From positions 1 through 40,295 of the forward strand of contig JAILFT010000064.1 of the NCBI GenBank assembly GCA_024697425.1: 40,295 bases of DNA. The letters run 5' to 3'. Below the pieces are notes generated by a model, which was given only the letters and a program-made list of their open reading frames with translations, was not told where the DNA came from and ran no database searches. This document shows positions 1 through 40,295 of this stretch, in pieces. Positions within the stretch are counted from its first letter, which is position 1; every line of letters begins with the position of its first letter. The position numbers and the translations under genes are program-made. Origin of the DNA: Butyrivibrio sp. (lineage in GTDB: Bacteria; Bacillota; Clostridia; Lachnospirales; Lachnospiraceae).

Positions 1-724
1 TATTGCTGAGGGCATCATCAGGAACGGAAGCTACAGCTTCACAGCAAGTTTTGCAATCAACAAGCTTCAGGGCAGAACAGCGCAGTTCACACTTAATGTC
101 ATGAACTACGCAAGAGCAACAGGCAGCGTCGGCGGCAGCATCGATCTGGCAAACCGCACAGGCAGCTACGCAAAGGTTACTCCCAATGTATATAACCTTG
201 AGGGAACTGTTACCGGAATGTATTTCAAGGGTGCAGAGAATCTCTTTGATGTACAGTGGGATTCAGCTAAGGGACGCGCAAATGTTTATGCAAAAGAAGA
301 TGCTTCTTACCGCGCAAACAGGTATTACAAGGTTACACCGGTATACACTGTTGCTACAGCAAAGGGTGAGTTTGAAATAACATCAAGCCCCGTAAACATC
401 TACGTAAAGCAGAGCAGACTCACATTGTCGAGAGTTCCTGTTATTGAGGTAAAACTGTCAGACCTTGAGCAGAGCGGAATGGCTACAGTAAGCGCAACAG
501 CTCCTAAGAATGCAGCAATTGCATCTATGCAGCAGCTTACCGAGACAAATAAGTTCAATGTAAGCTTCGACGAGATGAGCGGAAACCTCTACGTTGATAT
601 AGCAAATGTGAAGGGCCTTAAGGAAGGCAGAACCTATACCGTAAGGATGGGCATCACACCTGAGGGCAACGGAGCAGGCATGAGCCAGCAGACCTTCAAC
701 GTAAGAGTAAGAGTAATAAGATAA
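1..724 (+). CDS. C-terminal part of a secreted beta-repeat protein (5' partial)
   Basis: The reading frame is open from base 2 to the TAA at 722-724, so the gene begins upstream of the window; the ATG at 101 in the ORF track is only an internal Met. The visible part (about 240 residues) shows roughly three repeats of about 100 residues, each ending in an alternating hydrophobic strand (QFTLNVMNYAR, SSPVNIYVKQSR, QQTFNVRVRVIR). This is typical of Ig-like or cadherin-like surface domains. No enzyme motif, LPXTG anchor or C-terminal membrane helix is visible. Codon use is strongly biased to gca, aca and gta, as in the abundant exported proteins elsewhere in this window. I infer a cell-surface or extracellular structural or adhesin protein; the exact family is unrecognised. 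Confidence 0.75.
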   Translation, partial: IAEGIIRNGSYSFTASFAINKLQGRTAQFTLNVMNYARATGSVGGSIDLANRTGSYAKVTPNVYNLEGTVTGMYFKGAENLFDVQWDSAKGRANVYAKEDASYRANRYYKVTPVYTVATAKGEFEITSSPVNIYVKQSRLTLSRVPVIEVKLSDLEQSGMATVSATAPKNAAIASMQQLTETNKFNVSFDEMSGNLYVDIANVKGLKEGRTYTVRMGITPEGNGAGMSQQTFNVRVRVIR

Positions 725-757
725 CATTCCAAACCTTTCATAAAACATTTTTGCGGG

Positions 758-797
758 GAGCCGTCACGAGAGCATTAGCATTCTTGTGGCGGCTCTT
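758..797 (+). terminator. Probable intrinsic terminator after the beta-repeat gene
   Basis: Arms 758-770 and 783-794 pair (GAGCCGTCACGAG with CTTGTGGCGGCTC) through about 13 positions with a few G-T wobbles, around a 12-nt loop. Only a short TTT follows, so termination may be partial. Confidence 0.6.
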
Positions 798-806
798 TGC
801 GTTAAA

Positions 807-815
807 TGATATAAT
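807..815 (+). promoter_or_regulatory. Extended -10 promoter of the rlmL-like gene
   Basis: TGATATAAT is a perfect extended -10 (TGnTATAAT). Only 8 nt separate it from the ATG at 824, so the predicted transcription start lies on or within about two bases of the start codon. No clear -35 or Shine-Dalgarno sequence is visible. Confidence 0.65.
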
Positions 816-823
816 TACACGGT

Positions 824-1978
824 ATGAAAAGATTTGAACTTATAGCCCCCTGCCATTTCGGCTTGGAGGCAGTATTAAAAAAAGAAATAATCGATCTCGG
901 GTACGATATTACTGAAGTGTCAGATGGCCGTGTGACCTTTGCCGGCGATCCTGACGCTGTTTGTCGTGCCAACATCGGCCTTAGAACTGCGGAGAGAGTA
1001 CTGATAAAGGTGGGAAGCTTCCATGCTGAGTCTTTCGAGGATCTTTTCCAGGGAACCAAAAGCCTTGACTGGGAAGAATACATCCCCCGTAACGGGCGCT
1101 TCTGGGTTAAGAAAGCCTCCAGTGTTAAGAGCAAGCTCTTTTCCCCGTCAGATATTCAGTCGATCATGAAGAAGGCCATGGTTGAGAGGATGAAGGAGAG
1201 CTACGATATCGACCGCTTCCCGGAGGACGGCGACGACTACCCTGTTCGCGTGTTCCTTCTTAAGGATGAGGTCACAGTGGCCCTTGATACCACGGGAGAT
1301 TCACTGCACAAGAGAGGTTACAGGAAGCTGGAATCCAAGGCTCCCATTGCCGAGAATCTTGCGGCAGCTCTTATCATGCTCACACCCTGGAGGGCAGACA
1401 GAATCCTGGTTGATCCCTTCTGCGGAAGCGGAACTATTCCGATCGAGGCGGCCATGATGGCAGCTCACATTGCCCCCGGCATGAACAGACATTTTACGGC
1501 TGAGGCCTGGACACACCTCATTGACCCGCAGAACTGGGAGGATGTCAGGGAAGAGGCCAGAGATGAGATCCTGACCGATGTGGAAGTGGACATCCAGGGG
1601 TACGATCTTGACCCGGAGATGGTGGAGATTGCCCGCATCAATGCAAGAAAGGCCGGCGTGGAGCATATGATCCACTTTCAAGCCAGAGATATTGCAGATT
1701 TAAGCCACAGGAAGAAGTATGGCTTTATCATAACCAACCCGCCCTACGGTGAGAGGATCGGGGAAAAGAATGAGCTGAATACCCTCTACAAGACCATCGG
1801 CGAGAGGTATAAGGCGCTGGATTCCTGGTCAATGTACCTTATCACCGGCTTTGAGCAGGCGGAGAAGTTTATCGGCTGCAAGGCTGACAAGAATCGTAAG
1901 ATATACAACGGCATGCTGAAGACTTATTTTTACCAGTTTATGGGTCCCAGACCGCCTAAGAGAGATAAACAATCATGA
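824..1978 (+). CDS. rlmL: THUMP-domain class I rRNA guanine-N2 methyltransferase, RlmL/YpsC family
   Basis: The 384-residue protein has the RlmL/YpsC architecture. An N-terminal ferredoxin-like plus THUMP RNA-binding region (about residues 1-165) precedes a Rossmann-fold SAM-dependent methyltransferase. The SAM-binding motif I is DPFCGSGTIPIEAA (197-210) and the catalytic motif IV is NPPYGERIG (305-313), the N-P-P-Y form used for exocyclic amino N-methylation. In the family this makes m2G in 23S rRNA (G2445 in E. coli RlmL), and it acts in the cytoplasm. It lacks the second methyltransferase domain fused in E. coli RlmKL, as is usual in Firmicutes. The stop overlaps the next gene's start (ATGA at 1975-1978), so the two are co-transcribed. 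The start has no SD but sits just behind an extended -10. Confidence 0.88.
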   Translation: MKRFELIAPCHFGLEAVLKKEIIDLGYDITEVSDGRVTFAGDPDAVCRANIGLRTAERVLIKVGSFHAESFEDLFQGTKSLDWEEYIPRNGRFWVKKASSVKSKLFSPSDIQSIMKKAMVERMKESYDIDRFPEDGDDYPVRVFLLKDEVTVALDTTGDSLHKRGYRKLESKAPIAENLAAALIMLTPWRADRILVDPFCGSGTIPIEAAMMAAHIAPGMNRHFTAEAWTHLIDPQNWEDVREEARDEILTDVEVDIQGYDLDPEMVEIARINARKAGVEHMIHFQARDIADLSHRKKYGFIITNPPYGERIGEKNELNTLYKTIGERYKALDSWSMYLITGFEQAEKFIGCKADKNRKIYNGMLKTYFYQFMGPRPPKRDKQS

Positions 1979-3027
1979 CCAACCAAGACATGAAGAAGAT
2001 GGCTGTAAAAGCCTCTGTTTTTGCGGTGTTGGCCATAGGACTTATGGTGCACCGCTCAGCCACCAAGCACATCATGATCACAGATGCTGCAGGGGCGCAC
2101 GAGGACAGAGGAAGTGCCGATGACTCATATTCACTGCTGATAGATAAGAATGTTCCTGCGGGCAAAGAGAATACTCTGATAATCCCGCTGTCGAAAAGCG
2201 TAAGCTCCGATGATATCGTGCTGGAGGACCGCTACATTGACAATGAGCTCCTTATCTATATCGACAGCCGAGAGGAAGGGTTTTATCTGGATAATCCGGT
2301 GCGGACGGATCTTGATATCCTGAAGAAAGCCGTTTGCATCAAGGAAAACGACACCGGTAGCGTGTGCCTGGACTTTACTCTGGACGGGCTCTACGTCAAT
2401 GAGAGTTCTCTTACGGATGCCAGCACTATAGAGGTGCGCTTTAGCAGGCCCAAGGACAAGTATGATTATATAGCGGTTGTGGATCCTGCCTGCGGAGGAA
2501 GCGATACAGGCTATTTTACCGAAGAACTTTCGGAAAAGGATATAAACCTTGATGTGGCTATGGCCCTTCGGGAAGAGACTGCCAGGACGCCGGAATCGGG
2601 AATAAGGATTTATTATACAAGGCTCGGGGATATGGATGTTTCCCCGGAGCAGAGACAGAAGCTGATAAGAGACAGCGGCGCAGATCTTTATGTGGAACTT
2701 ACCTGCAATATGGCTCCGGACAGGACGGATGGAATAACTTCCTACTACAACGACAGATTTTTTATCCGGGGATTCAACAACGCGGATTTTGCCAATCTGG
2801 TGGAAAAGAGCTGTCTTTTGGCCTCAGGTGCCGATGCGGGCGGAGTTAAGGCTGCGGACCCGGAGGATGATATGATCATGTCCTGTACTATCCCGGCTGT
2901 TCGCCTGGATATGGGGAATCTTCAGGGCTCCGGAGATAAGAGGCGGCTAGCGGAAGACGACTATAAAAAGAAGATGGCTGAGGGCCTTTATCAGGCTCTT
3001 TTACAGGCCTTTGAGGAGATGGAATGA
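1975..3027 (+). CDS. Membrane-anchored amidase_3-like protein with degenerate catalytic site
   Basis: This 350-residue protein has one N-terminal membrane segment (about residues 8-25), a beta-rich region (50-160, possibly AMIN-like, uncertain) and a C-terminal N-acetylmuramoyl-L-alanine amidase type 3 fold (about 163-345). The family's zinc ligands are mostly lost. The usual DPGHGG is DPACGG with Cys at 173; the second His (SIHAN-type motif) is Thr243 in VELTCN; the catalytic Glu near the C terminus is Asp312 in RLDMGN. Only Glu187 of the EKDxNL motif remains. I infer a non-catalytic peptidoglycan-binding or regulatory amidase homologue outside the membrane; activity through a different metal site cannot be excluded. 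It overlaps its neighbours by ATGA on both sides, between rlmL and rdgB. Confidence 0.7.
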   Translation: MTNQDMKKMAVKASVFAVLAIGLMVHRSATKHIMITDAAGAHEDRGSADDSYSLLIDKNVPAGKENTLIIPLSKSVSSDDIVLEDRYIDNELLIYIDSREEGFYLDNPVRTDLDILKKAVCIKENDTGSVCLDFTLDGLYVNESSLTDASTIEVRFSRPKDKYDYIAVVDPACGGSDTGYFTEELSEKDINLDVAMALREETARTPESGIRIYYTRLGDMDVSPEQRQKLIRDSGADLYVELTCNMAPDRTDGITSYYNDRFFIRGFNNADFANLVEKSCLLASGADAGGVKAADPEDDMIMSCTIPAVRLDMGNLQGSGDKRRLAEDDYKKKMAEGLYQALLQAFEEME

Positions 3028-3647
3028 GAATAGTATTTGCTACCGGCAATAAGGACAAAATGAGGGAAATACGTGAGATTTTAGGTGGTCTTGATGCGCA
3101 GATCCTTTCCATGAAGGAAGCGGGAGTTTTTGAGGACGTGGTGGAAGACGGCAGCTCTTTTGCCGAGAATGCCAGGATCAAGGCTGACGCCATATATGAA
3201 CTTCTGAAAGAAAAGGACCCGGAGGCAGCAGACCACACAGTGGTTCTGGCGGACGATTCGGGACTTGAGATTGACTATCTGAACGGTGAGCCGGGAATCT
3301 ACTCTGCAAGGTACCTGGGAAAAGACACACCATATACCGAGAAGAACCGCATAATAATAGAGAGACTTGCAGGTGCCGTGGACGAGGAGCGAAGCGCCAG
3401 GTTCGTTTGCGCCATTGCGGCAACACTGCCAGGTGCCAAAAAGATCGATACAATAGGCAGGATGGAAGGCAGGATCGGATACGAGATTGCCGGAGAAAAC
3501 GGTTTTGGCTATGATCCCATTTTCTTTCTGCCGCAGTACGGCAAGACCAGCGCTGAGCTTTCTCCGGAGGAGAAGAATGCCATAAGCCACAGAGGGAAGG
3601 CTTTAAGGGCAATGGCGGAGCTTTTGAAAGAGGAGCTTTCCAAATGA
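3024..3647 (+). CDS. rdgB: Non-canonical purine NTP pyrophosphatase (XTP/dITP diphosphatase), RdgB/HAM1 family
   Basis: The protein has 207 residues, the normal family length. The N-terminal phosphate-binding motif is FATGNKDKMREI (residues 5-16). The metal and active-site region ADDSGLEIDYLNGEPGIYSAR (about 75-95) and the C-terminal ENGFGYDPIFF plus ISHRGKAL signatures are all intact. It hydrolyses ITP, dITP and XTP to monophosphates, cleaning the nucleotide pool in the cytoplasm. The start overlaps the previous stop (ATGA), so it is the third gene of the rlmL operon. Its stop codon TGA at 3645-3647 is embedded in an extended -10 element for the next gene. Confidence 0.95.
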   Translation: MRIVFATGNKDKMREIREILGGLDAQILSMKEAGVFEDVVEDGSSFAENARIKADAIYELLKEKDPEAADHTVVLADDSGLEIDYLNGEPGIYSARYLGKDTPYTEKNRIIIERLAGAVDEERSARFVCAIAATLPGAKKIDTIGRMEGRIGYEIAGENGFGYDPIFFLPQYGKTSAELSPEEKNAISHRGKALRAMAELLKEELSK

Positions 3648-3687
3648 TATAATCGGAGGAGTTCCCTGGAGGGAACCGTTCTCCTAT
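3645..3687 (+). promoter_or_regulatory. Extended -10 overlapping the rdgB stop, with a leader hairpin
   Basis: TGATATAAT (3645-3653) supplies an extended -10 whose TG is part of the rdgB stop codon. Immediately downstream, GTTCCC-TGGA-GGGAAC (3661-3676) is a perfect hairpin, flanked by AGGA/TCCT that can lengthen it. The predicted transcript of the phosphoesterase gene would begin at or next to this stem-loop. Confidence 0.55.
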
Positions 3688-3707
3688 GGATTTAATGGTG
3701 GTAATTG

Positions 3708-4190
3708 ATGCATAAGTACTTGGTTGTCAGTGATACGCACGGACATGACGACAATTTTTATACAGTTCTGGACCTTGTGGGGCCTCTGGATGGGGTGATC
3801 CACTGCGGGGACTTTGAAGGCTCCGAAGGGAGATTTGCCCTGGCAGCAGGTTGTCCCGTATATTTCGTTGCCGGTAACAACGACTTTTTCTCGGATCTTA
3901 AGAGAGAGATTGAATTTGAGCTGGATGGCCACAAGGTTATGGTGACTCACGGGCACCACTATATGGTCTCCATGGATCTGGAGAATTTAAGGGCTGAAGC
4001 GGCTTATCGCGGCGCTGATATCGCGTTTTTTGGCCATACCCACAAGCCGGTTGCGAAGTGTATTGACGGTATCTGGCTTTTTAATCCCGGAAGTCTTTCC
4101 TATCCCAGGCAGGAGGGGCGGCGTCCCAGCTACATGATCCTGGAAATCGGAGACGACGGAAAGATTGGTTATGAATTCAGATATTTGTAA
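3708..4190 (+). CDS. YfcE/MJ0936-type metallophosphoesterase
   Basis: A calcineurin-like phosphoesterase of 160 residues carrying the full motif set: SDTHGH near the N terminus, CGDFEG, GNNDFF, THGHHYMV and FGHTHKP. These residues bind two divalent metals. The family hydrolyses small phosphodiesters; the natural substrate is usually unknown. The protein is cytoplasmic, with no signal peptide or membrane helix. The ORF track starts at a TTG (3705), but the ATG at 3708 has better spacing from TGGTGG (3696-3701) and gives the normal MHKYLVVSDTHG start. It probably has its own promoter overlapping the rdgB stop, and could also be read through from the rlmL operon. Confidence 0.88.
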   Translation: MHKYLVVSDTHGHDDNFYTVLDLVGPLDGVIHCGDFEGSEGRFALAAGCPVYFVAGNNDFFSDLKREIEFELDGHKVMVTHGHHYMVSMDLENLRAEAAYRGADIAFFGHTHKPVAKCIDGIWLFNPGSLSYPRQEGRRPSYMILEIGDDGKIGYEFRYL

Positions 4191-4226
4191 ATTTGAGTAT
4201 TTATAAATGTTGGTATTTATGAAGCT

Positions 4227-4259
4227 CAAGCTGCGAAAACCCAGCATTGATGCGGCTTG
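4227..4259 (+). other. Hairpin downstream of the phosphoesterase gene
   Basis: CAAGCTGC (4227-4234) pairs with GCGGCTTG (4252-4259) around a 17-nt loop. No T-tract follows, so this is only a weak candidate for a terminator or RNA-stability element before the tRNA promoter. Confidence 0.35.
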
Positions 4260-4289
4260 CGGTTGGATATAAATAATTGATAAAATGTG

Positions 4290-4319
4290 TTGACAAGTAC
4301 GGCTCCATTATTATATAAT
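4290..4319 (+). promoter_or_regulatory. Strong sigma-A-type promoter of the tRNA operon
   Basis: TTGACA (4290-4295) and TATAAT (4314-4319) are perfect consensus hexamers with an 18-bp spacer. Transcription would start near 4326, about 36 nt before tRNA-Pro. The short leader can form TACGG-CTTTGA-CCGTA (4331-4346). Confidence 0.85.
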
Positions 4320-4361
4320 ACTTTTTGCGTTACGGCTTTGACCGTAGTGTGACTTGCGAAA

Positions 4362-4436
4362 CGGGGTGTGGCTCAGCTTGGCTAGAGCACCTGCTTTGGG
4401 AGCAGGGGGTCGCAGGTTCGAATCCTGTCACCCCGA
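4362..4436 (+). tRNA. tRNA-Pro (anticodon UGG)
   Basis: A cloverleaf of 75 nt. The acceptor CGGGGTG pairs with CACCCCG, the anticodon stem CCTGC/GCAGG holds the loop TTTGGGA, and the T-arm GCAGG-TTCGAAT-CCTGT is canonical. The discriminator is A and no 3' CCA is encoded. First gene of the seven-tRNA operon. Confidence 0.97.
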
Positions 4437-4455
4437 CGTTTAATTAAATACATCT

Positions 4456-4526
4456 GCGGGTGTAGTTCAATGGTAGAACACCAGCCTTCCAAGCTGGACA
4501 CGTGGGTTCGATTCCCATCACCCGCT
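4456..4526 (+). tRNA. tRNA-Gly (anticodon UCC)
   Basis: A cloverleaf of 71 nt. The acceptor GCGGGTG pairs with CACCCGC, and the anticodon stem CCAGC/GCTGG holds CTTCCAA. The T-loop TTCGATT is standard, the discriminator is T, and no CCA is encoded. Confidence 0.97.
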
Positions 4527-4531
4527 CTTTT

Positions 4532-4670
4532 GAGCAGAGCACTTGCTGAGGTTTTTTCGAAGCTAGTGCGAGCCATGGGTGGACACCTGACGAGGTACTT
4601 TCGAGTCTGGTGGAGCATCCCAGAGCAGAGCACTTGCTGAGGTCCTTCCGAAGCTGGTGCGAGCCATGGG
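4532..4670 (+). repeat. Three diverged copies of a hairpin-forming repeat between tRNA-Gly and tRNA-Arg
   Basis: Copies 1 (4532-4579) and 3 (4623-4670) are 48 bp long and differ at only 4 positions. A more diverged copy 2 lies between them (about 4581-4620). Each folds into a stem with a 13-nt loop of the form GAGGTnnTTnCGA: arms 4539-4547/4561-4569, 4584-4591/4605-4612 and 4630-4638/4652-4660. The stem bases of copy 2 differ from copies 1 and 3 but stay paired (GCT/AGC becomes GAC/GTC), and a T-T mismatch is kept at the same place. Function unknown. The minus-strand ORFs called here are artefacts. Confidence 0.75.
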
Positions 4671-4700
4671 GAACATTCCGAGGCATAGCTCAATTAAAAT

Positions 4701-4774
<74 letters not shown>

Positions 4775-4801
4775 TTCTTTTTTTCAGTTTTTTGTTATGA
4801 T

Positions 4802-4877
4802 GGTGGCTATAGCGTAGTTGGTTAACGCGCCAGATTGTGGTTCTGGAGACCGAGGGTTCGAGTCCCTCTAGCCACCC
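4802..4877 (+). tRNA. tRNA-His (anticodon GUG)
   Basis: A 76-nt gene including the extra 5' G (G-1) opposite discriminator C that identifies tRNA-His. The acceptor GTGGCTA-type stem pairs with TAGCCAC, and the anticodon stem CCAGA/TCTGG holds TTGTGGT. No CCA is encoded. Confidence 0.96.
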
Positions 4878-4903
4878 TACCGGCAGAATTGTTGCTGTAA
4901 CAA

Positions 4904-4975
4904 TGGGCCATCGCCAAGCGGTAAGGCACAGCACTTTGACTGCTGCATACGACGGTTCGAATCCGGCTGGCCCAG
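4904..4975 (+). tRNA. tRNA-Gln (anticodon UUG)
   Basis: A cloverleaf of 72 nt. The acceptor TGGGCCA pairs with TGGCCCA, the anticodon stem CAGCA/TGCTG holds CTTTGAC, and the T-loop is TTCGAAT with one weak pair in the T-stem. The discriminator is G and no CCA is encoded. The spacer before it can form ATTGTT-GCTGT-AACAAT, which touches the first base of the tRNA. Confidence 0.96.
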
Positions 4976-5017
4976 TTCGCGGGAGCACTATGAACCGCTC
5001 TAATGTATTACACATAT

Positions 5018-5090
5018 GGGATACTAGCTCAGGTGGTAGAGCACTTGACTTTTAATCAAGTTGTCGGGGGTTCGAATCCCCCGTGTCTCA
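5018..5090 (+). tRNA. tRNA-Lys (anticodon UUU)
   Basis: A cloverleaf of 73 nt. The acceptor GGGATAC pairs with GTGTCTC, the anticodon stem CTTGA/TCAAG holds CTTTTAA, and the T-arm is GGGGG-TTCGAAT-CCCCC. The discriminator is A and no CCA is encoded. Confidence 0.97.
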
Positions 5091-5096
5091 TTTTTC

Positions 5097-5124
5097 CCTA
5101 TTCATTATGAGTAGGGTTTTTTTA
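5097..5124 (+). terminator. Intrinsic-terminator-like hairpin between tRNA-Lys and tRNA-Leu
   Basis: CCCTATTCAT pairs with ATGAGTAGGG (one G-T wobble) and is followed by seven T residues. It ends only about four bases before tRNA-Leu, leaving no room for a separate promoter downstream. Confidence 0.75.
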
Positions 5125-5127
5125 TAG

Positions 5128-5207
<80 letters not shown>

Positions 5208-5217
5208 CTTTATTGGG

Positions 5218-5247
5218 GCCTGTCATAGAAGATGACAGGCTCTTTTC
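5218..5247 (+). terminator. Intrinsic terminator of the tRNA operon
   Basis: GCCTGTCAT (5218-5226) and ATGACAGGC (5232-5240) form a perfect 9-bp stem with a 5-nt loop, followed by TCTTTTC. Confidence 0.88.
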
Positions 5248-5250
5248 ATG

Positions 5251-5259
5251 TGCTAATAT
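5251..5259 (+). promoter_or_regulatory. Candidate extended -10 of the MATE gene
   Basis: TGCTAATAT resembles an extended -10 just downstream of the tRNA terminator and 27 nt before the ATG. No convincing -35 is seen, since that position falls in the terminator stem. Confidence 0.4.
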
Positions 5260-5286
5260 AGTAGTAGGAGAAAATCAGGTATAAAC

Positions 5287-6666
5287 ATGAATAAACAAAA
5301 GGCTACTAAAAAACAGATAAGTATAACCGAGGGCTCCATTTGGAAGAGCATGCTTTCTTACTTCTTTGCGCTTCTTCTGGGAGCTTTTTTCCAGCAGCTC
5401 TATAATACCGTGGATGCGGTGATTGTTGGCCGTGCTGTCAGCAGTGATGCTCTCGCGGCGGTTGGCGGGTCTTCAGCTACTGTGGTAAATCTTTTCGTGG
5501 GATTTTTCCTGGGGCTGTCATCAGGCGCAACCGTGGTGATCTCTCAGTTCTTTGGCGCAGGCCGCAAAGAAGAGGTTTCCAAGGCAGTGCATACGGCCAT
5601 TGCTGTGGCTCTTATCGGCGGCGCCATCATCACTGTAATCGGTTTTGGCTCCGCTTCCTGGATCATCAAAGCTATGAAAACACCACCCGAAACTATAGAG
5701 GCATCTACGCTTTATCTAAGAATCTTTTTCCTGGGGATGATACCGAACCTTGTCTACAACATGGGTGCAGGCATTTTGAGGGCCATAGGCGACTCCAGAA
5801 GGCCGCTGATAGTTCTGATCATCAGCTGCTTTGCGAATATCTTTCTTGATGTTTTTTTCGTTATTGCACTTAGAATGGGCAAAAGAGGAGACGTGGCAGG
5901 CGTTACGGGAGTGGCTGTGGCTACAATCCTGTGTCAGCTCCTTAGCGCGGTGATCGTATGCGGCATTCTGATCCGCAGCACGGACTCCTACAGGCTCGAT
6001 ATCAGGAAGATAAGGCTGGACAGAGGAATGCTCTCCAGGATCATCAGCATCGGCCTTCCTGCGGCTTTTCAGTCCACCATGTACACCTTCTCCAACATTC
6101 TGATCCAGTCCTCCATAAATGAGTTCGGAAAAGATACAGCGGCTGCCTGGGCAGCTTACGGCAAGATTGATGTGGTTTTCTGGATGACCATGAGCTCCCT
6201 TGGAACGTCGGCCATGACTTTCGTAGGGCAGAACTACGGCGCCGGCAAAATGGACAGAGTGCGCAGGTGTGTTCGGGAAGCTTTCGCCATTGCCCTTATC
6301 ATTACGATACCCATGTCAATCCTGATTGTGCTGGGAAGAAGCCTGCTCCTTGGCATATTCGTCAATGCACAGGCGGTTATCGAGATCGGCGATCAGATGA
6401 TACGTTTCCTGGCGCCTTTCTATGTGACCTATATCGGAATTGAGATATTCTCAAGCTCCCTTCGTGGAATGGGGGATGCGCTTATCCCCATGATCATCAC
6501 TCTGAGCGGTGTATGTATCCTTCGTGTGGGCTGGGTGCTGGTGGCTTTCCCCATTGTCCGCACGGTTCAGACTGTGGAGTGGAGCTATCCTATCACATGG
6601 ATCACGACTTCAGTGCTGTTTTCTATCTATTATCTGTATTACACAAAGAAAAAGAAAATACGATAA
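5287..6666 (+). CDS. MATE family multidrug/toxin efflux transporter
   Basis: The 459-residue membrane protein has about twelve hydrophobic segments and two MatE halves. The signature LGAFFQQLYNTVDAVIVGR is near the N terminus (about 32-50), and the second half begins with IISIGLPAAFQSTMYTFSN. MATE proteins export cationic drugs or metabolites in exchange for Na+ or H+; the substrate cannot be read from the sequence. The gene stands alone between the tRNA-operon terminator and its own terminator at 6688. The start codon follows a weak AGGT, with a stronger GGAG lying too far upstream (16 nt). There is no adjacent regulator. Confidence 0.93.
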   Translation: MNKQKATKKQISITEGSIWKSMLSYFFALLLGAFFQQLYNTVDAVIVGRAVSSDALAAVGGSSATVVNLFVGFFLGLSSGATVVISQFFGAGRKEEVSKAVHTAIAVALIGGAIITVIGFGSASWIIKAMKTPPETIEASTLYLRIFFLGMIPNLVYNMGAGILRAIGDSRRPLIVLIISCFANIFLDVFFVIALRMGKRGDVAGVTGVAVATILCQLLSAVIVCGILIRSTDSYRLDIRKIRLDRGMLSRIISIGLPAAFQSTMYTFSNILIQSSINEFGKDTAAAWAAYGKIDVVFWMTMSSLGTSAMTFVGQNYGAGKMDRVRRCVREAFAIALIITIPMSILIVLGRSLLLGIFVNAQAVIEIGDQMIRFLAPFYVTYIGIEIFSSSLRGMGDALIPMIITLSGVCILRVGWVLVAFPIVRTVQTVEWSYPITWITTSVLFSIYYLYYTKKKKIR

Positions 6667-6687
6667 ATAAGTATATCGGGAAATTTT

Positions 6688-6726
6688 GAGCCTCCGTGGC
6701 CGGATAGAGCCATGGCGGCTCTTTTG
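6688..6726 (+). terminator. Intrinsic terminator of the MATE gene
   Basis: GAGCCTCCGTGGC (6688-6700) pairs with GCCATGGCGGCTC (6709-6721) with one mismatch and one wobble, followed by TTTTG. Confidence 0.8.
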
Positions 6727-6742
6727 CGATATTTCTAAAGAG

Positions 6743-6885
6743 GGAATTTTTCCAAAAAGGGATGATTTTTGGAAAAAGGCAGCAGAAAAAATCAAATTAT
6801 TTTCAAAAACAAAAGGTTCACGTGGAGATTTGGGGTGTTTCGGGCTATATTGGAAAAAAACCATGTTAATGGAGGAAATATTTCC
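6743..6885. repeat. Cluster of GGAA/TTCC inverted repeats between two terminators
   Basis: TTTTTCCAAAAA (6747-6758) and TTTTTGGAAAAA (6766-6777) form a perfect 12-bp inverted repeat around GGGATGA. GGAAATATTTCC (6874-6885) is a perfect palindrome, and TTGGAAAAAAACC lies between. No supported gene lies in 6667-7081, a 415-bp stretch that otherwise holds two terminators and an 18-bp repeat pair. The palindromes could be regulator sites or a small inverted-repeat element remnant. Confidence 0.5.
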
Positions 6886-6950
6886 AAAATCGCTGAGCAC
6901 AGCCGCCGGTTCCGCTATCCAAATAAAATCGAATTTTTTTCTCAATCAAA

Positions 6951-6976
6951 ATAGGGCGGCCCTTAGGCCGCCCTAT
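6951..6976 (-). terminator. Intrinsic terminator of the PBP1A gene
   Basis: ATAGGGCGGCC (6951-6961) and GGCCGCCCTAT (6966-6976) form a perfect 11-bp stem with a CTTA loop. On the minus strand it is followed by TTTTG, so it serves the PBP1A transcript about 105 nt after its stop codon. Confidence 0.8.
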
Positions 6977-7008
6977 AAGCTTCACTGAATATTCAAATTT
7001 CATTCGAC

Positions 7009-7071
7009 CAATCTTTGAATCACCAATCTGCGAAGCGCTGATCTCTAATTCATCAATCTTTGAATCACCAA
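7009..7071. repeat. Exact 18-bp direct repeat in the PBP1A 3' untranslated region
   Basis: CAATCTTTGAATCACCAA occurs at 7009-7026 and again at 7054-7071, with a 45-bp period. Both lie between the PBP1A stop and its terminator, so they would be in the mRNA 3' end. Function unknown. Confidence 0.7.
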
Positions 7072-7081
7072 CCAATGAACT

Positions 7082-9838
7082 TTAGTTTCCTGCCGATACT
7101 TCGTCGGTGACTGCATCAATTATTGAATCCACGATCTCACCCGGGGTTGGAACTGCGGGCTGCTCAGGTGCAGGCGCGTTGGGATCGATTCCCGCAGCGG
7201 CGGCTGCAGCAGCTGCTGCGGCCTCTAAAGCTCCGCGCTCGCCGTTTATGATGCCCTCAATGCCTTCCTGAGCCATGAACTCGGGAGTGTGGTGACACTG
7301 GTTAAGCACCGTTACGGTGTTACCGTTCTCATCCGTGGTAGTGGTATAAGCTGAATTGGTCTGAACATAATTTACAAAGCCTGACTGCAGTGCCGGAGGA
7401 ACAGGCGGTGTAAGCTCAAATACTCCTGCTGTCTTGAAAGGACAGAACTCTGAAGCGGGAAGTCCATCCATTGCGCACATTGTGCCCTGATAGTGGACAT
7501 CACAGCTCTCTGTGGGAACCGTTCCTTCCTCGAAATACTCACTGATCAGCGTTCCGTCGCAAAGGCCTGCAATGGGCTGTTTGCCGGATCTTGCACAGAC
7601 TGTTGCGGAGGTGATACCGCTGGGTACTGTGAAGGAGGAGTAAGGAAGGTCTGCGTGAACCTGTTCCATTACCTTTCTCCACATGGTCTTTGCAAGGTTC
7701 TTCTCTGCTGAAACAGTCATCTTGGCGTTGTTGTCGTAGCCTGCCCAGGTGGTTGCTGTGTAGTAGTTGGTGTATCCTGCAAACCAGACGTCGTTGTAAT
7801 CTGAAGTTGTTCCTGTCTTACCTGCAATGGCTGTGGTTCCGAAGTTTACGGATCCGCCGGTACCGCTGGTTACAACGTCCTGCATTGCGCTGGTGAGAAG
7901 GAAAGCAGTGGTCTCTTTGATGATCCTCTTGGAGCTTACCTGTGTGTTGTCCAGTACAATGTTTCCGTCGTGGTCCACAACCTTGGTGTAGAGCTTGGGC
8001 TCTGCGTAAACGCCGCCGTTGCCGATTGCCGCATAGGCTGCGTTCAGCTCGATATTCTTAACGCCGTAGGTAAGTCCGCCAAGTGCGGTGGACTGCTGTA
8101 TGTCTGAGTAAACCTTGCCGTTTATGGTCACATTCTCGGCCAGGGTGGTAAAACCGAAGTTCTTAAGGTAATCAAATCCAAGCTGGGGTGTGATCAGTGT
8201 CAGAGCCTCGACTGCGATTACGTTCATGGAGTCTCTGATTGCGGATCTTACGGTGTTAAGTCCGCGGTACTGACTGCCCCACCAGTTTCTTACAAGGGTT
8301 CCGTCGTTGTAGGCAAAAGGCGCATCGTTAAACACGGTAGCCAGCGTAAGTCCTGCACTGTCAATGCCGGGAGCATAGGTGGAAAGCACCTTAAAGGTTG
8401 ATCCGGGCTGACGGTAGGAGTCTGTTGCTCTGTTAAGGGTCCTGCTGGCGGTCTTCTCGCCTCGTCCGCCCACCATGGCAACGATATAACCTGTGCTCTG
8501 TTCCTCGACAGTGATGGATACCTGAGGCTGAGGGATAAGGTTGATCTTCTCTGCCAGTACGGAATCGCCGTCCTTCATGACAACCGACTTATATTCCTCG
8601 ATGCCGGCCTCTGCGGATTCATGGGAATCGTAGAGCATGTTGAAGGAGCTCTTCTGTTCCTTGAAATAAGCCTGGTACATTTCACTGCTGTAGTTGCTTA
8701 CGTTTCCGTCAGCATCCTGAACAGACAGTTCATAGGTCAAAAGATATTTCGTCCCCTCCGGATAGTTGCTCTCATCCTGGAAAACGGAGTCGCAGATCTT
8801 CTGGATCTTGGGGTTCTGAGTGGAGTATATCTTAAGGCCGCCGCTGTAAAGCAGTGTGTAGGCCTGTGTCTCGTTGTAGCCTGCCTCAATAAGGTCATCC
8901 AGAACGTCATTGGTAAGGGCATCAACGAAATAGGAGTTGATGGTGGAATCGCCGCCGGATTCCTGGTTTACCGTCTGGATCCTTGAGTAAACATCATCAG
9001 CCATGGCTGTATCGTACTGGATCTGATTGATGTACTCGTGCTTGAGCATGTTTCCCAGAACTTTCTTGCGCCTCTCGGCATTGTCATCGGGATGGGAGAT
9101 GGGATTGAACTTACTGGGGTTCTGAGTGATGGCCGCTATGCATGCGCACTCGGAAAGGTTTAGCTCGCTGACGGACTTATTGAAGTAACGCAGGGATGCC
9201 GCCTGAACACCCAGTGTGTTCTGACCAAGGTTGATGGTGTTCATATAATTAAGAAGAATCTCATCCTTGGACATGGTCTTTTCAAGCTGAACAGCCAGGT
9301 ACTGTTCCTGGATCTTACGCTTTACAGACTCAATAAAGGTCTCGTTGGTCCATCCGGAAAAGACATTGTTCTTAAGAAGCTGCTGTGTAATTGTACTTGC
9401 ACCCTCGGAGAAATGTCCGGAAGTGACACCGACAAAGCCGGCACGGATGATACCCTGGATATCGATACCGTTGTGCTCATAGAATCGCTCATCCTCGATT
9501 GATACAAAGGCGTGAGCCAGATTCTCGGGGATCATATCCATTGTGACCGGGATTCTGTTGGAATCTGTTGATACCAGCTTGGCAATCTGATTGCCGTCTG
9601 TGTCATAAACAAAGGTTGAAAATCCTGTGGGGGTAACATCGATGTTGCCTATGTCGGGCGCATCATCCCTGATGCCGTTGAATACTCCGATTCCTGCGCT
9701 GGCACCGATTATCACCACAGCCAGGATCAGGGCCAGGACAATATAAAACCCGAAGAGGCTTATCTTTTTGCCCCATTTATTGGTACCGGAATTCAGCGCT
9801 CTTGCCTGCTGATTGATACCTCTTTTTCCGTAATTCAT
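7082..9838 (-). CDS. mrcA: Bifunctional penicillin-binding protein 1A (glycosyltransferase and transpeptidase)
   Basis: The 918-residue class A PBP has an N-terminal cytoplasmic basic tail and one membrane anchor (about 28-50). The GT51 domain carries the catalytic Glu115 in SIEDERFYEHNGID and the EGASTITQQLLKN motif (145-157). The transpeptidase domain carries S480-TFK, S537-MN and K674-TG. It polymerises lipid II and cross-links peptides outside the membrane. The tail beyond about 850 contains an alanine run of ten or more residues and a Pro-rich stretch, and ends in an acidic segment; such low-complexity tails are common in Firmicutes PBP1A. The gene is monocistronic, with SD GAGG seven bases before the ATG, its own extended -10 upstream and a strong terminator downstream. 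Confidence 0.96.
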   Translation of the reverse strand: MNYGKRGINQQARALNSGTNKWGKKISLFGFYIVLALILAVVIIGASAGIGVFNGIRDDAPDIGNIDVTPTGFSTFVYDTDGNQIAKLVSTDSNRIPVTMDMIPENLAHAFVSIEDERFYEHNGIDIQGIIRAGFVGVTSGHFSEGASTITQQLLKNNVFSGWTNETFIESVKRKIQEQYLAVQLEKTMSKDEILLNYMNTINLGQNTLGVQAASLRYFNKSVSELNLSECACIAAITQNPSKFNPISHPDDNAERRKKVLGNMLKHEYINQIQYDTAMADDVYSRIQTVNQESGGDSTINSYFVDALTNDVLDDLIEAGYNETQAYTLLYSGGLKIYSTQNPKIQKICDSVFQDESNYPEGTKYLLTYELSVQDADGNVSNYSSEMYQAYFKEQKSSFNMLYDSHESAEAGIEEYKSVVMKDGDSVLAEKINLIPQPQVSITVEEQSTGYIVAMVGGRGEKTASRTLNRATDSYRQPGSTFKVLSTYAPGIDSAGLTLATVFNDAPFAYNDGTLVRNWWGSQYRGLNTVRSAIRDSMNVIAVEALTLITPQLGFDYLKNFGFTTLAENVTINGKVYSDIQQSTALGGLTYGVKNIELNAAYAAIGNGGVYAEPKLYTKVVDHDGNIVLDNTQVSSKRIIKETTAFLLTSAMQDVVTSGTGGSVNFGTTAIAGKTGTTSDYNDVWFAGYTNYYTATTWAGYDNNAKMTVSAEKNLAKTMWRKVMEQVHADLPYSSFTVPSGITSATVCARSGKQPIAGLCDGTLISEYFEEGTVPTESCDVHYQGTMCAMDGLPASEFCPFKTAGVFELTPPVPPALQSGFVNYVQTNSAYTTTTDENGNTVTVLNQCHHTPEFMAQEGIEGIINGERGALEAAAAAAAAAAGIDPNAPAPEQPAVPTPGEIVDSIIDAVTDEVSAGN

Positions 9839-9877
9839 AAACTACCTCACAATAATTCAATGTTCTTAAACTAAACT

Positions 9878-9886
9878 ATTATACCA
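9878..9886 (-). promoter_or_regulatory. Extended -10 of the PBP1A gene
   Basis: On the minus strand TGGTATAAT forms a perfect extended -10 about 40 nt before the ATG. The -35 region is AT-rich and not close to consensus. Confidence 0.65.
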
Positions 9887-9914
9887 CAAATCCCATAAAT
9901 CCAAAATTTAGCGT

Positions 9915-9943
9915 TTGAAATGGTACATTAAGCGTGGTAGACT
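9915..9943 (+). promoter_or_regulatory. Promoter of the DUF975-type gene
   Basis: TTGAAA (9915-9920), a 17-bp spacer and TAGACT (9938-9943), with TG one base before the -10, give a good promoter divergent from that of PBP1A. Transcription would start near 9950. Confidence 0.6.
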
Positions 9944-9980
9944 TTTCTGTATATGAGGTTTTAAGAGAGGAGAAAAGATT

Positions 9981-10712
9981 ATGTGGAATCGAAAAGAAGT
10001 AAAGACACGAGGCAAAGTTAATTTTAAGAAGAATTACTGGAAATCTGTGCTTGTAGCATTCATCGCAGGTCTGTTCACAGTTTCAACAACTGTAGCATCA
10101 AGAAACAGCTTCAGCAGTGAAGAGGCATCACAGGCATTTCAGAATATCCTTGAGGATCCTGATGCAATGATGTACCTTATGGTTATATTCGGAGCACTCA
10201 GCACTGTTCTTCTGGTACTCAAGCTTGTTGATATTTTCCTGTTCAAGCCCCTTGAGGTTGGCTGCAGCAGATTCTTCGTTGTAAACCAGCATGTAAACGC
10301 TGAGGTTGGTGAAGTTGCTCACGCTTTCAGAAACAACTACCTTACAGCAGTTCTTGCACTGTTCCTTAGAAACCTGCTCATCGGACTGGCAACATTTCTG
10401 TTTATCATTCCCGGTATTATCCTTGGTTTCTCATACAGACTTGTTCCCTACATCCTTGCAGAGGAGCCTACAATCAGTGCAACAGATGCTCTCAAGAAAT
10501 CAAGGGCTATGATGAAAGGCCACAAGTGGGCATCATTTGTATATGACCTTTCCTTCATCGGATGGTTCTTTGTATCACTTATAACTCTTAACATCGCAGG
10601 TCTTCTGTATGTTAACCCTTACAAGATGAACGCAGATGCCGCTCTCTATGAGTCCATCAAGGCTGCCAACGGCTTTGGTACTCCTGCAGAAGCAGAGCCC
10701 CAGCAGTTCTGA
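9981..10712 (+). CDS. DUF975 family integral membrane protein
   Basis: This 243-residue protein matches the DUF975 pattern. A basic N terminus (WNRKEVKTRGKVNFKKNYWKSVLVAF) is followed by four to six hydrophobic segments. The conserved core is F-x-x-P-L-E-V-G-C-S-R-F-F, then a segment with FRNNYLTAVLALFLRNLLIGL, then SYRLVPYILAEEP and a DALKKSRAMMKGHKW motif. The biochemical role of the family is unknown; it is widespread in Clostridia. The start is supported by GAGGAG 8 bases upstream. Codon use is strongly biased, suggesting good expression. Its transcript ends at a terminator placed inside the 3' end of the convergent response-regulator gene. Confidence 0.82.
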   Translation: MWNRKEVKTRGKVNFKKNYWKSVLVAFIAGLFTVSTTVASRNSFSSEEASQAFQNILEDPDAMMYLMVIFGALSTVLLVLKLVDIFLFKPLEVGCSRFFVVNQHVNAEVGEVAHAFRNNYLTAVLALFLRNLLIGLATFLFIIPGIILGFSYRLVPYILAEEPTISATDALKKSRAMMKGHKWASFVYDLSFIGWFFVSLITLNIAGLLYVNPYKMNADAALYESIKAANGFGTPAEAEPQQF

Positions 10713-10754
10713 TCCGATTAAAACACAAGCGTTATCAATAACATAAGTTTTGAA

Positions 10755-11945
10755 TCAAGAGCTTTGGCCATCGCCCCTGAATTCCACGGGGGTGACGCCA
10801 AAGCTTTTTTTGAACAGCCTTGTAAAGTAGGAATAATTGTCGTACCCAACCTTCTGGGAAATCATATTTATGGGCTCGTCAGTATCAAGGAGAAGATCCT
10901 TGGCAAGGCGCAGTCTCTTTTCTATAACATAGTTCTTGAAGCTCATTCCCGTCTCTTTCTTGAAAATCCTGGTTATGTAATCCTGGTCAAAATAAAACAG
11001 CTCCGACAGGTGTTCCCGGCTCATATCCTCGGTGAAGTGAGCATCCACGTACTGGATAAGGTTGGTGGAGGCCTCCTCGTCCACGTAGACGATCCCTCTG
11101 GCTTCTTCGTAGGGCATGGCAAGAAGGCTCTCGAAGCTCTCCACAGCCTCCCGCAGCTCCTGAATTTTCTTTTCCCCTGACAAAAGAATTCTCACAGGAA
11201 GCGTGATTTCCTTCCGGATCATGGAAAGCGCCTCGCTTATAACAGGGCGGATAAGCTGCTGGCCGTCTTTGCTGTCCCTGACCGGAATCAGCGCAAGAAG
11301 CAGGAACTCTCCGGACTGATAGGGCAAAAGAGCTCCAAATTCCGCGTAATCTGCTCCAAGGACCGACTCCAGAATCCTACCTATGCGACCGGTGGCCTCC
11401 CATCTGTCGGTGTTGCCGTAGATCTGGATGAGGGCGGAAATGTAGGAAGTGTTTTTGTCCAGAGAGGGCAGTAGCTTGGTGATGTCTTGAATGAAGGCTC
11501 TGTCCGTTATCCTGCTGGTAAGAAGGTAGTCGCACCACAGGGCGGAAAGGGCCTCTTTGAGGTCACCGGTTTCCTGCCTGGATTCCTCAAGAGCCTTCTT
11601 TATTATGCGTGTGAGTTCGGGATAATCGATGGGCTTAAGGAAGTAGTGGAATGATCTGAGTTCCAGAGCTCTTTTGGCGTAGGAAAAATCCGCGTAGTTG
11701 GTAAGAAAGATGGTTGGAATGCGGTTCCCCTGCTCCCTTATGATTCCAAGAAGATCCAGACCGCTTCCGTGGGGCATGTCGATGTCGGAGAGGAGAAGGT
11801 CGATGGATGACTCAGAGAGGATCTCCTGAGCTTTTTGTATGTCGTAGGCGGTGAAAACCTGTCTGATTCCCAGACTTTCCCAGTCTATTCCCTTTTGAAG
11901 AGCGGCGATGACAAATTTGTCATCATCTACCAGTAAAACATTCAT
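10755..11945 (-). CDS. YesN-type response regulator (receiver plus AraC-type DNA-binding domain)
   Basis: The 396-residue protein begins with a CheY-like receiver: acidic pocket VDDD at 6-9, phospho-acceptor Asp54 in LLSDIDMP, Thr/Asn in FLTNY and Lys in FLKPID. A variable middle region (about 130-290) has no recognised domain. The C-terminal pair of AraC-type helix-turn-helix motifs (about 295-392) ends with FKKSFGVTPVEFRG. It is paired with the sensor kinase 13 bp upstream and divergent from a sugar ABC transporter, the classic YesMN arrangement, so I infer it activates that transporter operon in response to an extracellular oligosaccharide. The start has SD AAGGGGA at good spacing. The last codons double as a terminator for the opposing gene. 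Confidence 0.92.
   Translation of the reverse strand: MNVLLVDDDKFVIAALQKGIDWESLGIRQVFTAYDIQKAQEILSESSIDLLLSDIDMPHGSGLDLLGIIREQGNRIPTIFLTNYADFSYAKRALELRSFHYFLKPIDYPELTRIIKKALEESRQETGDLKEALSALWCDYLLTSRITDRAFIQDITKLLPSLDKNTSYISALIQIYGNTDRWEATGRIGRILESVLGADYAEFGALLPYQSGEFLLLALIPVRDSKDGQQLIRPVISEALSMIRKEITLPVRILLSGEKKIQELREAVESFESLLAMPYEEARGIVYVDEEASTNLIQYVDAHFTEDMSREHLSELFYFDQDYITRIFKKETGMSFKNYVIEKRLRLAKDLLLDTDEPINMISQKVGYDNYSYFTRLFKKSFGVTPVEFRGDGQSS
10760..10811 (+). terminator. Terminator of the DUF975 gene, embedded in the convergent response-regulator coding sequence
   Basis: AGCTTTGGC (10760-10768) and GCCAAAGCT (10797-10805) form a perfect 9-bp stem. CCCC/GGGG can pair inside it, and seven T residues follow (10805-10811). 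The stem and T-tract are also the codons for the KKSFG and GQSS segments at the end of the regulator gene on the other strand. Confidence 0.8.
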
Positions 11946-11958
11946 TGCAAAAATCCCC

Positions 11959-13650
11959 TTATTTTTGAACAGAATATGGAATGTGTATGATCACCGATGC
12001 TCCGCCTTGCGCCGGGTTTTCCAGGCTTAGAGCAAAGGAGTCTCCGTAAAGAAGCCTCATCCTGCGGATGCAGTTGGTGATACCGATGTGGTCTCCGTTG
12101 TCCTCAAGCTGTTCTCCGTTGTAGACCTTTTTAAGGAAGTCGCTCGGAAAGCCCTGTCCGTTGTCGGTGATGCACACACTAAGCCGTCCGTCCGCGGTTT
12201 TGCTGCAGACAAGGCCTATATGCAGGGCCTCGCCCCGGGCGGGAGACGCATGTTTGATGGTGTTTTCAATAAAAGTGATGAGAAGCAGCGGCGGTATGTC
12301 GGCCGAGAGCAGATCATCCGCTACATCCAGGTCATACTCCGTGCTGCGGGAAAGGCGCATGTTCTGTATGGCCAGGTAGTCACTGATGTGATCCAGCTCA
12401 TTTCCCAGGGGCACAAAGTCCTTGTCCGCCTGGAAAAGATATCTGAAGTACCTTGAGGTGAACTGCAGCATCTTCTGGGCAGCATCAAGATCCCCAAGGC
12501 TCACCATGCTGTCGATGGTGGTGAGGCAGTTTAAGTAGAAGTGAGGCTTTATCTGCTGCTGCAGGAAGTGGATCCTGAATTTGTTCTTATCAAGCTCTGC
12601 CTCGTACACATCGATTCTAAGCCTTGTGATCTCATGTATAAGGTTCTTAAACTGGTCGTTGATCTGGTTCAGCTCCTGAATCCTGGAATCCGTAAGTTCC
12701 AGCTCCGCGGCATCGTCTTCCTCAAGAGAACCCATGGTTTTGAGCCTTTCGGAAAAGAGCTTTATGGGGAGGATGACTTTTCTGTAGGTGAGAAGGATAT
12801 ATCCGCCCATGATAAAGCTCAGCATCAGAGCTGCCAGGAATACCAGAAACTGCAGTATGAACAAGGTTCCGTAATTTCCAAGGATCTGAGCATCTATTAA
12901 TAATGTAAAGGGCAGCCCCGATTCCTCCCCGGGGAAGGTGAGGCTGTCGTAGAGGCGCTTCTCAAAACCTGAAGGACGCGCTCCGGTCTGATAGAAGATG
13001 CCGCCGATGGGAGACTGGACTCTGATATTCCCGTGCTCTCCAAGATTTAGGGAGGACAGGGGAGAGAGCATGTCTTCTATGGAGACCATGGCTACAAAGG
13101 TCCTGTGCTTGTAGGTGATCAGATAGTAAAGGTAGGTTCTGCCGCGGATCTCCAGTGGAGCCCAGGAGGAATCCGGCGCGGAGCCGCCTTCTCTTTTCAC
13201 ATCGGAAGTGATCTTGGCCTTCACGGACTTGTAGGTGTCGTAGTCCAGTTTGAGCTCGGAGGCGTTAAAAAAGATATCACCTTCATCCCAGTAGAAGAAA
13301 TACTGGTACTCACTTCCTGTGGAATACTGCATGTCACTGACACGAAGCCGAAGGTCATTGCTGGCCTGCCTGAAGTCACCCATGTGCCCGGTGGACTTGA
13401 AGGAATCCAGGATGGGGTCATGGACCACGGTCCACTGTACAAAGTGCTTTATAGCCGAGAGCTTGTGCTCCAATTCAGTTTGATAGATGTTTACGGCGTT
13501 CTCCAGTGCCAGGTTGTTCTGCCTTCTGATCTCAGAAAAGGAAAACCAGCTCACCACCACGAAAAGGATCACTATGGGGATGGCCAACCACACGGTTTTG
13601 CTCAGAACCTGGATCACGGGATAGGACCGGGATCTCTTTGTATTATTCAT
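11959..13650 (-). CDS. YesM-type sensor histidine kinase
   Basis: The 563-residue membrane kinase has TM1 (about 19-36), a large extracytoplasmic sensor region (about 40-255, probably dCache-like), TM2 (about 262-285), a HAMP-like linker and a His_kinase domain of the YesM/LytS class. The phospho-accepting His370 lies in LQQQIKPHFYLN. The ATPase N-box is FIENTIKHA and the G-box is ITDNGQGFP. It would phosphorylate the response regulator encoded 13 bp downstream. The start codon lies only six bases after a TATAAT, and no properly spaced SD exists (GAAGG abuts the ATG), so the mRNA may be leaderless. Confidence 0.92.
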   Translation of the reverse strand: MNNTKRSRSYPVIQVLSKTVWLAIPIVILFVVVSWFSFSEIRRQNNLALENAVNIYQTELEHKLSAIKHFVQWTVVHDPILDSFKSTGHMGDFRQASNDLRLRVSDMQYSTGSEYQYFFYWDEGDIFFNASELKLDYDTYKSVKAKITSDVKREGGSAPDSSWAPLEIRGRTYLYYLITYKHRTFVAMVSIEDMLSPLSSLNLGEHGNIRVQSPIGGIFYQTGARPSGFEKRLYDSLTFPGEESGLPFTLLIDAQILGNYGTLFILQFLVFLAALMLSFIMGGYILLTYRKVILPIKLFSERLKTMGSLEEDDAAELELTDSRIQELNQINDQFKNLIHEITRLRIDVYEAELDKNKFRIHFLQQQIKPHFYLNCLTTIDSMVSLGDLDAAQKMLQFTSRYFRYLFQADKDFVPLGNELDHISDYLAIQNMRLSRSTEYDLDVADDLLSADIPPLLLITFIENTIKHASPARGEALHIGLVCSKTADGRLSVCITDNGQGFPSDFLKKVYNGEQLEDNGDHIGITNCIRRMRLLYGDSFALSLENPAQGGASVIIHIPYSVQK

Positions 13651-13656
13651 GCCTTC

Positions 13657-13662
13657 ATTATA
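13657..13662 (-). promoter_or_regulatory. -10 element of the yesMN-like operon
   Basis: Minus-strand TATAAT ends 6 nt before the ATG of the kinase (TATAAT-GAAGGC-ATG), which places the predicted transcription start at the start codon itself. The -35 is poor, consistent with weak or activated transcription. Confidence 0.5.
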
Positions 13663-13679
13663 TAGAAAAGATAAATTGT

Positions 13680-13740
13680 GTGCTATACATTTTGAGACCC
13701 TTGTCGGAAAAGTGCTAGGGGCAAAACAGAATTGTGCTAT
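13680..13740. promoter_or_regulatory. Three GTGCTA boxes in the yesMN-ABC divergent intergenic region
   Basis: GTGCTAT occurs at 13680-13686 and 13734-13740, and GTGCTAG at 13712-13718. The offsets of 32 and 22 bp are close to three and two DNA turns. Direct repeats in helical phase upstream of a target operon are the usual form of AraC-type activator sites, so these may be bound by the adjacent response regulator. Confidence 0.45.
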
Positions 13741-13746
13741 TTTTTC

Positions 13747-13778
13747 GTTTATGAAAAATTTATTATCATTTCATAAAC
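13747..13778. promoter_or_regulatory. Perfect 10-bp inverted repeat directly before the ABC permease SD
   Basis: GTTTATGAAA (13747-13756) and TTTCATAAAC (13769-13778) flank a 12-bp AT-rich centre and end 2 bp before AAGGAG. It could be an operator (32 bp across) or an mRNA leader hairpin affecting translation of the transporter. Confidence 0.55.
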
Positions 13779-13793
13779 ATAAGGAGCACACAG

Positions 13794-14702
13794 ATGAAAA
13801 ATAAAGCATTTGCCAATATAAAACGACATTATCAGCTGTACCTTCTGCTGCTTCCCTCGGCGATACTTCTTTTCTGCTTTGCCTATCTTCCCATGTTCGG
13901 AATAGTGATAGCCTTTCAGAAGTATTCACCTGCACTGGGAGTCATGGGCAGCAAGTTTGTGGGATTTGCAAATTTCCTACAGTTCTTCAGATCCTACCAG
14001 TTTGGGGTGACCATCAAGAATACACTTCTTCTGAGTATTTACAGCATTCTTGTGGGCTTTCCCCTTCCCATACTTCTGGCACTTATGTGCAATCAGATGA
14101 AGACAAAGATGTTCAAGAAGGTTTTCCAGGTGGTTACCTACCTTCCGCATTTCATCTCCACCATGGTAATGTGCGGTCTCATCCTGATCTTCCTTTCGCC
14201 TTCAAGCGGATTGTTCGCAAATCTTTTTAAGCTTTTTGGCGGAACTTTCCCGAACCTGATGGCCAGCGCATCAAGCTTCAAGCATGTGTATGTATGGAGT
14301 GACATCTGGCAGCATCTGGGCTGGGACTCCATCATATATCTTGCAGCACTTGCAGGAATAGATCCTACCTATTATGAGGCAGCAACTGTGGACGGAGCCA
14401 CCACTTTGCAGAAAATCCGTTTCATCGATATCCCTATGATCCTTCCCACTGCGGTGGTGCTCCTGATCCTCAGAGCCGGCAGTATCTTGGGCATAGGCTT
14501 CGAGAAGGTATTCCTTCTCCAGAACGTTCAGAACATCATGAGCAGTGAGATCATCTCCACCTACGTTTACAAAATGGGTATGCAGAGCATGCAGTATTCC
14601 CTCTCTACTGCGATAGGTCTTTTCAATACGGTGGTTAACGTGATAGTGCTTCTTGCAGTAAATATCATAGCCAGGAAATTTACGGACAACAGTCTGTTTT
14701 AA
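13794..14702 (+). CDS. Carbohydrate ABC transporter permease, LplB type
   Basis: This 302-residue permease has six predicted membrane helices. It has the LplB-type N terminus (YQLYLLLLPSAILLFCFAYLPMFGIVIAFQKYSP) and the cytoplasmic EAA loop YYEAATVDGATTLQKIRFIDIPMILPT that contacts the ATPase. It forms the membrane channel with the second permease encoded 12 bp downstream. Such transporters import oligosaccharides or their derivatives. No ATPase gene is present, so a shared MsmX-like ATPase elsewhere is expected. The SD AAGGAG lies 7 bases before the ATG. A divergent YesMN system indicates regulation by it. Confidence 0.93.
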   Translation: MKNKAFANIKRHYQLYLLLLPSAILLFCFAYLPMFGIVIAFQKYSPALGVMGSKFVGFANFLQFFRSYQFGVTIKNTLLLSIYSILVGFPLPILLALMCNQMKTKMFKKVFQVVTYLPHFISTMVMCGLILIFLSPSSGLFANLFKLFGGTFPNLMASASSFKHVYVWSDIWQHLGWDSIIYLAALAGIDPTYYEAATVDGATTLQKIRFIDIPMILPTAVVLLILRAGSILGIGFEKVFLLQNVQNIMSSEIISTYVYKMGMQSMQYSLSTAIGLFNTVVNVIVLLAVNIIARKFTDNSLF

Positions 14703-14714
14703 CGGGAGAAACCA

Positions 14715-15608
14715 ATGAACGGGAAAAAGAAACAGCAATTTACCCAGGATACTGTGGTAAACATCATATTTCATATAATTGCCATCCTTATGATCCTCAT
14801 GGTCATATATCCACTCTGGTTTGTCATCATCGCCAGTTTCAGTAATCCGGCGGATGTGGCCAGCGGTAAGGTCTGGATTTGGCCCAAGACCCTTGATGTA
14901 AGAGGATATCAGAAGCTTTTTGAGCAGAGACAGATCTGGAAGAGCTATCTGAATACCATTATCTATACCGTAGTCGGCACGGCGATTGCTCTTTTTGTGA
15001 ATATAACAGCCGGCTACGCCATGTCCAGAAAGGACTTGCCCGGTAGAAAATGGATCAACGTTTTCTATGTAATCCCCATGTTTGTCAGCGGAGGTCTCAT
15101 ACCTACCTATCTCGTTGTCAAACAGTTTGGCCTCCTGGATAGCTTTCTGGTAATGGTCCTGCCCTTTGCGGTATCCACTTACAACATTATTGTGGCCAGA
15201 ACCTTCTTCCAGAGCTCCCTTCCGGAGTCTCTGTGGGAGGCGGCTCAGATTGACGGCTGCAGTACCTTAAGATACTTCATTCAGTTTGCCGTGCCTCTTT
15301 CAAAGGCGGTCATCGCGGTGGTTGGCCTCTGGACGGCGGTGGGCCTTTGGAACTCCTGGTTCAATGCTCTTATCTATCTGCAGAGTGAGAACCTGATACC
15401 GCTGCAGCTTCTTTTGAGGAGAATTCTTATAGCAAACGAGTCGCTGCTTGGGGCAGCCACAGGAACCATGGCTCAGGAGCTGAGGCAGCTCTCTGACATG
15501 ATGAAGTACGGATCAATTGTGATTTCTACATTGCCGATCATGATGCTCTATCCTTTCCTTCAGAAATATTTCAATCAGGGCGTCATGATAGGAGCAGTGA
15601 AGGGATAA
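14715..15608 (+). CDS. Carbohydrate ABC transporter permease, LplC/YtcP type
   Basis: The 297-residue second permease has six membrane helices and the EAA motif SLWEAAQIDGCSTLRYFIQFAVPLSKA. It ends with the PFLQKYFNQGVMIGAVKG signature typical of the YtcP/LplC subfamily. It pairs with the preceding permease as a heterodimer. The SD GGGAG is 8 bases before the ATG, and the 12-bp spacing shows co-transcription. Confidence 0.93.
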   Translation: MNGKKKQQFTQDTVVNIIFHIIAILMILMVIYPLWFVIIASFSNPADVASGKVWIWPKTLDVRGYQKLFEQRQIWKSYLNTIIYTVVGTAIALFVNITAGYAMSRKDLPGRKWINVFYVIPMFVSGGLIPTYLVVKQFGLLDSFLVMVLPFAVSTYNIIVARTFFQSSLPESLWEAAQIDGCSTLRYFIQFAVPLSKAVIAVVGLWTAVGLWNSWFNALIYLQSENLIPLQLLLRRILIANESLLGAATGTMAQELRQLSDMMKYGSIVISTLPIMMLYPFLQKYFNQGVMIGAVKG

Positions 15609-15646
15609 ATAGTTTAAAATTATATCAATGTAAAAGGAGAGAGAAA

Positions 15647-17269
15647 ATGCAGAAAAAGTTTAGTTTGGCAGCAGGCGTATTGGCACTGACAGTTGCTCTT
15701 GTCGGATGCGGCAGCGCAGCAGAGACTGCACCCGCAGCTTCAAATGATGCGGCAGCACCCGCAGCAACAACCACAGAAGCAGCACCCGCGGCAGATACAG
15801 CCGATGCAGGTGCAGCAGGCTACGAAGTTGCTACAGTAAGATGGGCAGACTGGGGTGAGGACTATCACACAGGATTCCCGGATCAGGCAGCAGCTGAGGC
15901 CGGCATTACAGTAACCTGGGATACAATCCTTAACTCAGACTGGGCAGACAAGAAGGCAGTTCTTCTTGCAGGCGGCGATCTTCCCGATGCTTTCATGGGA
16001 TCCATCTGCTTCTCAGAGTCTGACATCCTGACAAACCAGGGTTCATTCATCGCCATCGATGATTATATTGACGAGTACATGCCTAACTTCAAGGCTATCA
16101 TCGATTCCGATCCCACAATGAAGGCTCTTGCAACTTCAGCAGACGGCCACATCTATGGCCTTCCTTCAAAGAAGCCCTGCAGACCTATCGTTGCAAACCA
16201 GATGTTCATCAACAAGCAGTGGCTTGATAACCTGGGACTTTCAGTTCCCACAACCTACAAGGAGTTCGAGGATGTTCTTCAGGCATTCAAGGATAACGAT
16301 GCCAACGGAAACGGCGATCCTAATGATGAGATTCCTTTCGGACAGGGCTATGCTGATTCAGTTATGTTCTTCTGCCTGCCATTCGGAACAACCATCGGTG
16401 CAGACGGCACTTACATGATGGCAATCCAGAACGGACAGCCCGTTTACCTTCCTGTAACAGACGGCTACAAGGAAGGACTTAAGTGGATGAATGAGTGCTA
16501 TGCTAAGGGCCTCATCGATCCCGAGCTCTTCACAGAAGATTCTTCCATGCGTGATGCAAAGCTCATGAGCGAGACACCTATCGTAGGCGCAGCTCCCGGC
16601 TGGACAGCAGATTCAACCTTCGGTGCTAACTCAGGCCAGTACGTTGCACTTCCCGCTCTTGCAGGTCCCGATGGACAGCAGTACATCTCATCTGACCCTG
16701 AGCACTGGAACTACAGCAGATATGAGTTCGTTGTTACATCAAGCTGTGAGAATCCCGGTCCCCTTCTTGCATGGGCTGACAAGTTCTACACAGAAGATGC
16801 TTCAATCCAGAACTTCTACGGTTCATTTGGTGTAGCTATCGAGAAGGACGAGGCAGCAGGTACTTACACAGTTCTTGCACCCAAGGATGGCAACTCTGCA
16901 GATACTTTTGCATGGATCAGCTCACTTCGTGACTTTGGCCCCAAGTATGTAGCAGACGGCTTCAACAGTAAGGTTACATATGCAGCTGAGAACGGCGATG
17001 CTTCCAAGCTCGCTCTTGATACAGAGCTCAGCAAGTATGCAAAAGAGGCATATCCTAACGTTAGTTACACTCCCGATCAGCTGAGCACACTGGCAACACT
17101 GTTCACAGATCTTGATGCTTATGTAACAGCTAACCAGGCTACATGGGTAACTGAGGGCGGCATCGACGATCAGTGGGATAACTACAAGCAGACACTGGAG
17201 GCTATGGGCTACAACGACTTCATCGCAATCCAGCAGGATGCTTACAACACATATCAGTCCAACAAGTAA
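15647..17269 (+). CDS. Extracellular solute-binding lipoprotein of the sugar ABC transporter
   Basis: The 540-residue protein has a lipoprotein signal with lipobox LVGC (Cys21). An Ala/Thr/Pro-rich spacer (about 22-55) leads to a large family-1 type sugar-binding domain of the LipO/YtcQ size class. Visible features are DLPDAFMG near 110, the calcium-loop-like DNDANGNGDPNDEIPFG (about 215-231) and several Trp residues suited to stacking on sugars. It would be tethered to the outer membrane face by lipid, delivering oligosaccharide to the two permeases. Codon use is highly biased (gca, aca), fitting the excess of binding protein over permeases. SD AGGAGAGAG precedes the ATG. Confidence 0.94.
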   Translation: MQKKFSLAAGVLALTVALVGCGSAAETAPAASNDAAAPAATTTEAAPAADTADAGAAGYEVATVRWADWGEDYHTGFPDQAAAEAGITVTWDTILNSDWADKKAVLLAGGDLPDAFMGSICFSESDILTNQGSFIAIDDYIDEYMPNFKAIIDSDPTMKALATSADGHIYGLPSKKPCRPIVANQMFINKQWLDNLGLSVPTTYKEFEDVLQAFKDNDANGNGDPNDEIPFGQGYADSVMFFCLPFGTTIGADGTYMMAIQNGQPVYLPVTDGYKEGLKWMNECYAKGLIDPELFTEDSSMRDAKLMSETPIVGAAPGWTADSTFGANSGQYVALPALAGPDGQQYISSDPEHWNYSRYEFVVTSSCENPGPLLAWADKFYTEDASIQNFYGSFGVAIEKDEAAGTYTVLAPKDGNSADTFAWISSLRDFGPKYVADGFNSKVTYAAENGDASKLALDTELSKYAKEAYPNVSYTPDQLSTLATLFTDLDAYVTANQATWVTEGGIDDQWDNYKQTLEAMGYNDFIAIQQDAYNTYQSNK

Positions 17270-17300
17270 TCCTTTGGATTTATAAAAGGAAAGAGAATAG

Positions 17301-17352
17301 AGGGAGCGCTGTGTTTTCGGGGAAACACGGCGCTCTCTTTATTTTTATTTTA
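17301..17352 (+). terminator. Strong intrinsic terminator of the ABC transporter operon
   Basis: GAGCGCTGTGTTT (17304-17316) pairs with AAACACGGCGCTC (17323-17335) with one wobble. The stem extends outward by AGG/TCT, and a T-rich tract TTTATTTTTATTTT follows. Confidence 0.92.
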
Positions 17353-17380
17353 TAAATTTTAGATTTTGTTCATAATTCTA

Positions 17381-17480
17381 TTGACACGCTAACATGTACA
17401 ATATTAAACTTAAATTTACCACCCGCTTTAACGCTTAAAAGCGATAACGGTACAATGCGTTGAAAGTACAATGCGTTGAA
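17381..17480 (+). promoter_or_regulatory. Control region of the I9-like/subtilase/cohesin operon with tandem 16-bp repeats
   Basis: TTGACA (17381-17386) is a perfect -35; possible -10s are TATTAA (15-bp spacer) or TAAACT (18-bp spacer). Downstream, GTACAATGCGTTGAA is repeated exactly at 17450-17464 and 17466-17480 (16-bp period). A partial copy, TGTACAAT, lies at 17395-17402. The tandem units could be regulator sites in the leader or duplicated TACAAT -10 elements. Confidence 0.5.
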
Positions 17481-17512
17481 TGCACGACGTAAATAGAAAC
17501 CGGAGTGAGAAC

Positions 17513-17767
17513 ATGAGAAGAATCGATTATGGCAGCGCGCCGGTTCGGGCGTACATTGTATTTTCGGCAGATACGGCTATCGAGGACGGTGTTAAGGCAG
17601 TTGAGAGTGAGGTTCTTGGAGGGGGGAAGCTTGATGTCTCCAGAATCGACAACAGTGGGCATGCTGTTGTCGCAAGAATCAGCGGGGAGCTCGTTGAGGG
17701 GATACAACAGCTGCCGGTTGTGAGTCGCATCAAGATTGAGATGCCTGCAAGACCTACTAAAAACTAG
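17513..17767 (+). CDS. Free-standing I9-like (subtilisin propeptide-like) small protein
   Basis: An 84-residue protein starting at ATG 17513, which has GGAG 7 bases upstream; the ORF-track start at 17480 has none. Its order of elements matches subtilisin propeptides (inhibitor family I9). A first strand AYIVFS is followed by a helix, then a GGGKLDV strand as in the propeptide GGKV turn, then GHAVVARISGELVEGIQQLPVVSRIKIEM. That last stretch mirrors the usual strand, helix, P-x-V-x-x-I/V-E end. There is no signal peptide, so it should stay in the cytoplasm. It sits 17 bp upstream of a secreted subtilase that has its own propeptide. I infer an intracellular protease inhibitor or chaperone; the fold assignment is from pattern only. 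Confidence 0.72.
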   Translation: MRRIDYGSAPVRAYIVFSADTAIEDGVKAVESEVLGGGKLDVSRIDNSGHAVVARISGELVEGIQQLPVVSRIKIEMPARPTKN

Positions 17768-17784
17768 CTATTGGAGGAACGTGT

Positions 17785-20700
17785 ATGAAAAGAAGAGTGT
17801 GCCCTAAAAAGGCACTGGCTGTGATCCTGAGTGCGGCAATGGCTTTTTCACCCGCCATCACAGCTTCGGCAACGGCATCCGAGACTTTGACTGCGGAGAC
17901 AGCAGAAGTCAAAGAAGCTGAGGAAACTAAGGAAGCCGGCGAAGAGGCAGGCGAGGAAGTTACTTCCGAGGAAAAAGAGTCCGAGCAGGAAACTGCGGAA
18001 GAGACCAAGGGAGAATCAGAGGAGGCTGCAGGCTCAGAAGAGGCCAAGGAAGCGGCTGATGAAACCAAAGAGTCAGAGGACGAAGTCGACGAGGCTGCCA
18101 AAGAGGGAGAACTTGTTTTTGAGAAGGTTGACCCTGCTGAGGAAGAACTTGAGATTTCAGGTGCCAAGGATCTGGTTGAAGGAGAAGCAGCAGACTTCTC
18201 GGTCGCTACTCCCGATCCCGACGAGCAGACTCGTGTCATCATCGTAATGGAGGGTGACAGTGTACTTGATGCCGGTTTTGACACAGAGACACTTGCCGAG
18301 AATGATGCAGCTATGAATATGTCTGAGAACATCATTGCAGAGCAGGGGGTTCAGGTAGAAAAGATCGAAGCACAGGCTCTTGAAGGAGCTGAGCTCGATG
18401 TAAATTATAATCTCTCAATCCTTACAAATGCTGTATCAGCAGATGTTGCCTTTAAGGATATTGAGAGCATCGCAGATGTAGACGGAGTTGCAGCTGTATA
18501 TGTAGCTCAGAAGTATGAGCCTCAGGCTACAGATGCAGAGATCAACACCATTACAGCCGGCGATATGGTTGGAAGCTATGACACCTGGACAACAGGTTAC
18601 ACAGGTGCAGGCACAAGAATTGCAGTCATCGATACAGGTATCGATGCAGATCATCCTTCTTTTGACGGTGGAGCTTTTGATGCTCACCTTCAGGAGACAG
18701 CAGAAAAGGCAGGAAAGACAGTTGCTGATTACACCCTCCTTGATGAGAGCGAGATCGCAGCAGTTCTCCCCAACCTCAATGCAACCCAGAGAAACGGCGG
18801 CATTTCAGCTTCCGATCTGTATCTTAGTGAGAAGATCCCCTTCGCATTCAACTATGTAGACAAGGATCTTGATATAACTCATGCAAATGACAAGGAAGGC
18901 GACCACGGTACACACGTATCAGGTATCGCAACAGCCAACACTTATGTACCCAGTGCTGCATCCGAGACAGGATATGCAAGACAGGAACTTGGTGTTGTAG
19001 GTGTTGCTCCCGATGCACAGCTGATCACCATGAAGGTATTCGGAAAAGGCGGCGGAGCATATTCCGATGACTACATGGCAGCTATTGAGGATGCCCTTCT
19101 TCTTAAAGCTGACGTTGTAAACCTTTCTCTTGGTTCATCTGCAGCAGGATATTCCTCAGACGCAGAGGCTTACATCAATGATATTTTCAAGAAGCTTGAG
19201 GGAACAGGCACTGTTGTTTCTATTTCTGCAGGTAACTCAGGAAGATTCGGTGATGACACAGCTGTTGGTGCCAACCTCAGCTGGGATGTAAACATGGATA
19301 CCATCGGTTCTCCCGGATCCTACTACAATGCATTCACAGTTGCCAGCGCTGTTAACAGCGGTTTTACAGGAAACTACCTTGCTACAACAGACGGCAAGAA
19401 TATCTACTATACAGACGGTAATGATACACTGGCTCCTAAGTTCTATACTCTGGACGTATCTGCTGACGGTAAGGGAACAGAATATCCTTTCGTATTCATC
19501 AACGGTAAGGGCGCTGCTTCCGATTACGAAGCACTTGTTGATGAAAACGGAGAGAGCCTTGTAAAGGATAAGATCGTATTTGTACAGCGTGGTGAGCTGA
19601 CCTTCGGCGAGAAGCAGATGAACGCTGAGGCAGCAGGCGCTAAGGCTGTAGTTATTTACAACAATCAGCCCGGAACAATCTCCATGACTCTTCAGGGCAG
19701 CACAGCTGTTATCCCTGCTGTATCTGTAACTCTTGATGAGGGTCTTGGAGTAGCAGAGACTGCTACAGAGCAGATCAGTGAGAAGGCGTGCGCAGGTACT
19801 CTTACAGTTGTAGCAACACCTGCAACTAACTTTGAGGCAGCTGATGGTTACACCATGAGTGATTTCTCATCAGTCGGTGTTCCCGAAACTCTTGACCTTA
19901 AGCCTGAGATTACAGCTCCCGGCGGAAACATCTATTCCACAAGAGATGGCGGAACCTATGGAAACATGAGCGGAACTTCAATGGCTGCTCCTTCCATCGC
20001 AGGTCAGACAGCTCTTGTTGAGCAGTATATTAAGGAGAATGACCTTGCAGCAAAGACCGGACTTTCAGTTCGTAGCCTTGCTCAGGCACTTATCATGAGC
20101 ACAGCTGATCCTCTTACTACAGGCAATGATGCAAGTGCTCCCGAGTACTCACCCAGATCCCAGGGCGCAGGACTTGCAAACGTACATGATGCAGTAACAT
20201 CACCTTCATATGTTCTTGTTGGCGACAAGGCCGGCAACGATGGTAAGGTAAAGGTTGTTCTTGGAGACGATCCTTCAAGGAACGGCTCTTACAGCTTCTC
20301 ATTTGATGTATATAACCTTACAGATGAGCCTCAGTACTATGAGCTTGACTCAAGCGTCCTGACAGAGGAACTTATCCAGAACTATTTCATCATGTGTGAG
20401 TCCCACAAGCTCAGCCCTGAGGTTACTCTTACAGCAGATGACACAGCTCTTGTATATGACCTTAACTATGACGGAAGAGTAGACAAGAAAGACCGTAAGG
20501 TTCTTCTTCAGGTAGTAAACGGAAGCCTCGATCTCAACCTTGTATCCCAGAACGAGGACTATTTCGACTTCAATACAGACGGTATTGTAGATACTAAGGA
20601 CGTATATATCTTTGGTAAGCAGCTCAAGAAAAAAGATTCAGTGGTTGACCTTGGACGCAGAGTAATGCAGGTTAAGGATTCCACTAAGGTAAATGTTTCC

Positions 20701-21924
20701 ATCAACCTTTCAGCTGCAGACAGAGAGTATCTTGCACAGTTTGAGAACGGTATGTTTGTAGACGGTTTCGTATATGTTAACGGACCTGTGGATCTGTCAG
20801 TGCCTTTCCTTGCTTTCTACGGAAGCTGGATGGATTCTTCAATGTTTGAAGACTTCGACTTCATGGCATCAAGACATGATTCCAACTACGATGGATTCAC
20901 TTATTCAGGAGTTACAGCAACAAACTTCCTGACAATCTATCCCTTCGGTGATACATCTGAGGAAAATGAGCTGTTCTATGTTCCTAATCTTTTTGCAAAG
21001 GATGCTAAGTATATTGCCGACAGAAATGCCATAAGCTCAGATCCTAAGATGGGTACGGTTCTTGGCTCACTGTACTATTCACTTATCAGAAATGCCAGCA
21101 GATCCATCCTTACCATCACAGATAAGAATACCGGTGAGGAGTACTTCAAGAATGTGAACTATGAGAATTACGCAGAGTTCTCCTATGAGGGTCAGATCGT
21201 AAACTATTGGCAGACACAGGATCTTTTCTGGACAGGTACCGATGCTGAGGGCAATCCTCTTGAGGACGGCACAGAGGTTCTGGTTAACCTTCAGGCAGTT
21301 CCCAGCTACTATGATGATGTAGAGGATCCTTCAACTCTTGACGGAAAGGGACTTTACCTTCCTTCAACACCTATTGCTATCGATAACACAGCTCCTGAGA
21401 TTATGGGCTATGTACTCAATGAGGACGGAACACTTGGCGTTCAGGTACAGGATAACCGCTATACAGCAGCAGTCCTTATCCTCAATGAGGCAGGACAGAT
21501 TGTAGACAGATATGCTGTTGATCAGGAAACTAAGGGCGAAGAAGCAACTGTCAATATTAAGATGCCCGAAGGAACATTCTATGTTGATGTTGTTGACTAT
21601 GCATTAAATGAATCTGTATTCAGATTTACCAATAATACCAAGAAGAGCGAAGATGTAACCGAACCTACAGACAATGAGGAAAAAACCGGTGAGGATGCCG
21701 CTGAAGCTTCAGATGAAGAGGAGGTTTCCGAGGACGATTCCGACAAGACGGTTACAGACGAAGCTATTTCCAATGAGGATGCTTCAAGTGCTTCCTCCGA
21801 GACAGCAGATGTAGCTGATCTGACAGCAGAAGAGTCAGATCAGCAGGAAGAAGATGTGGAAGAGGTTCCCGCTGCTTCATCTGCTGATGAAGAAACATCT
21901 AAGGAGTTAGGAGGAAACGAATAA
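17785..21924 (+). CDS. Secreted lactocepin-like subtilase (S8) with internal dockerin-like module
   Basis: A 1379-residue secreted protease. In order: signal peptide (1 to about 30, ending ASATAS); Glu/Ala/Lys-rich acidic segment (about 33-135); I9-type propeptide (about 150-250); and an S8 domain with Asp283 (VIDTGID), His374 (DHGTHVSG), Asn484 (SAGNSG) and Ser732 (GTSMAAPS). A PA insert lies at about 590-650. A pair of 12-residue calcium loops, DLNYDGRVDKKD (892-903) and DFNTDGIVDTKD (928-939), forms a dockerin-like module. Fn3-like beta domains follow, then an acidic Ser/Glu/Asp-rich tail (about 1290-1379). No LPXTG or transmembrane anchor is present. SD GGAGG is 7 bases upstream of the ATG. 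It is co-transcribed with the I9-like gene before it and overlaps the cohesin-like gene after it by one base. Confidence 0.93.
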   Translation: MKRRVCPKKALAVILSAAMAFSPAITASATASETLTAETAEVKEAEETKEAGEEAGEEVTSEEKESEQETAEETKGESEEAAGSEEAKEAADETKESEDEVDEAAKEGELVFEKVDPAEEELEISGAKDLVEGEAADFSVATPDPDEQTRVIIVMEGDSVLDAGFDTETLAENDAAMNMSENIIAEQGVQVEKIEAQALEGAELDVNYNLSILTNAVSADVAFKDIESIADVDGVAAVYVAQKYEPQATDAEINTITAGDMVGSYDTWTTGYTGAGTRIAVIDTGIDADHPSFDGGAFDAHLQETAEKAGKTVADYTLLDESEIAAVLPNLNATQRNGGISASDLYLSEKIPFAFNYVDKDLDITHANDKEGDHGTHVSGIATANTYVPSAASETGYARQELGVVGVAPDAQLITMKVFGKGGGAYSDDYMAAIEDALLLKADVVNLSLGSSAAGYSSDAEAYINDIFKKLEGTGTVVSISAGNSGRFGDDTAVGANLSWDVNMDTIGSPGSYYNAFTVASAVNSGFTGNYLATTDGKNIYYTDGNDTLAPKFYTLDVSADGKGTEYPFVFINGKGAASDYEALVDENGESLVKDKIVFVQRGELTFGEKQMNAEAAGAKAVVIYNNQPGTISMTLQGSTAVIPAVSVTLDEGLGVAETATEQISEKACAGTLTVVATPATNFEAADGYTMSDFSSVGVPETLDLKPEITAPGGNIYSTRDGGTYGNMSGTSMAAPSIAGQTALVEQYIKENDLAAKTGLSVRSLAQALIMSTADPLTTGNDASAPEYSPRSQGAGLANVHDAVTSPSYVLVGDKAGNDGKVKVVLGDDPSRNGSYSFSFDVYNLTDEPQYYELDSSVLTEELIQNYFIMCESHKLSPEVTLTADDTALVYDLNYDGRVDKKDRKVLLQVVNGSLDLNLVSQNEDYFDFNTDGIVDTKDVYIFGKQLKKKDSVVDLGRRVMQVKDSTKVNVSINLSAADREYLAQFENGMFVDGFVYVNGPVDLSVPFLAFYGSWMDSSMFEDFDFMASRHDSNYDGFTYSGVTATNFLTIYPFGDTSEENELFYVPNLFAKDAKYIADRNAISSDPKMGTVLGSLYYSLIRNASRSILTITDKNTGEEYFKNVNYENYAEFSYEGQIVNYWQTQDLFWTGTDAEGNPLEDGTEVLVNLQAVPSYYDDVEDPSTLDGKGLYLPSTPIAIDNTAPEIMGYVLNEDGTLGVQVQDNRYTAAVLILNEAGQIVDRYAVDQETKGEEATVNIKMPEGTFYVDVVDYALNESVFRFTNNTKKSEDVTEPTDNEEKTGEDAAEASDEEEVSEDDSDKTVTDEAISNEDASSASSETADVADLTAEESDQQEEDVEEVPAASSADEETSKELGGNE

Positions 21925-22724
21925 TGAAGAATATTTTAAAGAGAACAGCGACTGCTTTTCTTGCTGCGCTGCTTCTTTTCACAGGTCTTCCTGCGCAGAA
22001 GGTAGAGGCAGCAAAGAGCGCACCGCTTAGCACAAGCGTTACCGTTACCGGTAAGAATGACAGCCAGAAGGTATTTTATACTCTGACTCTTAGCAAGACA
22101 AAAGTTACAGACGGACACATCGCAGTAGTATATGATCCCGAAGTTCTTGAAGTTGCAGCAGATATCGAGATTGACCGTTTTGACGATTACGATCTTAACA
22201 GCGATTATGAGGATGCCACAGGAAAGGGCATCGCCGTAGCATTTGTAAACGACGCTCCCAGAAACACAGCAGGTACTCTTGTTGCAATCAAGTTCAACGT
22301 TAAGAAGGGCGTTGCAGCTCAGGATACAGTTATCACCACAAGAGTATTCGACCTCAATAACGAGGAGAAAGAGCTCATCCCTGTTGAGACCGACCTTACA
22401 GACACTGTAAAGGTTGGCCGCGCAGAGCTTGCAAAGCCTAACCTTAAGTCTTTGAACCAGACTCTGCTTGGTGTTAATGTTACATGGAGCAAGGATAAGA
22501 ACGCTGACGGATATGTTCTGTATCGCAGCACATCCAAGGATGGCAAGTACACTGAGATCGCAACAACCACAGCCACAAGCTTCTGGGATGTTGTTCTTCA
22601 GAATAACAAGACATATTACTACAAAGTAAAGGCCTTCCAGGGCAAAGGTTCTGACAGAGTCTTCTCTGAGGAATCTAACGTTCTTTCCATAAAGGTTAAG
22701 AAGTTCCTCGGAATCTTCGGCTGA
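21924..22724 (+). CDS. Secreted cohesin-like plus fibronectin type III protein
   Basis: This 266-residue protein has a signal peptide (1 to about 29, AALLLFTGLPAQKVEA). A cohesin-type domain (about 36-165) follows with the hallmarks IAVVYDPEVLEV, GKGIAVAFVND and GTLVAIKFNVKKG. A fibronectin III domain (about 172-258) contains VNVTWSKDKNADGYVLYRS and YYYKVKAF. No sortase motif, SLH domain or membrane anchor is seen, and it ends LGIFG. The start codon overlaps the subtilase stop (TAATG), with a strong AGGAGG inside the upstream coding region, implying translational coupling. I infer that it binds the dockerin-like module of the co-encoded protease on the cell surface. The cohesin call rests on motif order alone. 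Confidence 0.8.
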   Translation: MKNILKRTATAFLAALLLFTGLPAQKVEAAKSAPLSTSVTVTGKNDSQKVFYTLTLSKTKVTDGHIAVVYDPEVLEVAADIEIDRFDDYDLNSDYEDATGKGIAVAFVNDAPRNTAGTLVAIKFNVKKGVAAQDTVITTRVFDLNNEEKELIPVETDLTDTVKVGRAELAKPNLKSLNQTLLGVNVTWSKDKNADGYVLYRSTSKDGKYTEIATTTATSFWDVVLQNNKTYYYKVKAFQGKGSDRVFSEESNVLSIKVKKFLGIFG

Positions 22725-22748
22725 TCTTTATGGCCCCTAAATTTGGAG

Positions 22749-22784
22749 CTGCAGGGAAATTCGTTTCCCTGCAGTTCTTTTTTC
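22749..22784 (+). terminator. Intrinsic terminator with UUCG tetraloop
   Basis: CTGCAGGGAAA (22749-22759) and TTTCCCTGCAG (22764-22774) form a perfect 11-bp stem capped by TTCG, followed by TTCTTTTTT. It closes the protease-cohesin operon. Confidence 0.95.
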
Positions 22785-22804
22785 TTCTGAAACGATTAAG
22801 TTTT

Positions 22805-22813
22805 TGCTATAAT
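22805..22813 (+). promoter_or_regulatory. Extended -10 of the XRE-type gene
   Basis: TGCTATAAT is a perfect extended -10, 30 nt before the ATG at 22844. The -35 region overlaps the preceding terminator's T-tract. Confidence 0.65.
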
Positions 22814-22843
22814 GGTGGAAAGTATAGCTATGGAGGTGCAAAA

Positions 22844-23356
22844 ATGGGGAAAAAGTCGATCAAAGAAAATAAGAATATATATTTCGAGAGCCGCGAGGAA
22901 GCCGGACTTACCAGGGCCCAGGCCAGTGAACTTATAGGAACCATAAGTGAGAGCAGGCTTGAAAAGCTTGAGACAGGCAAGACAGCTCTTTATCCAGAGG
23001 ATGTGGTGGATATGGCCGCTGCCTACAAGAAGCCTGAGCTTTGTAACTATTATTGCACTCACGAGTGCCGTATCGGCAAGGATACCGATGTGCCGGAGGT
23101 CAAGGTCTCAAGCCTTTCGGAGATTGTCCTTAGCATGCTTTCGGCCCTCAACAATCTGAATGCACAACAGGTAAGGCTGATTGATATCACCGCTGATGGC
23201 GTTATTTCTGATGACGAACTTCCTGATTTTGTTCAGATACAGCATCAGCTTGATCAGATAGACACTACGGTGGAATCTCTTAAGCTCTGGATCGCCAGCA
23301 CCATTGCTGACGGCAAGCTTAACAAGGACAGACTCAAGGAGCTTCAGTCAAAATAA
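22844..23356 (+). CDS. XRE-family helix-turn-helix regulator with Cys-rich motif
   Basis: A 170-residue protein starting at ATG 22844, supported by GGAGG 7 bases upstream and an extended -10; the longer ORF from 22730 would include the upstream terminator and is rejected. Residues about 10-60 resemble an XRE helix-turn-helix (EEAGLTRAQASELIGTISESRLEKLETGK). A short cysteine and histidine segment, LCNYYCTHECRIGKD, follows and may bind metal. The C-terminal half is mainly helical (LDQIDTTVESLKLWIAS), suited to dimerisation. It is probably a cytoplasmic regulator; its targets are not evident. Confidence 0.75.
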   Translation: MGKKSIKENKNIYFESREEAGLTRAQASELIGTISESRLEKLETGKTALYPEDVVDMAAAYKKPELCNYYCTHECRIGKDTDVPEVKVSSLSEIVLSMLSALNNLNAQQVRLIDITADGVISDDELPDFVQIQHQLDQIDTTVESLKLWIASTIADGKLNKDRLKELQSK

Positions 23357-23394
23357 GAATACAGGAAATCCGGAAAGAACCGACTAAAGCGGAT

Positions 23395-23429
23395 AAAAAA
23401 TGGGCAGGTCCTGTTGATGTGACCTGCCC
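23395..23429 (-). terminator. Intrinsic terminator of gmd-fcl, possibly bidirectional
   Basis: GGGCAGGTC (23402-23410) and GACCTGCCC (23421-23429) form a perfect 9-bp stem. On the minus strand it is followed by A and six T residues, so it ends the gmd-fcl transcript. On the plus strand TTAAATT follows, which could weakly stop the XRE transcript. Confidence 0.88.
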
Positions 23430-23479
23430 TTAAATTATGCCAATATTCCCGCCCTTTACAGGGGCTCATATCTGTCTTT

Positions 23480-24424
23480 TTATCTCTCTGCCCTCATGGG
23501 ATTATTGAGGAAATCCTCGTAGGCAAGTCTGATACCGTCATCCAGCTCTGTGGTATAGGTCCATCCCAGCTCTTTTGCCTTGGAAACATCCAGAAGCTTT
23601 CTGGGAGTGCCGTTGGGCTTTGTGGGATCCCAGCGAATCTCGCCTGTGTATCCGATGATTCCTGCAACCTTCTCGGTGAGCTCCTTGATGGTGAGCTCTT
23701 TGCCGGTTCCCGCATTGACAGTCTCGTTGCCGCTGTAGTTATTCATAAGGAATACGCACAGGTTGGCAAGGTCGTCAACATAGAGGAACTCACGAAGAGG
23801 ACTTCCGTCGCCCCAGCAGGTTACGTAAGGAAGATTCTGCTCCTTGGCCTCGTGGAATCTGCGGATAAGTGCAGGAAGCACGTGGGAGTGAGTAGGGTGA
23901 TAGTTGTCGTTGGGGCCGTAAAGGTTTGTGGGCATTACTGAGATATAATCGGTCCCGTACTGTCTGTTGAGGTACTCACAGTACTTAAGCCCTGAAATCT
24001 TGGCAAGAGCGTAGGCTTCGTTGGTCTTCTCAAGCTCTGAAGTCAGAAGGCAGCTCTCCTTCATGGGCTGAGGTGCCATTCTGGGATAGATGCAGGAGGA
24101 ACCAAGGAATTCCAGCTTCTTGCAGCCGTTCTTCCAGGCTGCGTTGATAACGTTCATCTCAAGGATCATGTTGTCATACATGAAATCCGCAAGGGCCTCT
24201 GAATTGCCCATGATGCCGCCAACCTTGGCTGCGGCAAGAAATACATATTCGGGCTTCTCGTCAGCAAAGAAATTCTCCACCTGGTCCTGCCTTATAAGAT
24301 CCAGCTCCTTGTGGGTTCTGGTGATGATGTTTGTGTAGCCCTGTTTCTCAAGTTCTCTTACTATGGCTGAGCCAACCATTCCGCGATGGCCTGCCACATA
24401 GATCTTAGCTTTTTTCTCCATCAT
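23480..24424 (-). CDS. fcl: GDP-L-fucose synthase (GDP-4-keto-6-deoxymannose 3,5-epimerase/4-reductase)
   Basis: A 314-residue extended short-chain dehydrogenase. The NADP-binding motif [11 protein letters not shown] lies at about 12-22. The active-site Ser is in LGSSCIYP, and the Tyr-x3-Lys pair is in [11 protein letters not shown]. The conserved [21 protein letters not shown] segment is present. It converts GDP-4-keto-6-deoxy-D-mannose to GDP-L-fucose in the cytoplasm. The start is ATG 24424, with AGAGG about 9 bases upstream; the second ATG (24421) is also possible. The gene lies 15 bp downstream of gmd, whose product is its substrate, and close to the glycan-assembly cluster it probably feeds. 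Confidence 0.96.
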
Positions 24425-24439
24425 AGTGTTTTACCTCTG

Positions 24440-25531
24440 TTACTTATCGATACCTTTCTCCAGGAACTCTGCCAGGTTGAACTCAACACGCTCGTTGGCA
24501 CGCTCAACGGCAACCTTTGCCATATCATGCTCAACCATGATCCTTACAAGATCCTCGAAGGAAGTGGTCTGAGGATTCCAGTGAAGCTTCTCTTTAGCCT
24601 TGGTGGGATCTCCCCAGAGATTTACAACGTCTGTAGGTCTGTAGAAGTCAGGTGATACTTCGATGAGCACCTTGCCTGTAGCCTTGTCGTAGCCCTTCTC
24701 ATCGGCGCCTTCACCTCTGAACTCAATCTCGATGCCTGCATAGTGGAAAGCCAGCTGGGCAAACTCACGAACTGAGTGCTGAACGCCTGTTGCGATAACG
24801 AAATCCTCGGGCTTGTCGTTCTGGAGGATCAGCCACATACACTCAACATAGTCCTTGGCGTAGCCCCAGTCACGAAGGCTGGAGAGGTTTCCTAGGTAGA
24901 GCTTATCTTGCTTGCCCTGGGCAATTCTTGAAGCTGCCAGTGTGATCTTACGGGTAACGAAGGTCTCACCGCGGCGCTCTGACTCGTGATTGAAAAGAAT
25001 ACCAGAGCAGCAGAACATGTTGTAGGCTTCCCTGTACTCCTTCACGATCCAGTAGCCGTAAAGTTTGGCAACAGCGTAGGGGCTGTAGGGATGGAAAGGA
25101 GTCTTCTCGTTCTGAGGAACTTCCTCAACCTTTCCGTAGAGCTCTGAAGTTGAAGCCTGGTAGATTCGGCAGGTGTCTCCAAGTCCGCAGAGCCTTACTG
25201 CCTCAAGGACACGGAGAACGCCGGTTGCATCCACGTCAGCGGTGAACTCGGGTGAATCAAAGGAAACCTGAACGTGGGACTGTGCTGCCAGGTTGTAGAT
25301 CTCATCGGGACGAACCTTGGAAACAACTCCCAGGATACTCATGGAGTCGCCCAGATCTCCGTAGTGAAGATGGAAGTTGGGCTTGCCCTCAAGGTGCGCG
25401 ATCCTCTCTCTGTAGTCAACGGAGGACCTTCTGATTATGCCATGGACGTCATATCCCTTCTCCAGCAAAAACTCTGCAAGATATGATCCGTCCTGTCCGG
25501 TGATACCGGTTATCAAAGCTTTTTTTGCCAT
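24440..25531 (-). CDS. gmd: GDP-mannose 4,6-dehydratase
   Basis: The 363-residue protein begins at ATG 25531 ([22 protein letters not shown]), with AAAGGA 8 bases upstream. The track's start 12 codons earlier lacks an SD and adds non-homologous residues. The NAD(P) motif is GITGQDG, followed by [23 protein letters not shown] and the catalytic [12 protein letters not shown]. The Tyr-x3-Lys is in YSPYAVAK. It makes GDP-4-keto-6-deoxy-D-mannose, the precursor of GDP-L-fucose or GDP-D-rhamnose; the adjacent fcl shows fucose. Codon bias is fairly strong. It is transcribed divergently from an AraC-type regulator. Confidence 0.97.
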
Positions 25532-25584
25532 ATAGTAATCCTTTCTCATTTGCAAAAAACGTATCATTTGTACTTTTCCATATC

Positions 25585-25590
25585 ATTATA
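25585..25590 (-). promoter_or_regulatory. -10 element of the gmd-fcl operon
   Basis: Minus-strand TATAAT lies 53 nt before the gmd start. The -35 position reads TTCAAA on that strand with a 17-bp spacer. Confidence 0.5.
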
Positions 25591-25598
25591 TTACAAGT

Positions 25599-25661
25599 TG
25601 ATGCAATTTGAATTCACTTTATTGACTTTAATTTGCATTATCTTGCACTCGAAATTATAAT
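25599..25661 (+). promoter_or_regulatory. AraC-type gene promoter overlapped by an inverted repeat
   Basis: TTGCAT (25633-25638), a 17-bp spacer and TATAAT (25656-25661) form a good promoter. TGATGCAATTT (25599-25609) and AATTTGCATTA (25630-25640) are inverted copies matching at 9 of 11 positions. The right copy covers the -35, and the pair lies between the divergent promoters. Confidence 0.6.
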
Positions 25662-25692
25662 CGGTTTATAAGGAAAAAACGGAGATTACAAA

Positions 25693-26553
25693 ATGGAAAA
25701 TCAGTTATTTCAAGGAGAATACGTATCTTCAGACAGACTCCTGTACACGCCCTCTGAGTTTGCCAGAAGCAATCTTCTCTATTTGCAGGAAATTGGCAGG
25801 CTGACAGCCCAGAAGCCCCACACCAGCAAGAGGCAGAACCTCTCATCATTTCTTTTTATATATGTTCGGAGCGGCAGCGGTTATATCGATTATGAGGGAA
25901 AAGAGTATGCTGTGTCCGCCGGGGACTGTGTATTCATCAACTGTCAGAACCTTTATTCCCACAGGACATCCAATGATCTGTGGTCCATTGAGTGGATTCA
26001 TTTTAACGGAGAAAGCATCCTTCCAATCTATCTTAAGTATCGCGAAAGAGGCGGACAGGCGGTATTTCACGCCGATGAGGCTGCAAATCCCCGCGGGATC
26101 TGGGAGGAGCTGAACACTGTTGCCAGGTCATCGGATTATATAAGGGACATCAGGATAAATGAGTGCTTATCAAGACTCCTCACCTTTCTTATGTCTTTTA
26201 GCTGGAATCCGGAGGCAGCGCCGGAGAGCGGCAGCGGAAGAAGCATAAACGCTTTGAAGGAGTATCTGGACACTCACTACCAGGAGAAGATAACCTTAGA
26301 TAAGCTGGCGGAGATTTTCCTTACCAGTAAATACACCCTGTCCCGAAGCTTCAAGGAGCAGACGGGAACTTCCATAATAAACTACCTTCTGGTGGTGCGG
26401 ATCACCCACGCCAAGCAGATGCTTAGGTTTACCGATATGACTGTGGAGGAGATCGGCTACAGCTGCGGCATAACGCCACTTTATTATTTCTCAAGAATGT
26501 TCAAGCAGATTGAGGGGGTCAGCCCCATGGAATACAGAATGGGCTGGAAGTAA
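25693..26553 (+). CDS. AraC-family transcriptional regulator with N-terminal cupin
   Basis: The 286-residue protein has an N-terminal AraC-binding cupin (about 50-140; YVRSGSGYIDYEGKEYAVSAGDCVFINC) and a C-terminal double helix-turn-helix (about 190-286). The C-terminal part includes KITLDKLAEIFLTSKYTLSRSFKEQTG and ends with the family signature GYSCGITPLYYFSRMFKQIEGVSPMEYR. Such proteins sense small molecules, often sugars, and regulate nearby metabolic genes. GGAG lies 8 bases upstream of the ATG. Its divergent position and the shared inverted repeat suggest autoregulation and control of gmd-fcl; this is inference. Confidence 0.92.
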   Translation: MENQLFQGEYVSSDRLLYTPSEFARSNLLYLQEIGRLTAQKPHTSKRQNLSSFLFIYVRSGSGYIDYEGKEYAVSAGDCVFINCQNLYSHRTSNDLWSIEWIHFNGESILPIYLKYRERGGQAVFHADEAANPRGIWEELNTVARSSDYIRDIRINECLSRLLTFLMSFSWNPEAAPESGSGRSINALKEYLDTHYQEKITLDKLAEIFLTSKYTLSRSFKEQTGTSIINYLLVVRITHAKQMLRFTDMTVEEIGYSCGITPLYYFSRMFKQIEGVSPMEYRMGWK

Positions 26554-26620
26554 ATCTGCTAAGGCAGCGCAGGCTTTAAACAGCTGAATACAGGCCTTCG
26601 GCCACCGCCTAACTTGTTCG

Positions 26621-26649
26621 TTGAAAGAAATGGCCATTAAGTGTAAAAT
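26621..26649 (+). promoter_or_regulatory. Promoter of the glycan-assembly operon
   Basis: TTGAAA (26621-26626), a 17-bp spacer and TAAAAT (26644-26649) form a near-consensus promoter. It would give a leader of about 50 nt before the first glycosyltransferase gene. Confidence 0.72.
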
Positions 26650-26705
26650 ATTGAATAGGAATGCGCATTTTGCGACATTTACGACTATGATAACGGAAGG
26701 CTTCT

Positions 26706-27644
26706 ATGAAACTTTTAAGTGTGATAGTTCCCTGCTACAACGAGCAGGATAATATTTTTGATTTCTACGACGAGCTCATGAAGAATGAGACGTATTTCAA
26801 ATCCAATGACGTGGATTTCGAAGTGATCTTCGTGGACGACGGTTCCAAAGATGAGACAGTACCAAGGGTCAAGGAACTGATTGCCCGGGATGGCCGGGTT
26901 CACCTTATCAGCTTTTCAAGAAACTTCGGAAAAGAGGCAGGCATGTATGCCGGACTTCAGAAGTCAAAGGGAGACTATGTTGCTATCATGGACTGCGATC
27001 TTCAGGATCCACCGGCTCTTCTTCCCGATATGTATAAGGCAATAGCTGAGGAGGGCTACGATTCCGTGGCCACCAGAAGGGTCAATCGCAAGGGAGAGCC
27101 TCCCATCAGATCCTTCTTTGCAAGGCAGTTCTACAAGATAATCAACAGAATGTCCAATACGGAGATTGTGGACGGAGCCAGGGATTACAGGCTCATGACC
27201 AGGCAGTTTGTGGATGCCATCCTTTCCATGAAGGAGTACAACCGCTTTTCCAAGGGTATCTTTGGCTGGGTCGGCTTTAAGAATAAGTGGCTGGAGTTTG
27301 AGAACATTGAGCGCAAGAAGGGCGAGACCAAGTGGTCCTTCTGGAAACTGTTTGTTTACGCACTGGACGGTATCATGGCCTTTTCCACAGCGCCCCTTTC
27401 CATCGCTTCCTTCCTTGGAATATTCTTCTGCATCGTGGCCTTTATCTTTATAGTTGTGGTCATGGTAAGGCAGCTCACTGTTGGAGACCCCAACAACTCG
27501 GTAGGATGGGCATCGATGGTCTGTATCATACTGTTTGTCAGCGGAATTCAGCTCTTCTGCGTGGGAATTGTGGGCCAGTATCTGTCTAAGGCCTATCTGG
27601 AGGTCAAGGACAGGCCTCTGTACATAGTAAAAGAGGATCTGTGA
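26706..27644 (+). CDS. Polyprenyl-phosphate glycosyltransferase, DPM1/GtrB type
   Basis: The 312-residue GT2-fold enzyme has two C-terminal membrane helices (about 228-255 and 268-292). Its motifs are SVIVPCYNEQDNI, the nucleotide-binding FVDDGSKDET, SRNFGKEAGMYAGL and the DCDLQDPP metal site, all diagnostic of the GtrB/dolichol-phosphate-mannose-synthase group. It transfers glucose, mannose or similar from a nucleotide sugar to undecaprenyl phosphate on the inner membrane face. The lipid-linked sugar would be the donor for GT-C enzymes, of which two are encoded downstream. SD GGAAGG. First gene of the run. Confidence 0.93.
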   Translation: MKLLSVIVPCYNEQDNIFDFYDELMKNETYFKSNDVDFEVIFVDDGSKDETVPRVKELIARDGRVHLISFSRNFGKEAGMYAGLQKSKGDYVAIMDCDLQDPPALLPDMYKAIAEEGYDSVATRRVNRKGEPPIRSFFARQFYKIINRMSNTEIVDGARDYRLMTRQFVDAILSMKEYNRFSKGIFGWVGFKNKWLEFENIERKKGETKWSFWKLFVYALDGIMAFSTAPLSIASFLGIFFCIVAFIFIVVVMVRQLTVGDPNNSVGWASMVCIILFVSGIQLFCVGIVGQYLSKAYLEVKDRPLYIVKEDL

Positions 27645-28405
27645 TGGTCAGTATCGTAGTACCGGTTTACAATGCGGCCAATTACATAGAGAACACCATC
27701 AGAATGGTGGAAGAGCAGACTTACACGGACTGGGAGCTTATCCTGGTGGATGACTGTTCCACCGACGGGAGCGCATCCATAATCGAGAGGATAATTTCCG
27801 CCGGGGCAAAGAAAATTCGGCTTATCCGCATGGAATTCAACGCCGGTGCGGCAAATGCCAGAAATACAGGTATTGATGCCTCCGGAGGACGATATATAGC
27901 CTTTCTTGATGCTGATGATGTGTGGAAGCCGGATAAGCTTCAGAAGCAGATTGATTTCATGGAGAAGACCGGAGCAGCTTTTTCTTTTCACGCCTATGAG
28001 TTCGGAGACCGGGATGCCAATCCCACAGGGAAGATTGTCCATGTTCCGGAGAAGCTCACATTCAGGAAGGCTCTGTCACGGACGGTTATTTTCACAACAA
28101 CTGTTATGTTTGACACAGAGAAGATCGATATGGAGATAATCCATATGCCCCAGGTTCCCAGTGAGGACACCGCCACCTGGTGGAGGATACTTAAGAGCGG
28201 CTACGAGGCCTACGGCCTTGATGAAAATCTTGCGATCTACAGGAGACCGGGGAAGTCCCTGTCATCGAATAAATTTGCGGCCATTGGCAGGATCTGGTTC
28301 CTTTACAGGAATATAGCTGGTCTGTCGGCGCCGGCATCACTATTTTATTTTGGAGGATGGGCAGTAAGAGCGACACTTCGTCGTCTCGGTCTGTCCAGGG
28401 TATGA
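27644..28405 (+). CDS. Family 2 glycosyltransferase
   Basis: A 253-residue GT-A fold enzyme: VSIVVPVYNAANYIENTI at the N terminus, VDDCSTDGS (about 35), GAANARNTGIDASGGRYIAFLDADD (about 67-91, metal-binding DADD) and an ED acceptor-side motif (VPSEDTATW). It is cytoplasmic, probably membrane-associated, and adds one sugar to a lipid-linked glycan; donor unknown. The track starts at GTG 27641, but ATG 27644 has the better distance from GAGG and overlaps the previous stop by one base. Confidence 0.9.
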   Translation: MVSIVVPVYNAANYIENTIRMVEEQTYTDWELILVDDCSTDGSASIIERIISAGAKKIRLIRMEFNAGAANARNTGIDASGGRYIAFLDADDVWKPDKLQKQIDFMEKTGAAFSFHAYEFGDRDANPTGKIVHVPEKLTFRKALSRTVIFTTTVMFDTEKIDMEIIHMPQVPSEDTATWWRILKSGYEAYGLDENLAIYRRPGKSLSSNKFAAIGRIWFLYRNIAGLSAPASLFYFGGWAVRATLRRLGLSRV

Positions 28406-28406
28406 T

Positions 28407-29831
28407 ATGAAGCAAAGAGAATCTAAGAAGAGGATCCTTGTACTGTTCCTGGCATTTGTGGGACTGTGCATGCATACCGCGGTTTACGCATGGTTCTGGT
28501 TTAGCACCTACTATCCCGTAGTATCCAGACCTCGTGTCAGTGTGGACGGATATGCTCTCGGAAACGGACTTAAGCTGTATTTCAGAGGACATGTTCTGAT
28601 ACTGGCTATCTATTTTATTCTGCTTTTGTTCTTTTTGAACACTTACGGTGGTCTCAAGATAGGCTACCTTAAGCCCATGGACGTGTTCTTCTCACAGATA
28701 TTTGCACTGTTCATGGTGAACTTTATCTCTTATTTCCAGATAGCGCTTCTGAATAACTGGCTTGTTCCCGTGGTTCCCATTGTGGAGATCTTCGTCATTG
28801 AGCTGGCGATTTCCTTTGTGTGGGCTCACGTAACAAATGCTATTTATATGGCCATATTCCCGCCAAGAGAGCTTCTTCTTATCAGCGGCGAGTATCCCGC
28901 GGATGACATCGAGAAGAAATTCAACAGCCGCGTGGACAAGTACCATATTGTTAAGAAGATGAACATATCGGAAGGCATTGATAACGTTTATAAAGAATGT
29001 CTTGGACACTATGACGGCGTTATCATCTGGGATGTTCCCAGTCAGTTCAGGAACGGACTGGTGAAGTACTGCTACGGCAATAACATCAGAGTATATGTCA
29101 TGCCTAAGATAACGGATGTTCTTTTAAAAGGCTCTGCTCAGCTTCACCTCTTTGATACACCGGTTCTGCTTATAAGAGAGTACTCCATCAAGATTGAACA
29201 GAGAGCCATTAAGAGGCTTATCGATATTGTGCTGTCTCTTTTACTGATTGTGCTCTCATCGCCCATCATGCTTATAACCGCCATTATCATCAAGGCCTAT
29301 GACGGTGGCCCCGTGCTGTACAAGCAGGTTCGCTGCACCAAGGACAGGAAGCATTTCAAGATCATGAAGTTCAGGAGCATGAAGGTGGATGCTGAGAAGG
29401 ACGGCGTTGCAAGACTGGCGTCCAAGAACGATTCCAGGATCACACCTATCGGCAAGTTTATCCGCTCCTGCAGAATTGATGAGCTTCCGCAGCTTTTTAA
29501 TATCTTAAAGGGCGAGATGTCCTTTATCGGTCCCAGACCCGAGAGGCCTGAGATCATGGAACAGTATCTTAAGGAGATGCCTGAGTTTGCTTTCAGGACC
29601 AAGGTTAAAGCGGGACTTGCAGGCTATGCCCAGGTTTACGGCAAGTACAACACAACACCCTATGACAAGCTCAAGCTGGATCTTACCTATATAGAGAACT
29701 ATTCCATCTGGCTTGATATCAAACTTATGCTTCTTACGGTGAAGATTCTTTTCACTCCCGACAGTACCGAGGGAGTTGATGAGAACCAGATCACAGCCAG
29801 GAAGCCTGCGGATGGTGAGAAGAATGGCTGA
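28407..29831 (+). CDS. Initiating sugar-phosphate transferase (polyprenyl-P hexose-1-phosphate transferase)
   Basis: The 474-residue protein has the WbaP/WcaJ layout: N-terminal membrane helices (about 8-140), a central soluble segment and a C-terminal bacterial sugar transferase domain (about 262-460). That domain begins at the membrane helix RLIDIVLSLLLIVLSSP. Its catalytic signatures are KQVRCTKDRKHFKIMKFRSM, IDELPQLFNILKGEMSFIGPRPE and KAGLAGYAQVYGKYNT. It attaches the first sugar phosphate to undecaprenyl phosphate, committing material to the glycan. The ATG lies one base after the preceding stop, and it overlaps the next gene by 8 bases (ATGGCTGA). Confidence 0.95.
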   Translation: MKQRESKKRILVLFLAFVGLCMHTAVYAWFWFSTYYPVVSRPRVSVDGYALGNGLKLYFRGHVLILAIYFILLLFFLNTYGGLKIGYLKPMDVFFSQIFALFMVNFISYFQIALLNNWLVPVVPIVEIFVIELAISFVWAHVTNAIYMAIFPPRELLLISGEYPADDIEKKFNSRVDKYHIVKKMNISEGIDNVYKECLGHYDGVIIWDVPSQFRNGLVKYCYGNNIRVYVMPKITDVLLKGSAQLHLFDTPVLLIREYSIKIEQRAIKRLIDIVLSLLLIVLSSPIMLITAIIIKAYDGGPVLYKQVRCTKDRKHFKIMKFRSMKVDAEKDGVARLASKNDSRITPIGKFIRSCRIDELPQLFNILKGEMSFIGPRPERPEIMEQYLKEMPEFAFRTKVKAGLAGYAQVYGKYNTTPYDKLKLDLTYIENYSIWLDIKLMLLTVKILFTPDSTEGVDENQITARKPADGEKNG

Positions 29832-30639
29832 TTTTCGGTTACAGATTCTTGTATCGGCGGTAAATAAGGATGCTTCAACGATGCCGGAGCGCATGAGGCT
29901 TGAATCCGACGCTGTGATCGTAAACCAGCTTATAGGAGACAAGGCACCTGAAGGCGCAGCGGAGGGTGACAGCTCTTTTACCTATGAGGGACATGAGATT
30001 CGCGTCATCACAAGGCAGGAAAAGGGCGTTGGACTTTCGAGAAATACGGCTCTTGAAGCCGCTGACAGTGATATTATCCAGTTTGGCGATGATGATATCG
30101 TCTACAGTAAGGGATACTCCGGCAGGATCCTGGCGGAGTTTGAAAAGCATCCCGAGGCGGATGTGCTTCTTTTTAATGTGAAGCAGCAGCCCGGGAGGGA
30201 GACCTATCACAATACAGATTACAGGCGGGTTTCCTGGTATAACTACGGAAGATATCCTGCTTATGCCATATGTGCAAGGAGACAGAAGCTTATTGACAGC
30301 GGTGTCAGATATTCGCTGCTGTTTGGGGGCGGAGCGCCTTATATGAACGGTGAGGACAGCCTGTTTTTACACGACTGCCTGAAGGCGGGACTGTCACTCT
30401 ACAGGACCGAGGTGGAGATAGGGACCGAGAGCCCGGGAGAATCCACCTGGTTTAAGGGCTATACAGATAAATTTTTCTACGACAGGGGCGTTTTGTATCA
30501 TTTTCTTTATGGCAAGGCGGCAGCCCTGTGGGGATTCAGATTTCTTTTTAAAAACCGAAAGGAAATGTGCAGGGACAAGGGATTTGCGGCCTGTTACAGA
30601 TTGCTCATGGACGGAGTTGGGCATGGCAAAACCCTGTAA
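29824..30639 (+). CDS. GT2-like glycosyltransferase
   Basis: A 271-residue protein. I chose ATG 29824, which overlaps the previous stop by 8 bases and has GGTGAGAAG before it; the track's start at 29776 lies well inside the upstream gene. It lacks the usual N-terminal SVIIPVYN opening, beginning instead with FRLQILVSAVNKDA. It retains GVGLSRNTALEAADSDIIQFGDDD (about 76-99) with the metal-binding DDD, and an acceptor-side NGEDSLFLHDCLKAG. It is a divergent GT-A enzyme, probably adding a sugar in this pathway. Confidence 0.82.
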   Translation: MADFRLQILVSAVNKDASTMPERMRLESDAVIVNQLIGDKAPEGAAEGDSSFTYEGHEIRVITRQEKGVGLSRNTALEAADSDIIQFGDDDIVYSKGYSGRILAEFEKHPEADVLLFNVKQQPGRETYHNTDYRRVSWYNYGRYPAYAICARRQKLIDSGVRYSLLFGGGAPYMNGEDSLFLHDCLKAGLSLYRTEVEIGTESPGESTWFKGYTDKFFYDRGVLYHFLYGKAAALWGFRFLFKNRKEMCRDKGFAACYRLLMDGVGHGKTL

Positions 30640-30650
30640 GGATGGAAGCT

Positions 30651-31598
30651 ATGAAGAAGCCATTTTTTACGATCATTGTAGTTTCATATAATGCCGGAGA
30701 CAAGCTGGTGGAGACGGTAAGGAGCATAACTTCCCAGACCTTCACCGACTATCGGGTTCTGGTAAAAGACGGAATGTCCACCGACGGCTCGGTTGAAAAG
30801 CTAAAAAAGGCCTTTAAGGTGGGCACTGCAGAGGAATTCTGCGCGTCCACGGATGACAGCGCAGGCAGGATAACCCTGATGGAGAGCTGCGACAACGGCA
30901 TCTATCACGCCATGAACATAGCAACCTCCTTCCTTGACGGGAAGGTCAGGGAGGCGAGGGCTTCAGAGGGCGACCTTGAAGAGGGAACTGAAGTTAAGAT
31001 CCTGAAAGCGGGAGAGAGCCCTTCATATATTTTTTTCCTGAACTGCGGAGATTATTTCAGGAACGAGAACGTTCTGAGGGATGTCCACAGGATAATCAGT
31101 GACAGAAACAGGAATGAGGGCACTACGCTGCCGGTTATTTACTACGGGGACATCTTTGATTCCTCTACAGGAAACCGCGTGGCCTCCAATCCCAGGATTG
31201 ACGACCTGGCCTGCTACAGGAATGTTCCGTCGCATCAGGCATGTTTCTATGACGAGAGGCTTATCTACAGCAACCCCTTCGACCTTAAGTACAAGGTCAG
31301 GGCGGACTACGAGCAGTTCCTGAGGTGTTTTTACAGGGAGAAGGCCGAGACCGTGTATATGCCGGTGCTGATCGCCAACTATGAGGGCGGCGGTTTCTCC
31401 GACAAGAACAAGAAGATCTCGGAGCAGGAGCGAAGGGAGATCATTCTCATGTACCTGCCTGCCGAGAAAGTTCGGAAATACGACTTTTTGAGGGCTGTGA
31501 CACTGGCACCTCTGCGTACAGCCATTTCAAGCAACAGGATAACGGCGGGAGCCTACAACGGTCTTAAGAGCGCCATTTATGCTATTTTGAAGAAGTAA
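30651..31598 (+). CDS. Family 2 glycosyltransferase
   Basis: Starting at ATG 30651 (MKKPFFTIIVVSYNAG), 12 nt after the previous stop and behind AAGGA, the protein has 315 residues; ATG 30642 is an alternative, while the track's 30567 start is inside the upstream gene. The motifs IIVVSYNAGDKLVETVRSI, KDGMSTDGSVEKL and SCDNGIYHAMNIA match the WcaA/WcaE-like subgroup. In place of a DxD it has FFLNCGDYF. Positions about 75-130 contain an acidic Glu/Ser-rich insertion (EARASEGDLEEGTE). Probable cytoplasmic sugar transferase, donor unknown. Confidence 0.88.
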   Translation: MKKPFFTIIVVSYNAGDKLVETVRSITSQTFTDYRVLVKDGMSTDGSVEKLKKAFKVGTAEEFCASTDDSAGRITLMESCDNGIYHAMNIATSFLDGKVREARASEGDLEEGTEVKILKAGESPSYIFFLNCGDYFRNENVLRDVHRIISDRNRNEGTTLPVIYYGDIFDSSTGNRVASNPRIDDLACYRNVPSHQACFYDERLIYSNPFDLKYKVRADYEQFLRCFYREKAETVYMPVLIANYEGGGFSDKNKKISEQERREIILMYLPAEKVRKYDFLRAVTLAPLRTAISSNRITAGAYNGLKSAIYAILKK

Positions 31599-31639
31599 CG
31601 GCAGAGTGATATATCTTTTCCCTGCCGGGAGGAGAAGCA

Positions 31640-32917
31640 TTGAGGATCCTTTGGGTTTGCAATATCATGCTTCCGGCTTATGCCATGCATCACGGCCTTG
31701 ATTATTCGGTCCGCGAGGGGTGGCTCACCGGTTGCCTTAGCAGAATTAAAGCGAAAAAAGATGGCGAAGAAGAGGTGACTCTCGGAATCTGCTTTCCGGT
31801 AAAGGAAGGCGGGACCGGCGCCGGCGAAGAGATAGACGGCGTAACCTACTACAGCTTCAGGGAGGACCTGGATCACCCTGAGGTTTATGACGGGACCATC
31901 GAGAACAGGTTTCACGTGATCCTTGACGATTTTAAGCCGGATCTTGTCCATATCTTCGGTACGGAGTTCCCGCATACCCTGGCGATGCTTCGTGCCTTCG
32001 GAAATCCCGACAGAGTCCTTCTGGGAATCCAGGGATTTTGCGGTGCCATTGCCGAGGAGTACATGGCGAATATCCCTGAGGAAGTGAAGAATAATGTGAC
32101 TTTCAGGGACAGGCTTAAAGAAGATTCACTAAGGCAGCAGCAGGAGAAGTTCAAGATAAGAGCCGAACACGAGCGGGAGTCCATACTGCTGGCAGGAAAT
32201 ATCACCGGGCGCACGGCCTTTGATAAGAACCGCACATCGGCTATCAACCCCGAAGCCAGGTATTTCCACATAAATGAGACCATGAGGCCCTGTTTCTACG
32301 AGGGGAAATGGGACGAGAAAGAGGCGGAGAGCCACAGTATCTTTTTATCCCAGGGTGACTATCCTTTAAAGGGCTTTCATTTCATGCTTCAGGCCATGCC
32401 TGAGATTCTGGAAAAATATCCGGATGCCCACCTGTACGTTGCAGGCAACAATATAATGGGCAGGAGCAAGTACCCGTATTTCCTTAGGGCCAGCGCCTAC
32501 AGCAAATACATCAAGAGCCTCATCTCCAAAAACCGCCTGAAGAAGAAGGTTACCATGGTGGGAATGCTGACGGATGAAGGCATGAAACAGCAGTTTCTGG
32601 AGAGCAGCGTCTTTGTCTGCCCCTCTATAGTAGAAAATTCCCCCAATTCAGTGGGAGAGGCCATGCTCCTTGGAGTTCCTGTGGTGGCCGCCAGAACCGG
32701 CGGAATACCGGACATGGTTGCGGAGAACAAGGACGGGCTTTTATTCGAAAAGGGAAATGCTAAGGAGCTTGCAAAATGCATCCTTCAGATATGGGATGAG
32801 CCGGTGATCTCGGCGGTTTACGGCGACAATGCCGCAGCCCACGCCCGAATCACCCACGATGCGGATGTAAATTACAGACGGCTCATAGAAGTATACAAGA
32901 CCATCATAAGCGGGTAA
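31640..32917 (+). CDS. Family 4 glycosyltransferase starting with UUG
   Basis: The 425-residue GT-B enzyme has an N-terminal MRILWVCNIMLPAYAM and the linker region SQGDYPLKGFHFMLQAMPEILEKYPDAHLYVAGN. The donor-binding part is VCPSIVENSPNSVGEAMLLGVPVVAARTGGIPDMV, with the E-x7-E pair of GT4 enzymes. The start is TTG 31640 with a near-perfect GGGAGGAG 5 bases upstream; no in-frame ATG fits. It is a retaining transferase using a nucleotide sugar in the cytoplasm. It follows the GT2 gene after 41 bp and precedes a second GT4 gene that also uses TTG. Confidence 0.9.
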   Translation: MRILWVCNIMLPAYAMHHGLDYSVREGWLTGCLSRIKAKKDGEEEVTLGICFPVKEGGTGAGEEIDGVTYYSFREDLDHPEVYDGTIENRFHVILDDFKPDLVHIFGTEFPHTLAMLRAFGNPDRVLLGIQGFCGAIAEEYMANIPEEVKNNVTFRDRLKEDSLRQQQEKFKIRAEHERESILLAGNITGRTAFDKNRTSAINPEARYFHINETMRPCFYEGKWDEKEAESHSIFLSQGDYPLKGFHFMLQAMPEILEKYPDAHLYVAGNNIMGRSKYPYFLRASAYSKYIKSLISKNRLKKKVTMVGMLTDEGMKQQFLESSVFVCPSIVENSPNSVGEAMLLGVPVVAARTGGIPDMVAENKDGLLFEKGNAKELAKCILQIWDEPVISAVYGDNAAAHARITHDADVNYRRLIEVYKTIISG

Positions 32918-32922
32918 AAAAG

Positions 32923-34206
32923 TTGGTTATAACCTTTGTATCTAACTACATAAACCATCATCAGCTTCCTTTCTGCAGGGCCATGAGTGCCTTCGGGGAG
33001 GAAGTAGACTTTTATTTTGTCCAGGTTATGCCCATGGAAGAGAAGCGAAAGAGCATGGGCTGGGCTGTGGACGAGGCTGCCATACCCTATCTGGTGCTGT
33101 ACTACGAGCAGCCGGAGCGGGCGACGAAGCTGATCCGTGAAAGCGACGTTGTGCTTTTTGGCTGGACAGAAGGCAAGATCACGGAACTTGAGGAAGAGAG
33201 GCTTTCTTCGGGCAAGCTCTCCTTCAGGGTCAGCGAGAGGATCTACCGGGAGGGCCAGTGGAAGTTTATCTCCCCCAAGGGCCTTGCAGCCAAATACAAG
33301 GAGCATATCAGGTACCGGAATAAACCGGTTTACCTTCTTTGTACCGGGGCGTATGTGGCCTCGGACTTCTCTTTGATAAAGAGCTACCCGGGTAAGATGC
33401 TGAAGTGGGGCTATTTCCCGGAAAGTGACGGTGAAAAGTTTTCTTCCGGGAGCGAGGTGACTGCGGCTGAAGATGCTTGCGGTGGCGTGAGTAAGGCGGA
33501 CGGCGGAGCGATGGATCCCGGAACGCGGGATGGCGGATGCAAAACGGCAGGCAGCAAGATTCGCATCTGCTGGGCCGGAAGACTCATTGATCTCAAACAC
33601 CCCGAATTTGCTGTGAAACTGGCAGCTAAGCTAAGGAGCCTGGGAAAAGAGTTCTCCATGGACATCATAGGTGACGGCTCGCTGAAGGACAGTCTTGATT
33701 CCATGGTGACAGAGGCAGGACTTTCGGACTGCGTTAATCTTGCAGGCGGGAAAAGACCTTCTGAAGTCAGGAAATACATGGCGGAGGCGGATATATTTCT
33801 TTTCACCAGCAATTATCTGGAGGGCTGGGGCGCCGTGGTGAACGAAGCCATGTCCTGTGGCTGTGCTGTTGTGGCATCAGCTGAGGCGGGAGCTGTTCCA
33901 TTCCTTATCAGTGATGGGGTAAACGGCCTTGTCTACAGGGATGGAAGCTACGAGGATTTTGAGAAAAAGGCTCTGTCGCTGTTTGAGGACAGGAAGAGAA
34001 TAGAGAGTATTGGTCACAGAGCGGCTGAAACCATAGAGAAAACCTGGAATGCCAAAGTGGCAGCAGGGGAACTGGTGCGTTTTTGCAGGGAGTATTTTGA
34101 ATGCGGAAATCCCGTGCCGGCCGGTGAAGGACCAATGAGCAGGGCACAGGTTATCAAGGCACCGGGATTTGGACGTACTCTGGAAGAAAAAAACCGGTTG
34201 GAGTAA
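32923..34206 (+). CDS. Family 4 glycosyltransferase with low-complexity inter-domain insertion, UUG start
   Basis: The 427-residue GT-B enzyme starts at TTG 32923 (VITFVSNYINHHQLPFCRAM), 5 bp after the previous stop; no suitable ATG is near. The C-terminal GT4 half shows RICWAGRLIDLKHPEFAVKLA, MDIIGDGSLKDSL and YLEGWGAVVNEAMSCGCAVVASAEAGAVPFLI. Between the two Rossmann domains (about 168-205) is a Gly/Ala/Asp-rich hydrophilic stretch (GGVSKADGGAMDPGTRDGG) not expected of the family, which may be a flexible linker. It ends with a further non-conserved tail. Donor and acceptor unknown. Confidence 0.88.
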   Translation: MVITFVSNYINHHQLPFCRAMSAFGEEVDFYFVQVMPMEEKRKSMGWAVDEAAIPYLVLYYEQPERATKLIRESDVVLFGWTEGKITELEEERLSSGKLSFRVSERIYREGQWKFISPKGLAAKYKEHIRYRNKPVYLLCTGAYVASDFSLIKSYPGKMLKWGYFPESDGEKFSSGSEVTAAEDACGGVSKADGGAMDPGTRDGGCKTAGSKIRICWAGRLIDLKHPEFAVKLAAKLRSLGKEFSMDIIGDGSLKDSLDSMVTEAGLSDCVNLAGGKRPSEVRKYMAEADIFLFTSNYLEGWGAVVNEAMSCGCAVVASAEAGAVPFLISDGVNGLVYRDGSYEDFEKKALSLFEDRKRIESIGHRAAETIEKTWNAKVAAGELVRFCREYFECGNPVPAGEGPMSRAQVIKAPGFGRTLEEKNRLE

Positions 34207-34210
34207 ATAA

Positions 34211-35434
34211 ATGAGATTTATCGACAAGCTGTTGGATGCGGAAGCTGAATACTTTAAAGTCAGGTTCAGAATGGTGGACCTGATTTTTGCTGCCGTGATG
34301 CTGGCGCTGGGACTGATCTTCAGGCTTTCCCTCTATGACATAGCTTCGGGGGACTACACTTTGTCTTTTGCCGACTGGATGAGGGAATGCCATGAAGCGG
34401 GCGGATTTGCATATCTTGGGATACAGCCGGGGATATCCGATGCCAGCACCTTCGACTACAACTGCATGTTTCAGTATATTATCGTGCTGCTTCATTACAT
34501 CGGCGGCGGTGTGAATGACATGTATCTGGTAAAGACAGTATCGGTGATCTTTGATGTTGTCTGCGCCATAACCATCGGAAGGATTACATATGAGGTGACT
34601 TTCGGGGATGTGAGAAAATCGATACTTGCCTTTGGATGCATCATGTTCCTGCCAACGTCAGTGCTTAACAGCGGCGCCTGGGCTCAGAATGATGCAATCT
34701 TCGGAGCGTTTCTTCTTTTGGCATTTCTGCATTTTGTGAAGGGTAACAGCAACAGGGGCTTTATCTACCTGGCCATCAGCTACAGCTTCAAGCAGCAGGC
34801 TGTTTTCCTGCTTCCCTTCATTATCATCCTGTGGCTGAAAAACAAGATCAGGCTAAGGTACGTGTTCTGGGTGCCGGTAATATACGTGCTTTCAACAATA
34901 CCGGCTGTTATTGCAGGAAGGAACTTCGGCGAACTTCTCGGAATCTACGGCAATCAGGCTCAGATGTTTTCCAGACTTTCCATGAATTATCCCAGTATTT
35001 ACACCATTATCACAGGGAAGATCGATGTAGACACCAGGAAGATGGTGATACATGCGGGGGTTATTTGCACTGTGGCTATCCTTGGTGCTCTGGCTTATGT
35101 GATCAGAAACAAAAAGTTTAAGGTCACAGGCGACTATATGGTGACTCTGGCGATATTCACCATCCTGCTTTGCTGTTTCTGTCTTCCCACAATGCATGAA
35201 AGATACGCCTATGTGGCAGAACTTCTGGCGGTGGTATACGCTATGCTTAATTATAAAAGAGTGGCAGTCTGCATCTTTTTGCAGGTTATAGCTATGATCA
35301 CCTATACAAGATTTTTGTTCGGCTCTACAGTTACAATCCTGTGGCCGCTGACAGTGGCCATGCTGGTGATAATGCTGGCAGTGGGCCGCGATCTGTATCT
35401 CCAGATGAAGGTCCCGGAGGAATCCAATGACTGA
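34211..35434 (+). CDS. GT-C membrane glycosyltransferase
   Basis: A 407-residue polytopic protein with about 10-11 hydrophobic segments. Features of the GT-C group are an early extracytoplasmic loop with acidic residues (IASGDYTLSFADWM) and the conserved SGAWAQNDAIFGAFLLLAFLHF segment, followed by YSFKQQAVFLLPF and FCLPTMHERYAY. Such enzymes use polyprenyl-phosphate sugars outside the membrane; the GtrB-like enzyme of this operon would supply the donor. It resembles the bacterial mannosyltransferase-like families, but I cannot assign a CAZy number. It overlaps the next gene by 8 bases (ATGACTGA). Confidence 0.8.
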   Translation: MRFIDKLLDAEAEYFKVRFRMVDLIFAAVMLALGLIFRLSLYDIASGDYTLSFADWMRECHEAGGFAYLGIQPGISDASTFDYNCMFQYIIVLLHYIGGGVNDMYLVKTVSVIFDVVCAITIGRITYEVTFGDVRKSILAFGCIMFLPTSVLNSGAWAQNDAIFGAFLLLAFLHFVKGNSNRGFIYLAISYSFKQQAVFLLPFIIILWLKNKIRLRYVFWVPVIYVLSTIPAVIAGRNFGELLGIYGNQAQMFSRLSMNYPSIYTIITGKIDVDTRKMVIHAGVICTVAILGALAYVIRNKKFKVTGDYMVTLAIFTILLCCFCLPTMHERYAYVAELLAVVYAMLNYKRVAVCIFLQVIAMITYTRFLFGSTVTILWPLTVAMLVIMLAVGRDLYLQMKVPEESND

Positions 35435-36434
35435 TTTTAACAAGAAGATAACGGTAATCATACCTGCATATAATACAGAGAAGCTGGTAAAAAAGTGTGT
35501 GGCTTCGGTGCTTGCGCAGGACTACCCGGCAGATTTGCTGGAAGTCATTGTTGTTGACGACGGCTCAACTGACGGGACTGCAAAGATTTTGGATGAAATG
35601 GCCGTGGAACACAGAAATCTTACGGTCATCCACAAGGAAAACGGAGGCTCAAGCAGCGCCAGAAATGTGGGGCTTTTGGCGGCCACCGGAGATTACGTGG
35701 GCTTTGTAGACAGTGACGACTTTGTATCCGAGGATATGTACAGTACCATGATGGCAGCAGCAATAGAGCACGATGCGGACATGGTACAGGCTTCAAGGGA
35801 TGAGATAGCAGAGGATGGCTCAAAGCTTCCGGATGTTGTTATTCCGCCTTCCATGATAACGGAAGTTGCGCCAATTGAGCACCTCAGGACTCTTTTAATG
35901 CACACTGGAGATGCATCTTTTTGCACGAAGCTTACAAAAAGGAGCCTTTTTACCAAGGACATGAAGTTCCCGGAGGGAGAACTCAACGAGGATTTCTACC
36001 TGATGATACATATGCTGGAGAAGGTTAACAGACTGATCATCCTTCCGCAGCAGTTCTACCATGTGTTTTACAGAACCGGAAGCAACTCCAGAAAGACAAA
36101 GGAGGACAAGGATTATTTCCCCTCTGTGTTTACAGATATCGTCAGGAATGCCGATGTCGCGCTTGAGCTTGTCAAAAGAAATCATCCTGAACTCACGGAG
36201 GTTGCGGAGCGCTTTGGCTATGTTCAGAGGCTGGATTATCTTCTTCACATACCTGTCTCAAAGATGACAAAGGACAACGAATTCTACAATTCGGTGGTTT
36301 CCTATGTGCGTAAAAACATGTCTTCCATAAAGAGGAATCAGTACCTTACAGGGAAGCAAAAGACCTATCTGAAGGTGCTGGCACCGGCTCCGAAACTGGT
36401 TAGAAAAATCCATGCAAAACTGCGAGGGGTCTGA
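35427..36434 (+). CDS. Family 2 glycosyltransferase
   Basis: The 335-residue GT-A enzyme has ITVIIPAYNTEKLVKKCV, VVDDGSTDGT (about 39-48), the GGSSSARNVGLLAATGDYVGFVDSDD block (about 70-95, metal-binding DSDD) and an acceptor-side LNEDFYLMIHML. This is the typical capsule or exopolysaccharide GT2 pattern. The start overlaps the upstream stop by 8 bases, with GGAGG within the upstream coding end, which suggests translational coupling. Donor unknown. Confidence 0.92.
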   Translation: MTDFNKKITVIIPAYNTEKLVKKCVASVLAQDYPADLLEVIVVDDGSTDGTAKILDEMAVEHRNLTVIHKENGGSSSARNVGLLAATGDYVGFVDSDDFVSEDMYSTMMAAAIEHDADMVQASRDEIAEDGSKLPDVVIPPSMITEVAPIEHLRTLLMHTGDASFCTKLTKRSLFTKDMKFPEGELNEDFYLMIHMLEKVNRLIILPQQFYHVFYRTGSNSRKTKEDKDYFPSVFTDIVRNADVALELVKRNHPELTEVAERFGYVQRLDYLLHIPVSKMTKDNEFYNSVVSYVRKNMSSIKRNQYLTGKQKTYLKVLAPAPKLVRKIHAKLRGV

Positions 36435-36438
36435 GCTT

Positions 36439-38163
36439 ATGAAGAAAATTATATTTGGATTTATTCTGGCCCTTTCGCTGATTGTGAGCATATGTTATGG
36501 AATTCAGAAAAGCGGCTATCATGAGGATGAATATTATACCTACTACTCCTCCAACAGGAGCATCGGCCTTTACCAGCCGGACAGAGAATGGCAGGATCGG
36601 CAGACCATACTTGATGAGTTTGCGGTAAAGCCCGGGGAGGGCTTTAATTACGGGATGGTGAAGCTGGTCCAGAGCTGGGATGTTCACCCGCCCTTTTATT
36701 ATTTTATCTTCCACACTCTGTGCAGCTTTGTGCCGGGACAGTTTTCCAAGTGGCCGGGACTTATCACCAATTTAATAGCTTTTGTTATTGCTTTTATTTT
36801 CCTGTGTCTTCTCATGGAAGAGCTGCGGATACCGCTTCCGCTGGAGATACTAACACTGGTGTTCTGGGGGCTTAATCCTCAGACGGTTTCCTGTAATCTT
36901 CTTATAAGGATGTATGCATGGCTTGGAGCGGCAGTTATGGCCTGCGCCTATTTCCATGTGAGACTGATCAAGCGATGGGATGAGCTGAGTGCAGAGACCG
37001 GCGGCGCGAAGCGCGGAGGTGCGAAGCCCGGAACCGGAAAGCCCGGCGGCGAAAATGCCGGTTTCGAAAAGCCCGGCTCCGAGGGCGTGAGTGGATACCT
37101 GAAGGGGCTTGTTCTTAAGGGGTTCCTGCCTATTGCGATTGTTTCATACCTTGGTTTTTTGATCCAGTACTTTTATATTTTCTTCTTTGTATGTATCGGA
37201 GCGGTTTGCGCCTTCTGGCTTTTGTTTAAAAAGCAAAAAATTAAAGAAGGATTTATTTATATTGGAATATGTGCAGCAAGCTTACTGCTTGCCGTGGCCA
37301 CATACCCCTCGGCTCTTCGTCATATGTTCGGCGGCTACAGAGGCACAGGCGCCTCAGGAAGCCTTTTTGATATAAATAACACCTGGATGCGAATTTCCTT
37401 CTTCATGGGACTTCTGAACGACTTCGTGTTTGGCGGAGGCCTGGTGGTAATAGCGCTGATTCTTTTCCTGGGTATTGCCTACGGAATCGGTCTTCGTAAC
37501 AAGAAGGCAAGAGGAATACTAAACAGCCGCTATGACGGGCTCTCAAATATGACTTCGCCGGCCCCTGCAGAACTAAAATTCGGACCGGAACTGGTGGCCC
37601 TGACAGTTGGTGCCTTCGGCTATTTCCTTTTAACCTCCAAGACTGCCCTTTTGGTGGGGGCAGCCTCCAACAGATATGAGATGCCAATCTACGGACTCCT
37701 TATCTTTTTGATATTCCTTGATGGCTACTACGTGCTGTCAAAGCTTGGCAACAGAACGCTTCTGTGGGTCATGGGAGCCGTGATGCTGGCCTTTCTGTTT
37801 AAGGGGCTCATAAATGACGGCAGAGTGCTGTTTCTATACCCGGAGGACAGGGAAAAGATGGCATACGCAGCCGCCAACTCCAAGGAAGTCGCCGTTGTCA
37901 TGTTCAATCCCGCAACACCTCAGAACGTGTGGAGATTAACAGACGAGCTCCTGGAATATCCCAGGGTCTTTTACATGGACGAGGAGAACCTCGACAAGAT
38001 AACGGACACCGAGGTCATGAGCGCAGATAAGATCGTACTTTACGCCGCGGACGACGATTACCAGAAGGATGCCTTCGACAACCTTAAGACCTGCTCCGGA
38101 CTTGAAAATATTAAGTGGATCGCCACCGAAGATATGTGGAACACCTATGAGCTTACCCCGTGA
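36439..38163 (+). CDS. GT39/ArnT-like GT-C membrane glycosyltransferase with Gly/Lys/Pro-rich loop
   Basis: Starting at ATG 36439 (MKKIIFGFILAL), 4 bp after the previous stop, the protein has 574 residues; the track's 36412 start lies inside the preceding gene. The first extracytoplasmic loop holds the acidic pair HEDEYYTYY, and SWDVHPPFYYFIFHTL matches the PMT/ArnT H-P-P-x-Y motif. About ten membrane helices follow, and the C terminus is soluble (about 470-574). A loop at about 190-212 is a Gly/Lys/Pro repeat (GGAKRGGAKPGTGKPGG), unusual for the family. It should transfer a sugar from a polyprenyl-phosphate donor outside the membrane. Last gene of the run. Confidence 0.85.
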   Translation: MKKIIFGFILALSLIVSICYGIQKSGYHEDEYYTYYSSNRSIGLYQPDREWQDRQTILDEFAVKPGEGFNYGMVKLVQSWDVHPPFYYFIFHTLCSFVPGQFSKWPGLITNLIAFVIAFIFLCLLMEELRIPLPLEILTLVFWGLNPQTVSCNLLIRMYAWLGAAVMACAYFHVRLIKRWDELSAETGGAKRGGAKPGTGKPGGENAGFEKPGSEGVSGYLKGLVLKGFLPIAIVSYLGFLIQYFYIFFFVCIGAVCAFWLLFKKQKIKEGFIYIGICAASLLLAVATYPSALRHMFGGYRGTGASGSLFDINNTWMRISFFMGLLNDFVFGGGLVVIALILFLGIAYGIGLRNKKARGILNSRYDGLSNMTSPAPAELKFGPELVALTVGAFGYFLLTSKTALLVGAASNRYEMPIYGLLIFLIFLDGYYVLSKLGNRTLLWVMGAVMLAFLFKGLINDGRVLFLYPEDREKMAYAAANSKEVAVVMFNPATPQNVWRLTDELLEYPRVFYMDEENLDKITDTEVMSADKIVLYAADDDYQKDAFDNLKTCSGLENIKWIATEDMWNTYELTP

Positions 38164-38210
38164 GTTAAAGAGTGAAACATTGTGAATGGTTCTTCTTGAC
38201 TCCTTCAGGG

Positions 38211-38259
38211 CGCCGGAGATAGACTTTCACCGGCGACTGCAGAGAGCTTTAGTCTCCGG
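38211..38259 (+). other. Mutually exclusive hairpins after the glycan operon
   Basis: CGCCGG (38211-38216) can pair with CCGGCG (38230-38235). The overlapping CCGGAGA (38213-38219) can instead pair with TCTCCGG (38253-38259). No T-tract follows either, so a terminator role is not clear. Confidence 0.4.
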
Positions 38260-38271
38260 ATGACTACTCAA

Positions 38272-38443
38272 ATGGTAAAAATAATACCATGACTCTAATA
38301 AAGCTGGTTTTGGTATTACATTTAGACCTCATTAACCCGGTCTAACAGGCATTTTGTAGTAACAACAGACGTATAAGACAGCTTTGGTATTATTTTTGTA
38401 ATACCATGACACGAGTTTTTGAGGGCTTGGTACTATTTTCGCC
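38272..38443. promoter_or_regulatory. Array of four GGTATTA-type palindromic elements
   Basis: Site 1 is ATGGTA-7-TACCAT (38272-38290). Site 2 is GGTATTACATTTAGACC (38312-38328). Site 3 is TGGTATTA-6-TAATACCA (38385-38406). Site 4 is GGTACTATTTTCGCC (38429-38443). Site 1 read on the minus strand, GGTATTATTTTTACC, matches site 4 at 12 of 15 positions. Sites 1 and 3 are both followed by ATGAC. Site 4 covers the -35 position of the extended -10 at 38454. A regulator-binding array for the PseB-like gene is likely. Confidence 0.6.
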
Positions 38444-38453
38444 ATCAAGTGCT

Positions 38454-38462
38454 TGCTATAAT
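38454..38462 (+). promoter_or_regulatory. Extended -10 (distal promoter of the PseB-like gene)
   Basis: TGCTATAAT is a perfect extended -10. Its last three bases are the start of the first 32-bp repeat, and a GGTA-type palindrome occupies the -35 position. Confidence 0.6.
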
Positions 38463-38543
38463 GATCCGTCGATCCCGCCCCGGGACACATTACACCTAAC
38501 TCCCGCCGCGAAATGATCCATCGACCACGCCCCGGGGCTCATT
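38460..38543. repeat. Two 32-bp direct repeats between two promoters
   Basis: The units at 38460-38491 and 38512-38543 begin AATGATCC, contain CGCCCCGGG and end CATT. They match at 27 of 32 positions with a 52-bp period. Each has a GC-rich palindromic core (TCCCG-CCC-CGGGA in the first, GCCCCGGGGC in the second). The second ends just before the TTGACA of the proximal promoter. Confidence 0.65.
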
Positions 38544-38544
38544 T

Positions 38545-38573
38545 TTGACACTACAGTCATCCTACGTTATAAT
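38545..38573 (+). promoter_or_regulatory. Consensus proximal promoter of the PseB-like gene
   Basis: TTGACA (38545-38550), a 17-bp spacer and TATAAT (38568-38573) match the sigma-A consensus exactly. The start would be near 38580, leaving a leader of about 34 nt with the SD AGAGGG. Confidence 0.88.
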
Positions 38574-38613
38574 CAATTAGTTAAATTATCATTAAAATAA
38601 GAGGGATTTATAA

Positions 38614-39624
38614 ATGGAAAGATCAATACTTGATAACAAGACGATCCTCGTTACAGGTGGAACAGGTTCTTTCGGACATTGCTTCACTGAATATCTGCTC
38701 CAGCACTACAACCCCAAGAAGATCATTATCTACTCAAGGGATGAGTACAAGCAGTTTACTATGTCCAACGAGAAGATTTATAGAGATAATGCAGAGAAGA
38801 TGCGTTTCTTCATCGGAGATGTGAGAGATGGCGCAAGACTTGAGAGAGCCTGCGAGAATGTGGACTATATCATCCATGCAGCAGCTCTTAAGCAGGTTCC
38901 CGCCTGTGAATACAACCCCGATGAGGCTATCAAGACCAATATCAACGGAGCGCAGAATGTTATCAATGCTGCTCTTAACACCGGTGTTTCAAGGGTTGTG
39001 GCTCTTTCCACTGACAAGGCTGTTAATCCCGTGAACCTCTACGGTGCAACCAAGATGGTTTCAGATAAGCTCTTCATCGCAGCCAATGCCTATGCCGGCG
39101 CCAAGGACATCAATTTCTCCATCGTTCGTTACGGCAATGTGGCCGGAAGCCGCGGTTCTATCATTCCTTTCTTCAAGAGCCTTATTGAGAAGGGCGAGAA
39201 AGAGCTTCCCATCACCGATTACAGGATGACAAGATTCTGGATCAGCCTTCCTCAGGGCGTTGAGCTGGTTCTTAAGGCTCTGGCAGAGGCCAAGGGCGGC
39301 GAGACCTTCATCAGCAAAATCCCTTCATTCCATATCAAGGATCTGGCAGAGGCTATGTGCCCCGGAATCGGAACCGTTGAAGTTGGTATCCGTCCCGGCG
39401 AGAAGCTTGATGAGTGCATGGTAACTACAGAGGATGCACCTTTCACCTACGAATTCGACAAGCACTTCGTAATTTATCCTCAGGTAACCTTCAATGAGTG
39501 GCAGACTCCCGATCCCGCAGGCAAAAAAGTTCCTGACGGATTCTACTACAGCTCAGGCAACAACACAGAGTGGATGAGCGTTGAGGAGATCAGAAACAGA
39601 CTTTCAGAGGCAGTTGATCACTAA
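38614..39624 (+). CDS. pseB: UDP-GlcNAc 4,6-dehydratase (inverting), PseB type
   Basis: The 336-residue extended SDR enzyme has NADP motif GGTGSFG (15-21), IIYSRDEYKQFTM, and the FlaA1/PseB signature HAAALKQVPACEYNP. The catalytic set is Thr133-Asp134-Lys135 (STDKA) and Tyr143-x3-Lys147 (YGATK). The VRYGNVAGSRGSIIPFF and MTRFWI segments are also conserved. It converts UDP-GlcNAc to a 4-keto-6-deoxy-hexosamine. This is the first step to pseudaminic acid and also to UDP-L-FucNAc or QuiNAc-type sugars; the following genes would decide which, and they lie outside the window. Strong codon bias and a consensus promoter indicate high expression. Confidence 0.93.
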   Translation: MERSILDNKTILVTGGTGSFGHCFTEYLLQHYNPKKIIIYSRDEYKQFTMSNEKIYRDNAEKMRFFIGDVRDGARLERACENVDYIIHAAALKQVPACEYNPDEAIKTNINGAQNVINAALNTGVSRVVALSTDKAVNPVNLYGATKMVSDKLFIAANAYAGAKDINFSIVRYGNVAGSRGSIIPFFKSLIEKGEKELPITDYRMTRFWISLPQGVELVLKALAEAKGGETFISKIPSFHIKDLAEAMCPGIGTVEVGIRPGEKLDECMVTTEDAPFTYEFDKHFVIYPQVTFNEWQTPDPAGKKVPDGFYYSSGNNTEWMSVEEIRNRLSEAVDH

Positions 39625-39662
39625 GCTGCCGTAGCAATATATACATAAGCTGCAAACAAATC

Positions 39663-39701
39663 GGAAGCACCAGGTCTTTTAGCGGCCGATGCTTCCTTTT
39701 T
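39663..39701 (+). terminator. Intrinsic terminator after the PseB-like gene
   Basis: GGAAGCA (39663-39669) pairs with TGCTTCC (39690-39696) around a 20-nt loop and is followed by TTTTT. Leakage into the next gene is possible. Confidence 0.75.
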
Positions 39702-39717
39702 ACGATAGGGGAGAGGT

Positions 39718-40295
39718 ATGAAACTCAGTGTTGTTGTGCCTGTTTATAACATGGCATCTGAGGGAAAACTTGAATATTGCCTGGACAGCCTGGTTTCACA
39801 GACTCTGGAAGCTGGAAGCTACGAGATCATCGCAGTGGACGACTGCTCCACCGACAACTCCTACGAGATTTTAAAAGATTATCAGGACAGATACCCGGAC
39901 CGTTTCATAGCTATCCATTCGGAAAAGAACCTTCACCAGGGTGGAGCCAAGAATATAGGCCTTGCAATTGCAAAGGGCGAGTGGCTGGGCTTTATCGACG
40001 CAGATGACTGGATAACTCCGGACTATTATGAGAAGCTCATAAATAAGGCGGAGGAGACCGGTGCCGACATGGTGGGTTGTGATTATAACCTGACCCATGA
40101 GCACAGCTTCAAGGTTGGACAGATAGTCCACAACAACAACTTTGAGCAGACCGGAGTCATGGACAGGGAGAAATACAAGAAGCTCCTTATTGAAACCGGA
40201 AGCCTGGTGGTTAAGATCTACAGGCGAAACCTGATCCTGGGAGACTATGTCCCCGGAACCAAAGACAAGCTGAGTGTTTTCCCGGAGAACATCTT
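39718..40295 (+). CDS. Family 2 glycosyltransferase (3' partial, absent from the ORF track)
   Basis: ATG 39718 follows GAGAGG and opens a frame that has no stop before the window ends, which is why the track omits it. The first 192 residues read KLSVVVPVYNMASEGKLEYC, VDDCSTDNS (about 40-48), LHQGGAKNIGLAIAKGEWLGFIDADDW (about 75-101, metal-binding DADD) and then an acceptor-side region. It is a GT2 of the same class as those in the upstream cluster, with donor unknown. It begins beyond the terminator of the PseB-like gene and may open a new transcription unit. Confidence 0.9.
   Translation, partial: MKLSVVVPVYNMASEGKLEYCLDSLVSQTLEAGSYEIIAVDDCSTDNSYEILKDYQDRYPDRFIAIHSEKNLHQGGAKNIGLAIAKGEWLGFIDADDWITPDYYEKLINKAEETGADMVGCDYNLTHEHSFKVGQIVHNNNFEQTGVMDREKYKKLLIETGSLVVKIYRRNLILGDYVPGTKDKLSVFPENI

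Follow-up and report, generated by a model that had tools for sequence, protein, structure and literature searches.

An 84-residue protein (P0001), encoded directly upstream of a secreted subtilase in Butyrivibrio, is by sequence comparison a divergent relative of that protease's own I9-type propeptide, and it probably shields the cell interior from its neighbour, a role proposed by analogy with known protease safeguards. The window analysed here (40,295 nucleotides) is one contig of a Butyrivibrio genome (3.03 Mb) assembled from a metagenome, with 84.5% completeness and 6.6% contamination. The closest named relatives of this genome are Butyrivibrio sp. FCS014, which carries an orthologue of the P0001 gene, and MAG SIG346. 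For the proposal as a whole, in which a divergent propeptide duplicate is produced together with the subtilase and acts as a cytosolic inhibitor of prematurely folded enzyme, with the protease later docked at the surface, we estimate a probability of roughly 55%.

The small gene and its cassette

The gene for P0001 begins with ATG at 17513, ends with a stop codon at 17765-17767, is preceded by a GGAG ribosome site and lies 17 nt ahead of the subtilase start (17785). Protein searches of 79 Butyrivibrio genomes returned homologues in 10, the window included; of the nine others, two share 87-89% identity with P0001 and the rest approximately 32-48%. Profile searches of these genomes recovered exactly these ten (E 1e-29 to 3e-36), and outside Butyrivibrio a further homologue was found in a different genus belonging to the same family (G440, E 1.5e-27). 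No relatives were found among viral contigs or among plasmids. Comparison with the nearest orthologue gave dN 0.06 and dS 0.48 (0.06-0.07 and 0.48-0.55, respectively, across orthologues). The initial annotation had placed a gene at this position, and the reading frame, ribosome site, homologues and dN/dS together confirm that it is real and not a chance open reading frame. It could still be a decaying, functionless remnant of a duplicated pro-region, as its scattered occurrence, in 10 of the 20 protease-bearing genomes, and its variable C-terminal part might suggest. Such a remnant is very improbable, however, since a dN/dS of about 0.13 indicates purifying selection, and the frame is intact at all 11 loci and retained in two genera.

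Table 1. Features of the subtilase cassette and its upstream region (positions in the window)
Feature	Position	Strand	Basis
Terminator-like hairpin, separating the cassette from upstream transporter genes	17296..17343	+	Sequence
Promoter-like element, TTGACA-18-TAAACT, preceding the small gene	17381..17410	+	Similar boxes in several homologous loci
Conserved leader hairpin/palindrome, CGCTTTAACGCTTAAAAGCG	17424..17443	+	Single copy in genome
Gene of stand-alone I9-like protein P0001, 84 aa	17513..17767	+	Open reading frame and homologues
Secreted S8 subtilase, 1379 aa	17785..21924	+	Catalytic motifs D (VIDTGID), H (DHGTHVSG), S (GTSMAAP)
Sec-type signal peptide of subtilase, about residues 1-29	17785..17871	+	Read from sequence
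FEKVD box of subtilase pro-region	18118..18132	+	Sequence comparison
I9-type propeptide of subtilase, residues 146-247	18220..18525	+	Nearest sequence relative of P0001
Peptidase S8 domain	18604..20172	+	Domain search
PA domain, inserted in S8 domain	19522-19743	+	Domain search
Dockerin type I-like pair of calcium loops	20455..20622	+	Sequence; E 0.0019, below Pfam cut-off
Cohesin and fibronectin III protein with signal peptide, 266 aa	21924..22724	+	Pfam, AF2 model, PDB match

At all 11 loci the small gene directly precedes a subtilase gene of the same kind and shares its strand. Besides the features listed in Table 1, the subtilase contains an acidic stretch. In 7 of 10 orthologues its propeptide gives a weak Pfam Inhibitor_I9 match, the best at E 0.0093, and an hhalign comparison with 16 I9 propeptides taken from elsewhere in the phylum gives a strong one (97.5%, 6.6e-12). 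The protease had been described as exported and equipped with its own propeptide, which agrees with the signal peptide and I9-type propeptide found here. It had also been called dockerin-bearing; a pair of dockerin-like calcium loops is indeed visible, but at an E value (0.0019) that falls short of the Pfam cut-off.

A third gene, which overlaps the subtilase gene by one base (21924), comes next in every Butyrivibrio locus on a long enough contig. Cohesin (PF00963) was matched in 5 of 9 of its products (best 6.4e-5), fn3 was also present, and the best PDB match to an AF2 model was 2w1n, a cohesin-FN3 module (E 1.5e-8). One homologue apparently has choline-binding repeats, a wall anchor, in place of fn3; from its repeat-rich C-terminus it is presumed to be that of locus L050. 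With cohesin in the third-gene product and sub-threshold dockerin loops in the protease, the two have the makings of a cohesin-dockerin pair. The third-gene protein is thus the probable surface partner of the protease dockerin, and the protease is probably held at the cell surface. The genome paper on B. proteoclasticus B316 reported no scaffoldin or cohesin components (PMC2914790), so minimal pairs of a single cohesin and a one-dockerin protease may have been overlooked so far.

The three genes form a conserved unit, since the genes beyond them vary between genomes. Upstream, positions 11959-17269 hold a minus-strand sensor kinase, two ABC permeases and a substrate-binding lipoprotein; the ABC genes make up an ordinary sugar-type transporter that does not adjoin the cassette in another genome (G319, L052). 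As in the Spi/staphostatin type of organization, the small gene adjoins a secreted protease gene on the same strand behind one promoter-like site, an arrangement from which co-transcription of the small gene and the protease would be expected.

Just past the promoter-like site, a leader element (17424-17470) comprises CGCTTTAACGCTTAAAAGCG followed by a second, CGCTTTAAA-like copy. Its pattern occurs once per genome, upstream of the cassette, in 15 of the 16 main-clade Butyrivibrio genomes with the protease, and it is also retained in genomes that lack the small gene. The sole match away from the cassette (in G338) lies in an unrelated context and was taken as chance. Six stem pairs are kept, mostly through G-U changes and one through compensatory changes, which hints that the leader acts as RNA; no Rfam family matched it.

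Fold and sequence relations of the small protein

P0001 comprises strands at residues 11-17, 41-46, 51-56 and 70-76, helices at 23-33 and 58-65, and a tail at 77-84. An AF2 model of the protein alone (pLDDT 79.6) was re-aligned with VIA-align, whereby the eight top Z-scores (8.3-7.7) all belonged to subtilase propeptides, including those of pro-subtilisin E, BPN', PCSK9, EpiP and Tk-subtilisin; the stand-alone inhibitor POIA1 scored 6.8. The I9-like fold anticipated by the initial annotation was therefore obtained. Foldseek with the same model returned nothing below E 0.001, and its list mixed I9 propeptides with designed binders, MORF, NapD and ACT/HMA ferredoxin-like folds. The fold is common, and Z-score differences under 1 count as ties, so the modelled I9-like fold is supportive only and does not by itself decide the identity of P0001.

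Sequence comparison was used to settle this identity. A profile of the small proteins scored a mean of 15.8 bits against the ten adjacent propeptides, whereas 200 column-shuffled profiles scored 0.81 ± 0.99 (z 15); in an independent run, none of 300 shuffles scored as high. Against 16 distant I9 propeptides the same profile gave z 4.6, and hhalign of the small protein with the neighbouring propeptide gave P 2.8e-4. When whole genomes were searched in six frames, only the gene itself ranked above the adjacent propeptide (E 0.0017-0.061) in 6 of the 10 gene-bearing genomes (G000, G307, G312, G317, G319 and G321), and the profile also matched the propeptide of the same protease in two genomes without the small gene (G309 and G361). 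Most longer homologues open with an FE(K/E)VDG box, which resembles the FEKVD box of the subtilase and stands at a similar spacing from the domain; this is a weaker line of evidence, one of 300 shuffles scoring as high. Subtilase-like giants of 2544 and 2503 aa in another genus (G130; L088 5809-14989 and L089 520-8031 on the reversed strand) match the small-protein profile inside their long frames (E 8e-5 and 1.5e-4), and the first is preceded by a 509-aa secreted protein with a cohesin-like start.

The alignment of P0001 with subtilisin propeptides claimed from its residue pattern thus stands, both by fold and by sequence to the neighbour's propeptide. The high-probability match to Pfam Inhibitor_I9 (PF05922) that had been expected did not materialize: none of the 10 small-protein homologues was matched, even at E 10. 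No Pfam or NCBIfam family was found for P0001, and direct sequence searches of the PDB with P0001 or the profile gave nothing meaningful. With respect to family I9 (clan JC), a sequence relation to a subtilase propeptide is present and the curated PF05922 cut-off is not reached. Because Pfam does not recognise it, P0001 is classed, on these comparisons, as a divergent, I9-like relative of the neighbouring propeptide and not as a PF05922 member. The known stand-alone I9 proteins likewise lack significant sequence similarity (PMC6993865). On the simplest history, the small gene probably arose long ago by duplication of the pro-region of the adjacent protease.

The same comparisons bear on NapD, a signal-peptide-binding chaperone with the same ferredoxin-like fold, which is cytosolic, serves an exported enzyme and could not be separated from I9 by its re-alignment Z-score (7.7). 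One small-protein homologue gave a Pfam NapD match at E 0.059. NapD, however, acts on Tat signals, while the signal peptides of the protease are Sec-like; TatC was found in none of the 10 gene-bearing Butyrivibrio genomes, and at cut-off in only 3 of the 79 genomes of the genus. The small-protein profile scored near its shuffled versions against 12 NapD proteins (z 1.2, compared with z 15 for the adjacent propeptides; hhalign P 0.058). A NapD-type Tat chaperone was rejected on TatC absence and profile scores, and we give that reading very little credence.

The strongest invariants of the small proteins are a nearly invariant R-x-D-x-x-G-[HN] in the beta2-beta3 hairpin (P0001 residues 44-50; 17642-17662), a motif missing from the protease propeptides, so the small protein is not a plain propeptide mimic. 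The motif suggests a surface that the propeptide does not have, many regulators and RNA-binding domains share the fold, and the leader is private to the cassette; the small protein might accordingly control a different protease or act as a regulator, for example by binding the leader. Regulation through the leader is weakened by its persistence where the small gene is absent. Moreover, the small gene is never found apart from the subtilase, and its closest sequence relative is the neighbour's propeptide, which leaves a regulatory role or a different protease target quite improbable.

Distribution, location and proposed role

The protease was found in 20 of 79 Butyrivibrio genomes, and the small gene in 10 of these and in none of the 59 without the protease. 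The association has a hypergeometric probability of about 1e-7 with relatedness ignored, although the genomes are related and the counts therefore not independent. All ten upstream gaps in the protease-only genomes were read, and none encodes a homologue. On a tree of 21 proteases, presence of the small gene needs at least 3 changes (mean of shuffles, 7.3), which is compatible with early presence through one gain and later losses. Half of the protease-bearing genomes manage without the small gene, which counts against a protective role.

None of the 11 small-protein homologues has a signal peptide or hydrophobic N-terminal stretch by hydropathy, as had been claimed for P0001; the same absence of an export signal characterizes the Spi/staphostatin type, and a cytosolic location is predicted. 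The description of the small protein as free-standing holds for P0001 with its 84 residues, but not for the five homologues with a C-terminal membrane helix (L046, 7252-7995; L048; L050; L051; and L085, from G440), in which a long acidic Ser/Glu-rich linker precedes the helix. Since signal peptides are absent, the simplest reading is that these five would be tail-anchored with the domain inside. Their helix ends are basic, which under the positive-inside rule would fit the opposite orientation, with the N-terminus outside. The helix varies among close relatives, whereas the I9-like domain is retained.

In the proposed mechanism, P0001 would be a free-standing, divergent copy of the adjacent subtilase's I9 propeptide, made first from a shared transcript and, lacking an export signal, kept within the cell. 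Subtilase molecules that fold before export would be bound by it, its sheet packing against the catalytic domain and its C-terminal tail occupying the active site, and the cytosol would thereby be spared from premature protease. The exported protease would be matured by its own propeptide and would then dock at the surface, through its dockerin, on the cohesin protein of the third gene. That the small protein may bind and block the S8 domain in the cell is suggested by its relation to the propeptide, by the finding that a subtilase propeptide supplied as a separate protein inhibits its own protease (PMC10580911), and by the precedent of Spi, a propeptide analogue, and the staphostatins. Both are co-transcribed with secreted proteases, and their presumed task is to restrain enzyme that becomes active too early, while still in the cytoplasm (PMC2873492, PMC3462683).

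Alternatively, the small protein might not guard the cytosol but help with folding or export, as an external chaperone that attaches to the protease inside the cell or at the membrane and keeps it export-competent or assists its folding. Propeptides are folding chaperones, five homologues are membrane-tethered, and a helper role would overlap with inhibition. Sec requires an unfolded substrate, so folding ahead of export would block it. The Aeromonas subtilase ASP depends on a separately encoded partner, ORF2, which has its C-terminus at the catalytic site and is also an inhibitor (PMC5638518); ASP has no propeptide, however, whereas the Butyrivibrio protease has one, and half of its relatives are without the small gene. 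A helper is therefore unlikely overall. Among the roles offered by the initial annotation, a cytosolic folding chaperone in particular is less likely, because the Sec-type signal demands unfolded export and the protease has a propeptide of its own for folding.

A more specific form of the protective proposal is advanced tentatively, the odds being somewhat against it: a propeptide duplicate that is never exported, and in some lineages is tethered by a C-terminal helix to the inner face of the membrane, would act as a checkpoint and disarm protease that folds before passing the translocon. It would then be the first bacterial I9 inhibitor that stands alone, doing for a serine protease what Spi and the staphostatins do for cysteine proteases. 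More generally, a separate propeptide copy retained within the cell would show that subtilase propeptides can split off into immunity proteins in bacteria as well, and would yield a specific inhibitor, itself a small protein, for a rumen protease that is probably anchored at the surface.

Comparison with known systems

To our knowledge, detailed understanding of how secreted bacterial proteases are restrained before export is confined to a few cysteine proteases. No report of a bacterial stand-alone I9 safeguard for a secreted subtilase was found in the open-access literature. Two overlapping samples of the phylum, of about 300 and about 250 genomes, contained no Pfam I9 match in an open frame shorter than 253 aa, and nearly all frames with a match were far longer; Pfam-visible free-standing I9 proteins are thus at least rare in the phylum, and divergent ones like P0001 would escape such a search.

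Spi (the inhibitor of SpeB in Streptococcus pyogenes) and the staphostatins resemble the Butyrivibrio protein in being small, encoded beside a secreted protease and proposed as cytoplasmic safeguards. They differ in that their targets are cysteine proteases (C10/C47) and their folds are unrelated; their function is backed by experiments, whereas we infer that of the Butyrivibrio protein. NapD has the same fold, is cytosolic and serves an exported enzyme, but the gene-bearing Butyrivibrio genomes have no Tat system, and the sequence relation to NapD does not rise clearly above shuffled profiles.

ORF2, the partner of the Aeromonas sobria subtilase ASP, is likewise bacterial; it is encoded separately within the operon of its protease and exerts its effect at the active site (PMC5638518). 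Unlike ORF2, which substitutes for a propeptide that ASP lacks, the Butyrivibrio protein accompanies a protease that keeps its propeptide too. The small, free subtilase-propeptide folds nearest in kind are POIA1, yeast proteinase B inhibitor 2, Arabidopsis SPI-1, TgMIC5 and Plasmodium SUB1-ProM. A 2020 paper counted three well-characterised stand-alone MEROPS I9 proteins (from Pleurotus, yeast and Arabidopsis) together with TgMIC5 and SUB1-ProM, the last a stand-alone propeptide mimic beside subtilase genes that inhibits SUB1 (PMC6993865). All of these are eukaryotic, with inhibition measured, and SUB1-ProM has a secretory signal; the Butyrivibrio protein, by contrast, is bacterial, has no signal peptide and is related in sequence to its neighbour's propeptide.

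Follow-up and report, generated by a model that had tools for sequence, protein, structure and literature searches.

The DNA analysed here—a window of 40,295 nucleotides that makes up positions 1 to 40,295 of contig JAILFT010000064.1 of a Butyrivibrio sp.—encodes a secreted protease of the S8 family whose first Fn3-like domain has a genuine dockerin-like module inserted in it, and directly next to it a small secreted protein with a single cohesin. The pair is real, conserved, and specific. Judging from the modules and their position, the adjacency of the genes, their co-inheritance, the varied anchors of the partners, and the lack of a recognized anchor on proteases with a separate partner—all of which can be read from the sequences—the two proteins probably form a dedicated non-covalent complex, in which the cohesin protein would be the adaptor of the protease to the cell surface. 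In such a complex, the C5a-peptidase-like protease would display the dockerin as a loop out of its first Fn3 domain, the partner from the overlapping gene would grip this dockerin via its cohesin, and the anchor, which related Gram-positive proteases bear at their own C terminus, would be supplied in trans. In related bacteria, the C-terminal half of the partner is a recognizable anchor; in Butyrivibrio, an Fn3 domain followed by a short basic-aromatic tail takes its place. A relative of I9-type propeptides encoded upstream would probably aid the folding of the enzyme or restrain it in those species that have it. What we infer is the binding, the surface retention in this species, and what the tail and the I9-like protein do. 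The features of the region, all on the forward strand, are as follows.

17296..17343, +: strong intrinsic-terminator-like hairpin with a 20-bp stem, before the three-gene unit
17480..17767, +: I9-like open reading frame, 95 aa, signal peptide absent; probable free-standing relative of a protease propeptide
17785..21924, +: secreted S8 subtilisin-like protease of the C5a-peptidase/cell-envelope-proteinase type, 1379 aa
18604..20172, +: catalytic domain of the S8 type (aa 274-796), into which a PA domain (aa 580-653) is inserted; residues D283, H374, N484, and S732
20227..20840, +: first post-catalytic Fn3-like domain (fn3_5-type), split by the dockerin insert
20446..20640, +: dockerin-like module, aa 888-952, with the two F-hand repeats DLNYDGRVDKKD and DFNTDGIVDTKD
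21637..21921, +: acidic C-terminal tail of the protease, 39% Asp+Glu, LPXTG and transmembrane segment absent
21910..21914, +: ribosome-binding site GGAGG of the partner gene, within the 3' coding end of the protease
21924..22724, +: secreted partner protein, 266 aa, consisting of signal peptide, cohesin, Fn3, and short tail
22011..22418, +: cohesin module, aa ~30-165 of the partner
22437..22697, +: Fn3 module, aa ~172-258 of the partner
22689..22721, +: short basic-aromatic C-terminal tail ending in KVKKFLGIFG, recurrent in Butyrivibrio partners
22745..22778, +: closing intrinsic-terminator-like hairpin with a 15-bp stem

The genes for the I9-like protein, the protease, and the cohesin-Fn3 protein (17480-22724) thus lie between two terminator-like hairpins. 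The stop codon of the protease and the start codon of its partner share one nucleotide (TAATG), and the Shine-Dalgarno sequence GGAGG of the second gene sits in the last codons of the first, so that the overlap given in the preliminary description is borne out. The same arrangement is found in most orthologs of Butyrivibrio and Pseudobutyrivibrio, where the overlap is between 1 and a few dozen bases long, according to which start codon is chosen; in more distant genera, a gap of ~14-18 bases separates the two genes instead. A conserved GG at the C terminus of the protease was considered as a protein motif and rejected—it reflects the GGAGG ribosome site. No Rfam elements were found in the region of the pair. 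Downstream, an open reading frame for an XRE-type helix-turn-helix protein (22730-23356, +) follows; only its closest relatives (L035 and L053) have this neighbor beside the pair as well. Its true start probably lies further in (MGKKSIKEN...), because the listed ATG just precedes the terminator hairpin.

The protease has the architecture of the S8 cell-envelope proteinases—an S8 catalytic domain (158 bits in the Pfam scan of the protein) with a PA insert (56 bits), followed by Fn3-like domains. Its catalytic motifs are intact (DTGID at 283, HGTHV at 374, AGNSG at 482, and GTSMA at 730), and C5a peptidase, SpyCEP, and other cell-envelope proteinases are its nearest neighbors by sequence among proteins of solved structure. 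An AlphaFold (AF2) model of aa 815-1290 reaches a pLDDT of 89.2, and Foldseek returns ScpA, ScpB, and SpyCEP for this Fn region, with a best E value of 5e-15.

In this model, two strands of the first Fn3-like domain flank an insert with helices at aa ~901-911, 918-927, and 937-947; this insert is the dockerin-like module, and its insertion point is constant across orthologs. The module has two F-hand repeats of the type I dockerin kind with DxNxDGxxxxxD calcium loops, whose Asp/Asn residues are invariant or nearly so among 36 sequences. Against the Pfam cut-off for Dockerin_1 of 22.9 bits, it scores below in the protein scan (18.8 bits) and above in the genome search (23.8 bits); 8 of 10 same-genus relatives exceed the cut-off. 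The nine best PDB matches of a profile made from the orthologs are all cellulosomal dockerins (best E 4e-8), with weak matches to other EF-hand proteins besides. A chance EF-hand was rejected in view of these dockerin-specific matches and of the conservation. Position 10 of the loop is an invariant Thr in repeat 2 and the corresponding site of repeat 1 is variable; this pattern suggests a dockerin with a single binding mode.

The cohesin of the partner passes the Pfam cut-off of 24.1 bits in the genome search (25.2 bits); hmmscan of the protein alone lists only a sub-threshold Fn3 and no cohesin, and the scores of its orthologs reach 40.1 bits with several under the cut-off. The AF2 model of the partner (pLDDT 87.7) has a cohesin fold: its best PDB match in Foldseek is the cohesin-Fn3 structure 2w1n of Clostridium perfringens (E 1.7e-7), and 4fl4, 6kge_A, and 3ul4_A—cohesins of C. 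thermocellum and others—follow at lower ranks.

In the genome of this Butyrivibrio (3.03 Mb assembly, 84.5% complete), these adjacent genes hold the only cohesin and the only dockerin above cut-off; a multi-cohesin scaffoldin with many dockerin enzymes, as expected for a cellulosome, was not found there. Ten genomes of the same genus give the same picture: in each, the protease has its dockerin, and there is practically none elsewhere—a second match in G022 is the other part of a protease split across two contigs. The Pfam cohesin model finds the partner beside the protease in 8 of the 10, and those of G013 and G060, which it misses, were recovered by comparison with the partner protein of the window. 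Across the genome collection, a scan yielded 44 protease loci. Wherever both sites were readable—40 loci with the window counted, five other contigs ending inside the protease—family profiles identified a single dockerin and, next to it, a single cohesin in 40 of 40. The adjacency is more than chance, because a lone dockerin has a lone cohesin as neighbor here and likewise in every readable ortholog locus. The preliminary description had proposed a self-contained cohesin–dockerin pair outside the cellulosome; this proposal stands, and the pairing is conserved. A protease without the module that keeps its partner, named there as the case that would speak against the pair, occurs in none of the 40 complete loci; the distant L094 lacks the module at this position and has an F-hand pair elsewhere in the protein.

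Of 99 genomes of relatives, the 15 that have the protease are also the 15 that have a full-length partner; this would be a coincidence of ~1 in 2e17 if the two were independent and not linked by descent, which they are. A genome without the protease holds a fragment of the partner (L020, G008:C69, 1495-1770, -) with Fn3 and tail at 64% identity; this is a relic of a lost pair, as expected if the two are lost together. A mirror-tree comparison gave no indication of a specific coevolution: the partner correlates alike with the dockerin (0.85), the catalytic domain (0.86), and the Fn region (0.94).

No recognized sorting signal was found on proteases paired with a separate cohesin, whose tails are acidic or neutral; that of the window protease ends in ...KELGGNE. 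An earlier suggestion that the acidic tails span the wall was given up, as their length varies highly across Butyrivibrio and Pseudobutyrivibrio—from 21 to ~236 residues—and a recognized anchor is absent. The partners, for their part, end in various ways: with choline/cell-wall-binding repeats in L038 (84 bits in Pfam), with sortase- or TM-like KTGD plus transmembrane tails in L062, L070, L071, L077, and L083, and with FIVAR modules plus a transmembrane tail in L082, L090, and L094. The partner of the window and the other Butyrivibrio partners show no recognized anchor and bear short basic-aromatic tails, of which another form occurs in L066-L068 and L074. In analogy to the anchored partners, the Butyrivibrio tail might act as a surface anchor.

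Some dockerin-less proteases carry anchor-like ends themselves, namely PPTGD plus a transmembrane segment in L095, an SLH-like end in L098, and in L097 the tail VFKKIFGWIRH, which resembles those of the Butyrivibrio partners; others among the dockerin-less homologs have no evident anchor. The protease of L097 (G139, ORF 5913-9578, -) ends in VKKVFKKIFGWIRH, possibly a short surface-retention tail of a kind unrecognized so far. In a comparison made post hoc, after L097 had been noticed, a scan of 298 signal-bearing ORFs located the basic-aromatic tail in L097 and in 16 partners; further tail matches that were listed look like wrong-strand ORFs or chance.

Proteases of this class are present in 17 of 250 Lachnospiraceae genomes, nearly all of different genera. 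In a tree of 46 proteases, built without the columns of the dockerin module, those with a dockerin in the first Fn domain all fall into one group. On this tree, the module was gained once and then co-inherited with the linked partner gene, with no repeated correlated gain; because of this single origin, correlated gain and loss offers no statistical proof. Inside the group, the cohesin gene lies downstream in L082, L083, and L084 and upstream in L089 and L090. Cohesin and dockerin occur in the same chain in L081 and in L085b continuing into L086, and more weakly in L085a and L092. The chain of L081 (G155, ORF 1501-7455, -) unites in 1985 aa an S8 protease, the dockerin in the first Fn domain, a cohesin near the C terminus, and a surface-anchor-like tail. 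No cohesin was found adjoining L087 or for L091; the genome of L087 contains two cohesin genes at other places, along with several C-terminal dockerins. L086b has only a marginal cohesin, and L088 stops at the contig edge. L094 is without the insert in the first Fn domain, has a cohesin neighbor, and bears two F-hand loops inside its catalytic domain (ORF 1370-7903, +, aa 386-480, after the catalytic His motif). For the eight dockerin-less homologs, the stretches read contain no cohesin. Besides this family, two loci (L101, G227:C13, and L102, G120:C39) have two single-cohesin genes in tandem, the downstream one with a KTGD plus transmembrane tail, beside large proteins with a C-terminal dockerin—other small non-cellulosomal systems in Lachnospiraceae.

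We give about even weight to a broader reading of these data, by which, in a system widespread in Lachnospiraceae, a C5a-peptidase-like protease would have outsourced its surface anchor to a dedicated cohesin via the Fn3-looped dockerin. The anchor end would be exchanged freely between lineages, and the Butyrivibrio end would be a new type of short basic-aromatic tail.

The I9-like protein has no Pfam match, neither to Inhibitor_I9 nor to another family. The profile of its family matches about a dozen homologous proteases at the place of their propeptide, with E values of ~0.03 to 0.005 and a best value of 1.9e-4 for L090; the protein is thus probably a free-standing propeptide relative. The preliminary description had made it the third part of the unit. 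This part stands in that the protein is propeptide-related and encoded in the same terminator-bounded unit; however, the gene lies directly upstream in only 19 of ~39 loci with room for it, including the distant L065, L071, L074, and L077, of which L071 and L077 are weak matches. The role of cytoplasmic guard given to it there is tentative, since in many relatives (L036, L038, L049, L051, L052, L054, L061, L064, L065, and L074) the protein has a C-terminal transmembrane segment, which is absent from the window copy. These transmembrane-bearing proteins have an acidic or Ser/Thr-rich linker and no signal peptide.

The main alternative to a surface adaptor is a partner that binds the dockerin without being an anchor—a subunit with a role in structure or in the positioning of substrate, which would support the Fn stalk of the protease or provide it with a further Fn3 domain, in a complex that may be released. 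The Butyrivibrio partners without a recognized anchor would fit such a subunit, as would the Fn3-type domains shared by protease and partner. The single-chain homologs with both modules (L081, L085/L086, and marginally L092) suggest an intramolecular clasp, and they count against anchoring in trans, since docking within one chain cannot be required for it. Nevertheless, several lineages swap the C-terminal half of the partner for surface anchors, and the protease activity attributed to the ortholog of B. proteoclasticus B316 is cell-bound (PMC2914790). On balance, we regard a non-anchoring subunit as unlikely.

Two further alternatives are less probable still. EF-hand-like modules can be purely structural, and the weak matches of the module profile to other EF-hand proteins would agree with a loop that is only a calcium-stabilized insert, next to a cohesin-like protein with another ligand and an adjacency of regulatory origin. 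The best profile matches are specifically to dockerins though, exactly one cohesin invariably adjoins, and L094, which has a cohesin neighbor and no insert at this site, bears its two F-hands elsewhere in the protease; we consider such an insert quite improbable. The partner might also dock only for a time, while the protease matures, and leave afterwards, be it as a helper of secretion or folding or as an inhibitor; the overlapping genes and the propeptide-like protein encoded in the same unit would be in line with this. Here, the anchors on partners of other genera speak for the opposite, and cohesin–dockerin contacts are known to be very tight and long-lived, making a transient role highly improbable. 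The surface-adaptor complex remains the reading that we prefer.

For B. proteoclasticus B316 (G060), the pair touches on published observations. Its ortholog of the window protease computes to 153.3 kDa and is Bpr_I2629, which is listed at 153.3 kDa and is 5.8-fold up in xylan-grown cells (PMC5217386). A cell-bound serine protease activity has been attributed to Bpr_I2629, and the secreted polysaccharide enzymes of this strain were all described as being without dockerin and cohesin components as lacking (PMC2914790). In fact, the B316 protease contains the dockerin-like module, with a cohesin encoded by its neighbor gene. The Pfam cohesin model gives no match in this genome at E values up to 0.1, although the partner is present, and this miss may be the reason for the published absence of cohesins. 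No description of the pair was found in the literature searched, which covered few subscription papers. Cohesin–dockerin pairs have been studied almost wholly as parts of cellulosomes. If true, a one-to-one protease pair conserved in Butyrivibrio of the rumen and in further Lachnospiraceae of the gut would explain the cell-bound protease activity reported for a proteolytic rumen bacterium. It would also serve as a compact natural pair for surface display and as a clear way to probe the role of a lone cohesin.

Among known systems, the streptococcal C5a peptidases, SpyCEP, and the lactocepins share the S8-PA-Fn architecture of the window protease. These enzymes end in a sorting signal of their own and have no dockerin; the window protease is the opposite on both counts. 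In Ruminococcus albus, one anchoring cohesin is thought to hold dockerin enzymes on the surface (PMC6118326), likewise a single one, but for many enzymes, whereas here one cohesin and one enzyme share one operon. The mucinolysome of Limousia also has dockerin-bearing secreted peptidases and a cell-wall-anchored scaffoldin (PMC12997984); unlike the present pair, it comprises multi-cohesin scaffoldins and dozens of dockerins. Another is an S8 protease of C. thermocellum with a double dockerin (dDoc_0689), for which surface docking has been proposed; the chains 8x39/8x3a ("Serine protease") among our dockerin profile matches are probably this module. It comes from a cellulosome producer with many cohesins, in contrast to the dockerin found here, which forms a loop of an Fn3 domain and has a single dedicated cohesin encoded alongside. 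Alike in turn are the non-cellulosomal complexes of C. perfringens (GH84C cohesin-Fn3, 2w1n), with single cohesins that act pairwise outside a cellulosome, the same cohesin-Fn3 tandem, and FIVAR modules, which some partners of the present family bear as well. In C. perfringens, glycoside hydrolase domains are also part of the cohesin proteins (PMC12997984), whereas here the enzyme is the protease and the partner is non-enzymatic, encoded beside it, and part of the only such pair of the genome. By analogy, the pair might work like these pairwise complexes and like the docking proposed for the C. thermocellum S8 protease (PMC12484212, PMC12997984), but as an isolated operon of one enzyme and one cohesin.
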